A stretch of DNA of 64,000 nt from Bacillota bacterium (GTDB taxonomy: Bacteria > Bacillota_A > Clostridia > Lachnospirales > Lachnospiraceae): positions 1 to 64,000 of the forward strand of contig JAEYMU010000042.1 in assembly GCA_023407175.1 (NCBI GenBank). Direction: 5' to 3'. A model generated the notes under the pieces. That model searched no databases, was not told the DNA's origin, and saw only the letters and a program-made list of their open reading frames with translations. Made by a program: the position numbers and the translations under genes. Below, in pieces: positions 1 through 64,000 of the stretch. The first letter of the stretch is position 1. Every line of letters begins with the position of its first letter.

Positions 1-954
1 GAATTCGACTATCATCTGGGTGAGAGCTTCTATATGGATAAAGTACCGGCACTTGTCTCCGAGCTGAAGGATAAGGGCTTGCTGGAAGAAAGCCAGGGTG
101 CGAATATCATCAATCTGGAAGCTTATCACATGCCGCCATGCTTAATTACCAAGCGTGACGGCGGCTCCATCTATCATTCCCGGGATATGGCTGCCGTATT
201 ATATCGCAAAAAGGAATATCAGTTTGATAAATGCTTATATATTACAGGTTTGGAACAGAAATTGCATTTTGCTCAGGTATTTAAAGCGATTGAAATCATG
301 GGATATGGTTGGGCGAATGATTTGGTTCACATCCCTTACGGCCTGGTAAGCCTGGCAGGAGAAAAGCTTTCAACCCGTGCCGGCAATATAGTCTATGCTG
401 AGGATATACTCCAGGAGGCAATTCGCCGATCTTCCGCATTAATGCTCCAGAAGAATCCAAGTCTGAGCAATAGAGACAAAGCAGCTGAAACAGTAGGAGT
501 TGGTGCGGTTATCTTTCATGATTTATTCAATCAGCGTATTAAAAATGTAAACTTCTCCTGGGATGAGGTACTGAGCTTTGACGGAGCAAGCGGACCTTAT
601 GTGCAATATACTTATGCACGGGCAAAAAGCATTCTGCGCAAGGGAGAGATTGAGAAGGTTAATTATAATATCAACACCAAGTTACTGCTGGAGGAGTCCG
701 GTTATAGCCTGGTCAAGGAAATTGCCTCCTATCCGGACAAAGTCAAGGAGGCTGCCGCGAAATATGAGCCTTCCATTATAGCGCGGTACGCATGGAACCT
801 TGCATCTGCCTTTAATAAGTTCTACCACAATTGTCCTATACTAAATGCCGAAGAAGACGTAAAAAATGCCCGCCTTGTTTTGGTTGACCTTACCCAGCAG
901 ATTATTAAAGCTTCCATGGAGCTTCTGGGCATCCAATGTCCAGAGGTAATGTAA
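1..954 (+). CDS. argS: arginyl-tRNA synthetase, C-terminal part (5' end outside window)
   Basis: Charges tRNA-Arg with arginine in the cytoplasm (class I aminoacyl-tRNA synthetase). The reading frame is open from base 1, so the gene enters from the left edge and only the C-terminal ~317 residues are present. Visible are the end of the Rossmann catalytic domain, a KLSTR sequence standing for the class I KMSKS loop of ArgRS (around base 364-378), and an all-helical DALR-type anticodon-binding domain containing SGPYVQYTYAR. It ends with TAA in front of a strong hairpin. The HIGH motif is outside the window. A housekeeping gene; identity is secure. Confidence 0.95.
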   Translation, partial: EFDYHLGESFYMDKVPALVSELKDKGLLEESQGANIINLEAYHMPPCLITKRDGGSIYHSRDMAAVLYRKKEYQFDKCLYITGLEQKLHFAQVFKAIEIMGYGWANDLVHIPYGLVSLAGEKLSTRAGNIVYAEDILQEAIRRSSALMLQKNPSLSNRDKAAETVGVGAVIFHDLFNQRIKNVNFSWDEVLSFDGASGPYVQYTYARAKSILRKGEIEKVNYNINTKLLLEESGYSLVKEIASYPDKVKEAAAKYEPSIIARYAWNLASAFNKFYHNCPILNAEEDVKNARLVLVDLTQQIIKASMELLGIQCPEVM

Positions 955-1061
955 TTCCAAAAGCTCCTCAGGTACGGATAAATGTCATAATATACTCTCC
1001 TCCATGCTTCGCCATTCTCACTGTCAATAAACAGGGAGGGGCTAGCGGAAGACCTTCATAA

Positions 1062-1116
1062 AAAATGCCCCTTTTATCGAATAGTATTATCTCCCATTCG
1101 ATAAAAGGGGCATTTT
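1062..1116. terminator. bidirectional terminator between argS and the LCP gene
   Basis: A perfect 20-bp inverted repeat (1062-1081 and 1097-1116) with a 15-nt loop, flanked by A-run and T-run, lies between two convergent genes. It can end transcription from both sides. Confidence 0.9.
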
Positions 1117-1181
1117 CCAGTTGTATATCCTGGATTATTCTGTTGCCGATCCGATGATCATGCTATTCCGGCGCTCACCTG

Positions 1182-2342
1182 TTATTTTCCCAAAGAAGCC
1201 AGCTTCGCCTCCGCTTCCTCCTGGGTATCCCCAAAAATAAACTTGTAAAGCTCCACTCGGTTCTTCTCCCAATTCAATACCAGAGGGTATCCGATTCCAT
1301 TGTATTTCTTCGGAGCATCAAAGCTTCCATCCACCGGGATACGGGAGGTCTCCATCGTAGTGATCTTGTTTTCTACAACCGCTTCCATGGCCTTTTCTAT
1401 CTGCCTCTGAGACAAATTCGTGGTAACATAACCCAGGCCCTGTTTCGTGATAGGAAGTAACTGCAGCATATTTCTCGGCGCCACATAGCTGTCAAACATC
1501 GCCTTCAAAACCCGCTGCTGACGCACAATACGACCATAATCGTTATTTGCTCCTCCCAGGGTTTTAACCTTACGGACACGGCAATACCCCATGGCCTGAT
1601 TTCCGTTCAGCCGGTTTACTCCGGCATGAACATTCCGGTTTTCCTTTTTAGAGATGTAATTTGTCTTATTCAGATACGCTGCTTCCTCTTTTCCCAGTTC
1701 AATGGTAACTCCGCCCAGCATATCCACAATTCCCTCAAAGGACTTAAAATCAACTGAGGCATATCCGTCTATTTGTATCTTATAGTTCGTTTCAATGGTC
1801 TTTATCAAAAGCGCCGCCCCGCCCTTGGAGTAGGCAGCATTCAGCTTATTTGATTTATAGCCTGGAATTTCAACATAGCTGTCTCTTAACAGGGAAGTAA
1901 GCTTCACTGTATTATCCTTTGTATTAATGGATGCGATCATCATGGAATCCGTGTTCTTCGCTCCTCCGAATCCTTCTATACCAAAGATCAGATAATTCGT
2001 CACATAATCCTCATGCCGTATCCCCGGAACATGCTCAATCTTATCCTCTTCGATTTCCTCTTCCTCTTCCGTTTTATCCGTATTATTATATACAAAATTA
2101 CCTGCTGCCTTGTATATGAGCCGGCGACCGGTCTTTGTTCCCAGCATAAATCCCATACCTACCAGCAACAGAGCCATAATAATAGTTACTGTCTTAAGAG
2201 CCCGGTACTTCTTCTTCCTGGATTTCTTACCCCTTCCCTGTCGTGGTCTCTCTTCCCACTCCTGTGATTCCTGCTGGTCTTCCTCCATGATTTCCGCAAC
2301 CTGCCGCTTCAGCAGCTCTTCCTGCTCTCTTTTATCCTGCAT
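1182..2342 (-). CDS. LytR-CpsA-Psr (LCP) family glycopolymer ligase
   Basis: Membrane-anchored enzymes of this family move undecaprenyl-phosphate-linked wall glycopolymers onto peptidoglycan. The protein has a charged cytoplasmic N-terminus (~50 residues, rich in K, R and E), one membrane segment (TIIMALLLVGMGFMLG) and an extracellular LCP domain. Typical landmarks are NTDSMM, the Arg-containing LLRDSYVEIPGY motif and NAAYSKGG. The start chosen is the second Met (2342) because GAGGTGAG sits just upstream; an upstream ATG at 2366 has no good ribosome binding site. It stands alone, convergent with argS. Which polymer it attaches cannot be read here. Confidence 0.88.
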   Translation of the reverse strand: MQDKREQEELLKRQVAEIMEEDQQESQEWEERPRQGRGKKSRKKKYRALKTVTIIMALLLVGMGFMLGTKTGRRLIYKAAGNFVYNNTDKTEEEEEIEEDKIEHVPGIRHEDYVTNYLIFGIEGFGGAKNTDSMMIASINTKDNTVKLTSLLRDSYVEIPGYKSNKLNAAYSKGGAALLIKTIETNYKIQIDGYASVDFKSFEGIVDMLGGVTIELGKEEAAYLNKTNYISKKENRNVHAGVNRLNGNQAMGYCRVRKVKTLGGANNDYGRIVRQQRVLKAMFDSYVAPRNMLQLLPITKQGLGYVTTNLSQRQIEKAMEAVVENKITTMETSRIPVDGSFDAPKKYNGIGYPLVLNWEKNRVELYKFIFGDTQEEAEAKLASLGK

Positions 2343-2533
2343 CTTTCTCACCTCATCATCTATCATAGATCCTATGTCTCTCTGTCCAATGCTGTCTTAT
2401 TTTATCATATGTGCTCAAAATAATAAAGTGCTATAAGTAACAAACCAATAATTTACATACGAATAGAGATTTTAAGAAAAGAATTACTTCAAAATCAGCA
2501 GAAATATAATTCGTAATTTTATTAACATTTCCA

Positions 2534-2561
2534 TTGACAAATTTGCTATTTTTGATATACT
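2534..2561 (+). promoter_or_regulatory. sigma-A type promoter of the tRNA gene
   Basis: TTGACA (2534-2539), 16-nt spacer, TATACT (2556-2561), 13 nt before the first tRNA base. This is a near-consensus housekeeping promoter, as expected for a stable RNA gene. Confidence 0.8.
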
Positions 2562-2574
2562 TACATATAGTCAC

Positions 2575-2647
2575 GGGGCATTAGCGCAGTTGGGAGCGCA
2601 CCACACTGGCAGTGTGGGGGTCAGGGGTTCAAGTCCCCTATGCTCCA
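2575..2647 (+). tRNA. tRNA-Ala, anticodon GGC
   Basis: A complete cloverleaf can be folded: 7-bp acceptor stem (2575-2581 with 2640-2646, one G-U), D stem GCGC/GCGC, anticodon stem CCACA/TGTGG around loop CTGGCAG (anticodon GGC), variable loop GGGTC, and T stem AGGGG/CCCCT with loop TTCAAGT. The discriminator is A and the CCA end is not encoded. The gene is the left border of an AT-rich accessory stretch; tRNA genes are common insertion points, but no duplicated 3' end was found to prove insertion here. Confidence 0.95.
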
Positions 2648-3040
2648 CTTGAGAAGTCAAAAACGAACACCATTTATTTTTTAGGTGGTTTTGCTTTAAC
2701 GGTATATTTTGACTAAAAGAAAAGCGACTAGGTGTAAAAACTTAATCGCTTTTTTGCTACCTAAATTTATAGTTAATAGAAGTTTCAACGCACTTCCGCT
2801 TGTTGCTACCGCCATAAATGAATTTAAAAAGAAAATCACTTTTTAGTTCATTTATGTTGGTCTATGTAATGAAAAACATTAAAAATCTAAAAAAGAAAAA
2901 AATATGTTAAACAACAATAGAAACAAAAATAGGTTGGCTTTGCTTATCACTTTGTTACGTAGAAAGTTTTGCTAATTATAATGAAACTTGAGAATATAAG
3001 TTGCTATGCTTAATGCTTATTTTGTATAGCAATAAATTAT
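2648..3040. other. AT-rich gene-free stretch after tRNA-Ala, with hairpins
   Basis: No credible gene. It contains the tRNA terminator (listed separately) and a second inverted repeat, CATAAATGAA at 2813-2822 with TTCATTTATG at 2847-2856, whose inner part also pairs through an A-run and a T-run. The rest is A/T-rich sequence without recognisable signals. Confidence 0.6.
2720..2753 (+). terminator. rho-independent terminator after tRNA-Ala
   Basis: Stem AAAAGCGA (2720-2727) with TCGCTTTT (2746-2753), followed by more T residues. It lies about 70 nt past the tRNA and is the likely end of its transcript. Confidence 0.65.
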
Positions 3041-4138
3041 TTAAGCTCTTAAAAACTGTGTACCGAAAGAGGTCCATTGGTCACATATCTGCTCACCAGA
3101 AATAACTATCTTGTCTAATCCTTCAAAGTGTAGAACAACTGGCAAGCACTCAACATAAAAGTCATAATCTGATTTAGGAATAATGACTCTCTCTTTTCCG
3201 AATGGGTCTTTAATGGATAATCCGTTTACTTCAATACTTTGGTTAAGAGCTTCATTCCTAAAAATTCCGTTCGGTGGAAGCACATTCGAATACTGTTTGC
3301 GTTTTGCTCCAAAAAATGACAACAATTCATTCTCATATGTTTTCCAGTCTTGATTAGTTATCTCTATTGATGTCTTTTGGCAATCAGCTAAGTCAAAAAG
3401 TTGTTTAGCAATATCGGCATAATCCATTAGGAACTGTTTATGACTTTCCGCTTCTCGAGGTTTATCTCTATAGTATGGATGGTCTTTATCTCTCTCCCAT
3501 ATCCACTCTAAAAACTGCTTTCCTCTGAGGTTTTCGAGAAAATTAATTGTTTCTTGTGTATTTTCCCTATAAAAATATACAAGGTTTGGGTTCAATGGTT
3601 TCACAATTTTTATTAACTTCTGAAAAAACTGCTCTAATTCTTCATATGAAGTATTTTTGAGGAGGAAAGTAAATATTTGATACTGAAATATACTACTATC
3701 CAGTATATAAACCTCTGTTTCATTCTCTAAAGCTTTTTCTGTAAAGTATGCCCACTTTTCCAAAGCTACAGCTTCATACTTATCAAGCGGAAAAGTCATT
3801 ACATCATATTTTTGTAATGCTTGTAACAAACTTGTACCAATATCTTTTATATAATTCCATTCGAGTTCAAGCAAGTCAATTCCTATTGTATTTTTCCTAA
3901 ACACAGCAACTTTATTTAATATTGGTTCAGAATGTGGGTATGCTTTCAATATTGAATCATACTCCCTTTTAGTTAAGCACGCTTCACTAAAAAACAGAAC
4001 AGGGTGCGGTCGTGCTACTTCATGGATCCATTTTACTGTTTTTTCTTCACGCTCAAGTTGTATTGATAAAAAATATGAATTTGTTGATTTTCCTGTCCCA
4101 GGTAATCCCTCTAACATAATTAACTGTGTGTTTACCAT
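3041..4138 (-). CDS. P-loop NTPase/kinase-like protein of unknown function
   Basis: A 365-residue protein opening with a Walker A motif, GLPGTGKST (about residues 10-18), inside a thymidylate-kinase-like P-loop fold. YILDSSIFQYQ around residues 145-155 may be the Walker B-like strand, and basic residues further on resemble a LID region. The C-terminal ~70 residues (from about VLPPNGIFRNEAL) look like a separate small beta-rich domain. There is no signal peptide or membrane segment. It is AT-rich compared with the core genes, and its neighbour on the same strand is an S51 peptidase. The substrate is unknown; transfer into this region is likely but not proven. Confidence 0.65.
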   Translation of the reverse strand: MVNTQLIMLEGLPGTGKSTNSYFLSIQLEREEKTVKWIHEVARPHPVLFFSEACLTKREYDSILKAYPHSEPILNKVAVFRKNTIGIDLLELEWNYIKDIGTSLLQALQKYDVMTFPLDKYEAVALEKWAYFTEKALENETEVYILDSSIFQYQIFTFLLKNTSYEELEQFFQKLIKIVKPLNPNLVYFYRENTQETINFLENLRGKQFLEWIWERDKDHPYYRDKPREAESHKQFLMDYADIAKQLFDLADCQKTSIEITNQDWKTYENELLSFFGAKRKQYSNVLPPNGIFRNEALNQSIEVNGLSIKDPFGKERVIIPKSDYDFYVECLPVVLHFEGLDKIVISGEQICDQWTSFGTQFLRA

Positions 4139-4180
4139 AAAAGTCCTCTGTTTTTCATATATACTGTTGATAAATCATCG

Positions 4181-4840
4181 TTACAGCAACAGGCTTCCTT
4201 GCGAAAGAGGGCAAATTTTGCCTTTACTTACCCAATGGATTAGTCCAGTGTATGAGATATGGTCACCCGCCACGAAAATAGCACTTTCGTCTTCCGTGGC
4301 ACAAATGGGAAGTTCCGTGGAAATGTGCAATAAAGTTGACAATACTCGCTGATTCTCAAGATTAAAGTGTGGCTTGACGGTAATGTCAGCTAAACCCAAG
4401 CCATCATATGGGACTGGGGCTTCCTTGGTGTCAAGTGAGTGTTTGGCCATGTTGATAGCTCCTGCGCTGACGCCCAGCACCGCTGCTGTAGAATCGCAAA
4501 TTGCAATATCCAAGCCTTTATCACGTATTAATTGTAATTGCAATTTTGGGTACCCACCCATAAGAAACACGCAAGAAGCTTCATGAATCAGTTTCGTGGC
4601 GTGGGAAGCTTCCATCCGGTTATCAATAACAAAGTGCCGTGTGAAAGGTATGTTGCATTCCTCAAACATGCTATGCATACCGTCCGAATCACTGTCATTT
4701 CTTGCGTAGTCATCTGGCCAAGCGCTCACAAAGACAAGGCTGTCTCGATGCGTCAGTTGTTCGCTAAGCCATTTAGCCACATCGTAAGGAAAGCGATAGT
4801 TGGGAAAACCGCTGAAAAATCCGAGTACACGATAATCCAT
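4181..4840 (-). CDS. peptidase S51 (dipeptidase E-like)
   Basis: Family S51 serine peptidases cleave Asp-X dipeptides (PepE) or cyanophycin-like substrates in the cytoplasm. The nucleophile elbow GVSAGAIN places the catalytic Ser at residue 125, preceded by FLMGGYP, the usual glycine-rich turn. The chosen start is the Met at 4840, preceded by AGGAGG at good spacing; an upstream Met at 4876 has none. At 219 residues it is of normal family length. The ~270 nt upstream hold no gene. Substrate specificity within S51 cannot be decided. Confidence 0.8.
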   Translation of the reverse strand: MDYRVLGFFSGFPNYRFPYDVAKWLSEQLTHRDSLVFVSAWPDDYARNDSDSDGMHSMFEECNIPFTRHFVIDNRMEASHATKLIHEASCVFLMGGYPKLQLQLIRDKGLDIAICDSTAAVLGVSAGAINMAKHSLDTKEAPVPYDGLGLADITVKPHFNLENQRVLSTLLHISTELPICATEDESAIFVAGDHISYTGLIHWVSKGKICPLSQGSLLL

Positions 4841-5108
4841 GCGTATTACCTCCTGTGCATTATATAAATTAAGCATACCAATCCTGTTTATTGCAGTTAT
4901 AATAGATAATAAAAATAACTGGTATAACTTTTGAATTTATTATAGTGCAAACGAATCAAAAAATCTATATTTTAAATTTTAACTTGTAGCGTTAGTCATT
5001 TGGTATTGTCTGTTTGTGTCAACAACCTACACAACTTAATGCAAAAGGCTAAGAATTATTATATAAAATGCAACAACTATTAGCCTTTATATTAAAATTA
5101 CATAAAAA

Positions 5109-5582
5109 TTAATTAGGACAAACTTTTGCAGTAAGTGTTTCAATATTATTTTGTTCTTTTTCTTCAGGTTTGACATAATTCCTAAACCCAACATGCCAAC
5201 CGTAACGCTCTATTCGATAATTCAATTCATTATTAATGCTGTCAACTTCTGTGTGAACTAAATCGGTGTCAACATCTTCGTCTAAATTTTCTCTATGTTT
5301 TTTCTTGAAAATGCCACCATAACCGATTAAACGACGATTTTCTAGTGCAGCATCAAGTGTTAATACAATTTCATCGGTAATCGCATCAGTAATCTTTTTT
5401 ACTTCGTCGGTAATATCTTGACTATATGTCGCAACACTTTGTAAATTTGCCATTATATTTGAAGTCTTGACAGCGTATTTACTAACTTCGGCAACTTTTT
5501 TTCCTGCACCTTCTCTGACTCTGACTCTGTGAACTTTTCTGGAATGTTTAAATATCAGCTGTCGTTTTTTTGTTCGAACCCA
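5109..5582 (-). pseudogene. 5'-truncated ORF of unknown function
   Basis: The frame is open for about 158 codons from a stop at 5583-5585 to 5109, but the only ATG in frame is at 5453 (114 residues) and it has no convincing ribosome binding site. The residues before that ATG are as protein-like as those after it (a basic stretch, then AGKKVAEVSKYA), which suggests a gene that lost its start. The product would be hydrophilic, partly helical and without membrane segments. I do not recognise the family. It may instead be a real 114-residue protein. Confidence 0.4.
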
Positions 5583-5672
5583 TTATTTATGCGAGCTTGG
5601 GCATTTTGAGATTATATCAACGGTTTCGAATCTGTCATTGTATAAAAATATTCGTCTCGATTTTCTTACCCA

Positions 5673-5716
5673 TTGAACCGTTTTCAAAAATAAGTGGTAT
5701 AATGGTCTAAACCATT
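5673..5716 (+). promoter_or_regulatory. promoter and probable ArsR operator
   Basis: A TATAAT -10 box (5698-5703) with TTGAAC (5673-5678) 19 nt upstream. Overlapping and following the -10 is a perfect inverted repeat, AATGGT-CTAA-ACCATT (5701-5716). A palindrome at this place directly in front of an ArsR-family gene is the classic arrangement for autorepression. Confidence 0.6.
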
Positions 5717-5733
5717 AAACTAAATTATGAAGG

Positions 5734-6138
5734 ATGATGATTGTGAATGAGATACAAAAATGTTCCGGACAAGGAAAGTATAAAGAACAGCTCTTGCAGC
5801 TGTCCATTGAATTTAAGAATTGCCGAACAGCTTTCCTTGCTGTAGGGGATGAAACAAGGCAGCAGATTATCATTGCCTTGCTGCAAAGTGACTGCCATGG
5901 CATCCGGGTAGGAGACATTACAAAGCGCACCAATTTGTCAAGGCCGGCTGTTTCCCATCATATCAAGATATTGATGGATGCGGAAATTATCAGGATGCGC
6001 CGCGAGGGGACACGAAATTATTACTATATCGATTACAGTATTTCCGAGCTGAATAAAATCGAAGCGCTGTTCGTCCACATCCGGGAGCTTCTTACAGACG
6101 CACCCGACAGAAGCAATGAGGATGCGAGGAATAGATAA
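5734..6138 (+). CDS. ArsR-family winged-helix transcriptional regulator
   Basis: A 134-residue dimeric repressor-type protein. The winged helix runs from about FLAVGDETRQQIIIALL through the recognition helix LSRPAVSHHIKIL to the wing REGTRNYYYIDY. No obvious Cys metal-binding pair (such as ELCVCDL) is present in the DNA-recognition helix, so it may sense something other than thiophilic metals. Start is uncertain: ATG at 5734/5737 or GTG at 5743, the last best spaced from AAGGA. A nitroreductase gene follows 57 nt later and is the likely target together with the regulator itself. Confidence 0.85.
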   Translation: MMIVNEIQKCSGQGKYKEQLLQLSIEFKNCRTAFLAVGDETRQQIIIALLQSDCHGIRVGDITKRTNLSRPAVSHHIKILMDAEIIRMRREGTRNYYYIDYSISELNKIEALFVHIRELLTDAPDRSNEDARNR

Positions 6139-6195
6139 TATCAATATCTATCTCATCGTAAACAAAAATTATTTAACAAATGGAGGGATTAATTT

Positions 6196-6855
6196 ATGGA
6201 TATTTTAACTGCAATTAAAAATCGTCATTCTGTAAGAAGTTACATCGATAAGGCAATCGACAATGAAACTCTACTTGAACTTAGAGCGGAAATTGATGCC
6301 TGCAACAAAGAAAGCGGATTGCATATTCAGCTTGTCACTAACGACTCCAAAGCGTTTGATGGCATGATGGCGCATTACGGTAAATTCAGCGGAGTACAAA
6401 ATTATATTGCTCTTATAGGCCATAAGGGTGCTGATTTTGATGAAAAGTCCGGTTATTATGGCGAACGTGTCGCTTTAAAAGCTCAAATGCTTGGTCTGAA
6501 TACCTGCTGGGTTGCAATGACCTTTAGCAAAGGAGCAACCAAAAAAGCGGTTGTAATCAATAGCGGCGAAAAATTGGGCTGTATTCTCGCACTTGGATAT
6601 GGAAAAACACAGGGTGTTGCCCATAAAGGCAAGCCTATGGCGGAGTTGTGTAAAACAAATGGAAATGTACCCGAATGGTTCAAAAATGGGATAGAAGCAG
6701 CAATGCTTGCTCCGACTGCGATAAATCAGCAAAAGTTTATATTTACGCTCTCCGGGGATACTGTGAGGGCAAAGGCAACCGGTGGCTTCTATTCTAAGGT
6801 TGACCTTGGCATTGTGAAATACCACTTTGAAATCGGATCGGGGAGAGAAATTTAG
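6196..6855 (+). CDS. nitroreductase-family flavoprotein
   Basis: FMN-dependent NAD(P)H oxidoreductase fold of 219 residues. The N-terminal MDILTAIKNRHSVRSY with the RHSVR phosphate-binding motif is typical, and the C-terminal half carries a duplicated-looking nitroreductase lobe (AAMLAPTAINQQKF, where APTA-NQQ contacts FMN). It follows GGAGGG and sits downstream of the ArsR gene, suggesting a small stress- or xenobiotic-responsive operon. The substrate is unknown. The stop codon overlaps by a few bases the end of the convergent permease remnant. Confidence 0.85.
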   Translation: MDILTAIKNRHSVRSYIDKAIDNETLLELRAEIDACNKESGLHIQLVTNDSKAFDGMMAHYGKFSGVQNYIALIGHKGADFDEKSGYYGERVALKAQMLGLNTCWVAMTFSKGATKKAVVINSGEKLGCILALGYGKTQGVAHKGKPMAELCKTNGNVPEWFKNGIEAAMLAPTAINQQKFIFTLSGDTVRAKATGGFYSKVDLGIVKYHFEIGSGREI

Positions 6856-7223
6856 AGTAGTGCTTTCATATGTGGCGTAGCTTTCATGCTACGCCATTTT
6901 TTCGTCTTGATATAATGTATCATTCCCTGCTTTATCCCTTGTGTTAATGGCAGGATATCCGCTACTTTTTGAAGAGCAGTGGGCATAACCTCGTAAGGCA
7001 GCGTAGCGCCCGAAAAAATGAGGATTGGAAAATACAGCAGGCTGGCGGCAACGCTGGCTATTTTTATATTTGGCGCAATTCCGCCCACCAACAGCCCAAT
7101 GCTGAACATGGACAGCATGACCAGTAAATATGCCCCCAGGAACTGAGGCCATGAACCGCGTAACTGATAGCCGAAAAACAGTGCTCCTGCCGTGTAGATA
7201 AGAGAATTATGGATTGCTCCTTT
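6852..7223 (-). pseudogene. ABC-2 type permease, C-terminal remnant
   Basis: About 123 codons are open (stop at 7224-7226), with a start only at an internal Met (7118). The translation has the ABC-2 permease C-terminal pattern: a transmembrane helix, GLLVGGIAPNIK, then YFPILIFSGATLPYEVMP and a last conserved region ending LTQGIKQG. The N-terminal half of the transporter and any ATPase gene are missing, so this is a truncated gene. It begins 22 nt after the stop of the SPL-like gene on the same strand. Confidence 0.75.
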
Positions 7224-7245
7224 TCATGTTTCCCTAAACAGTGCA

Positions 7246-8247
7246 CTAAGCAATATACCATATGGACATAGCTGCTAAAGACTGGGATAGCTTCTCCCGG
7301 AAGAAAGCTTCGGCCGCTATGCGTACATCATTTCGGTAGCAATACTTGCCCCGCCCCCGTCCGGTCATAATCTCCCGGTTTAGAAGCTGCTCCGCATGGG
7401 GAAATGCGTCCGTGTTAATGGCATTCTGTACGAAGCTATAGGTCATCAGTATAATTTCTATAAAGCCATTTTGCCTGACCTTTTCACTTAGCTCATCCGC
7501 AAGCCGTTCTATTAATTGCCCGTATAGGCTTTCCCAATTGGGAAGCAGGATCACAGGTGCAATCAGCAGCCCCACCGGATATCCGGCTTCAGCAACCTCG
7601 TTAAGTGCACGGATTCGCTCGGACAGAGGCGAGGTACCCAGCTCTATGCGCTGTATTATCTCCTGAGGATTTACGCTCATACGGAATATAGTCTTACCCC
7701 TGTGATCAAGGCCAAGCAATGGCTGTACCATATCAAATTTCGTCGGAAAGGTCAGCTGTCCCCGGCCCTCCCGTGCAAAACGCTCGATGGTATAGTGCAG
7801 ATTATCCGTGATTGTGTTTTCAAGCAGCAGATCACTGTTGCTGCCAATTTCAAAGGTTTGCGGTTCAGGAGCCCCAGCATCCTTTTTCAGCAGCAGATCC
7901 AGCATTTGCTCCCGGTTAACAAATAAGCGAAGATAGGAGCATTTGTTGTAATTGCATACCAGATAGCAATACAGGCACATCGCCCGGCAGCCTGAGGAGG
8001 TATAGGGTACCAGCCAGTCAGAAACCTTATGGTTGGGCACGTATTGGTGTGTTTTTCGAAGTCCGATAATAAGATGGCTTTTTAGCTTTGGGAAATCCCG
8101 ATTATCTGCCGCCATCAGTTCCGGTATCCGGTTATGACTATCAATTTCTATCCAGGGCAGGCTTTTGTATTTGGCCTGGAGCATCTGTCCCAATTCATAA
8201 TTAAGCACATTCGGTTCATAATAAACCGCATCAAAATGTAGATTCAT
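7246..8247 (-). CDS. splB: spore photoproduct lyase-like radical SAM protein
   Basis: SPL repairs the spore-specific thymine dimer (5-thyminyl-5,6-dihydrothymine) at germination, using a [4Fe-4S] cluster and S-adenosylmethionine. The cluster motif is C87-x3-C91-x2-C94, with the two tyrosines of the radical relay (Y93, Y95) in CLYCYL. The order of conserved blocks (YxEP near the N-terminus, SSGC, FEIGSNSD, LTFPTKF, RMSVNPQ, YPVGLLIAP) follows the family. One oddity: where I recall FEAACTSD in Bacillus SPL, with the H-donating Cys, this protein has Ser136. The start at 8247 follows GGAAGGG; an upstream ATG is less likely. Function as true SPL is therefore uncertain. Confidence 0.78.
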   Translation of the reverse strand: MNLHFDAVYYEPNVLNYELGQMLQAKYKSLPWIEIDSHNRIPELMAADNRDFPKLKSHLIIGLRKTHQYVPNHKVSDWLVPYTSSGCRAMCLYCYLVCNYNKCSYLRLFVNREQMLDLLLKKDAGAPEPQTFEIGSNSDLLLENTITDNLHYTIERFAREGRGQLTFPTKFDMVQPLLGLDHRGKTIFRMSVNPQEIIQRIELGTSPLSERIRALNEVAEAGYPVGLLIAPVILLPNWESLYGQLIERLADELSEKVRQNGFIEIILMTYSFVQNAINTDAFPHAEQLLNREIMTGRGRGKYCYRNDVRIAAEAFFREKLSQSLAAMSIWYIA

Positions 8248-8249
8248 TT

Positions 8250-8324
8250 TTACACCCTTCCGCATATCATAAGCAGGCTTGTGATATGACTAATAAATAG
8301 TTTGAAAGTACCTTTCAAACTCAT
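8250..8324 (-). CDS. short ORF directly upstream of the SPL-like gene
   Basis: Encodes about 22-24 residues (MSLKGTFKLFISHITSLL, then six more), ending 2 nt before the SPL-like start codon, so translation would be coupled. AGGAGG (8326-8331) is 7 nt from an in-frame TTG (8318) and only 1 nt from the ATG (8324). It overlaps a perfect inverted repeat. It could be a leader peptide or the N-terminal stub of the broken ABC-2 permease found on the other side of the SPL-like gene. Confidence 0.35.
   Translation of the reverse strand: MSLKGTFKLFISHITSLLMICGRV
8299..8321. repeat. perfect 10-bp inverted repeat upstream of the SPL-like gene
   Basis: AGTTTGAAAG (8299-8308), 3 nt, CTTTCAAACT (8312-8321). 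The position in the leader region suits an operator or an RNA hairpin that covers the start of the short ORF. Confidence 0.6.
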
Positions 8325-8420
8325 TCCTCCTGACAAAATATAGTTTGCTACAAAAATCGGATACTATTTGTGATCTGATTTTTTTTTGTAAACTATGGTG
8401 GCTATTTTTTATGCCGTCTT

Positions 8421-8484
8421 TTTGTGCTTTTCAATCGTCGATTTGTGCTCTCTGAATTGACGGAGAGAAAATAAATGGTATTAT
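8421..8484 (+). promoter_or_regulatory. promoter of the metabolite operon with LytTR-type direct repeats
   Basis: TTTGTGCT occurs at 8421-8428 and again at 8442-8449, exactly 21 bp apart (two helical turns). Downstream are TTGACG (8457-8462), a 16-nt spacer and TATTAT (8479-8484). LytTR regulators such as AgrA and ComE bind direct repeats with this period just upstream of a promoter. The agr-type regulator encoded at the end of this operon region is the obvious candidate activator. Confidence 0.65.
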
Positions 8485-8538
8485 CTGAATAAAAGATACA
8501 AATATTAGAAAAAAGCTGATCATAAGGAGTGATTTACA

Positions 8539-10740
8539 ATGGATGAAAAGAGAGAGACGCATCAATCCTTTGACAATACGGATAAGCTTATCCGTATTGT
8601 CGTTGCTGCTACTTTTATGGCTGAACCGATCAAGGATACGCTTGACTATTTTATGGATAAACTCAATATCCAGGGTAAGGTGATTTTTGCTTCCTATAAT
8701 CAAGTACTGCAGCAATTACTTGATCCCAAAGGTTTATTTGCATCAAATAGTCAGGGAATCAATATTATTTTAATTCGTTTTGAAGATTGTTACAGGTATG
8801 TAAGTAAGACCCTTGAACTTGAAATTAAGAAAGAGCTGGTTCAAAAAACTGCAAAAGAATTTATTGCCACGATGAAACAGAGAGCAGAAAAGGCTGCCAC
8901 TCCTTATTTTATCTGCCTGTGTCCGTCAAGTCCAAGGGCTGAAATGGAATTAGAGGAGGTTTTTATTGATATCGAGAGGAATTTTGAAGAAGAATTTTCC
9001 GGTTTTAACCATGTAAGCATTATCAAGCAGCAGGAAATAAATAGATTATACCCTGTAGAGGAGTATTATGACGAGCATACAAATCGAATCGCACATATAC
9101 CATATACGGAAGCATACTATACTTCATTGGCCGCAGTGCTGGCAAGGAAAATATATGTACAAGCCGCTGCCCCCTACAAGGTGATTATTGTAGATTGTGA
9201 TAATACCTTATGGAAAGGGGTTTGCGGCGAAAGTGGTTTGACTGGTATTGAAATATCCTATCCTTATGGCAAATTTCAAGATTTTCTTGAACAAAAAAGA
9301 AAGGAAGGAATGTTAATCTGCGTTTGCAGCAAAAATAATGAAGAGGATGTATTCGAGGTATTTGAAAAACATCCGGATATGATTTTAAAAAAGGAATCGA
9401 TTGTTTCCTGGCATTGTAACTGGGAACCAAAGTCACAAAATATAAGGAAGCTGGAGCAAGAATTGGGATTAGCCTTCGACAGTATGATTTTTATCGATGA
9501 CAATCCACTGGAGTGTGCCGAGGTGCATGCAAATTGTCCTGAGATTTTAACATTACAATTTCCAAAGGATGATTATGAGATTCGGCGCTTTATGGATCAT
9601 GTTTGGCCTTTTGAGCAGAGACCTGTTACAAAAGAGGATAAAGCCAGAACTCTGTTTTATCAGCAAAACTCAAAAAGAGAAGAATTGCAGAATAATTCCT
9701 CCAGTTATGAGGGGTTTCTTGCGGGCTTAAATTTAGAGATTAAATTTGAAAAAGCTGCAAAAAACAATATTTCAAGAATATCACAGCTGACACAGCGGAC
9801 CAACCAGTTTAATTTCACAACCATTCGAAGAAGTGAGCGTGAAATTGAAGAAATAGGTCTGTCAGAAGAAGCTGAATGCTTTGTGATAAGTGCGAAGGAC
9901 AGATTTGGAGATTATGGAATGGTAGGCGTAATAATATTCCGGATGCAGCCGGCTGAGACGCTTATAGATACCTTCTGTTTAAGCTGCAGAGCGCTTGGAA
10001 GAAATATTGAATATAAAATGTTGGAATACATATCAGCATATTCCTTAGAACACGGAATAGAGAGCGTTAAAATTCCCTTCATTCAAAGTGAAAGGAATAA
10101 ACCGGCTTTTGATTTTCTAAATCAGGTGATATCCAATTGTATTAAAACAGGAGAAATACACTACAACTATGTATTATCGGCGCGGGAGGGAATTTTGTTA
10201 TCGAAGGCTGCTAAGGAAAGTCAAAGGAGTATAGGAAAGCAGGCAATTACTGATAAGCAGCCAGCCAATGGAGAAATAGTAAGTGTAAAACCAGGCAAGA
10301 CATCTGAATTTCTGTCATATATTGTTACAAATTTGAATAACGTCGATAAGATCGCCAGAGAAATAAATTCACAAAAAACAATTCAAGTGTTAGTTGATCA
10401 TTCGAATGTGCCACCAACTACACCGGTGGAAATCAGACTGGAGGAAATTTGGTCGGAATATTTGAAAATAAATCATATCGGAATAAACAATGACTTTTTT
10501 ACTTTGGGCGGTACCTCCATATTACTGATGCGGATACTTTCCAAAGTAAAAAAGGAATTTCAGGTGGATATATCGGTGAAGCTGGCCTTTGAGGGGGATT
10601 TTACAATTGCAAAGCTTTCCAAAGAAATTGTATGTCAAAAGCTAAAAAATATTGATATTAATCAGTTGAATCAGAAAATGAGAAGCATCGAAGCTTTGTC
10701 GGAGAAGCAAATGCTTCATATGCTCATTCAGGAAAGGTAG
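8539..10740 (+). CDS. FkbH-like HAD-superfamily protein fused to a carrier domain
   Basis: FkbH-type enzymes dephosphorylate 1,3-bisphosphoglycerate and load the glyceryl group onto a carrier protein thiol for polyketide or peptide assembly. Here an N-terminal ~200-residue region is followed by the HAD domain with VDCDNTLWKG (Asp219 and Asp221), CSKNNEEDV and FIDDNPLE motifs. Next comes a GNAT-like C-lobe, and then a phosphopantetheine carrier domain (about residues 630-715) with FFTLGGTS, where Ser660 is the attachment site. The start at 8539 follows AAGGAG. It opens an operon with the GT-condensation fusion 12 nt downstream. Carrying its own carrier in cis makes it a self-contained loading module. 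Confidence 0.85.
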   Translation: MDEKRETHQSFDNTDKLIRIVVAATFMAEPIKDTLDYFMDKLNIQGKVIFASYNQVLQQLLDPKGLFASNSQGINIILIRFEDCYRYVSKTLELEIKKELVQKTAKEFIATMKQRAEKAATPYFICLCPSSPRAEMELEEVFIDIERNFEEEFSGFNHVSIIKQQEINRLYPVEEYYDEHTNRIAHIPYTEAYYTSLAAVLARKIYVQAAAPYKVIIVDCDNTLWKGVCGESGLTGIEISYPYGKFQDFLEQKRKEGMLICVCSKNNEEDVFEVFEKHPDMILKKESIVSWHCNWEPKSQNIRKLEQELGLAFDSMIFIDDNPLECAEVHANCPEILTLQFPKDDYEIRRFMDHVWPFEQRPVTKEDKARTLFYQQNSKREELQNNSSSYEGFLAGLNLEIKFEKAAKNNISRISQLTQRTNQFNFTTIRRSEREIEEIGLSEEAECFVISAKDRFGDYGMVGVIIFRMQPAETLIDTFCLSCRALGRNIEYKMLEYISAYSLEHGIESVKIPFIQSERNKPAFDFLNQVISNCIKTGEIHYNYVLSAREGILLSKAAKESQRSIGKQAITDKQPANGEIVSVKPGKTSEFLSYIVTNLNNVDKIAREINSQKTIQVLVDHSNVPPTTPVEIRLEEIWSEYLKINHIGINNDFFTLGGTSILLMRILSKVKKEFQVDISVKLAFEGDFTIAKLSKEIVCQKLKNIDINQLNQKMRSIEALSEKQMLHMLIQER

Positions 10741-10751
10741 GGGAAATATAG

Positions 10752-13517
10752 ATGGCATGCGTAATATTCGAGACAAATGGTACCGATGGTGATGTTCTGC
10801 CCTTTATTCGTATCGGAAGTCAGCTTGTGAAGCTGGGACACAAGGTAGCAATGGTAACTCATTCCTATTATGAAGCTCTTATTGGGCAGGCAAATATTGA
10901 TTTTATTCCATTAGATACGCCTGCAGATTATGCACAGTTTATTAATGATAATGCCACAATGTGTACTAATCCTCAAGGCTATATAGCCTTTTTAAGGCGA
11001 AATGAGCTGCCGCGTATACTTCCGGCTTACCATAGGATCAAGGATTATTATATACCGAATCAAACCGTTATTATTGGAAAATCACCTGGGATGCTATCTA
11101 CGATCGTTGCCGAAAAATTAAATATTCCAAGGATTGTAGTTTATCTGGCTCCTGCCTTTGTTATGTCGGAAGAATTCTCGGATATGATTTATGATTTGCT
11201 GAAGGAGGATATTGCTGAAATCAGGAATCAGCTTGGAATTCATGGTTCTTATCATAGCGATAATTTTTGGAGAAATGCTCAAAGGTATGTGGGTTTATGG
11301 CCGGAATGGTTTAAGGCGGAGCATTCCTACAGTAATAAAGAGATAGAAAAGATAGGCTTTGTTGTAGATACAAATCAAACAGGCAAGCTGCCGGACGAGG
11401 TTATGGAATTATTAAATGGGGAAGATAAGCCAATTTTAATCAACAGCAGTTCCAGCTGTTTATTTATGAATTCGGATTTTTTTGAATCTACGGTAAAGGC
11501 CTGTGAGGTATTAGGGCAAAAGGCTATTTTTGTTGTTCGATATAAGGATTTTATTCCGGAGAATTTACCAAAGGAAATTCATGTTTTTGCTCAATTGCAA
11601 TTCAGTATATTAATGCCTAAGGTAAAGACTATTATCCATCATGGCGGAATTGGAACCTCTGCACAGGCTCTTGCATCGGGAATACCGCAGCTGGTTTTGG
11701 CAGGTGGAGTTGACCGTCCGGATAATGGTATGTGCCTGAAGAAGCTGGGTGTTGGGGAATATCTGTTACCAACCTATTGGAAATATGAGAATGTGATGGA
11801 GGCATTACAGAGGGTTAGTACTTCCCGGGAAATCAGGGAGAATTGCAAAAAAATGGCCGAAGTGATGAAGAACGAAAAGCCGGTAGAAGCCTTCAATGAG
11901 ATTATTATATCCGTTCTGAAGCATTATCCGCTGGGGATGAAAGAGGATAAATCATATTCTGATGCGGACAGCTCTAATGAAAACCAGCCAAATGCCGGTG
12001 ATATGAAGGAGGAAGCTGCATCTCAAACATATATTTCAAATGAATTTGATAAGCTGACTCAAAATATGTCTCAAAAGGAATTAGAATTGCTTCTGTCACT
12101 TATTGCATGTGCGGCAGAAAATAACGAGTTCGCTATTAAAAAGCAGCCGCGCAAAACAGGCATTAATTCGTTCCCAATTTCCTTTAATCAGGAAGAATTC
12201 TGGCTTTTAAATAAAGCGCAAAAGGATTTTCTGGGATTAAATTTATCTTCTGCATATAAAATATCAGGTCCCTTAAATACGGAGGCCTTAGAAAAAGCTT
12301 TTAATGAAATCATCAAGAGACATGAGAACCTGCATACCATTTTTAAGGAAGCAGAGGGAAGGGTAATGCAGTATATACTTCCGGTTGAGTACATTCCATT
12401 ACCTATGATGGACCTGCAGGAGCTGGAGAATGAAAAACAGGAAATAGAAGTTAAAAGAATTTTGTATCGAAAAATCCATGAACCCTTTGATTTATCAAAC
12501 GGACCGTTAATTCGATTTCTGCTGATGCGGTTGGACAAGGAGGAATACGTTATCTGGTGGGGGCTGCACCATATTCTGGTTGACGGTTGGGGACAAGCAG
12601 TTCTTATGAAGGAAATCAAAGAATTGTACTCCTGGTTTGCCTTCCATAAAATGCATAGTCTTCCGGAAATCGAGATACAATGTGCCGATTATTCTGTTTG
12701 GCAGCGGGATTATTTGAATCCGGACAAATTAAAGGAAAAGGAAATCTATTGGGAAAATAAGCTGGCGGGATACAATCCGAGACTGACCCTGCCATCAGAT
12801 TTTGAAAGACCGGAAATTTTGAACATGAATAATGGTGATGATGAACTGTTTTATATATCAAGGGAACTGGAGGATAAGCTGAAGGGCTCTTCCTGTGAAG
12901 CTGGAACCACCCTGTTTATGTCTTTGCTGTCTGCAATTAATTTACTGATTTATATCTTTACTGAGGAAACTGATATTGCGATTGGATCGCCTATTTCCAG
13001 TCGTAATCGGGAGGAATTAGAGGATTTGATCTGTGATTTTACGAATACCTTGGTCTATCGTACCGTTTTCAGGAAAGAGGATACAATCTATGATGTCATA
13101 AAAAAGGTAAAAGAAACAGCATTGGATTTATACCAGAATCAAGAGCTGCCTTCACAGGATATCAATAGAATATTAGATCAAAAGGTTGATCCGGGTTATT
13201 CTCCGCTATTTCAAATATTCTATGTATTACACGAGATTTTCCCGGGAGACGGTGAACAGTTCCTGGAGGGCTTGAATACAAGGTATTTGAATATCGAGAA
13301 AAAATTATCGCAGTTTGATGTATCCTTTTATCTGTTTATTAATAAGCAGGACGGACTGTATGGAAAATTAGAGTATAACAAGGATTTATACCTGCATGAA
13401 ACAATTTTAAAATTCATTCATTTTTTTAAAGAGATATTAAAAAATATGGTAGAAAATCCGGATTTAAAGATTTCTGAACTGAAATCGAAAATAGAATTAA
13501 CAATTTCCACAATATAG
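10752..13517 (+). CDS. glycosyltransferase (GT1-like) fused to an NRPS condensation domain
   Basis: Residues 1-395 form a GT-B glycosyltransferase of the macrolide/flavonoid GT1 type: glycine-containing N-terminal loop, donor-site HHGGIGTSAQAL (from residue 296) and a GGVDRPDNG region. After a ~75-residue hydrophilic linker, residues ~475-900 are a condensation domain with HHILVDG (606-612) as the HHxxxDG active site and late motifs including DFTNTLV. C domains form amide or ester bonds between a carrier-bound acyl group and an amine or alcohol. No adenylation domain is present in this protein or its neighbours. The likely acyl donor is the carrier of the preceding gene. I know of no common family with this domain order. 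Confidence 0.85.
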   Translation: MACVIFETNGTDGDVLPFIRIGSQLVKLGHKVAMVTHSYYEALIGQANIDFIPLDTPADYAQFINDNATMCTNPQGYIAFLRRNELPRILPAYHRIKDYYIPNQTVIIGKSPGMLSTIVAEKLNIPRIVVYLAPAFVMSEEFSDMIYDLLKEDIAEIRNQLGIHGSYHSDNFWRNAQRYVGLWPEWFKAEHSYSNKEIEKIGFVVDTNQTGKLPDEVMELLNGEDKPILINSSSSCLFMNSDFFESTVKACEVLGQKAIFVVRYKDFIPENLPKEIHVFAQLQFSILMPKVKTIIHHGGIGTSAQALASGIPQLVLAGGVDRPDNGMCLKKLGVGEYLLPTYWKYENVMEALQRVSTSREIRENCKKMAEVMKNEKPVEAFNEIIISVLKHYPLGMKEDKSYSDADSSNENQPNAGDMKEEAASQTYISNEFDKLTQNMSQKELELLLSLIACAAENNEFAIKKQPRKTGINSFPISFNQEEFWLLNKAQKDFLGLNLSSAYKISGPLNTEALEKAFNEIIKRHENLHTIFKEAEGRVMQYILPVEYIPLPMMDLQELENEKQEIEVKRILYRKIHEPFDLSNGPLIRFLLMRLDKEEYVIWWGLHHILVDGWGQAVLMKEIKELYSWFAFHKMHSLPEIEIQCADYSVWQRDYLNPDKLKEKEIYWENKLAGYNPRLTLPSDFERPEILNMNNGDDELFYISRELEDKLKGSSCEAGTTLFMSLLSAINLLIYIFTEETDIAIGSPISSRNREELEDLICDFTNTLVYRTVFRKEDTIYDVIKKVKETALDLYQNQELPSQDINRILDQKVDPGYSPLFQIFYVLHEIFPGDGEQFLEGLNTRYLNIEKKLSQFDVSFYLFINKQDGLYGKLEYNKDLYLHETILKFIHFFKEILKNMVENPDLKISELKSKIELTISTI

Positions 13518-13557
13518 TTGATACCATCAGAAAAATATTTTGAATAAGGAGATTGCT

Positions 13558-14604
13558 ATGGAGCCCGTAATACAACTAAACCATATTAGTAAAGAATATA
13601 AAATATTGAATCGAAGGGAGGGATTAAAGGGCAGCTTTCAGGATCTTTTTTCGAGAAATTATAGAGTGATTAAGGCTGTAAATGATATCTCCATGTCAAT
13701 TAACAAGGGAGAAATGGTAGGGTATCTGGGACCCAATGGCGCCGGAAAATCCACGACGATTAAAATGATGACGGGTGTACTGGAGCCATCCTCAGGAGAA
13801 ATTTCAATTGCCGGAAGAGTTCCCTATAAGAATCGGACAAAGAATGCCCAGGAGATTGGCGTGGTATTCGGACAACGCTCCCAGCTATGGTGGTCCTTGC
13901 CGGTTATTGAGTCATTTAAAATCTTAAGGGATATTTATCAAGTGGATACAAAAGCCTATAAGGATATGCTGGAATATTATGATTCCTTGATTGATGTCCG
14001 GGAGCTTTATGGTAAACCGGTAAGACAATTATCCTTGGGGCAGAGAACACTTTGCGATATTTTAGCAGCCTTTTTACATAATCCACAAGTGGTATTTTTG
14101 GATGAGCCGACGATCGGGCTGGATGTAACGATGAAAAGCAAAATACGTGAATTGATTAAGCACTTAAACCAAGATAAAAATATGACGGTTATTTTAACAA
14201 CACATGATATGGGAGATGTAGATGCCCTTTGCAAGCGAATTATAATTATTGATAAAGGGACTGCCCTCTATGATAACCACATTGAAAATCTGAGACATTA
14301 TTTTGGAGCTTATCGTACCTTGAAGGTCATATTGGGCAAAAAAGCTTCTGATTATAAGAAGGAAGCCTCGGAGATGACTGCGGATGAATTGGAAGCGCAG
14401 ATCAGAAAGCATTTTATCGCTGCAAAAGCCCTGTCGGTTTCAGCTAATGAGGAGTGGCTGGATGTATTGATTAATGAAGATGAGGTTTCAATGATCAATG
14501 TATTAAATTATATTCAGGAAATTGTTAATATCCAGGATTTGAAGCTGGAAGAGATATCAACGGAGAGTATCATAAAGAAAATATATGAAGGGGGAATTCA
14601 ATAA
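13558..14604 (+). CDS. ABC transporter ATP-binding protein (drug/viologen exporter type)
   Basis: A single ATPase domain of 348 residues: Walker A GPNGAGKST near residue 60, a Q-loop region with GQRSQLWW, signature LSLGQ, Walker B VVFLDEPT, then a H-loop (TTHD) and a C-terminal extension. The GQRSQLWW sequence is characteristic of the subfamily paired with two ABC-2 (DUF990-type) permeases. Start at 13558 is chosen because AAGGAG lies 6 nt upstream; the upstream TTG in the same frame is unlikely. It powers the two permeases that follow and presumably exports the product of this operon. Confidence 0.9.
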   Translation: MEPVIQLNHISKEYKILNRREGLKGSFQDLFSRNYRVIKAVNDISMSINKGEMVGYLGPNGAGKSTTIKMMTGVLEPSSGEISIAGRVPYKNRTKNAQEIGVVFGQRSQLWWSLPVIESFKILRDIYQVDTKAYKDMLEYYDSLIDVRELYGKPVRQLSLGQRTLCDILAAFLHNPQVVFLDEPTIGLDVTMKSKIRELIKHLNQDKNMTVILTTHDMGDVDALCKRIIIIDKGTALYDNHIENLRHYFGAYRTLKVILGKKASDYKKEASEMTADELEAQIRKHFIAAKALSVSANEEWLDVLINEDEVSMINVLNYIQEIVNIQDLKLEEISTESIIKKIYEGGIQ

Positions 14605-14607
14605 ATT

Positions 14608-15423
14608 ATGAAGTCAACCTTTTCCGTATTAAAGTATAGGTCTCTGGCTCGTGCCGGCATTATGAAAACGCTGCATTTTCGAATGAGCTATATTGTCACC
14701 ATAATTAGTAATCTGGCCTACTTAATGGTCATCTATTATCTATGGAAGGCTATTTATGCATCAAGTGCAACGGAGTCAGTGAATGGAATGACCTTTAAAG
14801 ACACCTTCATTTATCTGGTTCTGGCTACGGCGATTTTTAATGTGTATGAGGTCGCTATGATCTGGTGGACAGGAGATGATATTCGAAATGGCAAAATTGT
14901 TTTGGATTTAATCAAGCCTATGATTTATCAGGTTTATACCTTTTTCAATTATTCAGGTAATTATATTATTATGTTCTTTTTTACCTTTGCTCCGACCTTC
15001 TTACTGGTGTACTTTTTATCGGGGGGAGCGATTGTAGTCGGAATTAATTTAATTCTTTTCCTGATAAGCCTTATGTTAGGTTTGATTATTAATTTCTGTG
15101 TCGATTTTTTTGTAACAACGATTTGCTTATATACTCAGTCAACCTGGGGAGTCAGTGTTATGAAGGAGGTTATTGTACTGTTTGTTTCGGGAGCTACAGT
15201 TCCGCTTGCTTTTTTCCCTGGGGGCCTGAAAACCTTTGTGGAATATCTTCCGTTTAAATCAATTTATAATACCCCACTGATGTTTTTAGTAAATGAATCC
15301 TTGAACCTGAAGGATTATTTTGAACTGTTACTGGAGCAGGCGTTTTGGGTGTTCGTACTTATTTTAATAAGCAATGCGTTTTGGAAATGTTCCATAAGAA
15401 AAATAACAGTGAATGGAGGATGA
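14608..15423 (+). CDS. ABC-2 type permease subunit 1
   Basis: A 271-residue integral membrane protein with about six hydrophobic helices, starting 3 nt after the ATPase stop. The conserved DDIRNGKIVLDLIKP segment between helices 2 and 3 is typical of this ABC-2 subfamily. With the next gene it would form a heterodimeric channel. Export of the locus product, or self-protection against it, is the simplest role; no substrate can be read from sequence. Confidence 0.85.
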   Translation: MKSTFSVLKYRSLARAGIMKTLHFRMSYIVTIISNLAYLMVIYYLWKAIYASSATESVNGMTFKDTFIYLVLATAIFNVYEVAMIWWTGDDIRNGKIVLDLIKPMIYQVYTFFNYSGNYIIMFFFTFAPTFLLVYFLSGGAIVVGINLILFLISLMLGLIINFCVDFFVTTICLYTQSTWGVSVMKEVIVLFVSGATVPLAFFPGGLKTFVEYLPFKSIYNTPLMFLVNESLNLKDYFELLLEQAFWVFVLILISNAFWKCSIRKITVNGG

Positions 15424-15427
15424 CGAG

Positions 15428-16234
15428 ATGAATGGAAAAAGACTTTCCTATTATGCTCATATCTATTTCAAAATTCAGATACAGGATATCAAAAGCAAAA
15501 TGAGCTATCGTGCTGATTTTATCATATCTGTAATCGGTATGCTGCTAACGAATTTGTCCGGCTTCCTGGCGTTCTGGATAACCTTTCAGAATTTCCCTTC
15601 TGTAATGGGCTGGAATTATAATCAAATACTTTTTATGTATGGGTTTTCACTATTGGCATTAACACCGGTTCAAATATTTTTTGATAATAATTGGAATTTG
15701 AGAAATTACGTATATACTGGAGATTTCATTAAATATTGTTTCCGTCCCATTAATCTGTTCTTTTATTATATATCGGAGGTATTTGATATTAAGGGCGTTT
15801 CTCAATTTATTTTTGGCGGAGTTACGCTGGCCTATGCCTGGAATAAACTTGGATTAGAAATATCCTTTCTGATCATTCTCGAATTAATTGCCGCACTTTT
15901 AACGGCCGCACTCTTTATGATCGCCATTATGAATATTGCGGCGGCGACTGGCTTTTGGATTATAAATAATGCGGGTTATCTGATGTCGTTCATATTTAAA
16001 TTAAAGGATTATGCAAAGTATCCGGTAAGTATCTATAATCCGGTCATCCGTTTTATATTTACATTTTTAATACCGATTGCATTTATCTCTTATTATCCCA
16101 GTCTTATATTTTTAAGACCGAATCAGATACCGATACTTACCTATTTATCACCTGCACTGAGTATTGTCTTTTTCTATATAAGCTATAAGATATGGATGAA
16201 GGGAGCAATGTCTTATTCGGGTACAGGGTCTTAA
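15428..16234 (+). CDS. ABC-2 type permease subunit 2
   Basis: A 268-residue integral membrane protein with about six helices, paralogous in layout to the preceding gene: TGDFIKYCFRPIN corresponds to the R-G/D-L-I-P segment of its partner. The start at 15428 follows GGAGGATGACGAG; the upstream reading of the frame overlaps the preceding stop. ATPase plus two different permeases is the usual three-gene composition of the viologen/daunorubicin-like exporters. Confidence 0.85.
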   Translation: MNGKRLSYYAHIYFKIQIQDIKSKMSYRADFIISVIGMLLTNLSGFLAFWITFQNFPSVMGWNYNQILFMYGFSLLALTPVQIFFDNNWNLRNYVYTGDFIKYCFRPINLFFYYISEVFDIKGVSQFIFGGVTLAYAWNKLGLEISFLIILELIAALLTAALFMIAIMNIAAATGFWIINNAGYLMSFIFKLKDYAKYPVSIYNPVIRFIFTFLIPIAFISYYPSLIFLRPNQIPILTYLSPALSIVFFYISYKIWMKGAMSYSGTGS

Positions 16235-16278
16235 AAGAAGTTCTAAAAATTTAATTATAATAAGGGGGAGTATAAAAA

Positions 16279-16704
16279 ATGAAAATTTATTTTGCGGGCT
16301 CAATAAGAGCCGGTCGGGAAGACGTGGATACTTATCATAGGATAATTAATCAATTAAAACAATATGGGGAGGTTCTTACAGAACATGTAGGAGATTATAG
16401 TCTTTCAATCGAAGGGCAGAATCAATTACCGGATACCTATATTCATGACAGGGATTTGGAATGGCTGCAAAGCTCAGATGTGATAGTAGCAGAGGTAACC
16501 GTGCCAAGCCTGGGTGTCGGCTATGAGCTTGCAACTGCAGTCAAGGAAAATATACCTGTAATAGCATTATTCAGAAATGCGGAGGGAAGGCAGCTATCGG
16601 CAATGATCCGCGGCTCAAAAGGAATTGATACAATTGATTATAATGACATAGAAACGGTAATTCCCAGGCTTAATGGCCTGCTGAACGAGTTGAAGACTAA
16701 CTAA
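16279..16704 (+). CDS. DNPH1/MilB-like nucleoside 5'-monophosphate N-glycosidase
   Basis: A 141-residue protein of the nucleoside 2-deoxyribosyltransferase superfamily that closely follows mammalian DNPH1 (Rcl): the substrate loop FAGSIRAGRED at the start, then HDRDLEWLQ with the conserved Asp (residue 59), AEVTVPSLGVGYE with the catalytic Glu (residue 83), and AMIRG. Known members cut the N-glycosidic bond of (deoxy)nucleotides: DNPH1 acts on 5-hydroxymethyl-dUMP; BlsM and MilB act on CMP or hydroxymethyl-CMP in nucleoside antibiotic pathways. The next gene is a thymidylate-synthase-family enzyme, the same pairing as MilA/MilB. Which base and sugar are used is unknown. Confidence 0.88.
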   Translation: MKIYFAGSIRAGREDVDTYHRIINQLKQYGEVLTEHVGDYSLSIEGQNQLPDTYIHDRDLEWLQSSDVIVAEVTVPSLGVGYELATAVKENIPVIALFRNAEGRQLSAMIRGSKGIDTIDYNDIETVIPRLNGLLNELKTN

Positions 16705-16766
16705 TAACAGTACATTGTCATGCCGATGAAGGGAAAGCCATGACAGAAGAGAAGGGAGCGTATCAT

Positions 16767-17855
16767 ATGTATAGAAATATAACCTATGCTTTTGTTGATA
16801 TGTTAAATAGTATTTCAAAAAGAGGATCGTATATTTCAACCAGGGGAAGTGAACAAATAGAAATTTTATCCCAGTTAATCCAGATAAAAAATCCTATGGA
16901 AAGAGTTATCGTTGTACCAAACCGGAAAAATAATATTTTTGCTTTGATTGCAGAAACCATATGGGTTTTAGGAGGAAGAGACGATCTGGCTTATTTATCC
17001 CATTACCTTCCCAGAGCAATTGATTTTTCGGATAACGGGAAAACCTGGAGGGCTGCTTATGGTCCGCGCTTGAGAAATTTTAATGGAGTGGATCAGTTTA
17101 AAGAAATAGTACGAATAATAAATGAAGACAAAAACACAAAGCGGGCTGTTATGTCAATTTTCAATCCGCAAAAGGATTATGTAGAAACCAAGGATGTTCC
17201 CTGCAATAATTGGCTGCAATTTATGGTGCGTAACGGACAGCTTCATTTAAATGTTACCGTAAGAGCAAATGATGCAGTATGGGGCTTTGGAGGCATCAAT
17301 AGCTTCGAATGGTCCGTTCTGCAGGAAATGATGGCATTTTGGACGGGCACTGAAGTAGGAAACTTGTCCTGGTTTGTAGGAACAATTCATGTATATGAAC
17401 GGCATTATGAAACAGCACAGAAAATTATTGACAGCTTTCCGTATAAAACGCTATACGAATTCGGTATTCAGCGACCAAAATTCAGTACATCATTCTCTGA
17501 TTTTGATAAAGAGTTAAAGAAATGGTTTTGTATTGAGGAGAAAATGCGGATACAAGCGGATGCTGATCTTTATTCTGAGATACAACAAATTCAGGACAGC
17601 TTTTTAAGAAATTCCTTAGAAATGCTACATATTTATAATCAATATTTGAGGGGTTGCCCTGATACAAAGCTAGCAGAGCTAGTGAACCAGCTTCCCACCA
17701 ATGATTTTAAAATAGCAGCGATTGAATATTTTTCCCGTACGATTAATTTAATGGAACAAATGAACCTTAGTGATAAGGAAAGAGAGTTTTTTGAGTTTTA
17801 TAATAATTGTATCATGACCCAAACAGATAAATCACATGTTGCGTTGATTTCATAG
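16767..17855 (+). CDS. thymidylate-synthase-family nucleotide hydroxymethylase
   Basis: A 362-residue TS-fold enzyme, ~100 residues longer than bacterial ThyA. It keeps Cys146 in PCNNWLQF (nucleophile), Arg166 (phosphate) and Asp169, which happen to fall at E. coli numbers. However, the His after Cys is Asn147, the QRS triad is replaced (VRAN), and the N177 position is shifted within WGFGGINS. Loss of these makes ordinary dTMP synthesis unlikely. Relatives in nucleoside antibiotic loci (MilA type) add hydroxymethyl to CMP using methylene-tetrahydrofolate. It sits just after the DNPH1-like gene, with an ATG following GAAGGGAG. Base and sugar specificity cannot be called. Confidence 0.82.
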   Translation: MYRNITYAFVDMLNSISKRGSYISTRGSEQIEILSQLIQIKNPMERVIVVPNRKNNIFALIAETIWVLGGRDDLAYLSHYLPRAIDFSDNGKTWRAAYGPRLRNFNGVDQFKEIVRIINEDKNTKRAVMSIFNPQKDYVETKDVPCNNWLQFMVRNGQLHLNVTVRANDAVWGFGGINSFEWSVLQEMMAFWTGTEVGNLSWFVGTIHVYERHYETAQKIIDSFPYKTLYEFGIQRPKFSTSFSDFDKELKKWFCIEEKMRIQADADLYSEIQQIQDSFLRNSLEMLHIYNQYLRGCPDTKLAELVNQLPTNDFKIAAIEYFSRTINLMEQMNLSDKEREFFEFYNNCIMTQTDKSHVALIS

Positions 17856-17863
17856 GTATCTTT

Positions 17864-18691
17864 ATGAAGGATTACACAAAAATATTACCGCCTCATATGG
17901 AAAAAAGAATTGGTGAGAATGATTTATTCTTAGAGATATTTGATGGTGAAAGTGCTTTCGAGGGAACAAATCAAAAACCTCCGCTGTTATTCGTACATGG
18001 AGCATATACCGGAAGCTGGATGTGGAGCAGGTACATTCCGCATTTTGTTAGAGAGGGCTGGAAATGCTATGTGATGAATTTAAGAAGCCATTATCGAAGC
18101 AGGGTGATGGATATGACTAAGATATCCTTTGAAGATTATTTGGAGGATATTGGGACGGTTATTACAGAGTGTGAGGAAACTCCGATTATCATAGGTTTCA
18201 GTCTCGGTGGAATATTGTGCCAAAAAATGGCTGAAACAGTAAAAGTTTCGGGACTGGTATTGATTGATTCCTGTATTAGCAAGGAAGTGAATGAAGTATC
18301 TCCCTATGAAGTACTGCTTGAAGATACACTTGGAATCGTAGAGCCTGCCCCTGTTCGTCAGGAAGGTTCCAGCATTGATGAAACAGAGGATGACATTGCA
18401 TTTCAAAAAAAATACCTATCCATGGAATCAGCAAAGGTGTTTCGTATTTGTGCCTGCTGGATCAAAGGAATCCCGGGAGTTTCTATAGACAGTAGACGGA
18501 TTATGTGTCAGGCCCTGGTCATTAAAGCCTTAAACAGTGAGGAAGAGGATAGACGCGGGAGAGCAGAAAGCGAACATCTTAATGCGGAGTATATTGGATT
18601 TTGGAATACAACGCACACTGGATTACTTGTAGGGCAAAAATATATGGCTGTAGTAGATAGAATTCTGGAATGGTTAGGAAAATATTATTAG
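17864..18691 (+). CDS. alpha/beta hydrolase
   Basis: A 275-residue alpha/beta hydrolase: oxyanion region FVHGAYTGSW (residues 43-52), nucleophile elbow GFSLGG with Ser113, an Asp-containing strand later and the final His near FWNTTHTG. It starts 8 nt after the hydroxymethylase stop and is the last gene before a terminator, so it belongs to the operon. A plausible role is a stand-alone thioesterase releasing or editing the carrier-bound intermediate, or an esterase acting on the product; sequence alone cannot decide. Confidence 0.8.
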   Translation: MKDYTKILPPHMEKRIGENDLFLEIFDGESAFEGTNQKPPLLFVHGAYTGSWMWSRYIPHFVREGWKCYVMNLRSHYRSRVMDMTKISFEDYLEDIGTVITECEETPIIIGFSLGGILCQKMAETVKVSGLVLIDSCISKEVNEVSPYEVLLEDTLGIVEPAPVRQEGSSIDETEDDIAFQKKYLSMESAKVFRICACWIKGIPGVSIDSRRIMCQALVIKALNSEEEDRRGRAESEHLNAEYIGFWNTTHTGLLVGQKYMAVVDRILEWLGKYY

Positions 18692-18727
18692 GCAAGTCAA
18701 AGTTATGAAAGGAAATATAGAATACCA

Positions 18728-18772
18728 ACGTCTCATAGCTAGCGGTAATGAAATAGCTATGGGACGTTTTTT
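18728..18772 (+). terminator. rho-independent terminator ending the metabolite operon
   Basis: A 14-bp stem (18728-18741 with 18754-18767, one G-U pair) followed by six or seven T residues. It separates the biosynthetic genes from the agr-type regulatory genes, so the two are probably separate transcription units. Confidence 0.85.
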
Positions 18773-18889
18773 GTGTCAAAAACCAAAATTTTAATATTTT
18801 AGGATATAATTGTAAAATAACTTCCCATATATTCCGATAAATATAGAAACAACAATACAAATGCTGTTTTTTATGAGGGGGGAGGATAT

Positions 18890-19609
18890 GTGATTTATAT
18901 TGCAATTTGTGATGATGAAAAATATTATAGAGAACAAATGAAGGACTTGGTTACGAGATATTTTGTCGAACATCAAATGGAATATCATATTGAGCTGTTT
19001 TCTTCAGGAAAAGAGTTTTGTGCAAGGGGCTTGGATATTGCAAAATATGATATTGTTTTTTTAGATATTAGCATGAATGAAGTAAATGGAATTGAAGCTG
19101 CATACAGAATAAGGGAGTACAGAAAAGATACCTATATCGTATTTGTTACCGGTTTCTTCAATTATGCACTGGAGGGATATAAGGTAGATGCAATTCGCTA
19201 CATCATGAAGGATACATTAAAGGCTTCTCTTAACGAATGCCTGGATGCAATTTTTAAGAAAACGGAAGCCCGGATGGATCAAATGGAATTTAAATTTATT
19301 GAGGCGAAAAAGCATGTTTTGCTGGATAAAATTATTTATATAGAAAGCCAAAAGCATAAGTTGATATTTCATATACTTGAAGCAGGTTTAAAGGAATATA
19401 GCGTTTATAATAAATTAGATAACATTGAGCTGCAATTAAAAGAATACAGATTTTTCCGTATCCATAAAAGTTATCTTGTTAATATGAAGTACATTGAAAA
19501 AGTAGGCAGTTATAAGGTGACTTTAACCTATGGACAGGAATTATCAATCCCCAGATTGAGATATCAGGCTGTAAAGGAAGCGTTTGTTCTGTACAAAGGA
19601 GAACTATAA
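18890..19609 (+). CDS. AgrA-like LytTR response regulator
   Basis: A 239-residue regulator: receiver domain (about 1-120) with the acidic pair CDDE and phospho-acceptor Asp59 in VFLDIS, then a LytTR DNA-binding domain (about 140-235) with YIESQKHKL and HKSYLVN signatures. The start codon is GTG after GGGGGAGGATAT. It overlaps the kinase start by one base, so the two are translated together. TATAAT at 18805-18810 is the only clear promoter element upstream. The probable targets are the 21-bp repeats in front of the FkbH gene and, weaker, agrB. Confidence 0.88.
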   Translation: MIYIAICDDEKYYREQMKDLVTRYFVEHQMEYHIELFSSGKEFCARGLDIAKYDIVFLDISMNEVNGIEAAYRIREYRKDTYIVFVTGFFNYALEGYKVDAIRYIMKDTLKASLNECLDAIFKKTEARMDQMEFKFIEAKKHVLLDKIIYIESQKHKLIFHILEAGLKEYSVYNKLDNIELQLKEYRFFRIHKSYLVNMKYIEKVGSYKVTLTYGQELSIPRLRYQAVKEAFVLYKGEL

Positions 19610-20922
19610 TGGCAGAAATTGCTCAAAGTTTGATTATTATATTTTTGGAGTCAGTATGTTGCAAATTTTTTCTGGATACCTTTATGCAAAAAAAAGATTA
19701 TTTAAATAAATGGATGAAAAAAATAATGCTGGCTGTCATGGTACTTAGTTTTACTATTATAGCAATCTTGGTTCGGAATTTTGCTTTGAAGAGTTGCCTG
19801 ATCGTACTGATAATTATGATATTTGTTCAAATTTATTATAATGCCACGATTTTTCAAAGCTTAGTTTTGTCGGCAATCTATTACGGGATTTTGCTTGGAA
19901 TAGACTATTTGTCCATTGTAATAATTAAAAACCTATTACCTGAGAGGTATTATGAAATCTTATATGGCAGTTCGGTATCAGCAACGATTGTAATTTTGTT
20001 TTGTAAGATGGTTTTATTCCTGACAGTATTAATGATAAGGCAGAAATGGAAGGAAAAGGATGGTTTGGACCTGATCTCAAATATGGAGTGGATATATCTT
20101 TCTTATTTTCCCTTATTTACGATTGCTTCCATGGCAGTTATGCTGTTTGGCTTTGATTTTAGTAATGAAAGCTTGAACATTAATATACTGCTTATCCTTG
20201 CATTTGGACTTGTTATCATGAACTTTATCGTATTTTATGTGATTCATGATATTGTAAACAGAGAAAAAATTATTCGAAATAGTAGGTTAATGCAGGAGAG
20301 AACGAAAAACCAGATGAATATTTACTGGAATATGCATCACACTTATGAGCAGCAAAGGAAAAGAACTCACGATTATAAAAACCAATTAAATTGCATTCAA
20401 GGAATGCTGGCGAATGGAAGAATAGAAGAAACACAGGAATATATTGCTGATCTGACAGGCAGTTTAATAAAAGACCTGGATACAATACATACGAATCATG
20501 CAGTAGCAGATGCTGTGCTTAATCAAAAATATAGATATGCCCAAAGTAAAGAGATTACGATGATACTGGTAGTAAATGATTTATCGGAATTAATAATAAA
20601 TGAGGAAAATTTAGTAACAGTGCTTTCCAATATATTAGATAATGCAATTGAAGCTTGTGAAAAAGTAGAAGGGGATAGAGTTATTAAATTTAAAATGATA
20701 ATTGAGAAGGGGCAGCTTCTCATATCTGTTCAAAATCCATTGAAGAAACCGTTAGATATTGTAGCTAATAAAATAGTTACCAGTAAGGCAGATAAAATAG
20801 AACATGGAATAGGGCTGCTTAATATTAAAGCAGTGGTGGATAAGTATGATGGTATATTTGCAATTAATAATAAGGAAGGATGGTTTTGTCTTTCCGTTTT
20901 AATTCCATTGAAACAGTGCTAG
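19609..20922 (+). CDS. AgrC-like sensor histidine kinase
   Basis: A 437-residue membrane kinase: six or so N-terminal helices (to about residue 215), then a cytoplasmic coiled segment with the phospho-acceptor region HDYKNQLNCIQG, and a GHKL ATPase domain with N-box NILDNAIEAC and G-box HGIGLLNIK. This is the AgrC layout, in which the membrane domain senses a cyclic peptide. It is followed by a terminator and then agrBD, so signal synthesis and sensing genes sit together. Confidence 0.88.
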   Translation: MAEIAQSLIIIFLESVCCKFFLDTFMQKKDYLNKWMKKIMLAVMVLSFTIIAILVRNFALKSCLIVLIIMIFVQIYYNATIFQSLVLSAIYYGILLGIDYLSIVIIKNLLPERYYEILYGSSVSATIVILFCKMVLFLTVLMIRQKWKEKDGLDLISNMEWIYLSYFPLFTIASMAVMLFGFDFSNESLNINILLILAFGLVIMNFIVFYVIHDIVNREKIIRNSRLMQERTKNQMNIYWNMHHTYEQQRKRTHDYKNQLNCIQGMLANGRIEETQEYIADLTGSLIKDLDTIHTNHAVADAVLNQKYRYAQSKEITMILVVNDLSELIINEENLVTVLSNILDNAIEACEKVEGDRVIKFKMIIEKGQLLISVQNPLKKPLDIVANKIVTSKADKIEHGIGLLNIKAVVDKYDGIFAINNKEGWFCLSVLIPLKQC

Positions 20923-20961
20923 CTATTTCATCCGATTATGCATCTGAAATAGCCTTTTTTT
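20922..20961 (+). terminator. terminator after the agrC-like gene
   Basis: GCTATTTCA (20922-20930) pairs with TGAAATAGC (20945-20953), followed by seven T residues. It isolates agrBD as its own unit. Confidence 0.8.
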
Positions 20962-21020
20962 GCTTTCAAGGAGCCGATTAATGCAATGAAAATTGACATA
21001 TTGGAAATATAAGGTATGAT
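20958..21020 (+). promoter_or_regulatory. agrBD promoter with possible degenerate LytTR boxes
   Basis: TTGACA (20993-20998), 16-nt spacer, TATGAT (21015-21020). Upstream, TTTTGC (20958-20963) and TAATGC (20979-20984) are 21 bp apart, and the second TGC is 33 nt before the -10, the same distance as in the FkbH promoter. The promoter is clear. The boxes match only partly and overlap the terminator T-run, so autoregulation is a suggestion. Confidence 0.5.
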
Positions 21021-21064
21021 TTGATTGTGTATTTCAGTTTTCAAGAAAGAGGAAATAAATAATT

Positions 21065-21643
21065 ATGATGCAAACAGTAGCCAGGAAAGTTACATACTGC
21101 CTGATACAGAATGGAAGGATTGAACAGGAAAATGAGGAAAAATATATCTATGGAGTAGAGGTTGTAATTGAGAAATTAATTACCTATGGGGTTTTGTTAA
21201 TACTTGCCCTGTCCTTGAAAATATTAGTTCCAAGTGTGTTGTTTGTCCTTTTTTTCGCTTTGTTACGAGGATATACCGGAGGCTTTCATGCACGCACCTA
21301 TTTGGGGTGCTTCATTAGTACAATCCTCATGTATTTGTGCTGCTGCCAGGTAATTGCTCCCTTCTTAATAAAAGAAAAGCTGTATATAATCCCTGGCATT
21401 ATAATATCAAGTATTTTTATTTTGCTATTTGCCCCCATAAATAACCCTGACTTAAATCTGAGTGCGAAAGAAATAAAAAGATGCAAAATAGGGACAAAGC
21501 TTGTCCTTATGCTTGAAGTGATATCGATTGCTATGGGTATTTATAGTGGAATAAGTACAGTATATATTGTATTTCCCTTTTTAGGGATTGTGATGTGTGC
21601 TGTTTTATTAATAGTAGCTAAAATAATTCAACGGGAGGTATAA
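21065..21643 (+). CDS. agrB: AgrB-like autoinducer peptide processing protease
   Basis: AgrB is a membrane cysteine protease that cuts the C-terminal tail off AgrD and closes the thiolactone ring. The 192-residue protein has the conserved RGYTGGFHA motif with catalytic His75 and Cys82 (YLGC), and about five hydrophobic helices after a short cytoplasmic N-terminus. Its substrate gene follows 3 nt later. Length matches the family. Confidence 0.92.
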   Translation: MMQTVARKVTYCLIQNGRIEQENEEKYIYGVEVVIEKLITYGVLLILALSLKILVPSVLFVLFFALLRGYTGGFHARTYLGCFISTILMYLCCCQVIAPFLIKEKLYIIPGIIISSIFILLFAPINNPDLNLSAKEIKRCKIGTKLVLMLEVISIAMGIYSGISTVYIVFPFLGIVMCAVLLIVAKIIQREV

Positions 21644-21646
21644 AAA

Positions 21647-21787
21647 ATGAAAAACAATTTAGTAAAACAAACCATTCTAAGGGCTATTGGAAAAGCCGCA
21701 GAGTTAGAGGTAAAGAAATTAACTTCCGATTGGCAAGGAGTGTGTATCGGTTTTTTACATCAACCGAGGCGCCCGCTGAAAAAGTAA
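21647..21787 (+). CDS. agrD: AgrD-like cyclic lactone autoinducer precursor peptide
   Basis: A 46-residue peptide with a GGGAGG-type ribosome binding site. It has an amphipathic N-terminal half, then the core CIGFL starting at Cys33, then a tail HQPRRPLKK. Cys, four residues, and a Pro-containing charged tail is the AgrD pattern: AgrB cleaves after the fifth ring residue and links its carboxyl to the Cys thiol. The predicted signal is a five-residue thiolactone Cys-Ile-Gly-Phe-Leu with a short N-terminal extension (up to SDWQGV). Position directly after agrB supports this strongly. Confidence 0.9.
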   Translation: MKNNLVKQTILRAIGKAAELEVKKLTSDWQGVCIGFLHQPRRPLKK

Positions 21788-21809
21788 TACATATTTGAGG
21801 GAAGTAGTG

Positions 21810-21837
21810 AACCAGCACTTGGAGACAAGTGCTGGTT
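21810..21837. terminator. hairpin between agrD and the TetR gene
   Basis: AACCAGCACTT (21810-21820), loop GGAGAC, AAGTGCTGGTT (21827-21837): an 11-bp perfect stem between convergent genes. The T-run is short, but the place suits a shared terminator. Confidence 0.65.
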
Positions 21838-21842
21838 TGGCA

Positions 21843-22436
21843 CTATCTGGAATGTCCTGATTGCCAATCAAAGGCTGCACTGCCATTTATAGATAATTGC
21901 AGGATTAACCGGGCAACCTCCTCAATGGGCTTTTTGCCTCCATCGGCCAGCCATTTTTGAATTACTCCAAGACAGCCGTTTGCAAAAAAGAGGAATATAT
22001 ACTCGTCATCCTCAGAGCGTAACATGGCCTTGTCATCATAGGAGTAAAAATGCTGCCGCCCGATCAGATTTGTGACTTCCTTCTGAAAATTAATATCGCC
22101 GTTGGAATTCAGCAAAAGATCAAATAATACGGAATTTTCCTGAACAAACTCCAGAATCTTTATTATCATTTCAACGGGGGCATCCTTTTCCTTCCGAAAG
22201 TTATAAGGCGCCAGGTACTGGTTTATGCCGTCAATCAATTCATTTTCAATTTGCTTGAGCAGATCGTACTGATCTGTATAATGGGCATAAAAGGTCGCAC
22301 GGTTAATATCTGCGTCCTCACATATTTCTTTAATAGAAATCTTTGAGATTGGCTTTTGCTTTAAAATTTTCACAAAGCTTTCCCTGATAACCATCTTGGT
22401 GTATTTAACTCGTCTGTCTGTTTTCTTTGTGTTCAT
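21843..22436 (-). CDS. TetR/AcrR-family regulator
   Basis: A 197-residue regulator: N-terminal helix-turn-helix (about residues 25-60) with ISIKEICEDADINRATFYAHY, the family signature, and an all-helical ligand-binding C-terminal half. It is divergent from the MacB/FtsX-type ABC pair, whose promoter region lies in the shared 326-nt gap, so repression of that transporter is likely. The effector is unknown. Confidence 0.85.
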   Translation of the reverse strand: MNTKKTDRRVKYTKMVIRESFVKILKQKPISKISIKEICEDADINRATFYAHYTDQYDLLKQIENELIDGINQYLAPYNFRKEKDAPVEMIIKILEFVQENSVLFDLLLNSNGDINFQKEVTNLIGRQHFYSYDDKAMLRSEDDEYIFLFFANGCLGVIQKWLADGGKKPIEEVARLILQLSINGSAAFDWQSGHSR

Positions 22437-22762
22437 AAACTCTCCCTGCTGAAAGGTAAATTAGATGAAAGGTATTTGGAGATAATAATAGTAATGTAGC
22501 TGTTTCATATTGCCAGTATACTTTCTGAAAGATAATTAGTCAACAATGTGTATAATAAATTTTCTTGTGTGCCTTTCTGGCCTGAATTTTACATGGCATC
22601 TCTTATATATTAAAAGATTATAAACTATCGAACAGTTTTTGCAATTGTGTTGAAAAAGTATCAAATCGAAAAAATCTGGCCGTTGAATTTCTTTTTACCT
22701 GTTGATATATTGTATGAAAGATAAATAACAGACACAATGTTTGCTAAAATGGAGGACGGGAA
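22437..22762. other. divergent promoter region between TetR and the ABC genes
   Basis: No gene. It contains a short palindrome CTTTC-T-GAAAG (22521-22531) and the nonamer GAAAGATAA twice, at 22527-22535 and 22716-22724. These are candidate TetR operator sites on the two promoters; symmetry is modest, so this is tentative. Confidence 0.4.
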
Positions 22763-23464
22763 ATGGCATTTATAGAGTTTAAAAATGTAAAGAAGGAATA
22801 CGTCACCGGAGCGGTAACAATTACTGCGGTGAAGGATTGTTCTTTTGAAATAGAGAAAGGTGAGCTGGTTGTTATATTGGGGCCCTCTGGTGCCGGGAAG
22901 ACAACTGTTTTAAATCTCCTGGGAGGAATGGATAGCCCAAGCGGAGGAAGCATCACCGTTGATAAGAAGGAAATACACCGCCACAGCAAAAGGGAGCTGG
23001 TATTTTACAGGCGCAATGATATCGGTTTTGTATTCCAGTTTTATAATCTGGTAGGGAATTTGACGGCACTGGAAAATGTGGAGCTGGCCTGTCAGATCTG
23101 CCCGGATTCCCTTGACCCCAAGGGAGTAGTAGAGCAGGTTGGGCTTGCCGAACGTATGAATAATTTCCCGGCGCAATTGTCGGGAGGAGAGCAGCAGCGG
23201 GTAGCGATTGCGAGAGCGATTGCAAAGAACCCAAAGCTGTTATTATGTGATGAGCCCACCGGTGCCCTGGATAGCGTTACCGGACAGCGCATCATTGAAC
23301 TGCTGCAAAAAACCTGCAGGACGATGGGGACCACAACGGTTTTGATTACCCATAATGCGTCTATTGCTGAAATCGCGGATAAGATCATTAAAATTAAAAA
23401 TGGAACTGTGAAGGACATTTTGATCAACAAGAACCCGAAAAAAGCGGATGAGATTGTGTGGTGA
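22763..23464 (+). CDS. ABC transporter ATP-binding protein (MacB/LolD type)
   Basis: A 233-residue ATPase of the MacB/FtsE/LolD group: Walker A GPSGAGKTT, Q-loop FVFQFYNL, signature LSGGEQQR, Walker B LLLCDEPTGALD and the His of the H-loop (ITHN). The D-loop ending GALD is typical of this group. It is preceded by GGAGG and its TGA stop lies 4 nt before the permease start, so the two are coupled. Such pairs often confer resistance to antimicrobial peptides or act in cell-envelope stress. Confidence 0.92.
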   Translation: MAFIEFKNVKKEYVTGAVTITAVKDCSFEIEKGELVVILGPSGAGKTTVLNLLGGMDSPSGGSITVDKKEIHRHSKRELVFYRRNDIGFVFQFYNLVGNLTALENVELACQICPDSLDPKGVVEQVGLAERMNNFPAQLSGGEQQRVAIARAIAKNPKLLLCDEPTGALDSVTGQRIIELLQKTCRTMGTTTVLITHNASIAEIADKIIKIKNGTVKDILINKNPKKADEIVW

Positions 23465-23468
23465 TAGA

Positions 23469-26400
23469 GTGCTGTATAAGAATACTTTAATTAAAATCAA
23501 AAAATCCATCGGAAGATATCTGTCACTGTTTATTATTGTTATGATCGGAGTAGGTTTTTTTGCGGGAATCAGAGGAAGTGCGCCGGATATTCTGGCCGGT
23601 GTTAATCAATATTATAAAACCCATAATTTAATGGATTTTCGAATTGTCAGTACCCTGGGACTAACCGAAGAGGATGTAAAGGCACTGGCAGCTTTGCAAA
23701 ATATTAAGACGGTAACGCCCAGCTATTCCATAGATGCTCTGGATCAGGGGAGCGCCATTAGGATTCATGCGGTGGAAGAAGCGGTCAATACAGTTGAGCT
23801 GGTGGAGGGCAGGATGCCCCAGCTTGATACGGAATGTGTGGCCGATACGAGTAAATATAAGGTCGGCGATAAAATAATCCTGACCAGCGATGTTAGCGAT
23901 CAGCTTAAGAATACGGAATTTACGGTGGTAGGCACAATAAGGTCCCCCTTATATATGATGCATGATTATGGAAATACGACAATCGGTGATGGAAAGCTCT
24001 CCGCCTTCATTTTTGTGAATAAGGATAATTTTACGTCGGAGGCCTATTCGGAAATCTATATTACCGCCTCTGTCGATTCGGATATTGCGGCATACTCCGA
24101 GGAATATGATAATATTCTTTCAGAAGTGAAGAATGAGATTACCGGAATAAAATCCGAACGGCAGGAGGCCAGATATCAGGAAATCTATGATAAAGCCAGT
24201 GATGAAATCAGCAAGAATGAGGCTGAATTGACGGATAAAGAAAAGGAAGGGGAGCAAAAGCTCTCCGATGCAAAGACAGAGCTGGATGAAAATTCCGCAA
24301 AGCTTACAGATGCCAGAAAAGAGCTGGCAGAAAACGAAGCGGATTTAGAAAAAACGGAAGCTGAAAAAAATAAGGAATTCCAGGACGCCAAGGAGAAAAT
24401 TGCAGACGGCTGGAAGCAGATCAATGCTGCCCTGGAAAGCAGCGGTATATCCAGAGATGACCTTGACGGCAAGATAGAGGAGCTCCAGCAGGGAATACAG
24501 TCAATGAAGAGCCAGCTGGCTAATCTTCCGGCGGACAGTCAGGAATATACACAGCTTAACGGACAGATAGCAGAGTATACAAATTCCTATGAAGCACTTG
24601 TCAAGCTGCAAGCCTCCATAGCAGAGCTTACGGCCCAGGAGAAGCAATTAAATCAGGGGATTGAAACCTTCCATACGGAAATCAAGAAGGCAAAGGACAA
24701 AATTGCGGATGGAAAAGAGCAACTGGAGGAGAATGAAGTAAAGCTTTCGGATGGCTATCAGGAGTATGAGGATAATTTGGTCAAATTCAATTCGGAAATT
24801 GCGGATGCAAAGGAAAAGCTTGCGGATGCGAAAGCGGATTTGTCCGATATAGAAAAAGCCAAGTGGTATATCTATGACAGGGATGATGTCATCGGCTACC
24901 ATGAGATAGAGTCCGCTACGGGCATGATTATCTCTGTAGCAGATATTATGCCAATCTTTTTTATCCTGATTGTTATGCTGATGACCTCTAACACAATGGC
25001 AAGAATGATTGTGGAAGAACGGGGGGAGATGGGAACCCTGATTTCTCTGGGTTATGAGAATAAAAAGATCATATTCACATATCTGCTCTATGTGTTGTCC
25101 GCTACCCTGCTGGGGGCGTTAACCGGATTTTATGCGGGAAGCATTATCATACCGAAAATCATATATACCACCTTTACTAATTTTATCCTGCCGCCCATGC
25201 TCCTTGAGTTTGATGCGGTAAGCCTGGCCCTTATTATGGCCGTATCAGTAATTTTGATGATCGCTGTGACCGTATTTTTCTGCCATATGGAGCTGAAGCT
25301 AAAGCCGGCGGCCCTGCTTCGTCCTGTTTTGCCGAAGCACGGGCAGAAAATCCTGTTGGAGCGGGTGACCTTCCTGTGGAAGCATCTTTCCTTTACCTGG
25401 AAGGTTACCATGAGAAATATCTTCCGTTACAAGCAAAGGGTATTTATGATCATTGTGGGAGTGGCAGGATGTACGGCTCTGCTGCTAACCGGCTTTGGCT
25501 TAAGAGATAGCTTTAACGGAGTGGCAGAGAAGCAATATGGTGAAATCCTTCAATATGATGCCCTGATGGTATTGGATGAGGATACAGAGCAGCTAAGCGA
25601 GGCGGAAGAAAGTCTGCTGACCGATGAAAAGGTAGATAATCCTCTGTTAATGAAACAGGCAGCCTATCAGTCAGTGGGAAAGGGGCAGTCCCTGGATACC
25701 TATATCATTGTTCCGGAGGATATAGAACAGTTCGGAAATTATTATCACCTTACCAGCTGGTTAACCGGGGAAAGCATCGTGCTGGACGATAGCGGTGTTG
25801 TCATAACACAAAAGCTTGCCGAAAACTTAAAGCTTGGCAAGGGGGATACCATCCAGATCAAGGATGCCGATGATAATTCCTATTCCCTGCTTGTAAGTGA
25901 CGTTGCAGAGAATTATATCGGCAATTATATTTACTTAAGCAAAGGCACATATGACAAAAGCTTTGGAGAAGCTGTCTCCTATAATATGCTGGCAGCGGAT
26001 TATCATCAGGAGGCAGCAGTGCTGGCGAAGAATTTACTGGAAGGCGGCATAGTTGTAAATATAACCTTTACCACTGATATATTACAAAAAGTAATTGACG
26101 GAAATAAAAGCCTGGATAATGTGGTCATTCTTCTGGTGGTTATAGCAGGTATGCTGGCAATTATTGTGCTTTATAATCTCACCTCGATCAATATCAGTGA
26201 GCGAAAGCGGGAAATTGCCACTCTGAAGGTACTTGGATTTACCGACACGGAGGCAAACCAATATATTTACCGGGAGGCCTTTCTGCTAACGCTGCTTAGC
26301 ATTGGTGTCGGATTGGTGCTGGGAGTATTCCTGCATAAATTCGCCATTCATGTTTTAGAAAGCGGTGAGAACGTATATTTTAAACACATTCATTTCAGAA

Positions 26401-26513
26401 GCTTTGTATGGTCGGCGGCAATTATACTGGTAGTGTCGGTCATTATGCAGGTCATAACATATGTTAAAATGAAGACGATAGATATGATTGAATCATTAAA
26501 GTCGGTGGAATAA
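23469..26513 (+). CDS. FtsX-family ABC permease with large extracytoplasmic coiled coil
   Basis: A ~1014-residue permease starting at GTG 23469 (LYKNTLIKIKKSIGRYLSL follows; the earlier ATG at 23448 lies inside the ATPase gene). One N-terminal helix is followed by a long outer domain containing a heptad-rich coiled coil (about residues 230-470, rich in A, E and K with repeated DAKEKIADG-type units). Three helices with the FtsX fold (MTSNTMARMIVEERGEMGTL) come next, then a second outer domain and the last helices with ISERKREIATLKVLG. This is the large mechanotransmission-type permease common in Clostridia. TetR divergent upstream is the likely regulator. Confidence 0.9.
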   Translation: MLYKNTLIKIKKSIGRYLSLFIIVMIGVGFFAGIRGSAPDILAGVNQYYKTHNLMDFRIVSTLGLTEEDVKALAALQNIKTVTPSYSIDALDQGSAIRIHAVEEAVNTVELVEGRMPQLDTECVADTSKYKVGDKIILTSDVSDQLKNTEFTVVGTIRSPLYMMHDYGNTTIGDGKLSAFIFVNKDNFTSEAYSEIYITASVDSDIAAYSEEYDNILSEVKNEITGIKSERQEARYQEIYDKASDEISKNEAELTDKEKEGEQKLSDAKTELDENSAKLTDARKELAENEADLEKTEAEKNKEFQDAKEKIADGWKQINAALESSGISRDDLDGKIEELQQGIQSMKSQLANLPADSQEYTQLNGQIAEYTNSYEALVKLQASIAELTAQEKQLNQGIETFHTEIKKAKDKIADGKEQLEENEVKLSDGYQEYEDNLVKFNSEIADAKEKLADAKADLSDIEKAKWYIYDRDDVIGYHEIESATGMIISVADIMPIFFILIVMLMTSNTMARMIVEERGEMGTLISLGYENKKIIFTYLLYVLSATLLGALTGFYAGSIIIPKIIYTTFTNFILPPMLLEFDAVSLALIMAVSVILMIAVTVFFCHMELKLKPAALLRPVLPKHGQKILLERVTFLWKHLSFTWKVTMRNIFRYKQRVFMIIVGVAGCTALLLTGFGLRDSFNGVAEKQYGEILQYDALMVLDEDTEQLSEAEESLLTDEKVDNPLLMKQAAYQSVGKGQSLDTYIIVPEDIEQFGNYYHLTSWLTGESIVLDDSGVVITQKLAENLKLGKGDTIQIKDADDNSYSLLVSDVAENYIGNYIYLSKGTYDKSFGEAVSYNMLAADYHQEAAVLAKNLLEGGIVVNITFTTDILQKVIDGNKSLDNVVILLVVIAGMLAIIVLYNLTSINISERKREIATLKVLGFTDTEANQYIYREAFLLTLLSIGVGLVLGVFLHKFAIHVLESGENVYFKHIHFRSFVWSAAIILVVSVIMQVITYVKMKTIDMIESLKSVE

Positions 26514-26538
26514 CAGATAATAAAATAAAAAATACCTC

Positions 26539-26581
26539 TTGACAAAAGAAACTAACAGATGTATATTACTAACATAGTTAG
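26539..26581 (+). promoter_or_regulatory. promoter and probable MarR operator
   Basis: TTGACA (26539-26544), 17-nt spacer, TATATT (26562-26567), immediately followed by CTAAC-ATA-GTTAG (26569-26573 and 26577-26581). A palindrome overlapping the start of transcription in front of a marR gene suggests autorepression, covering the ABC exporter genes too. Confidence 0.65.
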
Positions 26582-26607
26582 CTAATTTGATAAGAGGAGG
26601 TGTACAG

Positions 26608-27042
26608 GTGGACTATAAAGTACTTGCTACGGAGTTTATGCAGAATATGTATCTGTTGAATAAGGCCAGACCACAAAAGCAATTCCATGAATCCATGCAG
26701 GGAGAGGCCTTTGTGCTTGGATGCCTTGCCCATCAGGAGGGCTCCATGCTGCCAAGTGAAATAAGCGGTATTATGAATATCAGTACTGCGCGCATTGCTG
26801 CCACGCTGAACGGTCTGGAACGTAAGGGATTGATCACCCGCCGGATTGATGTCAGTGACCGCCGAAGGATTCTGGTAGACCTGACACCGGAAGGGAAGGC
26901 CTTTGCGGAGGAACAGCGCCAGAAGATGCTTGAAAATACGGCAAGGCTGCTTTCTATGCTGGGAGAACATGATGCAAGGGAATATATCCGTATCACCGGC
27001 AGAATGGCGGAGCTGGCATCCCTTTACCAAGAAGAAAGCTAA
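26608..27042 (+). CDS. MarR-family transcriptional regulator
   Basis: A 144-residue winged-helix dimer: the HTH segment LPSEISGIMNISTARIAATLNGLERKG and the wing DVSDRRRILVDLTPEG are diagnostic. GTG at 26608 is preferred because GAGGAGG lies just upstream. A small hairpin follows, then two ABC half-transporter genes in the same direction; MarR control of a drug exporter is a common arrangement. Confidence 0.87.
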   Translation: MDYKVLATEFMQNMYLLNKARPQKQFHESMQGEAFVLGCLAHQEGSMLPSEISGIMNISTARIAATLNGLERKGLITRRIDVSDRRRILVDLTPEGKAFAEEQRQKMLENTARLLSMLGEHDAREYIRITGRMAELASLYQEES

Positions 27043-27049
27043 GTAATAA

Positions 27050-27075
27050 CGGTCACGTAAGTTGTGGCCGCTTTT
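27050..27075 (+). terminator. weak hairpin after marR
   Basis: CGGTCAC (27050-27056) pairs with GTGGCCG (27064-27070), then CTTTT. It may attenuate read-through into the exporter genes. Confidence 0.5.
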
Positions 27076-27151
27076 ATAACTACAAAAGCTAATACTATTA
27101 GTAACGAACTGTGTTGAAATCAAGCCCTATTAACGAATGGAGGAATATACA

Positions 27152-28912
27152 ATGCTTAAAATTTTTAAACACCTTAACAGAAAGGAATGGCTACAGGCAA
27201 TCATCAGCCTTGTGTTTATTGTGGTGCAGGTCTGGCTGGATCTGAAGCTGCCGGATTATATGTCCGAGATTACGGTACTTACCCAGACACCGGGAAGTGA
27301 GCTGGCGGATATCTGGAAGGCAGGAGGCTATATGCTGCTTTGTGCCTTGGGAAGCCTTGCAGCCTCGGTTATCATCGGCTTCTTCGCCGCCCGCATCGCC
27401 ACATCCTTTGCCAGGAGACTGCGCAGTATGTTATTTGCCAAGGTAGATTCCTTTTCCATGGAGGAAATCAGCCGTTTTTCTACAGCCAGCCTGATTACAC
27501 GCTCTACCAATGATGTGACACAGATTCAGACGCTGGTGGTTACAGGACTGCAAATGGTAATTAAGGCCCCTATATTAGCGGTCTGGGCTATCACAAAAAT
27601 CTCAGGAAAGGGCTTTGAATGGACGCTGGCAACCGGCATTACACTGGCAATACTTATTATTTTACTTACCAGCATCATGATTTTTGTAATACCGAAGTTT
27701 CGGCAGATGCAGATGCTTACCGATAACATGAACCGCGTTACCATGGAAAATCTGACAGGACTTCGTGTTGTCCGCGCCTATAACGCAGAGAGCTATCAGG
27801 AAGAGAAATTTGAAACTGCCAACGCAAGGCTGACTGATACACAGCTATATACCAGCCGGGGAATGGCGATCATGATGCCGTTCATGAGCCTGCTGATGAG
27901 CGGACTCTCCCTTGCAATTTATTGGATTGGTGCGTATCTGATCAATGCGGCACAGGTTACGGATAAGCTGACCCTCTTTTCGAATATGGTCGTTTTCTCC
28001 TCCTATGCCATGCAGGTTATCATGGCCTTTATGTTGATGGTAATGATGTTTATTATATTACCCAGAGCCGGTGTATCTGCCAGACGTATCAACGAGGTGC
28101 TGGAAACCGAGCCGACCATAGTTAATGGTAAGATTACCGAAGGAAAGCCGGGAGTGACCGGTGAGATAGAATTTCAGCAGGTGGGCTTCAAATATCCCGG
28201 GGCATCAGATTATGTGCTCCAGGATGTGAGCTTTACGGTGAAGCAGGGGGAAACAGTTGCCTTTATCGGTTCGACGGGCAGCGGAAAGAGTACCTTGATT
28301 AATCTGGTACCGCGCTTTTTTGATGCCACAGAGGGTAAGATTCTCGTTGACGGCATCGATGTAAAGGATTATAAGCAGGAGGCTCTCTATAATAAAATCG
28401 GATATGTTCCGCAAAAGGCGGTGCTGTTCAAGGGTAATGTAAGCTCCAATGTAGGATACGGTGATAATGGGCGCAGTGAACCCACCCAGGAGGAAATCAG
28501 GCGGGCGGTACGGATTGCACAGGGAACGGATTTTGTGGAAGCAATGGAAGGGCAGTATGATGCGGATATCGCCCAGGGCGGTGCAAATGTGTCCGGCGGG
28601 CAGAAGCAGCGTCTTGCCATAGCCAGAGCAGTATGCCGTAAGCCGGAGATCTACATCTTCGATGACAGCTTTTCTGCTCTGGATTATCGAACCGACCGGC
28701 TGCTTCGTTCAATGCTTCGCCAGGAAACCGCCGGGGTGACGAGCATGATAGTTGCCCAGCGAATAGGAACTATCATGGATGCAGATCAGATCATTGTATT
28801 GGATGAAGGACGGGTTGTGGGAAAAGGTACCCATAAGGAGCTTTTAAAGTCCTGTGAGGTATATCGGGAAATAGCGATGTCACAATTAAGCGAGGAGGAG
28901 CTTGCAGTATGA
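27152..28912 (+). CDS. heterodimeric ABC exporter, subunit with degenerate ATPase site
   Basis: A 586-residue half-transporter: six-helix exporter domain (about 1-320), then the ATPase with Walker A GSTGSGKST (~residue 372), signature VSGGQKQ (~480) and Walker B ending FDDSFSALD. The catalytic Glu after Walker B is Asp, the mark of the non-hydrolysing site in BmrC/TM287-type heterodimers. ATG at 27152 follows GGAGG; the earlier in-frame start is ignored. Its stop overlaps the start of the partner by 4 nt. The exporter probably moves drugs or lipids. Confidence 0.92.
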   Translation: MLKIFKHLNRKEWLQAIISLVFIVVQVWLDLKLPDYMSEITVLTQTPGSELADIWKAGGYMLLCALGSLAASVIIGFFAARIATSFARRLRSMLFAKVDSFSMEEISRFSTASLITRSTNDVTQIQTLVVTGLQMVIKAPILAVWAITKISGKGFEWTLATGITLAILIILLTSIMIFVIPKFRQMQMLTDNMNRVTMENLTGLRVVRAYNAESYQEEKFETANARLTDTQLYTSRGMAIMMPFMSLLMSGLSLAIYWIGAYLINAAQVTDKLTLFSNMVVFSSYAMQVIMAFMLMVMMFIILPRAGVSARRINEVLETEPTIVNGKITEGKPGVTGEIEFQQVGFKYPGASDYVLQDVSFTVKQGETVAFIGSTGSGKSTLINLVPRFFDATEGKILVDGIDVKDYKQEALYNKIGYVPQKAVLFKGNVSSNVGYGDNGRSEPTQEEIRRAVRIAQGTDFVEAMEGQYDADIAQGGANVSGGQKQRLAIARAVCRKPEIYIFDDSFSALDYRTDRLLRSMLRQETAGVTSMIVAQRIGTIMDADQIIVLDEGRVVGKGTHKELLKSCEVYREIAMSQLSEEELAV

Positions 28913-30762
28913 GTGAGAAAAAACAAATAAGTTCAAACAGAGGGCCGATGGGAGGACCGCCCGGTATGGCAGGGCCTGTCGAGAAGCCGAAAAGCTTTCA
29001 GGCAACTATGAAGAAACTGATAAGATATTGTAAAAATTATTTACCCACCATTGTTATTGCCTTGGTTGCCGCTGCAGCAGGTACGGTGCTGCAAATTATC
29101 GGCCCAGACAGGCTTAAGGACCTGACCAATGAGATCGGCAAAGGGCTGCCGGCAATGGTTAAGGGTGTTCCGGTATCAGGCAGCATTGATCTGGAGGCGG
29201 TGGCAGCCATCGCCTGGGTACTGGTATTCTTTTATGCCGGCTCTATGCTGCTGAATTTCCTGCAGAGCCTGATTATGGCAACGGTAACGCAAAGGATATC
29301 CAAAAAAATGCGTACTGACATTTCACAGAAAATCAACCGTCTGCCGTTAAAATACTTTGACCGTGTAAGCTATGGGGATGTCTTAAGCCGTGTGACCAAT
29401 GATGTCGACACCATCGGCCAGACATTGAACCAGAGCATTGGTACGCTGGTTACCTCCGTAACCATGTTCATCGGCTCGCTGATTATGATGTTTTATAACA
29501 ATTGGATTTTAGCTCTGACAGCCGTTGGTTCCAGTATTTTCGGCTTTGTATTGATGATGGTGATTATGTCGAAGTCGCAAAAGTATTTCTCAGCACAGCA
29601 AAAAGCACTTGGTACAATCAACGGACAGATTGAGGAAATTTACACGGGACACAATGTGGTTAAGGTCTATAACGGCAGCAGGGAAGCAAAGAAAAGCTTT
29701 GGAGAAACCAATGACAGGCTCTGTAACAGTGCTTGGAAGGCACAGTTTTTATCCGGGCTGATGATGCCGCTTATGGGCTTTGTCGGAAATTTTGGTTATG
29801 TCGCAGTATGTGTGACAGGAGCAGTCCTTGCCAAAAACGGAACAATAACCTTTGGTGTAATCGTTGCCTTTATGATGTATATCCGGCTATTTACGCAACC
29901 CCTGTCCCAGATGGCACAGGCCTTTAATAGTCTGCAGGGAACCGCTGCAGCCGGAGAGCGGGTCTTCGAATTTCTGGAGGAGCAGGAGCTTGAAGAGGAG
30001 AGCCATAAGAATAAGCGGCTAGAAAATATCAGAGGTGATGTGGAATTCAAGCATGTGAAATTCGGTTATCTGCCTGACAAAACCATCATACACGACTTTT
30101 CTGCTAAGATAAAAGCCGGACAAAAGGTCGCCATCGTAGGGCCCACCGGTGCTGGAAAAACAACGATGGTAAACCTGCTGATGCGTTTTTATGAGATAGA
30201 GAGCGGAGAGATTTTGCTGGATGGAACCCCGATCAGCCAGGTTACACGGGAGAATGTGCATGAGCAGTTCAGTATGGTGCTTCAGGATACCTGGCTTTTT
30301 GAAGGAACCATTCGGGAGAATATTGTATACGGCAAGCAGGGTGTCAGTGATGAACAGGTTATAGCAGTCTGTAAAGCCTCCGGTTTGCACCATTTCATAA
30401 AAACTCTGCCCGATGGCTACAATACGGTGTTAAATTCCAAGGCAAGTCTGTCAGAGGGACAAAAACAGCTCATCACCATTGCCCGTGCCATGATACAGAA
30501 CGCACCGTTGCTGATACTGGACGAGGCGACCAGCTCTGTGGATACCCGTACAGAGCGTATTGTACAGAAGGCGATGGATAAGCTGACCCAGGGGAGAACC
30601 TCCTTTGTTATTGCACACAGGCTTTCCACGATAAAAAATGCCGATCTGATTCTGGTCATGAAGGATGGTGACATCATAGAGAGCGGCAGCCATAATGTTT
30701 TGCTTGAGAAGGGAGGCTTCTACGCCGAGCTTTACAACAGCCAGTTTGAACAGGCTGCGTGA
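28909..30762 (+). CDS. heterodimeric ABC exporter, catalytically intact subunit
   Basis: A 617-residue half-transporter with a Gly/Pro/Met-rich N-terminal extension, six helices, Walker A GPTGAGKTT (~residue 410), signature LSEGQKQ (~513) and a complete Walker B LLILDEATSSVD with the catalytic Glu. SEGQ instead of SGGQ in the signature, together with the Asp in the partner, shows the asymmetric pair found in BmrCD and TM287/288. Translation is coupled to the preceding gene by ATGA. Confidence 0.92.
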   Translation: MSEKKQISSNRGPMGGPPGMAGPVEKPKSFQATMKKLIRYCKNYLPTIVIALVAAAAGTVLQIIGPDRLKDLTNEIGKGLPAMVKGVPVSGSIDLEAVAAIAWVLVFFYAGSMLLNFLQSLIMATVTQRISKKMRTDISQKINRLPLKYFDRVSYGDVLSRVTNDVDTIGQTLNQSIGTLVTSVTMFIGSLIMMFYNNWILALTAVGSSIFGFVLMMVIMSKSQKYFSAQQKALGTINGQIEEIYTGHNVVKVYNGSREAKKSFGETNDRLCNSAWKAQFLSGLMMPLMGFVGNFGYVAVCVTGAVLAKNGTITFGVIVAFMMYIRLFTQPLSQMAQAFNSLQGTAAAGERVFEFLEEQELEEESHKNKRLENIRGDVEFKHVKFGYLPDKTIIHDFSAKIKAGQKVAIVGPTGAGKTTMVNLLMRFYEIESGEILLDGTPISQVTRENVHEQFSMVLQDTWLFEGTIRENIVYGKQGVSDEQVIAVCKASGLHHFIKTLPDGYNTVLNSKASLSEGQKQLITIARAMIQNAPLLILDEATSSVDTRTERIVQKAMDKLTQGRTSFVIAHRLSTIKNADLILVMKDGDIIESGSHNVLLEKGGFYAELYNSQFEQAA

Positions 30763-30841
30763 AAAAGGTCATAAGAAATATTATTTTGTGTATCAGGTTG
30801 AAAACCAGCGAAAAGGGTGCTAACATGGAGGTATTGTTAAA

Positions 30842-30901
30842 CTGATGAAGCAATTCTTTTTCAGGACATAATTCTATACCGCAAGAGGCTTGCTTCATCA
30901 G
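30842..30901. repeat. perfect 12-bp inverted repeat upstream of the MFS gene
   Basis: CTGATGAAGCAA (30842-30853) and TTGCTTCATCAG (30890-30901) with a 36-nt loop. There is no T-run behind it. It could be an operator or leader RNA hairpin in the 194-nt gap before the transporter gene. Confidence 0.6.
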
Positions 30902-30956
30902 ATGACGTACAATATCTTACAAAAGAGATATAAAGCAGTACAGAAAGAGGTAGAAT

Positions 30957-32222
30957 ATGGAGAAAAAGAAGTTCTTTTATGGCTGGCTTATCGTAATCGG
31001 AGGTTTTCTGATTATGGCAACCTGCTACACAATTTTCGTTAACTGCATGAGTCTGTTCCTCGTCCCGATCACCACTGACTTGAATATTACCCGGGCGCAG
31101 TTCAACGTATGCACAAGCATCAGTGCCATAGTCGGAATCCTGGCATCCTTAGTGGTTGGAAAGCTTTTGGACAAATACAATGCACGGGTGATTGGAACAA
31201 TCAGTATCAGTATTATAGTTCTTGACTTGGTTGGCTGGGCCTTTGTAACACAGCTTTGGCAGATGTATATACTGTCCTTCATCACGGGCTTTTGTGTTTT
31301 AGCCGGAACAAGACTGTTGATTTCCGTTCTGATTACGAACTGGTTTGATCAAAAGCGCGGTCTTGCGGTTTCCCTTGCCCTGATGGGAAGCGGCTTTGGA
31401 GGCGTAGTCCTAAGCCCTATTATAAACTGGATGATTACAGCCAGCGGCTGGCATCGGACCTTTTTGCTGCTTGCAGCGATCACCCTGATTACAAGTATGC
31501 CGCTTACGGTAATTGCCTTTCGGAACAATCCTGAGAGTATGGGACTGAAGCCATACGGAGCGGATAAACCTTTAAAAATAAAGAAGAACAGAAAAGCCGA
31601 TTCTCCGGTACTGATTGAGGTTGGTTGGGGCATTGCACGAAAGACCCTTGCATTCTGGCTTCTGATGCTCGGCTTTGTCTGTATGGGTATGGTTAATGGT
31701 GGCGTTATCATTAACATATCGGCTCAGATGACTGATGTGGGTCATACGCCTGCCTTTGCGGCAACCATTCTATCAGTATACATGTTTGTCGTAATTATCG
31801 GAAAAATCGTATTGGGCGCGGTTTATGACAGGTACGGCCTGATTGCAGGCACCCTGCTTGGCAGCATTACAACAATTCTCGGCGTTATCTCCTTGCTGTT
31901 TTCAGCTTCAAATCTTGGGCCATATGCGTTTGCACTTACCTTCGGCTTTGGTACCTGCCTGGGTACGGTTGCCCCGCCGCTGATGGCCGTCAACGAATTC
32001 GGAAAGAAGGATCTGGGTACCCTTGTCGGTATCATTACCGCTTTTGAAATGGTCGGAGCAGCAATAGCAGCACCGGTAACCGGCGCTGTGGCCGATCGTT
32101 ACGGTACCTATTCCCCTGCGTGGATCGGACTGATTATAGCGGGTATTCTGATGCTGGTGACACTGGTATTATCCGTAATTCTGGCAAAAAGGCTCATAAA
32201 GCGCCTGGAAGTGGCAAAATAA
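30957..32222 (+). CDS. major facilitator superfamily transporter (OFA/monocarboxylate-like)
   Basis: A 421-residue protein with 12 predicted helices. Helix 1 is FYGWLIVIGGFLIMATCY, followed by the cytoplasmic loop with GKLLDKYNARV and the mid-protein charged loop after helix 6. The FYGW start and ITRAQFNVCTS segment resemble the oxalate/formate antiporter-type family. The next genes encode an M20 amidohydrolase and a pirin, so uptake of an acylated amino acid or related acid is possible. Confidence 0.8.
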   Translation: MEKKKFFYGWLIVIGGFLIMATCYTIFVNCMSLFLVPITTDLNITRAQFNVCTSISAIVGILASLVVGKLLDKYNARVIGTISISIIVLDLVGWAFVTQLWQMYILSFITGFCVLAGTRLLISVLITNWFDQKRGLAVSLALMGSGFGGVVLSPIINWMITASGWHRTFLLLAAITLITSMPLTVIAFRNNPESMGLKPYGADKPLKIKKNRKADSPVLIEVGWGIARKTLAFWLLMLGFVCMGMVNGGVIINISAQMTDVGHTPAFAATILSVYMFVVIIGKIVLGAVYDRYGLIAGTLLGSITTILGVISLLFSASNLGPYAFALTFGFGTCLGTVAPPLMAVNEFGKKDLGTLVGIITAFEMVGAAIAAPVTGAVADRYGTYSPAWIGLIIAGILMLVTLVLSVILAKRLIKRLEVAK

Positions 32223-32271
32223 TAAATTTTTATGGCAAATAGATCATAAACGATAAGGAGAGTGAACTGAT

Positions 32272-33483
32272 TTGAAAAATATTCTGGAAGAAGTAAAGCG
32301 CCTTCAGCCGGTTCTTGTGGAGCACCGGAGATATCTGCATGAGCATGCGGAGATTGAATTTGATTTACCGGTTACTGTAGAGTATGTGACGGATAAGCTA
32401 AAGGAGCTGGGCTATGAACCGCAGCCGATAGGCTGTTCCGGCATCACTGTCACTGTGGGGAAGCAAAGTGGCAAAACCATCCTGCTGCGTGCTGATATGG
32501 ATGCGTTGCCCATCGAGGAACAGACGGAGCTGTCCTTCAAAGCCTGTAATGGAAATATGCATGCCTGCGGTCATGACCTGCATACCTCAATGCTGCTGGG
32601 AGCTGCCAAGCTCCTCAAGGAGCATGAGGATGAGCTGAAGGGCTGTGTCAAGCTGATCTTTCAGCCGAATGAGGAGGCATTGGGCGGAGCGAAGAATATG
32701 ATTGAGTCCGGGCTGCTCGAAAACCCGAAGGTAGACGTTGCAATGATGATTCATGTGCAGACCGGTCTGCCGTTTCCGATTCCTGCGGGAGCGCTGCTGA
32801 CGATGCCTGCCGGTCCGGCGCTGGCTTCTGCCGACTGGTTTACCATCACTGTCCAGGGAAAGGGAGGACATGGAGGCAATCCTCAATTTGCAGTTGACCC
32901 AATTAATGTCGCCTGTCATATTCACCTTGCCTTACAGACCATTAATTCCAGAGAAACGCCTGCGCTGGACCCGGCAGTCATTACGGTGGGCTCCCTGCAT
33001 GGCGGTGATACGAACAATGTAATTCCCGATACCGCTGTTATGAAGGGAACGATACGTGCCTTCGGCAAGGAGAATAGAGCCTATATAAAGAAGCGTCTGG
33101 AGGAGATATCAAAAGGTATCGCAGAAACCTTCCGGGCAACGGCAGAGGTAGAATATACGACAGAGTGCCCCTGTTTATTTATCGACGGTAAGCTGGAGGG
33201 ACAGATCGAGCAGTACAGCAGAGAACTCTTTGGCAATGAGGCCGTAATCAATCTTGGCAGCATTGCAGGCGGTGCCTATGCAAAGAATACCGGCTCCGAG
33301 GACTTTGCCTTTGTAAGTGATAAGGTGCCTACTGCGGCTGTATTTATTGCGGCTGGCAGTATTCCCATGGGTTATCCTTACGGCAACCATCATCCCAAGG
33401 TACTTTTTGACGAGAATGCGCTATGTGTCGGTACGGCGGTCTATGTGAACTCGGCAATCGAGTGGCTTGCTGATAACGCTTGA
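32272..33483 (+). CDS. M20-family amidohydrolase
   Basis: A 403-residue zinc/manganese peptidase-type hydrolase: HACGHDLHTSM and PNEEALGGAKNMI hold the metal ligands and general base; GKGGHGG belongs to the dimerisation (lid) domain; a C-terminal GSEDFAF provides the last His/Asp/Glu ligand region. Family members remove acyl groups from N-acyl amino acids or aminobenzoyl-glutamate. The start is TTG at 32272, behind AAGGAG at a long spacing. It is probably co-transcribed with the preceding MFS gene. Confidence 0.87.
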   Translation: MKNILEEVKRLQPVLVEHRRYLHEHAEIEFDLPVTVEYVTDKLKELGYEPQPIGCSGITVTVGKQSGKTILLRADMDALPIEEQTELSFKACNGNMHACGHDLHTSMLLGAAKLLKEHEDELKGCVKLIFQPNEEALGGAKNMIESGLLENPKVDVAMMIHVQTGLPFPIPAGALLTMPAGPALASADWFTITVQGKGGHGGNPQFAVDPINVACHIHLALQTINSRETPALDPAVITVGSLHGGDTNNVIPDTAVMKGTIRAFGKENRAYIKKRLEEISKGIAETFRATAEVEYTTECPCLFIDGKLEGQIEQYSRELFGNEAVINLGSIAGGAYAKNTGSEDFAFVSDKVPTAAVFIAAGSIPMGYPYGNHHPKVLFDENALCVGTAVYVNSAIEWLADNA

Positions 33484-33550
33484 AAATAAAACCCGAGAGC
33501 AGCTTCTTTCATAAGAGTTTTTGCCGGTGGCGGCAGAATGTGAGGAAAAC

Positions 33551-34387
33551 ATGAAAAAATGTGAAATTATAAAAGAAATCAGAGGTCAAAGGGCGGTGGA
33601 CGGTGCCGGTGTTCGTCTGGTTCGGGTACTGGGCTACAATGATGTGGAGGCTTTTGATCCGTTTCTTATGCTGGACTCCTTTGATTCCAAAAATCCGGAA
33701 GACTATGTTGCGGGATTTCCCATGCATCCGCATCGGGGGATTGAGACAATAACCTATCTGATTTCGGGAAGAATTGAACATGAGGACAGCTTGGGGAATA
33801 AAGGAACGATAGGCTCCGGCGAGACCCAGTGGATGACTGCCGGAAGCGGCATCCTCCATCAGGAGATGCCCAAGGAATCGGAACGGATGCTGGGATTTCA
33901 ATTATGGCTTAACCTGCCCCGGATAGAGAAGATGACGGCTCCTGCCTATCTAAGCATCACCCAGGATATGATTGCAACAAAGAAGACCCAGGAGGCCGAA
34001 GTCCGCGTATTGTCAGGAAGCTATCAGGAAGCATCGGGTATCGTACCACGGCATATTCCTGCAACCATCTATGATATCAGCCTGTCAGCGGGTAAGGATA
34101 TTGAAGTCCCCGTACCCCAGGGAGAGACAGCATTCATATTCTTAATTGAGGGCGATGCCTATGTCGGTGAAAAACGGATATTAAGCAAAACTGCCGTTTT
34201 ATTCGGCAACGGCGACAGCATCACAGTTCTTGCGCCGCCCAAGACGGCCTCCCGGTTTATATTCTTCTCAGGCAAACCGCTGCATGAACCGATTGCCTGG
34301 GGCGGTCCAATCGTCATGAATACCCAGGACGAATTGATGCTTGCCTTTGAGGAACTGGGCCAGGGAATCTTTATAAAGCATAAATAG
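33551..34387 (+). CDS. pirin-family bicupin protein
   Basis: A 278-residue pirin: the N-terminal cupin with FPMHPHRGIETI (two His ligands) and a following His and Glu in GSGILHQEMPK binds a single Fe. Bacterial pirins act as quercetinases or interact with metabolic enzymes. ATG at 33551 is preceded by TGAGGA. It closes the MFS-M20 group and is followed by a strong terminator. Confidence 0.88.
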   Translation: MKKCEIIKEIRGQRAVDGAGVRLVRVLGYNDVEAFDPFLMLDSFDSKNPEDYVAGFPMHPHRGIETITYLISGRIEHEDSLGNKGTIGSGETQWMTAGSGILHQEMPKESERMLGFQLWLNLPRIEKMTAPAYLSITQDMIATKKTQEAEVRVLSGSYQEASGIVPRHIPATIYDISLSAGKDIEVPVPQGETAFIFLIEGDAYVGEKRILSKTAVLFGNGDSITVLAPPKTASRFIFFSGKPLHEPIAWGGPIVMNTQDELMLAFEELGQGIFIKHK

Positions 34388-34408
34388 AAGCAAGTGAGAA
34401 GTTAGGCT

Positions 34409-34438
34409 GCGGCACCCGGAAACGGGTGCTGCTTTTTT
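34409..34438 (+). terminator. rho-independent terminator after the pirin gene
   Basis: GCGGCACCCG, loop GAAA, CGGGTGCTGC (34409-34432, one G-U), then six T residues. Confidence 0.92.
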
Positions 34439-34524
34439 ATAGTTGGGCAAAGCAAGGATCGGGTAGAAGAGGGGAAGGAATCGACGGAAAACTGATTGTT
34501 TTATTGAAAAGTTTGGAGGAGGAG

Positions 34525-34552
34525 TTTACATTTCGAATAAATCTTTCTCTTT
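34525..34552 (+). promoter_or_regulatory. group-5 sigma type promoter of the endolysin gene
   Basis: TTTACA (34525-34530), 16-nt spacer, CTCTTT (34547-34552). As I recall, TcdR/UviA-type sigma factors recognise TTTACA and CTCTTT-like elements. The same motif with the same spacing lies in front of the sigma gene at 35779-35806. It is about 80 nt before the endolysin start. Confidence 0.7.
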
Positions 34553-34630
34553 ATTTTGTTGAAGACGCTTTTGAAACGGCGCGCGACATTTTAGGGGTGC
34601 TTCAATAAAATAATGAAAGTAGGTAGAAAT

Positions 34631-35554
34631 ATGGCAACAACTCCAGCTTGGCCTGTTTTAAAGACGGGCAGTTCGGGAAAAAACGTAAGCGCCTTACAGT
34701 GCTTGCTGACTTTCCAAGGATATTCTCTCACAATAGATGGAATTTTTGGTTCCGGCACCCAAACCGCTGTGATCAACTTCCAAACGAGCAAAGGCCTTAC
34801 AGCTGACGGCATAGCCGGGGCGAACACTCTGTCTTCCCTGATTGTTACGGTGCAGAATGGAGTCAGCAGCTACGCAGCCAGAGCAGCGCAGTATCTGTTG
34901 AGCAAGTTTGAAACCATTACTGTGGATGGAATTTTTGGCACCAACTCGACAACTGTTGCGAAAAATTTTCAGCAGAAGATGGGGATTTCAGCCGATGGTA
35001 TTATCGGTCCTACCACCTGGCAGTACCTTTTTGGCTATAGCGCTTATCCAACTTCAGGCATTGAAGCAACCTATTGCAGTAATAGTTATTTGACAAAGAG
35101 TCAAATGGCCGTGAATGCTCAATATATCCTGAATTATTTACGCGATAGGGGGTGGACCAAAAATGCTGTCTGCGGTATGCTGGGAAATATGCAGACAGAA
35201 AGTACAATTAATCCGGGTATTTGGCAGAGTCTAATTGAGAATAACATGAGTGGTGGTTTTGGTTTAGTCCAGTGGACACCGGCAACAAAATATATAGACT
35301 GGGCTGAAAGCAACAATTTGTCGGTTGCTAATATGGACAGTGAATTGCAACGTATTCTGTATGAGGTAAGTGCAGGTCTGCAGTTTTATGCTACTTCTAC
35401 TTATAATATGTCTTTCACACAGTTCACTGCTTCCACAGAAAGCGCATACTACCTTGCCTGTGTATTCTTGCATAATTATGAAAGACCGGCAAATGCTTCG
35501 CAGGATCAAACGCGGGGTGATCAGGCAACCTATTGGTATAATGCATTAGATTAA
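34631..35554 (+). CDS. endolysin: two peptidoglycan-binding domains plus phage-tail-lysozyme-type domain
   Basis: A 307-residue wall hydrolase without a signal peptide, so it needs a holin or lysis to reach the wall. Two PG_binding_1 repeats occupy about residues 8-70 and 78-135, each with [18 protein letters not shown] / [15 protein letters not shown] motifs. The C-terminal ~165 residues resemble the lysozyme-like domain of phage tails ([15 protein letters not shown] with the catalytic Glu, [10 protein letters not shown], a final HNYERP). ATG at 34631 follows AGTAGGTAG. Its promoter motif links it to the following sigma factor gene. Confidence 0.85.
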
Positions 35555-35584
35555 AAGAACAAATCTTATAATGCTCTAAACGTA

Positions 35585-35627
35585 AATAATCGGCCAAGGA
35601 CAGAAGTCTTTGGCCGATTATTGTTTT
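35585..35627 (+). terminator. rho-independent terminator after the endolysin gene
   Basis: A 13-bp perfect stem, AATAATCGGCCAA (35585-35597) with TTGGCCGATTATT (35610-35622), then GTTTT. Confidence 0.9.
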
Positions 35628-35778
35628 ATTCAACCTACAAGATTTTGCATGAACAGGAAAGCAGCCAAATGGTATCCCGTGGGCAGGATTAATTTTGCTT
35701 CCAGCGGAGAAAAAGAATCCTTTAATCGTTTATTTACAGAGAAGATGTCAAATTAATCAAAAATTTATTTACCATATA

Positions 35779-35806
35779 TTTACATATTCGTATTTTCCAT
35801 CTCTTT
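35779..35806 (+). promoter_or_regulatory. group-5 sigma type promoter of the sigma factor gene
   Basis: TTTACA (35779-35784), 16-nt spacer, CTCTTT (35801-35806), 23 nt before the ATG. The motif equals the endolysin promoter in both hexamers and spacing, and both are followed by ATT. Positive autoregulation is expected. Confidence 0.72.
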
Positions 35807-35829
35807 ATTACTTGAAAGGTGGAATTAAT

Positions 35830-36372
35830 ATGATAATAGATGATATCAGGAAAATTCAAAATGGTGACAGTGATTCGACATTAAAGCTTATAGAAAAGTT
35901 TAATCCAATTCTGAAAAAGTATGCTTATAGCCTTTATTATGAAGATTCGTATGATGATCTCCTTGTCAGCTTTATCGAATTACTTGTTAATATAAGCATT
36001 GATAAAATACAAAATAAAGATGATGGCTGTATGATTTCTTATCTAACTACCTCAATACATAATAGTTATATTAAGAAGCTGATAAAAATAAAGCAAATGC
36101 GAAATTTTATAAGCTATTCGAATTTAACAGAGAAAGAACTCTATTATATTGATTCAATAACTGCGACAAATGACACTTATATAAATATGGATTTAGATCT
36201 ATTAAGAAGGATTTTAACAAATCCGGAATTTATTACAATTAAAATGATATTTTATAAAGGATACACAGTTGCGGAAACTGCTAATGCCCTTGGTATTACG
36301 AGGCAGGCGGTAAATCAGATGAAAAACAGAGCTTTAAAAAAGCTGAAAATCATATTTATGGACAAGCGTTAA
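35830..36372 (+). CDS. TcdR/UviA-like alternative sigma factor
   Basis: A 180-residue sigma-70-family protein with region 2 (EDSYDDLLVSFIELLVNI, the core-binding and -10 part) and region 4 (YKGYTVAETANALGITRQAVNQMKNRALKKLK, a helix-turn-helix for -35). Length and the region 2 sequence are those of group-5 sigma factors such as TcdR, BotR, TetR and UviA, which turn on toxin and bacteriocin genes in clostridia. ATG at 35830 follows AAAGGTGG. A holin gene follows 15 nt later. Confidence in the class comes from sequence pattern plus neighbours. Confidence 0.8.
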   Translation: MIIDDIRKIQNGDSDSTLKLIEKFNPILKKYAYSLYYEDSYDDLLVSFIELLVNISIDKIQNKDDGCMISYLTTSIHNSYIKKLIKIKQMRNFISYSNLTEKELYYIDSITATNDTYINMDLDLLRRILTNPEFITIKMIFYKGYTVAETANALGITRQAVNQMKNRALKKLKIIFMDKR

Positions 36373-36387
36373 ACAGGGAGGTAAATT

Positions 36388-36789
36388 ATGGATCATACGA
36401 TAAACTATTGTAAATATATTCTTGCATTGATAGGAGGTATTTTAGGCTGGGTTTTCGGAGGATTTAATTCTCTTATTTATGCGTTGATCGTATTTGTAGT
36501 GATTGATTACATTACGGGTATTTTATTGGCAATCCGGGATAAAAAGCTATCGAGTGAAATAGGCTATAAGGGTATTGTAAAAAAATTTTTGATCTTTTTG
36601 ATTGTATCCATGGGAAATATAATTGATAACTATATTCTTGGAACAGGAAGTTCTCTAAGAACGTTAATAATTACGTTTTACCTGGCGAATGAAGGGCTTA
36701 GTATATTAGAAAACGCCGGGCGGCTGGGCCTGCCGATTCCAGGAAAGCTGAAGGATGCTATACGAAATCTTAATAGCCGCAATGAATAG
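36388..36789 (+). CDS. phage-type holin (TcdE/UviB-like)
   Basis: A 133-residue protein of the phage holin 4 type with three hydrophobic stretches, a VVIDYITGILLAIRDKKLSSEIGYKGI middle segment (charged loop with D-Y-x-T-G and SxxGxKG) and ENAGRLGLPIPGKLKDAI at the C-terminus. TcdE, which releases C. difficile toxins, belongs to this type. Next to a TcdR-like sigma and an endolysin, its role is probably controlled release of a protein lacking a signal peptide. GGGAGG precedes the ATG. Confidence 0.87.
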   Translation: MDHTINYCKYILALIGGILGWVFGGFNSLIYALIVFVVIDYITGILLAIRDKKLSSEIGYKGIVKKFLIFLIVSMGNIIDNYILGTGSSLRTLIITFYLANEGLSILENAGRLGLPIPGKLKDAIRNLNSRNE

Positions 36790-36830
36790 TAAGATCATTC
36801 ATAATTGTGTCCAGGGATAGTTTTGCCTAT

Positions 36831-37403
36831 TTATATTTGAAGTTTAGTTATTGGAATGAACGGAGCAGGTGAGTCTGGATGCTCTCCAAGCATCTTCACC
36901 ATCCAGATCATATCGTACCAACTGCCGAATTTATAACCGCATTTCGTAAAGTGAGCTACCTTTGAATATCCCAGATGTTCATGAAAAGCCATGCTTGTAT
37001 TATCGAGATGCAAATCGTAAGCAGACATATACGCAATACATGCGTTTAGGTTGATAATATTCTGCCTTTTCAGAATATCCTCCAAAGCCAGATATAGCCT
37101 CTTACCCAGGCCTCTGCCTTTGCAATCCTGCTTCAAATATATTGTGGTTTCAACTGCCCAATTGTATGCTGCCCGTTCTTTGAACGCCGAGGCATAGGCA
37201 TAGCCGACAATACGTTCCTCTTCCAATGCAACAAGGTAGGGGTACCTTTGCAGCGTGTTTTGAATGCGTCGTGAAAACTCTGTAACAGACGGTATATCAT
37301 ATTCAAAGGTGATGGCAGTATCCGTTACATAGGGAGAATAAATTTCTAAAATCTCTTCTGCGTCCTCTTCTGTTGCCATCCTGATTGAGATCTCTGTGTT
37401 CAT
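36831..37403 (-). CDS. GNAT-family N-acetyltransferase (phosphinothricin acetyltransferase-like)
   Basis: A 190-residue GNAT protein: IRMATEEDAEEILEIYSPYV at the start, acetyl-CoA binding in CKGRGLGKRLY, and FHEHLGY with a C-terminal WYDMIWM. The pattern fits the PAT/YwnH subfamily that acetylates phosphinothricin, methionine sulfoximine or similar small amines. The Met at 37403 follows GAAGGG. It converges on the holin gene and shows no operon link. Confidence 0.87.
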   Translation of the reverse strand: MNTEISIRMATEEDAEEILEIYSPYVTDTAITFEYDIPSVTEFSRRIQNTLQRYPYLVALEEERIVGYAYASAFKERAAYNWAVETTIYLKQDCKGRGLGKRLYLALEDILKRQNIINLNACIAYMSAYDLHLDNTSMAFHEHLGYSKVAHFTKCGYKFGSWYDMIWMVKMLGEHPDSPAPFIPITKLQI

Positions 37404-37674
37404 TTTTGTGACCCTTCTTTCATATAATTGCAAACAAATGATAAACAATCAGTAGTTAAAATACTTGCTTATCGATACCTTATCATACCTTGCGGTATAA
37501 TTCCACTATCTTTAAGAAATTCCTTTTACCGTTCAAAAGGAGTTTGAAGAATGGGAAAAAATTAAAATCCGGAAAATTATCTCCAAAAGTTACATAAAAA
37601 TGAAACCGAGGAAGTATCTGCATCGTCTAATGGACGAGAACTTAAAATGAAACAAATATGAATGGAGGTATCTT

Positions 37675-39909
37675 ATGAAAAAATGTTTTGTTCTGCTGTT
37701 TTGCGGAATTTTATTAACCACCTTTACTCCGGTGGCAAGCTTTGCAGACACAGCAGCAACAGTAGATGCTGTGGCTGTTTCTGATGATAAGACAGTAGCG
37801 GACTCTGCTGAACCTACAGATGAGGCATTACAAAGTGCAATACTTGCGGTGAAAGGAAAGATTACAATTCCTGCGGAGTATTCCAAGTTCAACTATTATT
37901 TTTATGATTCCAGTGTTTATGCGAAGGCTTACTGGAACTTTTCCTGGTCAAACCCGGATGGCAATGCATATATTACGGTTACCTGCGATGTAGATAACCA
38001 CATTATCGGTTTTAACAAATATGACTATAATACAAAAAATAGCGGTATCGCAAAATATTTAAAGAGTGAGCTGGAGCCGGTTGCCGAGAGCTTTATCAAT
38101 AAAATCGCCCCGGAAACAAACGGATATCTGGAGTTAACCAGCTCTGAATATACCTATATCTACAGCGGTGACTATTCCTATACCTATCAGAGAGTATATA
38201 ACGGAGTAGCCTTCCCTGATAATACGGTTACCGTTAATGTCAACAGCGTTACCAAAGAGGTAACCTCCGTTTCCATCAACTGGCTGTATGATGCTTCCAT
38301 ACCCGCTGCAAAGGTGAATCTGACGAAGGAAGAGGCAGCAGCTTTGATTAAGAGCAATATGAAGATGAAGCTGGTTTATCGCTCCAACTATGCTTATATC
38401 TATGACAAGATAAGCAATACCGCCGCTAAGCAGGCATATCTGGTATATGAGCCGACGGAAAACTATATATCCGTGAATGCAAAGACTGGCGAAGTATATA
38501 AAACCCGTAATCAGTGGGTGGAGGCTACCTCGACGTCTGCAATGAATTCGGGTGCGGGCTATGCAAAGGATGAGGAAAGCTTGGCACAAGATTCAAACAG
38601 TACTGTGACCTTGACCGAGGATGAGATTAAGAAAATAGAGGAATTGAAGAACCTGATATCCAAGGCCAAGGCAATCAAGCTGATTACTGACAATACCAGC
38701 CTGTATAAGGACGATAATCTTACTAAGATTACGGCAAATCTGAATAAACAGGAAGATGCAACAGGAAAAGCTACCTATGTATGGAATATTAATTTAAGTG
38801 ACCCGAGAGAGACTACAGAAAAGGATTACTACAGGGGTTATGCTTATGCAACCGTTGATGCACAGACCGGTAAAATATTATCTTATTATGCCAGCGTGAA
38901 GGGGTATTACGATTCTGAAAAACAGAAATGGACTACTGTAAAGATTAAATACGATAAGGAGCAGAGCAGGGCGATTTTGGAGAAATTCCTGAATACCCAG
39001 GCAAAGAGCCGCTTCACTAATTCTGTTTTAGCCAGTGAATCAAATGATTATATTGCTTATTATCAGAAGGATGAGCCGGTATACGGCGGATATGCCTACA
39101 CCTATAACCGTGTGAATAAGGACATTGAATACCCGGATAACTATTTATATGGTGCAGTGGATGGCGTAACCGGTAAGATTTATTCCTTTAGCTCTTACTG
39201 GAATGATAATGTAACCTTCCAATCACCGGACAATATTATCTCTGCCGACCAGGCGATGGATTATTATCTTGGCCAGGAAGGCTATGGATTAAAATATGAA
39301 ATCAACCAGATTACCACGTATACAAGTGATAGCAGCAATTATTCGGTAAAGAATGAAATCAGACTGGTATACCGCCCGGACATCAGTCCTGCTTATATTT
39401 CTCCTTTTACCGGAGAGCAGTTGAACTATGATGGCACAGTATATACGAAAACAGTACCCTATGCCTATAAGGATATCACAGATACCGAGGCCAACAGGAA
39501 CATCCTGCTGCTGGCGGATATGAATATCGGCTTTGCGGGAGAGAATTTCCTTCCGAATCAGAATATCACAGCCGGTGAAATTAAAGAATTGCTGCAAGAT
39601 GTCGGCTACGGCTATAATACCATCAATACAGATGATAGTAAGCAGATTACCAGAGAGGAGATATCACAGCTTTTCATCAGCTGGCTTGGTCTGGATCAGC
39701 TGTCGAAGCTTAATATTTATACTACCGGCTTTGCAGATGAAGCATCCATTGATAAGCAATATGTGGGTGCGGTTGCGTTAGCAAAGGGTCTTGGAATTGT
39801 TACCGCAGATACTGCAGGTAATTTCAATCCGAAGAACAATGTTACCAGATATGATGCTGTCAATATGATTGTGAACTATATCACAGCACAACAAAAGGGT
39901 ATTTATTAA
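37675..39909 (+). CDS. exported YcdB/YcdC-like protein with C-terminal SLH-type repeats
   Basis: A 744-residue secreted protein. Signal peptide MKKCFVLLFCGILLTTFTPVASFA, then four long repeats of the PepSY-like/YcdB-YcdC type (each with a pattern like YAYATVDAQTGKILSYYAS, containing D-x-x-T-G-K/E). The last ~150 residues look like S-layer homology repeats (from about LADMNIGFAGENFLPNQNITAGEI), which would hold it to wall polymers. GGAGG precedes the ATG. The function of the YcdB/C repeats is unknown; protein-processing or inhibitor roles have been proposed for PepSY folds. Confidence 0.85.
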   Translation: MKKCFVLLFCGILLTTFTPVASFADTAATVDAVAVSDDKTVADSAEPTDEALQSAILAVKGKITIPAEYSKFNYYFYDSSVYAKAYWNFSWSNPDGNAYITVTCDVDNHIIGFNKYDYNTKNSGIAKYLKSELEPVAESFINKIAPETNGYLELTSSEYTYIYSGDYSYTYQRVYNGVAFPDNTVTVNVNSVTKEVTSVSINWLYDASIPAAKVNLTKEEAAALIKSNMKMKLVYRSNYAYIYDKISNTAAKQAYLVYEPTENYISVNAKTGEVYKTRNQWVEATSTSAMNSGAGYAKDEESLAQDSNSTVTLTEDEIKKIEELKNLISKAKAIKLITDNTSLYKDDNLTKITANLNKQEDATGKATYVWNINLSDPRETTEKDYYRGYAYATVDAQTGKILSYYASVKGYYDSEKQKWTTVKIKYDKEQSRAILEKFLNTQAKSRFTNSVLASESNDYIAYYQKDEPVYGGYAYTYNRVNKDIEYPDNYLYGAVDGVTGKIYSFSSYWNDNVTFQSPDNIISADQAMDYYLGQEGYGLKYEINQITTYTSDSSNYSVKNEIRLVYRPDISPAYISPFTGEQLNYDGTVYTKTVPYAYKDITDTEANRNILLLADMNIGFAGENFLPNQNITAGEIKELLQDVGYGYNTINTDDSKQITREEISQLFISWLGLDQLSKLNIYTTGFADEASIDKQYVGAVALAKGLGIVTADTAGNFNPKNNVTRYDAVNMIVNYITAQQKGIY

Positions 39910-39914
39910 AAATG

Positions 39915-39966
39915 AGGCCGTTATGGATAAAATCCCAGGGAGATTATCCATAGCGGCCTTGTTTTT
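39915..39966. terminator. bidirectional terminator between the SLH protein and aminotransferase genes
   Basis: A 16-bp stem (39915-39930 with 39944-39959, one G-U) followed by a T-run, between convergent genes. Confidence 0.85.
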
Positions 39967-39990
39967 TGCAGAGCAATATGTTATACCGGC

Positions 39991-41172
39991 TTAAGCATAT
40001 TGCTGCAGGATTGCTCCTAATCTTTTGATACCTTCTTCGATGGTGGCCGCATCGGAATTCGTATAATTAAGGCGAAGTGTATTAACCCTTTCCCTGCCGG
40101 GATAGAAGGGATCACCGGGTACAAACAGAACCCTTTCCCTGGTGGACTCCTTCAGCAAATCAATAGCAGCCAGCCCATTATGGAGTGTTACCCAGAGAAA
40201 CATGCCGCCAAGGGGAGTGGTATGTGTTGCATAAGCGGGAAAATACCGGTCCATGGCGTCCAGCATGGCCTGGCACTGCTTTCGGTAAAGCTCTTTGATC
40301 TTTTCAATATGCTTCTCGTAATCGTTATGCTTCAGATAATCATAGATCAGATATTGTGCAAAAATATTGGTATGAAGATCGGCCCCCTGCTTTGCCGTAT
40401 TCAGGTAATTCATTAGGGTTTTATTCTTTGTGCAGATATAGCCAAGCCGCATACCGGGTGTAACGGTTTTGGAAAAGGTTCCAAACAATACGCTGTATTC
40501 CAGCTTGTCAGCTCCGATATAGGGAAGGGCTTCCCCTTCGAAGCAAAGCTCGCTGTAGGGATCATCCTCCACCAGAACTACCTGGTATTTCTCAAGGATA
40601 CTGCCTATGAGGCGTCTTTTTTCAGCGCTGTAGGAAAGCCCTGTAGGATTCTGGTAATTAGGTACACTGTAGAATACCTTAACCCTGCGGGTGCGAAGAA
40701 CCTGCTCCAGGACCGCGGGATTAACTCCGTCCTCCTCCAGAGGGAGGGGAATAAATTCAGGCTCATATAGGGAAAAGGCCTGTATAGCACCCAGATAACC
40801 GGGCTCTTCTATAAGAATGCCGTCCCCTTTGTTGATTAATATTTTGCCGATCAGGTCCAGACCCTGCTGTGAACCGGTGGTTATCATAATGTCCTCCGGC
40901 GTAAATTTAAGATCAAATCTTTTCTCATACCGGTCTGCAATATATTGCCGTAAGGGAAGATACCCCTCTGTTGTGGAATATTGAAAAACCTTGTCCTTAT
41001 TGTCCGCTATAATCCGCTCGCAGGATTGGGATAGTTCTTCAAGCGGGAAGGAAATCGGGTTTGGAAGTCCTCCGGCAAAGGAAATCATATCCTTGGCCTC
41101 GGTTACCTTAAGTATTTCTCGGGTAAAGGAGGGCTTTGTCCTTAGGATTCTGTCTGAATAGAAATCTTTCAT
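39991..41172 (-). CDS. PLP-dependent aminotransferase (class I/II, 2-aminoadipate type)
   Basis: A 393-residue fold-type I aminotransferase with N-terminal SFAGGLPNPISFP, TTGSQQGLDLI, the PLP-ring region NYQNPTG and the catalytic lysine in FGTFSKTVTPGMRLGY. The subfamily includes LysN and broad-specificity amino acid transaminases. Start at 41172 behind GAAAGGTGT. A MocR-type regulator is divergently transcribed from the shared promoter region, which usually means regulation of this gene. Confidence 0.88.
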   Translation of the reverse strand: MKDFYSDRILRTKPSFTREILKVTEAKDMISFAGGLPNPISFPLEELSQSCERIIADNKDKVFQYSTTEGYLPLRQYIADRYEKRFDLKFTPEDIMITTGSQQGLDLIGKILINKGDGILIEEPGYLGAIQAFSLYEPEFIPLPLEEDGVNPAVLEQVLRTRRVKVFYSVPNYQNPTGLSYSAEKRRLIGSILEKYQVVLVEDDPYSELCFEGEALPYIGADKLEYSVLFGTFSKTVTPGMRLGYICTKNKTLMNYLNTAKQGADLHTNIFAQYLIYDYLKHNDYEKHIEKIKELYRKQCQAMLDAMDRYFPAYATHTTPLGGMFLWVTLHNGLAAIDLLKESTRERVLFVPGDPFYPGRERVNTLRLNYTNSDAATIEEGIKRLGAILQQYA

Positions 41173-41322
41173 GGGCACACACCTTTCTTAAGACAATCAG
41201 TAAACGTTACGAATGCGTCTTTGCATTTGATGTAGGTATGCGCACCCGTTATGGAAACGTTGTACGAAGAATTGTTCTGAATTGTAATAGAATTTTTCAA
41301 ATTATATCATTGCAATTTGATA

Positions 41323-41344
41323 CATACAATGATAAAATTGTATG
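41323..41344. promoter_or_regulatory. palindromic operator between aminotransferase and MocR genes
   Basis: CATACAAT (41323-41330), 6 nt, ATTGTATG (41337-41344), a perfect 8-bp palindrome. Short runs like GCAATTTGATA and CAATTTGCATTTGATA surround it and form imperfect repeats. It lies between divergent genes and immediately upstream of the MocR gene, so it is the most likely MocR binding site. Confidence 0.55.
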
Positions 41345-41376
41345 CAAAACAATTTGCATTTGATAGGGAGGTCAAT

Positions 41377-42783
41377 ATGCCGGTTAATTCCTTTGATCAT
41401 TATCCGATGAGCTGGAAGCCCAAGCTTTCCGGTGCTTCAGGCCCGATTTATAAAGTGTTGGCAGGAATGCTGGAAGAGGATATCAAAAGCGGAGAGCTGC
41501 TGCCGGGAACCAAGCTTCCGCCGCAGAGAGAGCTTGCAGACTATCTTGATATTAACTTAAGTACCATATCCAGAGCCTTTAAGCTGTGCGAGCAGAAAGG
41601 GCTGATCTGTGCCACCATCGGTAATGGAACCTATGTCACCTCCGATGCAGGAACCAACCATATCCTGGGTCCAACTCCAGAGCATCTTCAGATGATAGAG
41701 ATGGGGGCAATCCTGCCGCACTCCATGCCGAACAGGACCTTAACGGATTATATCCAGAAGCTCCTTTCGGAGCCGGAGTCAGAGAAGCTATTCCAATATG
41801 GAACACCGGGAGGCAGTACCTGGCAGAGGGAGACGGCGGTAAAATGGATTGGGAAGACGGGCTATCAGATAGCTCCCGAACAGGTGATATTCTCCGCAGG
41901 CGGACAGAATGCCCTTGCGGCGGTGCTGGCTTCCCTTTTTAAGGCAGGGGATAAAATAGGAACTGATCCTTTAACCTATCCGGGGATTAAAACTACCGCC
42001 AAGATGCTTGGAATTCAACTGGTTCCAATTGAGTGGAAGGGGAATGAGATTACACAGGAGGGGCTTTTGAATGCAATTAAGAATGATAAGATCAAAGGAC
42101 TTTATCTCATACCTGATTTTCATAACCCGACAACACATGTTATGAGTTTGAAAACCCGTAAGATGATAGCGGAGATTGCAAAGCAGCAGTCCGTCATAGT
42201 GATTGAGGATGCGATCAACAGCCTCTTACAGGAGAGAATATTGCCGCCGGTAGCTGCCTTTGCCCCGGAGCAGACGATTTATATCATAAGCCTCTCCAAG
42301 ATAATCTCCCCGGGACTGCGCCTTGCCTATGTGGCAGCGCCGGAGGTCTATTATAAGGACATCTATACCGGCATTTATAATATGAACATATCCATCTCTC
42401 CCTTTGTTCTGGAGCTTGCGGCAAGACTGATCCATACCGGACTTGCGGACAAAATTGCGGGAGAGCGCCGGCAATATACGCTGGAGCAGAACAGGGTTGT
42501 TGCTGCAAACTTAGGTAATTATGAAATCTATGGCGAGGAGGAATGCCCTTTTCGATGGGTTATCCTTCCCGAAGCCTTTACCGGAAAAAGCTTTGAAATC
42601 TGTGCCAGGAATGAAGGGGTTCAGGTCTATTCGGGAGAGCGCTTTCTGGTTGGCAATTCTGCAGACCGGCGTGCCGTAAGAATTTCAGTGACGGCTGCAA
42701 GGAATCCTGCGGAATTTGAGGAAGGGATTCGTATATTAAAGCGCATTTTAGAAAGCGAAGATAAGACGGAGCTGCTTTTATAA
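41377..42783 (+). CDS. MocR-type (GntR-aminotransferase) transcriptional regulator
   Basis: A 468-residue regulator. An N-terminal GntR winged helix (PGTKLPPQRELADYLDINLSTISRAFKLCEQKGLI, residues about 40-80) is joined to a full class I aminotransferase-like domain with FHNPTTHVM (PLP-ring binding) and SLSKIISPGLRLAY (the Schiff-base lysine). MocR proteins sense pyridoxal phosphate or an amino acid adduct. The real start is 41377 after GGGAGG, not the long upstream frame. It is divergent from the aminotransferase gene. Confidence 0.88.
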   Translation: MPVNSFDHYPMSWKPKLSGASGPIYKVLAGMLEEDIKSGELLPGTKLPPQRELADYLDINLSTISRAFKLCEQKGLICATIGNGTYVTSDAGTNHILGPTPEHLQMIEMGAILPHSMPNRTLTDYIQKLLSEPESEKLFQYGTPGGSTWQRETAVKWIGKTGYQIAPEQVIFSAGGQNALAAVLASLFKAGDKIGTDPLTYPGIKTTAKMLGIQLVPIEWKGNEITQEGLLNAIKNDKIKGLYLIPDFHNPTTHVMSLKTRKMIAEIAKQQSVIVIEDAINSLLQERILPPVAAFAPEQTIYIISLSKIISPGLRLAYVAAPEVYYKDIYTGIYNMNISISPFVLELAARLIHTGLADKIAGERRQYTLEQNRVVAANLGNYEIYGEEECPFRWVILPEAFTGKSFEICARNEGVQVYSGERFLVGNSADRRAVRISVTAARNPAEFEEGIRILKRILESEDKTELLL

Positions 42784-42828
42784 AGAAGAGCTTGCCCAAA
42801 TAGAGTGGATTTTTCTACAAAATAAAAA

Positions 42829-42866
42829 GCACCTGGTCCTGTGGGTTGGGCAGGAACAGGTGTTGC
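42829..42866 (-). terminator. terminator of rpsT
   Basis: An imperfect stem-loop (AGCACCTGGTCCTG with CAGGAACAGGTGTTGCT) read on the minus strand and followed by a T-rich stretch, immediately after the rpsT stop. Confidence 0.7.
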
Positions 42867-42883
42867 TATTGTGCTCTGAACTA

Positions 42884-43147
42884 TTATGCAATATTATTAA
42901 CAGCCTTGGTTATACGGGATACTTTTCTTGCAGCGGTATTCTTGTGATAGATACCCTTGGAAGAAGCCTTGTCGATTTCAGAAACTGCGTCAATTAAGGT
43001 AGTCTTAGCAAGTTCCTTATCGCCTGTAGCAACAGCAGCATCAACCTTCTTTATAACTGTCTTAACCTTAGACTTGATTTGCTTATTTCTGGCAGCCTTG
43101 GTTGCATTAACCAGGATTCTCTTCTTAGCAGACTTTATATTAGCCAT
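42884..43147 (-). CDS. rpsT: 30S ribosomal protein S20
   Basis: A primary 16S rRNA-binding ribosomal protein of 87 residues, very basic, all-helical, starting MANIKSAKKRILVNATKAA, the conserved S20 opening. The ATG follows GGAGGTG. As in many Firmicutes it lies divergently next to gpr. Confidence 0.97.
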   Translation of the reverse strand: MANIKSAKKRILVNATKAARNKQIKSKVKTVIKKVDAAVATGDKELAKTTLIDAVSEIDKASSKGIYHKNTAARKVSRITKAVNNIA

Positions 43148-43382
43148 TCGTACACCTCCAATATATAATATAATTCAACCGCCTTACAGGGACACCAAAG
43201 TGAGAGTGAGGTGCAGACCTGCTTTTGGTTGCTCGTATACTTGTTTCATTAAATCCGGACACGGACGCTCTAATGGAAACATACTATTATATAGTAGTCG
43301 ATAGGTTTTGTTCTGTCAATACATATTTTTAAAAACTTTGCAAAAAATAAATCTAAAATATGATTGTTTGGAGGAAAATAAA

Positions 43383-44297
43383 TTGAATCAGAAGATCAGA
43401 ACAGACCTTGCATTAGAAGCCAGAGAAAGCTTTCCCGAGGATGATGTGGAGATACAGGGAGTTATTTTGACCGAGGATTATGATAAAAAGAATAAAATCA
43501 GGGTTTCAACTGTTGTGATTAAGGATGAACGGGGGGCCAAGGCCATGCAAAAACCAATCGGGACCTACATCACAATTGAAGCCCCTGATATTGATAAAGC
43601 GGATGAAAGCTATTGTAAGCCGGTATCTGAGGAGATTGCCAAGCATTTGAAAAAGCTGGCAGGGGATTTGAATAAGGAAGAAATTCTTATCGTAGGCCTA
43701 GGGAACCGGGAGGTTACTCCGGATGCCTTAGGCCCCCAGGTAGTGGATAATTTGTTCATTACCAGACATTTGATCAAGGAATACGGCAAGGAATTTAAGG
43801 AGAAGCATCAGCTTGGCAGTATCAGCGCCATTTCTCCGGGAGTAATGGCACAAACCGGCATGGAAACAGTAGAAATATTGAAGGGTATCATTAAGGAAAC
43901 CAGCCCGAAGCTTCTTATTGTAATAGATGCCTTAGCCTCCCGAAGTGTAAGCCGGGTGAATACAACAATCCAGCTTACGGATACGGGTATCAGTCCGGGC
44001 TCCGGGGTAGGAAACAACCGTAAGGCTATCAATGAAGAAAGCCTTGGAACAAAGGTAATTGCCCTTGGCGTGCCTACCGTCGTGGACGCTGCAACAATTG
44101 TTGCGGATACCCTGACCAGCTATATGCAAAAGAGCGGCTTTGGGGAAGAGGATATTGATAAATTCATATCTGAGATACGGGAGCAGCAGATTGACAATAT
44201 GTTCGTTACGCCAAAAAACATCGATGAATCGGTCAAGCGGATCAGCTATACGGTATCCGAGGCCCTGAATTCCTGCTTTGCGGCATCGATGCTGTAG
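43383..44297 (+). CDS. gpr: germination protease (spore endopeptidase GPR)
   Basis: Degrades small acid-soluble proteins when spores germinate; made as a zymogen in the forespore. The 304-residue protein starts with TTG at 43383, well spaced behind GGAGG. It shows the A25-family opening IRTDLALEARE, GLGNREVTPDALGPQVVD, SAISPGVMAQTGMET and VIDALASRS; the cluster of conserved Asp residues is the proposed active site. The first dozen residues are the likely pro-segment. The following spoIIP is the usual neighbour. Confidence 0.95.
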   Translation: MNQKIRTDLALEARESFPEDDVEIQGVILTEDYDKKNKIRVSTVVIKDERGAKAMQKPIGTYITIEAPDIDKADESYCKPVSEEIAKHLKKLAGDLNKEEILIVGLGNREVTPDALGPQVVDNLFITRHLIKEYGKEFKEKHQLGSISAISPGVMAQTGMETVEILKGIIKETSPKLLIVIDALASRSVSRVNTTIQLTDTGISPGSGVGNNRKAINEESLGTKVIALGVPTVVDAATIVADTLTSYMQKSGFGEEDIDKFISEIREQQIDNMFVTPKNIDESVKRISYTVSEALNSCFAASML

Positions 44298-44433
44298 CAG
44301 CAGACGAAGGAGAAGCTCTATAAAAGACCGGGGAAGCGAAGGTGGGTAAGCAATCCGGGGTAATAAAAACAAGCCTATTGAATATAATGAATCAGGCAGG
44401 ATGATATTGCCGATCTATTATATGGAGGCAGTA

Positions 44434-45792
44434 ATGAGAAAAAATCACAGCAGGCTGAGTAAGCGAATATTCAAAATCATCTGGTCCGGAATCCTTCTGG
44501 TATCCTTATATCTTATATTCAGCTTCGCAGCATTATCCTTTTCCGGTAATGTTGGCCAAGCTGATGCTAAGCTTACGGATACCATATTTTCCGGACTGTG
44601 TAAGAAGGTGATGGAGGAAGGCGCAGCGCTGATCGGCTATAGTGCAAGAGAGGAGCAGGCGGATTTTCCGATCGCATTTTTGGATGCGAGGCTGGCATTG
44701 CAAAATTATGCCGGAGATTCGGCTGTATGGACAGCAAGGGCAGAGGCGAATACCACGCAAAGCAGCGGGATAGTTTCCGCAGATGCAGCGGTAGAAGTTA
44801 TGAATACAAAGGATGTTGTGAATCAACTGGGCTACTATGAGATTTCAGAGCAATATGTAAGCAAGGAATATATACTGACCAATGGAGCAGTCTACGACAG
44901 TCTCATGGCAGGGGACGTTTCTTTGACAGATCAGACAGACCAGTTGCAGGTGGATAGTGAGGAAGGAGAAGTATACTACGAGGATGAAAATGCAGCAGAC
45001 GATTCACAGACGGTCAGTGCTGACGGAGCGGTAAAATATACGCTGGATCAGCTTAGGGACACGAGTTTCCTGGTCAGTAAATTTTATATTGTAGATTCCT
45101 CCACCAAGATTACAAATTCATTATTTGACGCCGATAAGCTCATGGGTACGGATATGACCATAAAGCAGGAGAACGATAAGCCCCAGATTCTAATTTATCA
45201 TACCCATTCACAGGAGGCATTTATAGACAGTCGGGCCAATCATCCGGAGGATACGGTAGTAGGTGTCGGAACCTATCTTGCTGAAATCCTTGAGGAGGAT
45301 TATGGCTATAATGTAATTCATGATAAAACCACCTATGATATCGTGGACGGAAAGCTGAACCGCAATGTTGCTTACACTAAGGCAGAGGATGGACTGGATA
45401 AAATCCTGGGGGAAAACCCAACCATAGAAGTAGTAATCGATTTACATAGAGATGACGGAGCGGCACGTAACGTCATGATAGATGGGAAAGAGACGGCAAG
45501 AGTCATGTTATTCAACGGGCTTAGCAGGGACCAGAATGGGCCGATTACCTATTTAAACAACCCCAATTTGCAGGATAATCTGGCCTTCAGCTTCCAGCTC
45601 CAGCTAAAATCCTATGAGCTGTATCCGGGACTATTTTGTAAGAATTATCTGAAAAGCTACCGTTATAACCTTCATGTCAGACCAAAAAGCCTGCTGGTTG
45701 AGCTTGGAACGGATGAAAATACACTGGAGTCGGCAAAAAACGCAATGGTACCTTTTGCAAAGATACTGGACACGGTATTGAAGGGAGAATAA
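44434..45792 (+). CDS. spoIIP: stage II sporulation protein P
   Basis: A membrane-anchored peptidoglycan amidase/endopeptidase of the DMP engulfment complex, acting at the septum with SpoIID and SpoIIM. 452 residues: an N-terminal signal-anchor helix (IFKIIWSGILLVSLYLIF), a variable region, then the catalytic domain with ILIYHTHSQEAF (metal-binding His), VVIDLHRDD and VELGTDENT (Glu). ATG at 44434 follows GGAGG. Placed between gpr and lepA as in most spore formers. Confidence 0.95.
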   Translation: MRKNHSRLSKRIFKIIWSGILLVSLYLIFSFAALSFSGNVGQADAKLTDTIFSGLCKKVMEEGAALIGYSAREEQADFPIAFLDARLALQNYAGDSAVWTARAEANTTQSSGIVSADAAVEVMNTKDVVNQLGYYEISEQYVSKEYILTNGAVYDSLMAGDVSLTDQTDQLQVDSEEGEVYYEDENAADDSQTVSADGAVKYTLDQLRDTSFLVSKFYIVDSSTKITNSLFDADKLMGTDMTIKQENDKPQILIYHTHSQEAFIDSRANHPEDTVVGVGTYLAEILEEDYGYNVIHDKTTYDIVDGKLNRNVAYTKAEDGLDKILGENPTIEVVIDLHRDDGAARNVMIDGKETARVMLFNGLSRDQNGPITYLNNPNLQDNLAFSFQLQLKSYELYPGLFCKNYLKSYRYNLHVRPKSLLVELGTDENTLESAKNAMVPFAKILDTVLKGE

Positions 45793-45793
45793 C

Positions 45794-45966
45794 GTTACTG
45801 TTCACAGGTGACGACCGCGACGTGTTTTTTGTGAGTGCAGCGAAGCGAAAGTCACAGAAAACCGGAGAATTGCAGCGCCAAAACGCTGATTTTGCGTTTT
45901 GTGTGCATCGCGAAGCGTGTTATTGTTCACGGAACTGCTGCTTTTTGCAGAGGAGTGAACAGTAAC
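45794..45966. repeat. GC-rich palindromic element between spoIIP and lepA
   Basis: The ends are a perfect 12-bp inverted repeat, GTTACTGTTCAC (45794-45805) and GTGAACAGTAAC (45955-45966). TGTTCAC also recurs at 45923-45929 and pairs with the same right arm to form a smaller hairpin around a TGCTGC...GCAG stem; GCGAAGCG occurs twice inside. It is unlike the surrounding AT-rich spacers. A REP- or MITE-like dispersed repeat is the likely explanation; copies elsewhere in the genome would confirm it. Confidence 0.6.
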
Positions 45967-46053
45967 AGAATAACAGAAAACTCACTATCTTGCCACTTGG
46001 AAAACGTTGTGTTATAATCAAACAGTTCCTATAATATACCTAGGAGGATTAAC

Positions 46054-47865
46054 ATGGCCTTAGACCAGAGTAAAGTAAGAAACTTTTGTATTATCGCCCA
46101 TATTGATCACGGCAAATCAACCCTTGCAGACCGGATTATCGAAATGACCGGACTGCTTACCAGCCGTGAGATGCAGGCACAGGTGCTTGACAATATGGAT
46201 TTGGAAAGAGAACGCGGAATCACCATCAAGGCCCAGACGGTTCGTACCGTCTATAAAGCAAAGAATGGTGAAGAATATATATTTAACCTGATTGATACAC
46301 CGGGACATGTGGATTTTAACTATGAGGTGTCCAGAAGTCTTGCAGCCTGCGAGGGAGCCATTCTGGTGGTGGATGCAGCACAGGGAATTGAGGCGCAGAC
46401 CCTTGCCAATGTATATCTGGCACTGGATCATAATCTGGATATCATACCGGTCATTAATAAGATTGATCTTCCGAGTGCGGACCCGGAGCGCGTAATTGCG
46501 GAAATCGAGGACGTAATCGGCTTGGAGGCCCATGACGCCCCGCTGATTTCGGCTAAAGTCGGTACAAATGTCGATCAGGTGCTGGAGCAGATTGTGGCAA
46601 AGCTTCCGGCCCCGAAGGGAGACCCGGATGCTCCGCTTCAGGCATTGATTTTTGATTCTATTTATGACTCCTATAAAGGGGTAATCGTCTTCTGCAGAAT
46701 TAAGGAGGGCACCGTTAAGCGCGGAACTGAGATACGCATGATGGCAACCGGTGCAACGGCAGAGGTTGTGGAGCTGGGGACCTTCGGACCCGGTCAGTTC
46801 ATTCCTGCAGAGGAGCTGTCGGCGGGTATGGTAGGCTATCTTACGGCTAGCCTTAAGAATGTAAAGGACACCCGTGTGGGTGATACGGTAACCGATAACA
46901 GGCGTCCCTGCAGTGAACCGCTTCCAGGCTATAAGAAGGTGCATCCGATGGTATATTGCGGTATGTATCCGGCCGATGGTGCAAAATACCCTGATTTAAG
47001 AGATGCCCTTGAGAAGCTCCAGCTTAACGATGCATCCCTGCAGTTTGAGCCGGAAACCTCCGTGGCACTTGGTTTTGGCTTTCGCTGCGGTTTCCTGGGA
47101 TTGCTCCATCTTGAAATTATCCAGGAAAGACTGGAACGGGAATATAATCTGGACCTGGTTACCACAGCTCCCAGCGTTATCTATAAGGTGCATAAAACAG
47201 ACGGACAAGTGTTGGATATAACCAATCCGACCAATCTGCCCGATCCTTCCGTAATCGAATCTATGGAGGAGCCCATGGTATCGGCGGAGATCATGGTTAC
47301 AACGGAATTTGTCGGCTCCATCATGAGTCTGTGCCAGGAGCGGCGCGGTGTATACCTGGGTATGGAATATATGGAGACCACCAGGGCCTTGTTAAAATAT
47401 GAGCTGCCGCTCAATGAGATAATATATGATTTCTTTGATGCTTTGAAATCCAGATCCAGAGGATATGCTTCCTTTGATTATGAATTAAAGGGCTATGTGC
47501 AATCTGAGCTTGTTAAGCTGGACATCCTGATTAATAAGGAAGAGGTAGATGCCCTGACCTTTATCGTACATGCAGAAAGTGCCTATGAGCGCGGCAGAAA
47601 AATGTGCGAGAAGCTTAAGGAGGAGATACCGAGGCAGCTATTTGAAATTCCGATTCAGGCGGCAATCGGAAGTAAGATTATCGCCAGGGAGACTGTAAAG
47701 GCAATGCGCAAGGATGTCCTTGCCAAGTGCTACGGCGGAGATATCACCCGTAAGAAGAAGCTTTTGGAGAAGCAAAAGGAAGGCAAGAAGCGTATGCGCC
47801 AGATCGGTAATGTGGAAATACCGCAGAAGGCCTTCATGAGTGTATTGAAGCTGGATGAGGATTAA
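46054..47865 (+). CDS. lepA: elongation factor 4 (back-translocase)
   Basis: A 603-residue translational GTPase: G1 AHIDHGKST, switch [15 protein letters not shown]3 DTPGHVDF, G4 NKID, followed by domains II, III and V and the LepA-specific C-terminal domain ending [18 protein letters not shown]. It acts on ribosomes to reverse or rescue stalled translocation. AGGAGG precedes the ATG. Full normal length. Confidence 0.97.
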
Positions 47866-48112
47866 ACGGATGAGAAAGCCTGTATTGGAAAAAGCATATA
47901 ATAATGATAGGCTAAAATAGTTACTTTGTTTTAAATAAAAATATGATATTTAAAAAGCTGTTTACTATTCGTGATTTTAAGAGTGCTGACTGGCAGCAGT
48001 GGCATATTACTTGAAAGCTAATGGATTGGGGAAACAGCTTTTCCTGTTATTCACCAAAGTTTATTCGGTACTATGTTAGGTACAGGAGAATTCAGAAAGG
48101 TACGATTGAATT

Positions 48113-49375
48113 ATGGAAAATGAAGCTTTTAAGGAACAGCATGGGAAGAGAGAGCAGGAGCTTGGGCTCTATCTTCATATACCGTTCTGTGTTAAGAAAT
48201 GCGACTACTGTGATTTCCTGTCAGCCCCTGCTTCCCAGGAAACCATCGACCGGTATTTTGAGGCCATGCTGGCTGAACTGGGGCAATATGAGAATTGTAC
48301 AGGGGATTGTATTGTACCTACAATCTTTATTGGAGGTGGCACACCCTCCTGTGTAGAGACCGGCTATATCGAAAGGCTGATGGAAGCGGTTAACCGCATT
48401 TTTAAAGTGGACTGGCACCGTCTTGAGGCAACAATAGAAATCAATCCAGGAACAATAACGGAGGACAAACTAAAAAGCTACCAAAGAGCGGGCATCAACC
48501 GCTTAAGCTTTGGATTGCAGTCCGCAGACAATGGGGAACTGGCACGGCTTGGAAGAATTCATACCTATGAGCAATTCGAGGAAAATTACCGGCTTGCGAG
48601 AGCGCTTGGTTTTCACAATATTAACGTTGATCTGATGTCCGCGATACCGGGCCAGACGCCGGACTCCTGGGAAAGGACGCTGAACCGGGTGCTTTCACTG
48701 GAGCCGGAGCACATATCGGCATACAGCTTAATTATTGAGGAGGGTACCAGCTTCTATGACAGGTACCGGGAAGGTACAGAGGGCTTTGGGGAGCTGCCGG
48801 GGGAGGAGGAAGACCGGCGGATGTATTATAGGACCAAGGAAATCCTGCAGGCGAATGGTTATTATCGTTATGAGATTTCTAACTATGCAAAAAATGCATT
48901 TCAATGTCGACATAACACGTCTTATTGGATTTGTAAGGACTATTTGGGCATTGGCTTGGGTGCGTCATCATTGCTTGATAGTGCAAGGTTTTCAAATTTG
49001 CACGGCATAGAACAATATATAAATTTATGCAATTTATATAAAAAAAATAATGTCAAGGCGAGGAATATTGACACGCAAAAAAATAAGGAAAAAGCTGTAC
49101 TGGAAGATTTTATAGGACTAAGAAGGAATATAGAGCTGCTGACAGAGCAACAGAAAATGGAGGAATTTATGTTTTTGGGATTGAGGCGAATGGCTGGAAT
49201 TAGCATAAATACATTCGTTGAAAGATTTGGAATAGAATTGGAAGCAGTCTATGGTGAAACAGTAAAGCGGGGAGTTAAGGATAAATTGCTGGAAATACAG
49301 GGAGATCATATCCGATTGACGGAGTACGGAATTGACATTAGTAATTATGTCCTAGCGGGTTTTTTACTTGATTGA
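48113..49375 (+). CDS. hemW: heme chaperone HemW / radical SAM family protein
   Basis: 420 residues. LYLHIPFCVKKCDYCDF holds the radical SAM cysteines (C26, C30, C33) plus the extra conserved F/Y that marks the HemN-like branch, then GGGTPS, EINPGT, SFGLQS and a C-terminal HemW domain. HemW binds haem and is thought to insert it into target enzymes; it lacks coproporphyrinogen oxidase activity. The 3' third is more AT-rich than the 5' part. The 247 nt upstream show no other feature. Confidence 0.92.
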   Translation: MENEAFKEQHGKREQELGLYLHIPFCVKKCDYCDFLSAPASQETIDRYFEAMLAELGQYENCTGDCIVPTIFIGGGTPSCVETGYIERLMEAVNRIFKVDWHRLEATIEINPGTITEDKLKSYQRAGINRLSFGLQSADNGELARLGRIHTYEQFEENYRLARALGFHNINVDLMSAIPGQTPDSWERTLNRVLSLEPEHISAYSLIIEEGTSFYDRYREGTEGFGELPGEEEDRRMYYRTKEILQANGYYRYEISNYAKNAFQCRHNTSYWICKDYLGIGLGASSLLDSARFSNLHGIEQYINLCNLYKKNNVKARNIDTQKNKEKAVLEDFIGLRRNIELLTEQQKMEEFMFLGLRRMAGISINTFVERFGIELEAVYGETVKRGVKDKLLEIQGDHIRLTEYGIDISNYVLAGFLLD

Positions 49376-49571
49376 TAGGTAGAGTGCATTTTTATTACAT
49401 TGATTTTGCTTTTGCTAATATTATGCACAAAAAATAACTTGGATAATTATGCGTTTTGACGATGTACATACTATGCCAGATTTGTTAAAATGTATATGTA
49501 TTGAATGTGCGGGTTATCCGTGCTCAAGAAAATAATTTCAAGACAACTATTATTAGAGGAGGAGATTTACA

Positions 49572-50357
49572 ATGAAGTTATTTAAAAAAGTTTTAGCGGC
49601 AACAACAGTATTGACACTTGCATTTTCAGCAGTTCCCGTAAGCGCAGCAACCGATGTAATCGATTTTGAGGATGGTAACGTACCTGCAAGTATCATTATG
49701 GCAACCGTAAATGATGACGGAGTTACACCTGATGGCGATCCTGCAATTTTATCAGTTGTTGATTTCCAGGGTTCCAAGATGCTTAAGATTGATACACAGG
49801 AGAATGGTACTCCTAAGGTTAAATTCCTGTTAGCTAGTTTAGTTGGCGAAGATAATGTAGCTAATGTTGGCGGTATTGAATATGATTTATATATCGAACA
49901 GCCCTCTGGCGAAGTAGCTGGCTGGAATGGCGGTACCATTGGCGCAGGTCCTTGGGCAGCAGGCGGTGCATGGTATAACGGCGTTGGTTTTACAATTGAG
50001 GATTATGAGAATGCAACAACAGCAGTAAATCATCTGAAAGAGACGATCAATGCTGGTTTAGGTTTTGCTGATTCCACCGGCTTCTTTATGTTTATGAACT
50101 GGGCAAACAACGGAACCGATGACTACATCGACAATGTAAAGATTCTTGATAAAGACGGCAATGCTATGGAGCTTGTTGGTTTAGCAGGCGATGCAGCAGC
50201 TACTGATACAGCTACTGATACCACAGCAGCTACCGATACTACTTCAACTGCTCCTAAGACAGGAACTACCTCCTATGCATTATTCTTTGCTGCTGGTGCA
50301 GCTGTTATGTTAACAGGCGCAGTAGTACTGAAAAGACGTAAGACTGTTGAAGAATAA
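49572..50357 (+). CDS. secreted surface protein with variant sorting signal (APKTG)
   Basis: 261 residues: signal peptide MKLFKKVLAATTVLTLAFSAVPVSAA, a ~170-residue beta-rich domain (DFEDGNVPAS at the start and DDYIDNVKILD near its end resemble carbohydrate-binding jelly-roll modules), a Thr/Ala/Asp linker, then APKTG, a hydrophobic helix and the charged tail KRRKTVEE. That is the sortase layout with Ala for Leu. It lies just upstream of a LytTR two-component system and the GH3 modules, so binding of a glycan is a reasonable guess. Confidence 0.78.
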   Translation: MKLFKKVLAATTVLTLAFSAVPVSAATDVIDFEDGNVPASIIMATVNDDGVTPDGDPAILSVVDFQGSKMLKIDTQENGTPKVKFLLASLVGEDNVANVGGIEYDLYIEQPSGEVAGWNGGTIGAGPWAAGGAWYNGVGFTIEDYENATTAVNHLKETINAGLGFADSTGFFMFMNWANNGTDDYIDNVKILDKDGNAMELVGLAGDAAATDTATDTTAATDTTSTAPKTGTTSYALFFAAGAAVMLTGAVVLKRRKTVEE

Positions 50358-50398
50358 TAATTAATTTGTCTTATTCATAAAATTTTACCCATAAAATA

Positions 50399-50448
50399 AG
50401 AATGAGGGCTTTCACATGTGTTCCTTACAATGTGAAAGCCCTCATTCT
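50399..50448 (+). terminator. strong terminator after the surface protein gene
   Basis: A 19-bp perfect inverted repeat (50399-50417 with 50430-50448) with a 12-nt loop and short T stretches. It isolates the surface protein from the regulator genes. Confidence 0.88.
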
Positions 50449-50560
50449 ATTTGCTAAGAGAACCTGTGAAATGAATGTCCTAAAGTATTTATTGCTAAAG
50501 TCCTGCGGCCTGGCTATAATAAGCTTATTATATCAGAAAATAGATTTCAGGAGGAGTACA

Positions 50561-51271
50561 ATGGTACGGATTGCCATAGTCGAAGACGACGCAAAATATA
50601 TGCAGCAATTATGCGGCTTTGTGAAGCGGTATGCGGGAGAAAATGATGAAATTATTGATATAAAAACATTTTCTGATGGCGATGACATCGTATACGAATA
50701 TAAAGCAGTTTATGATATTATATTTCTGGATATTCAGATGAAGAGAATGGATGGTATGAAGGCAGCCCAGAATATACGCAAGATGGATGAAACGGTAATT
50801 ATTATTTTTATCACTAACATGGCTCAGTATGCCATACAGGGGTATTCTGTAAATGCCATGGACTTTGTGCTAAAGCCTGTAACTTATTTTGCCTTTTCAG
50901 AGGAACTGGCCAAGGCAATCCGGCGGTTGAAGGAAAGAACCAGAGCCTATCTGACCATCAAGCAGGAAGCGGGAATGCTGCGTCTGGATGTTACCCAGAT
51001 TACCTATATTGAAAGCCAGGGCCATAAAATACTGATTCATACGGAAGCTGATGTCTATTCTATGGTAGAAACCATGAAGAATATGGAGCAGCAATTGATG
51101 AAATACAAATTCTCCAGATGCAATAACTGCTATCTGGTCAATTTAAGATACATCGAAAGCGTCCAGCAGAGCTTGGTAACGGTTGCAGGAGAGAAGCTCC
51201 AGATCAGCCGTCCGAGAAAAAAAGCATTCATGGATGATATTACGGATTTTGTTGGAGGCGAGGTTATATGA
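50561..51271 (+). CDS. LytTR response regulator
   Basis: 236 residues: receiver (VEDD, phospho-acceptor Asp57 in IFLDIQM, Lys in the last strand) and a LytTR DNA-binding domain with YIESQGHKI and RCNNCYLVN. The ATG at 50561 follows GGAGGAG. The stop overlaps the kinase start. It is a second LytTR regulator distinct from the agr one; conserved 21-bp-spaced TTATGC repeats in front of both GH3 modules are the probable binding sites. Confidence 0.88.
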   Translation: MVRIAIVEDDAKYMQQLCGFVKRYAGENDEIIDIKTFSDGDDIVYEYKAVYDIIFLDIQMKRMDGMKAAQNIRKMDETVIIIFITNMAQYAIQGYSVNAMDFVLKPVTYFAFSEELAKAIRRLKERTRAYLTIKQEAGMLRLDVTQITYIESQGHKILIHTEADVYSMVETMKNMEQQLMKYKFSRCNNCYLVNLRYIESVQQSLVTVAGEKLQISRPRKKAFMDDITDFVGGEVI

Positions 51272-52575
51272 CAACTGTACCCGATATACCCCGTTTATAC
51301 ACGGCAATTGCTGAATGGGCTGGCTGTCTGATCTATATTCTGTTTATGAGAAAACGCTTTACAGGATTTCGGCTGGCGGTACTTCTTGCCGCATCCCTGG
51401 TGGCACTTTGCGCTTTGCAATATGTGAACGGTATGCTTCCCCTGGTCTTCTGGATACCGGGAATGACAGCAGCGATGCTTCTCATGTATCTGAGTATTTT
51501 TATCTGTTGTGACATCTCAGCTCTGGATACGGCAGCCTGCTGTGCCCGGGCTTTTGTATTGGCTGAATTCGCTGCATCGCTGGAATGGCAGGTATATATT
51601 TTCTTTGCAATGCGGGGAGTTGACGTACAGTGGATCTCGGTGCTTTTTATGCTGGGGTTCAATCTGGGAATTTATTCAGTGATCTATCTCCTGGAGCGCC
51701 GCCATGCTCCGAAGGGGAGAAATTTTGGAGCAACAACACGGGAGGTATTCAGCTCTGTCCTGATTGCTTTGGCGGCGTTTCTTATGAGTAATATCAGCTT
51801 TATCTATACTGACACGCCCTTTACAGGCGTGGGAACGGGAATTTTATATATTCGTACGCTGGTAGATCTGGCGGGCTTTGTTATGCTGTTTGCCCAGCAG
51901 GATAAATGGATGGAGCTTCATATGAAGCAGGAGCTGGAGGCGATTAACCACATTCTGAAGCAGCAGTACGAGCAGTATCAGCTGTCCAGAGATAGCATCG
52001 AGCTGCTGAACCGCAAATATCACGACTTGAAGCATCAGATTAATATTATACGGATGGAACGCGACCCTGAGAAAAAGGAAGCCTATCTGGAGGAAATGGA
52101 AAGCGGCATCCGAATGTATGAGGCTCAGAATAAGACGGGAAATAGTGTTCTGGATACCATTTTGACCAGTAAGAGCCTGTATTGTGTGCAGCATGATATT
52201 AATTTCACCTGTGTAGCGGACGGAACTCTGCTTTCCTTTATGAATGTCATGGATATCTGCACGATTTTCGGAAATATGCTGGATAATGCGGTTGAATGTG
52301 TGGAGCAGATAAAGGACAGCGAGCTGCGTTTGATACGAGCTGCGGTCTTTGCACAGAATAATTTTTTAATGATTCGTGTTGAAAACTATTATGAGGCGGA
52401 GCTAACCATGTATGACGGACTGCCGGTCACAACCAAGCTGGATAATCGCTTTCATGGCTTTGGAATCAAAAGTATCCGTCAGGCAGTCGAAAAATATGAG
52501 GGAACCTTAACAATTCATACGGAAAATCATTGGTTCACAATGAGAATCCTGATCCCGTTGCCTGGAGAGGGATAA
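51268..52575 (+). CDS. GHKL sensor histidine kinase
   Basis: 435 residues: about six N-terminal membrane helices (to residue ~210), a coiled linker, an H-box with KYHDLKHQINIIR, then a GHKL ATPase domain with FGNMLDNAVECVE and FHGFGIKSIRQ. It pairs with the preceding regulator by overlap. The ligand is unknown; peptides are sensed by relatives, but no agrBD-like genes lie next to it. Confidence 0.88.
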   Translation: MTTVPDIPRLYTAIAEWAGCLIYILFMRKRFTGFRLAVLLAASLVALCALQYVNGMLPLVFWIPGMTAAMLLMYLSIFICCDISALDTAACCARAFVLAEFAASLEWQVYIFFAMRGVDVQWISVLFMLGFNLGIYSVIYLLERRHAPKGRNFGATTREVFSSVLIALAAFLMSNISFIYTDTPFTGVGTGILYIRTLVDLAGFVMLFAQQDKWMELHMKQELEAINHILKQQYEQYQLSRDSIELLNRKYHDLKHQINIIRMERDPEKKEAYLEEMESGIRMYEAQNKTGNSVLDTILTSKSLYCVQHDINFTCVADGTLLSFMNVMDICTIFGNMLDNAVECVEQIKDSELRLIRAAVFAQNNFLMIRVENYYEAELTMYDGLPVTTKLDNRFHGFGIKSIRQAVEKYEGTLTIHTENHWFTMRILIPLPGEG

Positions 52576-52629
52576 CTGTACGGGAGATGGCAATTGAATA
52601 ATATTTTGTATAGGACTTAAATAAAAGAG

Positions 52630-52668
52630 AAAAGTATTCTTAACATTTTCTATGTGAAGAATGCTTTT
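52630..52668 (+). terminator. terminator after the two-component genes
   Basis: AAAAGTATTCTT (52630-52641) pairs with AAGAATGCTTTT (52657-52668, one G-U), followed by more T residues. Confidence 0.78.
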
Positions 52669-52730
52669 TTTGTTGCATTGATGAAAAACCATACGAATGA
52701 TATGCAGCTTATTTATAATAATAACGCAGG

Positions 52731-52798
52731 TTATGCTCTGAAATAAGCAATTTATGCGGAAAATATGCATAAAAAAATAAGTATGATAACATTATAAT
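52731..52798 (+). promoter_or_regulatory. promoter of GH3 module 1 with tandem TTATGC boxes
   Basis: TTATGC at 52731-52736 and 52752-52757 (21 bp apart), a further TATGCA at about 52764, and TATAAT at 52793-52798. The segment from 52731 to the TTGTTCA after the -10 is clearly homologous to the region before the second GH3 gene. The same geometry as LytTR sites makes the neighbouring regulator the likely activator. The rest of the 525-nt gap (52576-53100) has a GGAGGT-type site near 53085 but no other gene. Confidence 0.7.
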
Positions 52799-53100
52799 TG
52801 TTCAATAAGCTGATATTATCAGGAGTGAACATTTATTAATTGGGACAAATGGAGAAATGTTTTGCCTGAAAGGAGGTTGAAGCGCATAGGTCATTCTGAA
52901 AATCAAAGAAGGAAAATTGAAACTGTATTTTACAGGCAATACTTATGCTGCGGGAGACAAAGAGGAGCTGCTCATTTGGAAGGGGAGAACCCGTTATAAT
53001 TACGCAGAGGTGCTGTGATTATTCAGAAGGACCGAAAAAGCATAGAAAAAGGATGAATTACTTAAAAACAATATGTAAAAAATCGGAGGTAGTGAAAAAA

Positions 53101-56100
53101 ATGAGAATCAAGAATAGGCGTAGGATTTATAGTGTGATAGCGATTCTGCTTGTTGTAGCTGTGGTTGCGGGAAACATTGCCTATACCGGCACGGGGACTG
53201 CTATGGCTACGGAAAGCGACGGAGCTTCTGTCACGAAGGATGGCGATTATTGCTATCAGGAGGGGTATAATGTAAGCGTTGAGCTTGAAGCAGAGGGCTC
53301 TGTCCTCTTGAAAAATGACGATAATGTTCTGCCGCTTGCGGAAGGGACTAAGGTAACAATTCTCGGAGCCATGTCCTATAATTATGTAGAGGGCGGTACA
53401 GGCTCGGCAGGCGGAGCAGATGATGAGAATACGGTTATGATGAATGACGCTTTTGGAGAAGCAGGTCTGGATGTAAATCCTGATGCATGGGATTGGCTTG
53501 CCGGTCAATGCGGAGGCTCCAGAGGTGTTGATGATAAGGACCCCGCGGGTGTGGGCTGGACAAGTTATACCAAAATTCATGAATTTGCTTCCGATGTATA
53601 TGGAAGCGGTACATCGTCAATCGTTACTGACGGTTATTCGGATTATGCGATTGTGACAATTGCACGTTCCGGTGCGGAAGGAGCCTCTCCTTCCATGGAT
53701 TATGACGGAGATGGAAGTACGCTTACAGGTACAACCTATCTGGAGCTTGATCAGAATGAAAAGGATCTTCTGACATACTGTGCGGCAAATTTCAGCCATA
53801 CAATCGTCCTGATTAATTCGGCAACTGCTATGGAACTTGGCTTTCTTGACTCTGATGAATATAATATTGATGCGGCACTTTGGATAGGACATCCGGGTGA
53901 AGCAGGTATTGTAGGCGTAGGTACAATACTCACCGGACGCACCAATCCATCCGGTCGTCTGGTGGATACATATTCCTATGATATGACGACGAATCCTACC
54001 TATTATAATACAGATAATAACAGCTATACAAACGGTCAGACCTTCTATCAGTATGAGGAAGGTATTTATGTGGGCTATCGATACTATGAGACGGCCGATG
54101 CCGTAGGATATTTCGACTCCCCGGAATTTACCTCCCTGTCCTTAAAAAATGGAAGTGCCAGCGGCTATGATCAGGTAGTGCAGTATCCCTTTGGCTATGG
54201 ACTTTCCTATACCTCCTTTACCGAAAAAATAACAAAGTCCGAGGTGGATTTAAAGGCTCACGGCACGAACAGCATTACGGTAAAGGTAACCAATGACGGT
54301 TCTGTGGCCGGTAAGGATGTTGTGGAGCTTTATATGGAGGCCCCTTATCAGTCCGATACGGAGAATTTTGGTATTAAGGGAGTGGGCCTTGAGAAATCCA
54401 AGGTTGTACTGATTGGCTTTGCAAAAACTGACGAAATTGCGCCCGGTGAATCGGCAGAAGTGACGATCACCTTCCAAACAGATAATCTTGCATCCTATGA
54501 TAACTTCGGTCAGGGCTGCTATGTTTTGGAAAAGGGTGAATATAAATTCCATGTACAAAAGGATGCTCATCAATGGGGCGGGGAAGGCAGCACCAATGCC
54601 GCCAGTGACACAGCCTCCGCAAATCTTAAAAAATCTATTATCTATAATGAGAGCGGAAATGTCAGTGACGCAGAATATGCGGGTGCACGTGACTCGGATG
54701 ATGTGATTGCCGTAAATTCCATGGATGATGTGACAGCCGGTGACGGAAATATGCTTGACGGTTATCTTTCCCGGAATGATATTGCCGGTGGAATGACAGC
54801 TATCATGCAGCATCAGTCTGATGAGGCTTCCAACGAGATACTGAATTCTGATATAGAAGCCTGCCTGAATCTGACGAATACGGACACCTATGACTATACT
54901 TATGAGACCTATATTAACGGTGTGAAAACGACTCTTTCAGAAACAATTTATGCCCATGGCAATAATATGATGCCCTTTGCCGAGCAAACGCCGGACGGTA
55001 TCGATACCCAGACACTGAGTGAGCAGAAATGGGGACAGACCTATTATGTGCTGGAGGATGAGAACGGTGAAGCCGTGCTGGATGATAATGGTCTTCCCAC
55101 GGTGGTCGCTAAAGAGCCGACTGACGGAAGTGCTTATCATAAGCTTAGCTGTGAGGATATGACGAATGTTCCCATTGACACCACTGAGGGTAAGGCTATT
55201 TGGAATATGCTGGTAGAGGAAACAACCCTGGCAGAAGCAATTGAAATTCAGGGAAATTCCGGTTGGAATGTAAGTGCAGTTGACTCTGTCGGCAAAAGTG
55301 CCCAAAAGTGTCAGGATGGACCAGGAGAGCCTGCCAATGGTACTGTTGCAGGCGGAACATGGTTCCCCTGTGCGGTAACCATTGCTGCAACCTGGAATAC
55401 AGAGCTTGCCTATGCGGAAGGTGTTGCTTACGGTAATCAGGCCGCCCTGTTTGGTGTGGGCGGAGCCTATGCACCTGCCATGAATACTCATAGATCTCCA
55501 TTCGGCGGACGTAATTTTGAATATTATTCAGAGGATGGCTTCATTGCAGGGCAGATAGGCGGCAATGCGGTATCGGGCATTCAGTCCACCGGTACAAATG
55601 TATTTATCAAGCACTTTGCTTTGAATGACGGAGATACCAACCGTGGCGGTAATACAACCTGGGCCAATGAACAGGCAATCCGTGAGATTTATCTGGTTCC
55701 TTATGAGATTTCCGTGAAGGAATACAACGCAAACGGTATTATGGGTTCGCTGAACAGAATCGGTATGTCCTGGTACCATTACGGAATGTATGTGAGTATT
55801 CTCCGTAATGAATGGGGCTGGAACGGCTATTTAATTACTGACGGTGACGGAGCTGACGGTGATGCCTATAACTCAGCACAGGCTATGCTTTCCGTACTGG
55901 GCTCCATGCTTAACCGCGGTGTTTATATTAATGCGGCTTCCACCCAGGCGGCATATGGTGATGCTTCTTCTTATGCTTATGGACAGTACAGCTTACATCA
56001 GGTTATGTTATATTGTTTATACCAGTATTGCGGAAACGGTACGATCGGTGCCACAACCACATCCAGTGATTTCCCTGTCGGTGCGGTAGTTGTCGGAGGA

Positions 56101-56172
56101 ATGGCTGCAGCGGTGATCATAATTATAGCCAGTATCATTGCGGTTCGTGTCAGAAAGAAAAAGAAGGCTTGA
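53101..56172 (+). CDS. membrane-anchored, circularly permuted GH3 glycosidase 1
   Basis: 1023 residues from the Met at 53101 (CGGAGG upstream). One N-terminal helix and one C-terminal helix (VVGGMAAAVIIIIASIIAV followed by RKKKKA) hold the protein to the membrane. The GH3 C-terminal alpha/beta domain comes first (SVLLKNDDNVLPL, GGTGSAG), then a fibronectin-like domain (DVVELYMEAPY), then the barrel domain (CQDGPGEP, HRSPFGGRNFEYYSEDG, IKHFALND, GYLITDGDG). Asp914 in ITDGDG stands where the GH3 nucleophile is expected. This permuted order is known from Ruminococcus albus-type beta-glucosidases. Substrate unknown; action is outside the cell. Confidence 0.85.
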   Translation: MRIKNRRRIYSVIAILLVVAVVAGNIAYTGTGTAMATESDGASVTKDGDYCYQEGYNVSVELEAEGSVLLKNDDNVLPLAEGTKVTILGAMSYNYVEGGTGSAGGADDENTVMMNDAFGEAGLDVNPDAWDWLAGQCGGSRGVDDKDPAGVGWTSYTKIHEFASDVYGSGTSSIVTDGYSDYAIVTIARSGAEGASPSMDYDGDGSTLTGTTYLELDQNEKDLLTYCAANFSHTIVLINSATAMELGFLDSDEYNIDAALWIGHPGEAGIVGVGTILTGRTNPSGRLVDTYSYDMTTNPTYYNTDNNSYTNGQTFYQYEEGIYVGYRYYETADAVGYFDSPEFTSLSLKNGSASGYDQVVQYPFGYGLSYTSFTEKITKSEVDLKAHGTNSITVKVTNDGSVAGKDVVELYMEAPYQSDTENFGIKGVGLEKSKVVLIGFAKTDEIAPGESAEVTITFQTDNLASYDNFGQGCYVLEKGEYKFHVQKDAHQWGGEGSTNAASDTASANLKKSIIYNESGNVSDAEYAGARDSDDVIAVNSMDDVTAGDGNMLDGYLSRNDIAGGMTAIMQHQSDEASNEILNSDIEACLNLTNTDTYDYTYETYINGVKTTLSETIYAHGNNMMPFAEQTPDGIDTQTLSEQKWGQTYYVLEDENGEAVLDDNGLPTVVAKEPTDGSAYHKLSCEDMTNVPIDTTEGKAIWNMLVEETTLAEAIEIQGNSGWNVSAVDSVGKSAQKCQDGPGEPANGTVAGGTWFPCAVTIAATWNTELAYAEGVAYGNQAALFGVGGAYAPAMNTHRSPFGGRNFEYYSEDGFIAGQIGGNAVSGIQSTGTNVFIKHFALNDGDTNRGGNTTWANEQAIREIYLVPYEISVKEYNANGIMGSLNRIGMSWYHYGMYVSILRNEWGWNGYLITDGDGADGDAYNSAQAMLSVLGSMLNRGVYINAASTQAAYGDASSYAYGQYSLHQVMLYCLYQYCGNGTIGATTTSSDFPVGAVVVGGMAAAVIIIIASIIAVRVRKKKKA

Positions 56173-56183
56173 AAGGAGAAACA

Positions 56184-57164
56184 ATGAAAAAATTAGGGCA
56201 TATTATTTCATGTGTATTTTTAATCACTTCCTGTTTTTTATTGATGGCATGCAGCAAACAGGCATCCGACAGCCAGAAGGTATCGGATGATCAGCCAGCA
56301 GGAAAAGTGGTAACGGCTCCTACCGATTTTACCTTTGATGCGCAGTCGGGAGCGTTTACCTTTAGTGCAACTGATGAAAACGCAGGCTATTATTTTGTAA
56401 GAGCCTATGCGGTCACGAATGGAGCGGAAGCCTCCACCTATACGGTAAGCTCAAAACGCATCCAGGGCGGAAAAACAGGTACCTTAAGCGGTACGGTTGA
56501 TGTTTCAAGCTTTGGCTGGGGTAATTATAATGTGAAGCTTGTTACCTTTGCTGCCGCCGGCTCCGGCTATACGGCGCCGGACCCCACCGTTTTAAGCACC
56601 TCCTACGGTGTGGGAGGCATTCTAGAAAAGCCGGAGCTCATGGCTTTGGCAGACGGCAATGAAGTAGAATTGGTAATAGACTGGTATTCGCTTACCGACT
56701 GGTATGTCTATCAGTACCTGCCTTCTGTTGTCTTCAATATTTATTCCGATGAAGCCTGCACAAGTCTGGTTCAGACGGAAACGGTTGATTTAAGCACTCT
56801 TACAGTCAGCTATCATCCTACCGGAGGTATTATGTGGGGAGAGGATGCGGCAGGAGAGCATAAGTGGATTAATGACCAATATGCCTCAAAATATGACAGC
56901 TATAAATATACTTTGGAGGCAGGCACCTATTATATTACCTGCCAGGCAATATCGGGTGACGAGGCCATAGCAGCTTCTTCCAAAGTAAGTGATGTGGTGG
57001 AATTTACCTTAACCTCAGATGCGCCAACAGGAGCATACACGGCTTCCAAGACCTCCCTGTGGAAGGACCCTGAAGTTATGGGAGTTCCGTTGGCAACGGC
57101 AGGTCTCTATACGGACCGTATTGATTATGGTCCCACACAGACAACGACCTCCAAGGTGAATTAA
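56184..57164 (+). CDS. lipoprotein accompanying GH3 enzyme 1
   Basis: A 326-residue lipoprotein: signal helix with lipobox LLMAC (Cys modified), then two or more Ig/fibronectin-like beta domains (PTDFTFDAQSGAFTFSATDENA at the start). The start at 56184 follows AAAGGAG, 11 nt after the GH3 stop. Its first domain resembles the start of the lipoprotein after the second GH3 gene (NFTFNTADGSFSFDA), so the two are paralogues. It may present substrate to the enzyme or bind glycan. I do not recognise a named family. Confidence 0.75.
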   Translation: MKKLGHIISCVFLITSCFLLMACSKQASDSQKVSDDQPAGKVVTAPTDFTFDAQSGAFTFSATDENAGYYFVRAYAVTNGAEASTYTVSSKRIQGGKTGTLSGTVDVSSFGWGNYNVKLVTFAAAGSGYTAPDPTVLSTSYGVGGILEKPELMALADGNEVELVIDWYSLTDWYVYQYLPSVVFNIYSDEACTSLVQTETVDLSTLTVSYHPTGGIMWGEDAAGEHKWINDQYASKYDSYKYTLEAGTYYITCQAISGDEAIAASSKVSDVVEFTLTSDAPTGAYTASKTSLWKDPEVMGVPLATAGLYTDRIDYGPTQTTTSKVN

Positions 57165-57188
57165 AACAGTTAAGAAATGAGGTAAATT

Positions 57189-58919
57189 ATGTCAGAACAA
57201 ATCACAGGGGCTGAGATGAAGGAGATAGCACTGAAGTCCCACTCCAGGTTTTCCAGACTTCTCAATAAATATTTTCACCATATTGACAGAGGGGGCACCT
57301 TATCCAATGAGATTACCGCCGGTATCTCAATCTCCATCCTTTCCATCTGCGGTATATTTTTAAACATGCAGCTTGTTGCAAAAATGTCCGTTTCAGGCAG
57401 CTATACCGGGGCATCCTCCTCCCAGATAGCAGCAAATGGGGAGATTTATGCCAATATGTATTTTGCAGCAATGCTGATTGCTTTTATTGGAAGCCTTATG
57501 ATTGGTTTAATCGCCAGACTCCCTCTGGTTCAGGTATCCAGCCTTGGATTAAGTACCGTCCTCATATCCATGATTGGAACAGAAAAAGGATTAACCTATT
57601 ATAATCTGCTTGTGATAACCTTCTTCAGTTCCATCCTGTATGCATTGCTGGTATCTGTTCCTATGGTCAAAAAGTGGGTTTTTCAGGCAATTCCCGCGTC
57701 CGTCCGTAAAGCACTTCCGGCGTCTGTCGGTCTTTTGCTGGCCTTTGTGGCTTTACAGCTGACCGGTATCATAACGGTAGGAGGCTCCTTGGTTTCCGTC
57801 TATGGTGCCGGCTCGCAGCTGGATTATGTAGGTGATACGGTCAGTCTGGCGAATCTGGTCAGCTTTGGAAAGTTTTCTTATTCTACGGATAAGTTTCATC
57901 CTTTACTTTTGATCAGTGCCCTTGCCGTTATTATTACTTTTATATGTTATCTGATCTATAAGAGATTTTCAAAATATCCTTATTTCTTTTCTCTGCTAAC
58001 CGGTACAGGCTTCTTCCTTGTGTTTAGTATTTCCGGAGTAGCAGTCAATTGGAATAACTTCCATTTTTCCTTTGATTCTCTGTGGGGCAGGATTTGGATG
58101 ATAGGAGGAGAGGATGCCATGCAGGCCCATATTTCCAGGATACTTGATAATTTATCTGTTGGAAAAATCTTCTCCGAGGGTATGGATTTCAGTGCTTATA
58201 CGGCAAACGGCGGCAGTGTAGTTATGCTGTTTACCGCAGGGTTGCTTACCTTTCTATTCATGAGCATGTACGATGCACAGGCTGCACTCAGTGTGACCGC
58301 TGCAAGCAGCCGGGCATTCGATGCTAATAATCAAAAGGATCTGCAGCGGGCTCTGATGTGCAATGCGGGGATCAATATAGTTGCCCCCTTGCTTGGAGCA
58401 GCTCCCGTTGCAATCGGAAAGGAATCCTATGCAGGGACTGAGGATGGCGCCAAGTCCGGTCTGGCTTCTGTTTCGGCATCCGTTCTATTCTTTATCTCTA
58501 TGTTTGTATGGCTTATTCCTGCGGTTTTTGCCACGGCGTGTTCCTATGACATCGCATTCAATATGTATGGACATTATGGTACGGTCATGCAGCTGCTGAC
58601 GGAATGCAGCTTTGGAGTAGCAGATGCGGTCATGGTGATTCTGGGATTGTCCATGATTAAGCACAGTATAGGAATAGAAGGGAAGGATTATGCCGAATAT
58701 GTGCCTTTTATCGTGACGATTGCCGGTACCTTCTTCCTGTCCAGCCTTGCATATGGGGTGGCTCTGGGAACAGTTGCATTTATTATAATCCAGCTGACTA
58801 AAATTAAAAAAGCGGTGAAGGGGAAGATGCCTGAGGCTCTGACCGAAATAGGCATTCCTACCGCTGTTATGGGCTTGCTTTCTGCTGTTCTGCTGATATC
58901 TGCAGCCCTTTTGATCTGA
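57189..58919 (+). CDS. NCS2-type permease (AzgA/xanthine-uracil superfamily)
   Basis: 576 residues and about 12-13 hydrophobic helices. IPASVRKALPASVGLLLAFVALQLTGII matches the NCS2 pattern of the purine permeases PbuG/AzgA (conserved R-K-A, G-G-L/F-A-F). The family usually moves guanine, hypoxanthine, xanthine or uracil with protons, but helix-1 and -8 substrate residues were not checkable here. It sits between two secreted GH3 modules, an unusual place, so the substrate may be an aglycone released by them. Confidence 0.72.
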   Translation: MSEQITGAEMKEIALKSHSRFSRLLNKYFHHIDRGGTLSNEITAGISISILSICGIFLNMQLVAKMSVSGSYTGASSSQIAANGEIYANMYFAAMLIAFIGSLMIGLIARLPLVQVSSLGLSTVLISMIGTEKGLTYYNLLVITFFSSILYALLVSVPMVKKWVFQAIPASVRKALPASVGLLLAFVALQLTGIITVGGSLVSVYGAGSQLDYVGDTVSLANLVSFGKFSYSTDKFHPLLLISALAVIITFICYLIYKRFSKYPYFFSLLTGTGFFLVFSISGVAVNWNNFHFSFDSLWGRIWMIGGEDAMQAHISRILDNLSVGKIFSEGMDFSAYTANGGSVVMLFTAGLLTFLFMSMYDAQAALSVTAASSRAFDANNQKDLQRALMCNAGINIVAPLLGAAPVAIGKESYAGTEDGAKSGLASVSASVLFFISMFVWLIPAVFATACSYDIAFNMYGHYGTVMQLLTECSFGVADAVMVILGLSMIKHSIGIEGKDYAEYVPFIVTIAGTFFLSSLAYGVALGTVAFIIIQLTKIKKAVKGKMPEALTEIGIPTAVMGLLSAVLLISAALLI

Positions 58920-58987
58920 TAGGTAGGAATGGGGAAAGGACATATGATATATGGCATTCCCGGTAAATGTCTATAGATAAAGACGAA

Positions 58988-59040
58988 AATAACAAGTAAT
59001 CCAGAAGGAAACAACAATTGGATTACTTGTTATTTTTTTT
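58988..59040 (+). terminator. terminator ending GH3 module 1
   Basis: AATAACAAGTAATCCA (58988-59003) with TGGATTACTTGTTATT (59019-59034), 16-bp perfect stem, followed by eight T residues. Confidence 0.92.
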
Positions 59041-59164
59041 GACTAAATCAGTCTATAGAAAGAAAAATCAAACCCATAACCAGTTTCTTGTTTGATGACT
59101 TGATATGTGCAATACAACCAATAAAGCTGTAGAAAGCATATGTATTTTAAACAAAAGATACAGA

Positions 59165-59231
59165 TTATGCTTTGAAATTAGCAGTTTATGCTAAAAACAT
59201 GCACAAAAAAAATAATATGCTAAGATACAAT
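59165..59231 (+). promoter_or_regulatory. promoter of GH3 module 2 with tandem TTATGC boxes
   Basis: TTATGC at 59165-59170 and 59186-59191 (21 bp apart), ATGCACAAAAAA at about 59199, and TACAAT (59226-59231) as -10. It matches the region at 52731-52798 along ~75 nt, including the distance from boxes to -10 and the TTGTTCA after it. Strong evidence that one regulator controls both modules. The remainder of the 450-nt gap (58920-59369) has a terminator and two GGAGG tracts, but no gene. Confidence 0.72.
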
Positions 59232-59369
59232 TGTTCATTTTTAAAGGAGGAAAAAAGCTTCATCATCCTTCTTTTGCTATGAAAGGAGGCTTGGTCGGAT
59301 TGGAAGCGGTAAGGTAAATGTAATATCAGAAGCTATGAAAAAAGGTAAAGAGGAATTAGAAGGAGGGAA

Positions 59370-62300
59370 ATGATTATTATGACAGTAAAAAAATCCAAAA
59401 AGGGCAAGATCGGTATGAGTGTGATTGCGGTTTTTGTCCTGATTGCGATTGTATTTAACGGTGTCATGGTGACTAGCTACGATACGATAGCGGCAACGAA
59501 CGGCAAGATTACCATGAAAAATGTCGACCGTGCTTATACGCTGGCCGAGGGTACACAAGTGTGTACCGATCTGGAAAGTGAGGGTGCTACCCTGCTTTAT
59601 AATAAAGACAACATACTGCCGTTGAATGGCAGCAAAGTTACCATTCTTGGCGCTTGCTCCCATAACTATGTGCAGGGAGGCACAGGTTCGGCAGGCGGCC
59701 GTGATGATTCGAATACGGCGATGATGGATAAGGCTTTTGCCAATGCCGGCATCGATTACAACAAGGAGGCGTGGACCTGGCTTGACAATGCACTTGGCAA
59801 TGGTTCGGATATACATAATGGCAGCGTGAATGCAGAATATCTCGCTGCGGATGATCCTGCCGCAAGCTATAGCTGGACTTCCTACCAGCAAATTCATGAA
59901 TTCAGCATCCAAACATACGAAAAATTTGTTACAGAGGACTTAATCGGTGATTATAGTGATGTTGCAATTGTTACGTTTTCCCGTTCGGGTGCGGAAGGTG
60001 CATCCCCCTCTCTGGACTATGACGGAAACCTTGATACGACCACAGGGCGTACCTATCTGGAGCTTGACGACAATGAAAAGGCCCTGCTGGCATTTTGCAA
60101 GGAGCATTTTAAATCCACTGTCGTGCTTGTTAATTCCGCCGTACCGATAGAATGCGGCTTTGTCAATAATTCGGCGTATAATGTGGGTGCCGTTCTCTGG
60201 ATTGGTCATCCGGGTGAAGCCGGTATGTACGGTGTAGCAAATATTCTCAGCGGAAAGACAAATCCTTCCGGCCAAGTGGTTGATACCTGGACCTATGATA
60301 TGTCCACAAACCCTACATACTATTCGGCTGACGACCAGACTTATTCCAATATCACGCTGAATTCAAAAAACAAGTACTATGAGTATAATGAAGGCATTTA
60401 TGTGGGTTATCGTTACTATGAAACAGCAGATGCATCAGGCTATTTTGATAGTACTGAGTTTGGCAGTATCAAGTTCAAGGGCAACCTGTCAGAAGGCAAG
60501 TACTATTCGGAATTGAATGCGAACGGTACCTATGAAGAACAGAAGGCAGCTGGTCCTATGGCCACCTATTCCGGCTATGAAGAGGTCGTTCAGTTCCCCT
60601 TCGGCTATGGACTGTCTTACACGACCTTCACACAGAAAATTAAGAGTGAGGATGTTACACTGGAGGCACACGGTCAGAATTCTGTGACTGTTACTGTAAA
60701 GAATACAGGCAGTGTTGCAGGTAAAAGCGTTGTTCAGCTTTATATGCAAGCGCCCTATAACCAGGATAGCTCCCTTGGCGTCTCCGGCGTTGGTCTTGAA
60801 AAGGCGCAGGTAGTGCTGATTGGCTTTGCCAAGACAGATATGCTGGAGCCGGGAAAATCACAGGACGTTACAATTGAGTTTTCCACCGATGATCTGGCAA
60901 GCTTTGATGAATTTGGTCAGGGCTGCTATGTGCTTGAAAAGGGTGATTATACGTTCCATGTATCTCCAAATGCTCATGGCTGGGCCAAGGAAGAAGCATA
61001 TGGCAGTGACTACGACAGCCTGACCGTTTCTCTTGACGAAACGACTGTGTATAACGACAAAGATGCTGGAGCACGTGTTGGAACCATGAATGGAGTGACT
61101 GTTACGGAAGGAACGACAGCCGTAAATGCCATGAATGATATCACTGCGGGAGATGGTGCCATGCTGGTCAACAGCGGAGCATCCGGTACCTATACTCTGG
61201 GATATCTGTCAAGAAGTAACTTCTATACAGGTATGGTAGAGATCATGTCCTATCAGTCCGATGATTATACAGGTGTTTATAGCGGCAATGGCTATGTATG
61301 GTCCGCCGACGGTAAAGGCACGACCCCGGTTGTGACCGGGGATGTGGCGGGACAGCGGAAGGCGGCAGATATTGTTCAGGAGGCGATTGAAACAACGCCT
61401 AAGAGCCTTGAGGATTCAAGCGGTGTTTCAGAGGGTATGACATATAATTATGGAAGCATCCTGGCCAACGGCATATCCTTTGGTGACGGCAATACCTCCA
61501 AGACGCTGTATGGCTATGGCAACGATACCTATATTAATATGAAGTATACCAAAGATGGTTTGCTGCAATCCGATGATAGCTATCTCAAGGCATTAAGCGG
61601 CATTGACATCACTTGGAGTGCAGCCTATTATGTAGCTCTTGATTCCAACGGAGAAACCGTTAAGGATACGGATGGCTATGTCAAGATTTATGATACAGAG
61701 GCGGATGCCAATGCCGAGGGCACCGCAACCAAATTGCAGTGTGAACACCTGTCCGGTGTTCCTGCCGCTGATTATGAACGTTGGGATAAGCTGACGAACG
61801 AGCTTACCTTCAAGGAAGCAGATGATTTAATGGGAGAAAACGGTTGGCATACCTATGGGGCTGACTCAGTTGGCAAAAAGTTCGGTCTTGCGGTTGACGG
61901 ACCCGGCGAAGCCGGCAATGCACAGAATGCAGACTGTACCTGGTGGCCTTGTGCGGTTATCATTGCTGCCACATGGAATACGGAACTTGCCGAGGCGGAA
62001 GGCGTGGCTTACGGGCATCAGGATCTTTTGAATAATACCCCAAGCTGCTATGCACCGGCTATGAATACCCACAGAACTCCATTTGGCGGACGTGATTTCG
62101 AATACTACTCGGAAGACGGCTTTATTGCAGGTGTTATTGGCGGTCATGTTGTACAGGGCTTGCAGTCTACCGGTATGCATGTATTTATCAAGCATTTTGC
62201 TTTAAATGATTCCGATACAAACCGCGGAGGTGTTAATACCTGGGCAGACGAAATGTCCATTCGTGAGATCTATGCGAAGCCCTATGAAATCAGCACCAAG

Positions 62301-62774
62301 TATTTTGATGCAGATGGTATTATGGGTTCACTGAACAGCATGGGTATGGCCTGGTCCCATTCAGGCTTTTATATCACCATGGCCCGTGAAGAATGGGGCT
62401 GGAATGGTTTTCTGATTACCGACGGTGACGGTTCCTCCAGCGATGTTTATAACAACTATTCCTTCTGGACTCTGGGTACCCAGGGAGGGATTCTGGGCAG
62501 CGGCGATCTGTCAGCCAACACGGCTTATGCCTCCATTGGTACGGACGGTTCAGGTGCCACGAATTATATTAACTATACACTCCATAATATTGCACGGAAT
62601 GCACTATATCAATACAGCCACAATATCGATAAGCTGAATGCCGTTACGACGGTTACTCCAAACACAGCACTGCCTATGATTATTATCATTGTCGGTGATG
62701 CTATCCTCCTGCTCGGCATTTTGATCGTATTGTTCGCAGTGGCGCTGCCCGGCATGAAGAAGAAAAAAGCATAA
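59370..62774 (+). CDS. membrane-anchored, circularly permuted GH3 glycosidase 2
   Basis: A 1134-residue paralogue of the first GH3 enzyme with the same order: N-terminal helix (IGMSVIAVFVLIAIVFNGVMV), GH3 C-domain (ATLLYNKDNILPLNGSK, GGTGSAGG), fibronectin-like domain, a longer insertion (about residues 590-800), barrel domain (VDGPGEAGN, HRTPFGGRDFEYYSEDG, FLITDGDG with Asp1018 as expected nucleophile) and a C-terminal helix with a Lys-rich tail. Start at 59370 or the Met 9 nt later. The different insert suggests different specificity from its partner. Confidence 0.85.
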   Translation: MIIMTVKKSKKGKIGMSVIAVFVLIAIVFNGVMVTSYDTIAATNGKITMKNVDRAYTLAEGTQVCTDLESEGATLLYNKDNILPLNGSKVTILGACSHNYVQGGTGSAGGRDDSNTAMMDKAFANAGIDYNKEAWTWLDNALGNGSDIHNGSVNAEYLAADDPAASYSWTSYQQIHEFSIQTYEKFVTEDLIGDYSDVAIVTFSRSGAEGASPSLDYDGNLDTTTGRTYLELDDNEKALLAFCKEHFKSTVVLVNSAVPIECGFVNNSAYNVGAVLWIGHPGEAGMYGVANILSGKTNPSGQVVDTWTYDMSTNPTYYSADDQTYSNITLNSKNKYYEYNEGIYVGYRYYETADASGYFDSTEFGSIKFKGNLSEGKYYSELNANGTYEEQKAAGPMATYSGYEEVVQFPFGYGLSYTTFTQKIKSEDVTLEAHGQNSVTVTVKNTGSVAGKSVVQLYMQAPYNQDSSLGVSGVGLEKAQVVLIGFAKTDMLEPGKSQDVTIEFSTDDLASFDEFGQGCYVLEKGDYTFHVSPNAHGWAKEEAYGSDYDSLTVSLDETTVYNDKDAGARVGTMNGVTVTEGTTAVNAMNDITAGDGAMLVNSGASGTYTLGYLSRSNFYTGMVEIMSYQSDDYTGVYSGNGYVWSADGKGTTPVVTGDVAGQRKAADIVQEAIETTPKSLEDSSGVSEGMTYNYGSILANGISFGDGNTSKTLYGYGNDTYINMKYTKDGLLQSDDSYLKALSGIDITWSAAYYVALDSNGETVKDTDGYVKIYDTEADANAEGTATKLQCEHLSGVPAADYERWDKLTNELTFKEADDLMGENGWHTYGADSVGKKFGLAVDGPGEAGNAQNADCTWWPCAVIIAATWNTELAEAEGVAYGHQDLLNNTPSCYAPAMNTHRTPFGGRDFEYYSEDGFIAGVIGGHVVQGLQSTGMHVFIKHFALNDSDTNRGGVNTWADEMSIREIYAKPYEISTKYFDADGIMGSLNSMGMAWSHSGFYITMAREEWGWNGFLITDGDGSSSDVYNNYSFWTLGTQGGILGSGDLSANTAYASIGTDGSGATNYINYTLHNIARNALYQYSHNIDKLNAVTTVTPNTALPMIIIIVGDAILLLGILIVLFAVALPGMKKKKA

Positions 62775-62786
62775 TTTTAACCTCGA

Positions 62787-62816
62787 TTTACCGGGAGCAA
62801 TCCCGCTCCCGGTAAA
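62787..62816. repeat. GC-rich hairpin between GH3 enzyme 2 and its lipoprotein gene
   Basis: TTTACCGGGAGC, 6-nt loop AATCCC, GCTCCCGGTAAA (62787-62798 and 62805-62816). There is no long T-run, so it may lower downstream expression or protect the mRNA, rather than end it fully. Confidence 0.7.
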
Positions 62817-62849
62817 ATCTGATTATCATGATCAAGGAGAAATGATAAT

Positions 62850-64000
62850 ATGAAAAAAATTAATAAAGTTATGTGCTGTGCTGCAGCTCTTGCTATATGC
62901 ATCGGGACAATGTCCGGATTGACTGCCTGCAGTAATGGCAGCAGCAGTACTGCACCTGCCAATTTTACTTTTAATACAGCGGATGGGTCGTTTTCCTTCG
63001 ATGCTGTCCCCAATGCCGAAACCTATCTGGTCGGTGTCAGCAAGGTTTTGAATGATACCACAGGAAAGGCACTGCAGAATGTAAATGGTGCCGTTGAGAC
63101 TACCAAAGCAGACGGAAGCACCTGCTATATCTGGTCTGAACAATCAGGCTCCAGTGCCGGACTTGCTGATAACGATAACGACGGTAAGGTAACAGGTACG
63201 GTCGTATTCCGTGAATATTCCTCCTCAGCAACGACAGTTGGGGATGTTCTTTCTATGGATAAACTGCCGCTTGGTCATTATATCGTACAGGCGATGGCTG
63301 CCTCCAACGATAAGCTTCCCAATCCAGAGCCTGCGATGTCGGAGTTTGTAATGTGCGGAACGCTGGCAATGCCTTCCGGCTTTACAGCCCAGGTTAACAG
63401 TGAGGGCTATATGGAGATTACCGCACCGAGCAGCTACTATCTGAACTGCCTTACTGTGACGGGCATGCCGGAAAAGATGGTATTTGAGATTATGGACGGA
63501 ACCACAAGTGTTGAGACGATTACTATGGATGATTTCTCCTATACCAATACAGTGAATGGTCCGAATAAGGCATATACCTTCACGAACAATACGGTAACCG
63601 GCACGACTAAGCTGGATACAGGTAAGGAATACACGGTAACGGTTACAGCCGCAGGTGACGGCGATCAGATTAAGGATGCTTCTGCACCTGCATATATGGC
63701 CACGGCAACAGCCGCAGCAGAGTTCGCCACCACATATGATACTTCTGCTTCCGGAATCTGCGGTGATTATAGCATTGCCGTAACCATTGGCCTTGATGCT
63801 GACGGTAATAATATTTACGAGCTGACTGCTTCCGTTAATAATATCACGATTCTTCGTGAGAGCGGAATTTATAATACCCAAGGAGTCATTGAAACGCTGG
63901 ATGATTTGAACACCTATGCAGAGGGTATCACGCTTAGCTTTACAACGATGAAATCGGATGCCGGTTCCGCTATTCTTGACGGCAAGACACTTACCGTTAC
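62850..64000 (+). CDS. lipoprotein accompanying GH3 enzyme 2 (3' end outside window)
   Basis: The reading frame is open from ATG 62850 (AAGGAGA upstream) to the right edge, at least 383 codons, with no stop. Signal helix with lipobox LTAC at about residues 24-27, then beta-rich domains; NFTFNTADGSFSFDA matches the start of the first lipoprotein after its own lipobox. It has many Thr, Ser, Ala and Asp residues, typical of surface proteins. It is probably longer than its paralogue. Function likely similar, i.e. a partner of GH3 enzyme 2. Confidence 0.75.
   Translation, partial: MKKINKVMCCAAALAICIGTMSGLTACSNGSSSTAPANFTFNTADGSFSFDAVPNAETYLVGVSKVLNDTTGKALQNVNGAVETTKADGSTCYIWSEQSGSSAGLADNDNDGKVTGTVVFREYSSSATTVGDVLSMDKLPLGHYIVQAMAASNDKLPNPEPAMSEFVMCGTLAMPSGFTAQVNSEGYMEITAPSSYYLNCLTVTGMPEKMVFEIMDGTTSVETITMDDFSYTNTVNGPNKAYTFTNNTVTGTTKLDTGKEYTVTVTAAGDGDQIKDASAPAYMATATAAAEFATTYDTSASGICGDYSIAVTIGLDADGNNIYELTASVNNITILRESGIYNTQGVIETLDDLNTYAEGITLSFTTMKSDAGSAILDGKTLTV

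Follow-up and report, generated by a model that had tools for sequence, protein, structure and literature searches.

A quorum-linked operon in a Lachnospiraceae bacterium with a predicted route to a glycosylated, glycerate-acylated 5-hydroxymethyluracil conjugate

Human DNPH1 is a sanitiser of the nucleotide pool, and the mildiomycin pathway includes arginine and glucuronate steps. The agr systems of Staphylococcus and Clostridia consist of AgrB, an AgrD peptide, a GHKL kinase and a LytTR regulator. In the accessible text of the source articles, base formation for mildiomycin in Streptomyces rimofaciens is described as the action of MilA, a TS-family CMP 5-hydroxymethylase, followed by that of MilB, a base-freeing N-glycosidase (PMC5175136, PMC4081090). 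The bacimethrin cluster of a Clostridium botulinum strain, as far as the available excerpts go, combines nucleotide hydroxymethylation, base release and a transporter with a methyltransferase, ThiD2 and a thiaminase, its product being a cytosine-derived thiamin antivitamin (PMC12345177). The articles on FkbH-loaded NRPS modules (vioprolide, cystomanamide, corramycin and suomilide), likewise available in part, report that FkbH replaces the A domain and that C domains use the glyceryl thioester, with an ester bond in vioprolide (PMC8949500, PMC10099666, PMC13122637).

A locus with likenesses to each of these systems was identified in the window, i.e. the whole 64,000-nucleotide stretch of contig JAEYMU010000042.1 analysed here. 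Eight genes, arranged as a tight operon (8539-18691) with spacings of 3-44 bp or a short overlap, encode in order an FkbH-carrier protein, a glycosyltransferase-condensation (GT-C) fusion, a three-gene ABC exporter, a DNPH1-type N-hydrolase, a TS-family hydroxymethylase and an alpha/beta hydrolase, with a complete agr system (AgrD being recognized by eye) located 3' of the operon at 18890-21787 (Table 1). Every gene named in an earlier note on this DNA was found as an intact reading frame in its place, with domain and structure matches in agreement, and this gene content supports the small-molecule pathway with a GT and a glyceryl-type unit that the note had proposed. The window also contains genes for a spore photoproduct lyase and a germination protease, indicative of a spore-forming organism.

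Table 1. Features of the metabolite operon and adjoining agr system (window positions)
Feature	Position	Strand	Evidence
Operon promoter	8418..8488	+	-35 TTGACG (8457), -10 TATTAT (ends 8484), tandem TTTGTGCT repeats
FkbH-like glyceryl transferase/phosphatase + carrier domain, 733 aa	8539..10740	+	TIGR01686 305 bits, PF00550, LGGTS phosphopantetheine motif
Glycosyltransferase (GT28/GT1 type, EryCIII-like)-condensation fusion, 921 aa	10752..13517	+	PF00668 276 bits, PF06722, PF03033, HHILVDG
DrrA-like ABC exporter ATPase; start codon TTG, alternatively ATG (13558)	13540..14604	+	PF00005; TIGR01188 202 bits, under the model's own cut-off
ABC-2 permease 1	14608..15423	+	PF06182 E 3.5e-19
ABC-2 permease 2	15413..16234	+	PF06182 E 9.6e-39
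Predicted DNPH1-type (hydroxymethyl)pyrimidine-nucleotide N-hydrolase	16279..16704	+	Nuc_deoxyrib_tr; Rcl/DNPH1 structures E 7.6e-36; YFAGSIR motif
TS-family 5-hydroxymethylase (K134/A176/N187/C155), predicted UMP 5-hydroxymethylase	16740..17855	+	PF00303; MilA E 9.8e-32; residue logic; tree
Alpha/beta hydrolase (putative release, editing or self-protection)	17864..18691	+	PF00561 E 1.7e-12
Biosynthetic operon terminator	18727..18768	+	-21.7 kcal/mol, z -5.15, then T run
AgrA-like LytTR response regulator	18890..19609	+	PF04397, PF00072
AgrC-like GHKL sensor kinase	19609..20922	+	PF14501 E 4.3e-27
agrBD promoter	20954..21024	+	-35 TTGACA (20993), -10 TATGAT (ends 21020), repeat layout as in operon promoter
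AgrB peptide-processing protease	21065..21643	+	PF04647 E 1.7e-32
AgrD-like signal precursor, 46 aa	21647..21787	+	Translation; CIGFL as putative thiolactone ring, followed by an HQPRRP tail

The locus differs from its described counterparts in several respects. Compared with mildiomycin, it contains the FkbH-carrier and GT-C in place of the arginine and glucuronate steps. The methyltransferase, ThiD2 and thiaminase described in the available bacimethrin text are all absent from the operon. Whereas the FkbH modules in the accessible literature belong to multimodular assembly lines, the window encodes a single carrier and a single GT-fused C domain. No AMP-binding or ketosynthase domain was detected among 31 window proteins scanned against Pfam, a set that covers the locus except AgrD and leaves many genes at 23448-30762 and 37675-58919 outside it, and the operon does not qualify as a canonical NRPS/PKS cluster, for which an adenylation or ketosynthase domain is required. 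The earlier note had pointed out this absence, but the lack of an A domain is not unusual in itself: FkbH is known as a substitute for A domains (PMC8949500, accessible text) and an A-PCP occupies that place in the sister loci L001 and L002 (see below). No cluster with this combination of genes was found in the portion of the open-licence literature available, in agreement with what the note had claimed.

The FkbH region contains the HAD-type DxDxT motif (VDCDNT) and its carrier the LGGTS serine, and glyceryl loading is predicted from sequence. The C domain carries an intact HHxxxDG motif, compared with HH...DA rather than DG in L001 and L002, and an ester-forming C domain adjoining FkbH is known from the accessible literature. 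We consider it probable, though far from assured, that the locus represents an agr-controlled operon for an exported, glycosylated and glycerate-acylated 5-hydroxymethyluracil conjugate. In the proposed pathway, the TS-family enzyme would hydroxymethylate UMP (or dUMP) with methylene-tetrahydrofolate, after which the DNPH1-type hydrolase would cleave the N-glycosidic bond to yield free 5-hydroxymethyluracil. The GT domain would attach a sugar to this base, at its 5-hydroxymethyl group or a ring nitrogen, while FkbH would draw on 1,3-bisphosphoglycerate to load its own carrier with a glyceryl unit, which the C domain would then transfer, as an ester or amide, to the sugar or base. With a hexose as the sugar, the predicted conjugate would have the formula C14H20N2O11 ([M+H]+ about 393.11). 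The alpha/beta hydrolase may release, edit or inactivate the product, which the ABC transporter would export. AgrB and AgrD would generate a cyclic peptide sensed by AgrC and AgrA, and AgrA would activate both agrBD and the operon. The gene content and layout were directly observed; the substrates, the order of the GT, acylation and hydrolase steps and the product structure are predicted.

Any antibiotic activity would likewise be conjectural, and the product may instead act as a signal or public good, e.g. an exported uracil glycoside for surface decoration. Any secreted product would be compatible with quorum control and a dedicated exporter, and the acyl part varies among related loci (A-PCP, ATP-grasp and FkbH variants), yet the TS is rare and patchy across the genomes sampled, a distribution more usual for specialised metabolites, and we regard this alternative as unlikely.

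The identity of the base was examined through residue signatures, which can be read directly from the TS. This protein belongs to the TS fold (PF00303) with a catalytic cysteine (C155), and its closest solved structure is that of MilA (best true TS, E 1.7e-14). Its start is probably the second methionine, at 16767, since the database copy (P0032, 362 aa) is shorter by nine residues at its N terminus. The ribose residues of MilA (K133 and A176) are matched by K134 and A176, whereas the cytosine-specific aspartate (D186 of MilA) is replaced by N187. In the accessible text, the MilA authors tie asparagine at this position to uracil (PMC5175136). The window TS was therefore not classed as a CMP enzyme; having ribonucleotide-type K and A together with uracil-type N, it and its clade are predicted to be UMP 5-hydroxymethylases, so that the base is probably 5-hydroxymethyluracil. 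Asparagine was found at the D186 position in 119 of 120 homologues (the best 120 of 499), and the full K/A/N/C set in 74 of these 120, the window's own copy included. In a tree computed without P0109 and P0140, the former of which has odd residues and is counted among the 120, K/A sequences were monophyletic (76/76 rows, support 0.964); these rows include the window protein twice (WIN and P0032) and probably the L094 protein twice (P0150, likewise on a 139,639-bp contig).

The N-hydrolase shares the fold and the SIR and PSLGVGYE motifs of Rcl/DNPH1, named as a 5-hydroxymethyl-dUMP N-hydrolase, its nearest solved structures. The human enzyme serves pool sanitation, whereas the window gene adjoins a hydroxymethylase gene in an operon. 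R10 of the YFAGSIR motif, also present in five aligned relatives, corresponds to the arginine that reads the 5-hydroxymethyl group in MilB (matched by eye, MilB itself being unaligned; accessible text). Tyr4, of the deoxy type, occupies the place of Phe17 of MilB, and in the available MilB text an F17Y substitution shifted the enzyme to deoxy substrates. This tyrosine conflicts with the ribonucleotide-type residues of the TS over the sugar of the intermediate; the freed base is identical in either case.

The pairing of DNPH1 and TS genes recurs elsewhere, namely in sister loci of a Lachnospiraceae MAG and of Rhizobium rhizogenes, together with a related C domain, A-PCP and GT(s), and, with ATP-grasp ligases, on an Apilactobacillus plasmid (the one examined of 13 A. 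kunkeei plasmid records) and in a gammaproteobacterium. In the sister clusters L001 and L002, with A-PCP and GT, identities to the window are 64-67% for DNPH1, 63-65% for TS and 42-49% for the C domain. DNPH1 adjoins TS in all five K/A loci examined (window, L001, L002, L081 and L094) versus none of five R/S loci (Fisher p 0.008), the latter, sampled without two further rhizobial plasmid matches (H16 and H17), all being of the rhizobial family and the lineages consequently not independent. The base module of TS and DNPH1-type hydrolase is well supported, and the hydroxymethyl-pyrimidine unit that the earlier note had suggested can be narrowed to one based probably on uracil.

The base could alternatively be 5-hydroxymethylcytosine, in which case the product would be a cytosine nucleoside or thiamin antivitamin of the mildiomycin or bacimethrin kind. 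MilA is the closest structure to the window TS, MilA/MilB base formation is a precedent described in the available text, and the sister TS of L107, a locus in a genome that matches Acetivibrio clariflavus, shows the cytosine-type D at the N/D column when aligned pairwise by HMMER with T4 dCMP hydroxymethylase and with a true TS; these alignments were preferred to a mixed one that gave I. Against this stand the uracil-type N of the window TS and nearly all of its listed homologues, the proximity of the N-hydrolase to DNPH1, with no MilB structure among its 13 structure matches at E<=0.001, and the operon's lack of any methyltransferase or ThiD kinase domain, the markers of the bacimethrin cluster in the accessible text. 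A cytosine base is accordingly considered distinctly unlikely.

The operon and agrBD were shown to share a promoter. The regions 8418-8488 and 20954-21024 are identical at 48 of 71 positions in ungapped comparison, in which the -35 and -10 boxes line up, as does a tandem repeat of 21 bp; the TTTGTGCT repeats of the operon promoter, read by eye, lie at 8421-8428 and 8442-8449. The score of this pair was reached by none of 1785 and none of 1054 other window tiles, and the claim of a shared promoter rests on this ungapped test over all tiles, preferred to gapped alignment. In gapped form, the agrB promoter scored 51 with the operon promoter versus 47 with the region upstream of 59370, and a hand-made IUPAC pattern allowing up to three mismatches recovered one of the two promoters. 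The agrBD promoter was the best sigma-70-like site across 8270-22800 (11/12). The locus shares its agr components with described systems and differs in its order (A-C, then B-D), in the separate promoter for B-D and in its presumed target, the metabolite operon; a CIGFL thiolactone is the putative AgrD-like ring.

The quorum link, which the earlier note had drawn from adjacency, thereby exceeds mere neighbourhood, and co-regulation of operon and agrBD is a well-supported prediction. That the agr system is a neighbour exerting no control over the operon seems very unlikely. In favour of this reading, no AgrB match turned up in L001, L002, L081, L094 or L107, whose sole agr-like match was a kinase domain of low significance (E 9e-6) in a Cache kinase of 609 aa in L107, direct AgrA binding is a prediction, and the gapped promoter comparison was equalled or beaten in 2 of 500 shuffles. 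Against it, the 71-bp shared promoter is unique in the window, with its tandem repeats at equal distance from the -35 box in both copies.

The earlier note had made its proposal dependent on linkage of these genes in relatives, which was recovered in part, agr being the exception. Homologues of the FkbH-carrier (P0155; best 120 of 6611 examined), GT-C (P0005) and TS (P0036) each lie on a metagenome contig of 39,805 bp, their linkage following from equal size rather than coordinates. In L107, the FkbH-carrier and GT-C are adjacent (56% identity each) and accompanied by a different TS-family enzyme, a beta-lactamase-type hydrolase, a MATE exporter and a SLOG/LOG-like protein, for which a base-freeing role is a guess, given its PF03641 score of 24.9 bits (cut-off 27). 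This genome was found by a separate search, outside the 80 listed loci of a contig pattern scan that returned at least 80; both scan patterns lie inside the GT domain, so absence from the scan is no proof, and the listed matches ranked below L002 were mostly plain GTs or a GT beside NRPS. In L004, the FkbH-carrier adjoins a GT-C-PCP-TE protein, and no TS or N-hydrolase match was detected in 22.5 kb, indicating that the FkbH-carrier/GT-C pair is not bound to nucleobases everywhere. The MATE exporters of L001 and L107 share 61% identity. In a control set of 206 further genomes (57 of 58 plus 149 of 150, only the 10 best candidates being scored for many of the second set), one genome (G364) encodes a MATE at 56%, located amid ordinary genes and with no match to the remaining cluster queries over the 19.5 kb examined, while the six remaining matches are at 33-37%; the G364 match weakens the MATE link, which is suggestive only.

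It is highly improbable that the locus comprises two unrelated neighbours, a glycolipid- or surface-glycan-decorating module (FkbH, GT-C and ABC) and a TS/DNPH1 pair that sanitises the nucleotide pool, as L004 and the role of human DNPH1 might suggest, for a single strong promoter and a single terminator frame the genes as one operon, FkbH-carrier and GT-C recur next to a TS-family enzyme in L107, there with non-orthologous partners, and the TS/DNPH1 pair occurs with C, carrier and GT in L001 and L002.

The directly observed recurrence of these modules suggests, tentatively and at somewhat less than an even chance, that the conjugate operon belongs to a modular, largely undescribed natural-product class built on free 5-hydroxymethyluracil with interchangeable acyl units. 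The base would derive from DNPH1 and a new TS subfamily, the UMP 5-hydroxymethylases, which would add a fourth to the pairings of ribo or deoxy with uracil or cytosine residues. The acyl units, with or without a sugar across the class, would be glycerate via FkbH-carrier in the window, amino acids via A-PCP and C in Lachnospiraceae and Rhizobium, and amino acids via ATP-grasp ligases in honeybee Apilactobacillus and a gammaproteobacterium. The window product would then parallel base J in the form of an acylated free base, its production turned on by agr quorum sensing.

The locus seems to yield a small exported compound that unites a modified uracil base with a sugar and a three-carbon acid, a make-up for which no described counterpart was found in the open-licence literature, as far as its available text extends. 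If the proposed pathway is correct, TS, a DNA-precursor enzyme family, would have been recruited, in more than one phylum, to supply secreted metabolites with 5-hydroxymethyluracil derived from a ribonucleotide. The K/A/N signature with an adjoining DNPH1 gene would offer a simple search handle for the class, which mining centred on A domains and KS may miss, and each pathway step would be open to assay with single purified enzymes. The shared promoter would allow a direct test of whether quorum sensing governs a small-molecule operon in a spore former.

Pfam and NCBIfam searches of the eight-gene operon identified an FkbH domain with a carrier in gene 1, a GT28/EryCIII-like glycosyltransferase with a Condensation (C) domain in gene 2 (the GT-C fusion), an exporter represented by a DrrA-like ABC ATPase and two PF06182 permeases, and Nuc_deoxyrib_tr, thymidylate-synthase (TS) family and alpha/beta hydrolase proteins encoded by the last three genes. 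Shuffle-based folding revealed a strong terminator after the alpha/beta hydrolase gene (z -5.15) and a strong stem after agrD (z -5.67), whereas the terminator after the GHKL kinase gene was weak (z -1.44, with equal folding in 17 of 200 shuffles). The GC content of the locus in 2-kb steps was 35-39%, compared with 41-50% across most of the window rightward, and was equally low in two steps to its left; the low GC content of the locus would fit transfer.

Features of the locus and its surroundings in the window
Feature	Coordinates	Strand	Remarks
Eight-gene operon	8539-18691	+	intergenic gaps of 3 to 44 bp or slight overlaps
LytTR regulator and GHKL kinase	18890-20922		downstream of operon; Pfam
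AgrB	21065-21643		
AgrD-like peptide, 46 aa	21647-21787		
88-aa frame	6852-7118	-	possible remnant, resembling by eye the C-terminus of an ABC-2 permease
TetR_C_8-type regulator, ABC ATPase and 1021-aa membrane protein	21843-26513		directly past agrD; regulator faces the other two; membrane protein of MacB kind, by eye
Row of lysozyme-type endolysin, 225-aa protein with sigma-70 region 4 and phage-type holin	34613-36786		

The TS-family protein matched MilA, the CMP 5-hydroxymethylase of mildiomycin, with an E-value of 9.8e-32, compared with 1.7e-14 for the best true TS. It carries K134, A176 and N187 at the places of MilA K133, A176 and D186, with C155 as the catalytic cysteine (K/A/N/C). According to the available text of PMC5175136, Lys133 and Ala176 of MilA are tied to ribonucleotides (MilA, BcmA) and Arg and Ser to deoxynucleotides, while at the Asp186 position Asp is linked to cytosine and Asn to uracil; in that text, the combination of ribo and uracil residues is absent from the five proteins compared. 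Among the best 120 of 499 TS homologues, a set that includes the window's own protein, 74 were K/A/N/C, 45 were R/S/N/C and one was odd. A tree built from 124 sequences placed the 76 K/A rows, which include the window twice, in a single clade (support 0.964). The K/A proteins combining ribo and uracil residues appear to represent a separate TS subfamily of predicted UMP 5-hydroxymethylases.

The window N-hydrolase was shown to be nearest to Rcl/DNPH1. It and five aligned relatives retain, with motifs matched by eye, the Arg of the MilB motif, which reads the 5-hydroxymethyl group (PMC4081090, available text). At the place of MilB Phe17 the window protein has a Tyr, and the same source text reports that F17Y shifts the preference of MilB to deoxy substrates; this Tyr conflicts with the ribo signature of the window TS. 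Whether the substrate is of ribo or deoxy type, the base freed would be 5-hydroxymethyluracil. A 491-aa fusion of DNPH1 and a K/A/N TS was observed in a Desulfobacteraceae MAG (P0048), which supports a joint action of the two enzymes.

To collect sister loci, GTDB contigs were scanned with profiles, and 11 window proteins served as tblastn queries. The DNPH1-TS base module was accompanied by a close C domain in at least two loci, L001 (Lachnospiraceae MAG Lab288P1bin41) and L002 (Rhizobium rhizogenes NBRC 13257), with identities to the window of 64-67% (DNPH1), 63-65% (TS) and 42-49% (C domain). Both encode an adenylation-carrier protein (A-PCP) instead of the FkbH-carrier, adjoined by separate glycosyltransferases and a MATE or MFS transporter. 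This swap fits the documented replacement of A domains by FkbH, as in vioprolide, where an ester-forming C domain stands alongside (PMC8949500, available text), with further literature on corramycin and suomilide.

DNPH1 and TS also occur with an MFS transporter and ATP-grasp ligases, three of the latter on an Apilactobacillus kunkeei plasmid (L081; one assigned by its ddl annotation and a match to L094) and two in a genome from the order of Pseudoalteromonas (L094). On the A. kunkeei 'pPKS' plasmid, the set (11905-18243 of L081) lies alongside PKS genes and may provide bee symbionts with another metabolite pathway, a second one. In the available main text of a honeybee study (PMC9648514), a polyketide synthase cluster and ATP-grasp proteins are named for this plasmid, and 'thymidylate' and 'DNPH' are absent.

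DNPH1 adjoins TS in all five K/A loci opened (window included), and was not found in the 16-25 kb examined around each of five R/S loci, all rhizobial. Near R/S/N-type TS genes on rhizobial plasmids, nucleotide-kinase genes (L083, L084), NTP pyrophosphohydrolase genes (L082, L083), uracil-DNA glycosylase and caspase genes (L082) and a TIR gene (L084) were observed; these TS genes perhaps function in defence or in modifying DNA bases, and not in the production of metabolites.

In samples of genomes, the window TS query detected one of 397 in the family of L001 (E 1e-40), namely L001's own, and one of 285 in the order of locus L022 (E 1e-50). At E 1e-50, it detected none of 341 and none of 378 in the classes of loci L014 and L006, respectively, both samples being without a positive genome. 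The L002 TS query detected three of 297 in L002's family, i.e. its own and two of R/S type.

The FkbH-carrier and GT-C proteins recur, at 56% identity each, in L107, a locus of a genome matching Acetivibrio clariflavus, where they follow genes for a MATE exporter, a different TS-family protein, a DUF84 NTPase, a SLOG/LOG-like protein and a beta-lactamase-type hydrolase. The L107 TS shares only 23% identity with that of the window and, by pairwise alignment, carries R, S and D, as does T4 dCMP hydroxymethylase. LOG proteins are nucleotide phosphoribohydrolases; the SLOG protein matched PF18306 (E 2e-34) and fell below the cut-off of the LOG-type model PF03641 (24.9 versus 27 bits), and our guess is that it frees the base. 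If so, the same roles, i.e. pyrimidine-nucleotide hydroxymethylation, base release, glycosylation, acylation, hydrolysis and export, would be filled by partly different families around one FkbH-carrier/GT-C pair. Such an exchange of partner families is, in our view, the best argument that the window operon represents one pathway.

Among metagenome homologues, the longest contig listed is 39,805 bp for P0005 (GT-C), P0036 (TS) and P0155 (FkbH-carrier) alike; for P0035 (TS) as well as P0157 (FkbH-carrier), it is 31,363 bp. In an Eremiobacterota MAG (L004, 7938-14943), an FkbH-carrier gene is followed by genes for a GT-C-PCP-thioesterase and an HTTM protein. No TS or N-hydrolase match was found in this locus, indicating that the FkbH/GT-C partnership extends beyond nucleobase chemistry.

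A link to quorum sensing is suggested by the promoters. The regions preceding the operon (8418-8488) and agrB (20954-21024) are identical at 48 of 71 ungapped positions (score 25), while the top score was 16 for the agrB region against 1054 other 240-bp window tiles and 14 for the operon promoter region against 1785 tiles; a gapped comparison was less striking, with two of 500 shuffled pairs scoring as high. Both promoters are sigma-70-like with a 16-bp spacer (TTGACG/TATTAT for the operon, TTGACA/TATGAT for agrB), the latter being the top such site within 8270-22800. By eye, a TGC-containing repeat, TTTGTGCT, occurs upstream of the operon -35 at 8421 and 8442, and TGC occurs upstream of the agrB -35 at 20961 and 20982, in both cases 21 bp apart. 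LytTR regulators typically use tandem boxes about two turns apart. The simplest reading of these sequences is that the AgrA-like protein would drive both promoters.

In the proposed pathway, UMP (or dUMP) would be converted to its 5-hydroxymethyl form, N-glycosidic cleavage would release free 5-hydroxymethyluracil, and this base would then be glycosylated. Glycerate loaded by FkbH would be transferred to the glycosylated base by the C domain, and the final product would be exported.

The earlier note had proposed a new system, and a cluster of such content was not found in the part of the open-access literature that was consulted. Membership in the mildiomycin or bacimethrin families was rejected, because the window TS lacks the cytosine residue of the former and the locus lacks the methyltransferase/kinase genes of the latter. 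The locus resembles MilA/MilB base formation coupled to FkbH-loaded, NRPS-type acylation, and, as a guess, its product may act as an antimetabolite.
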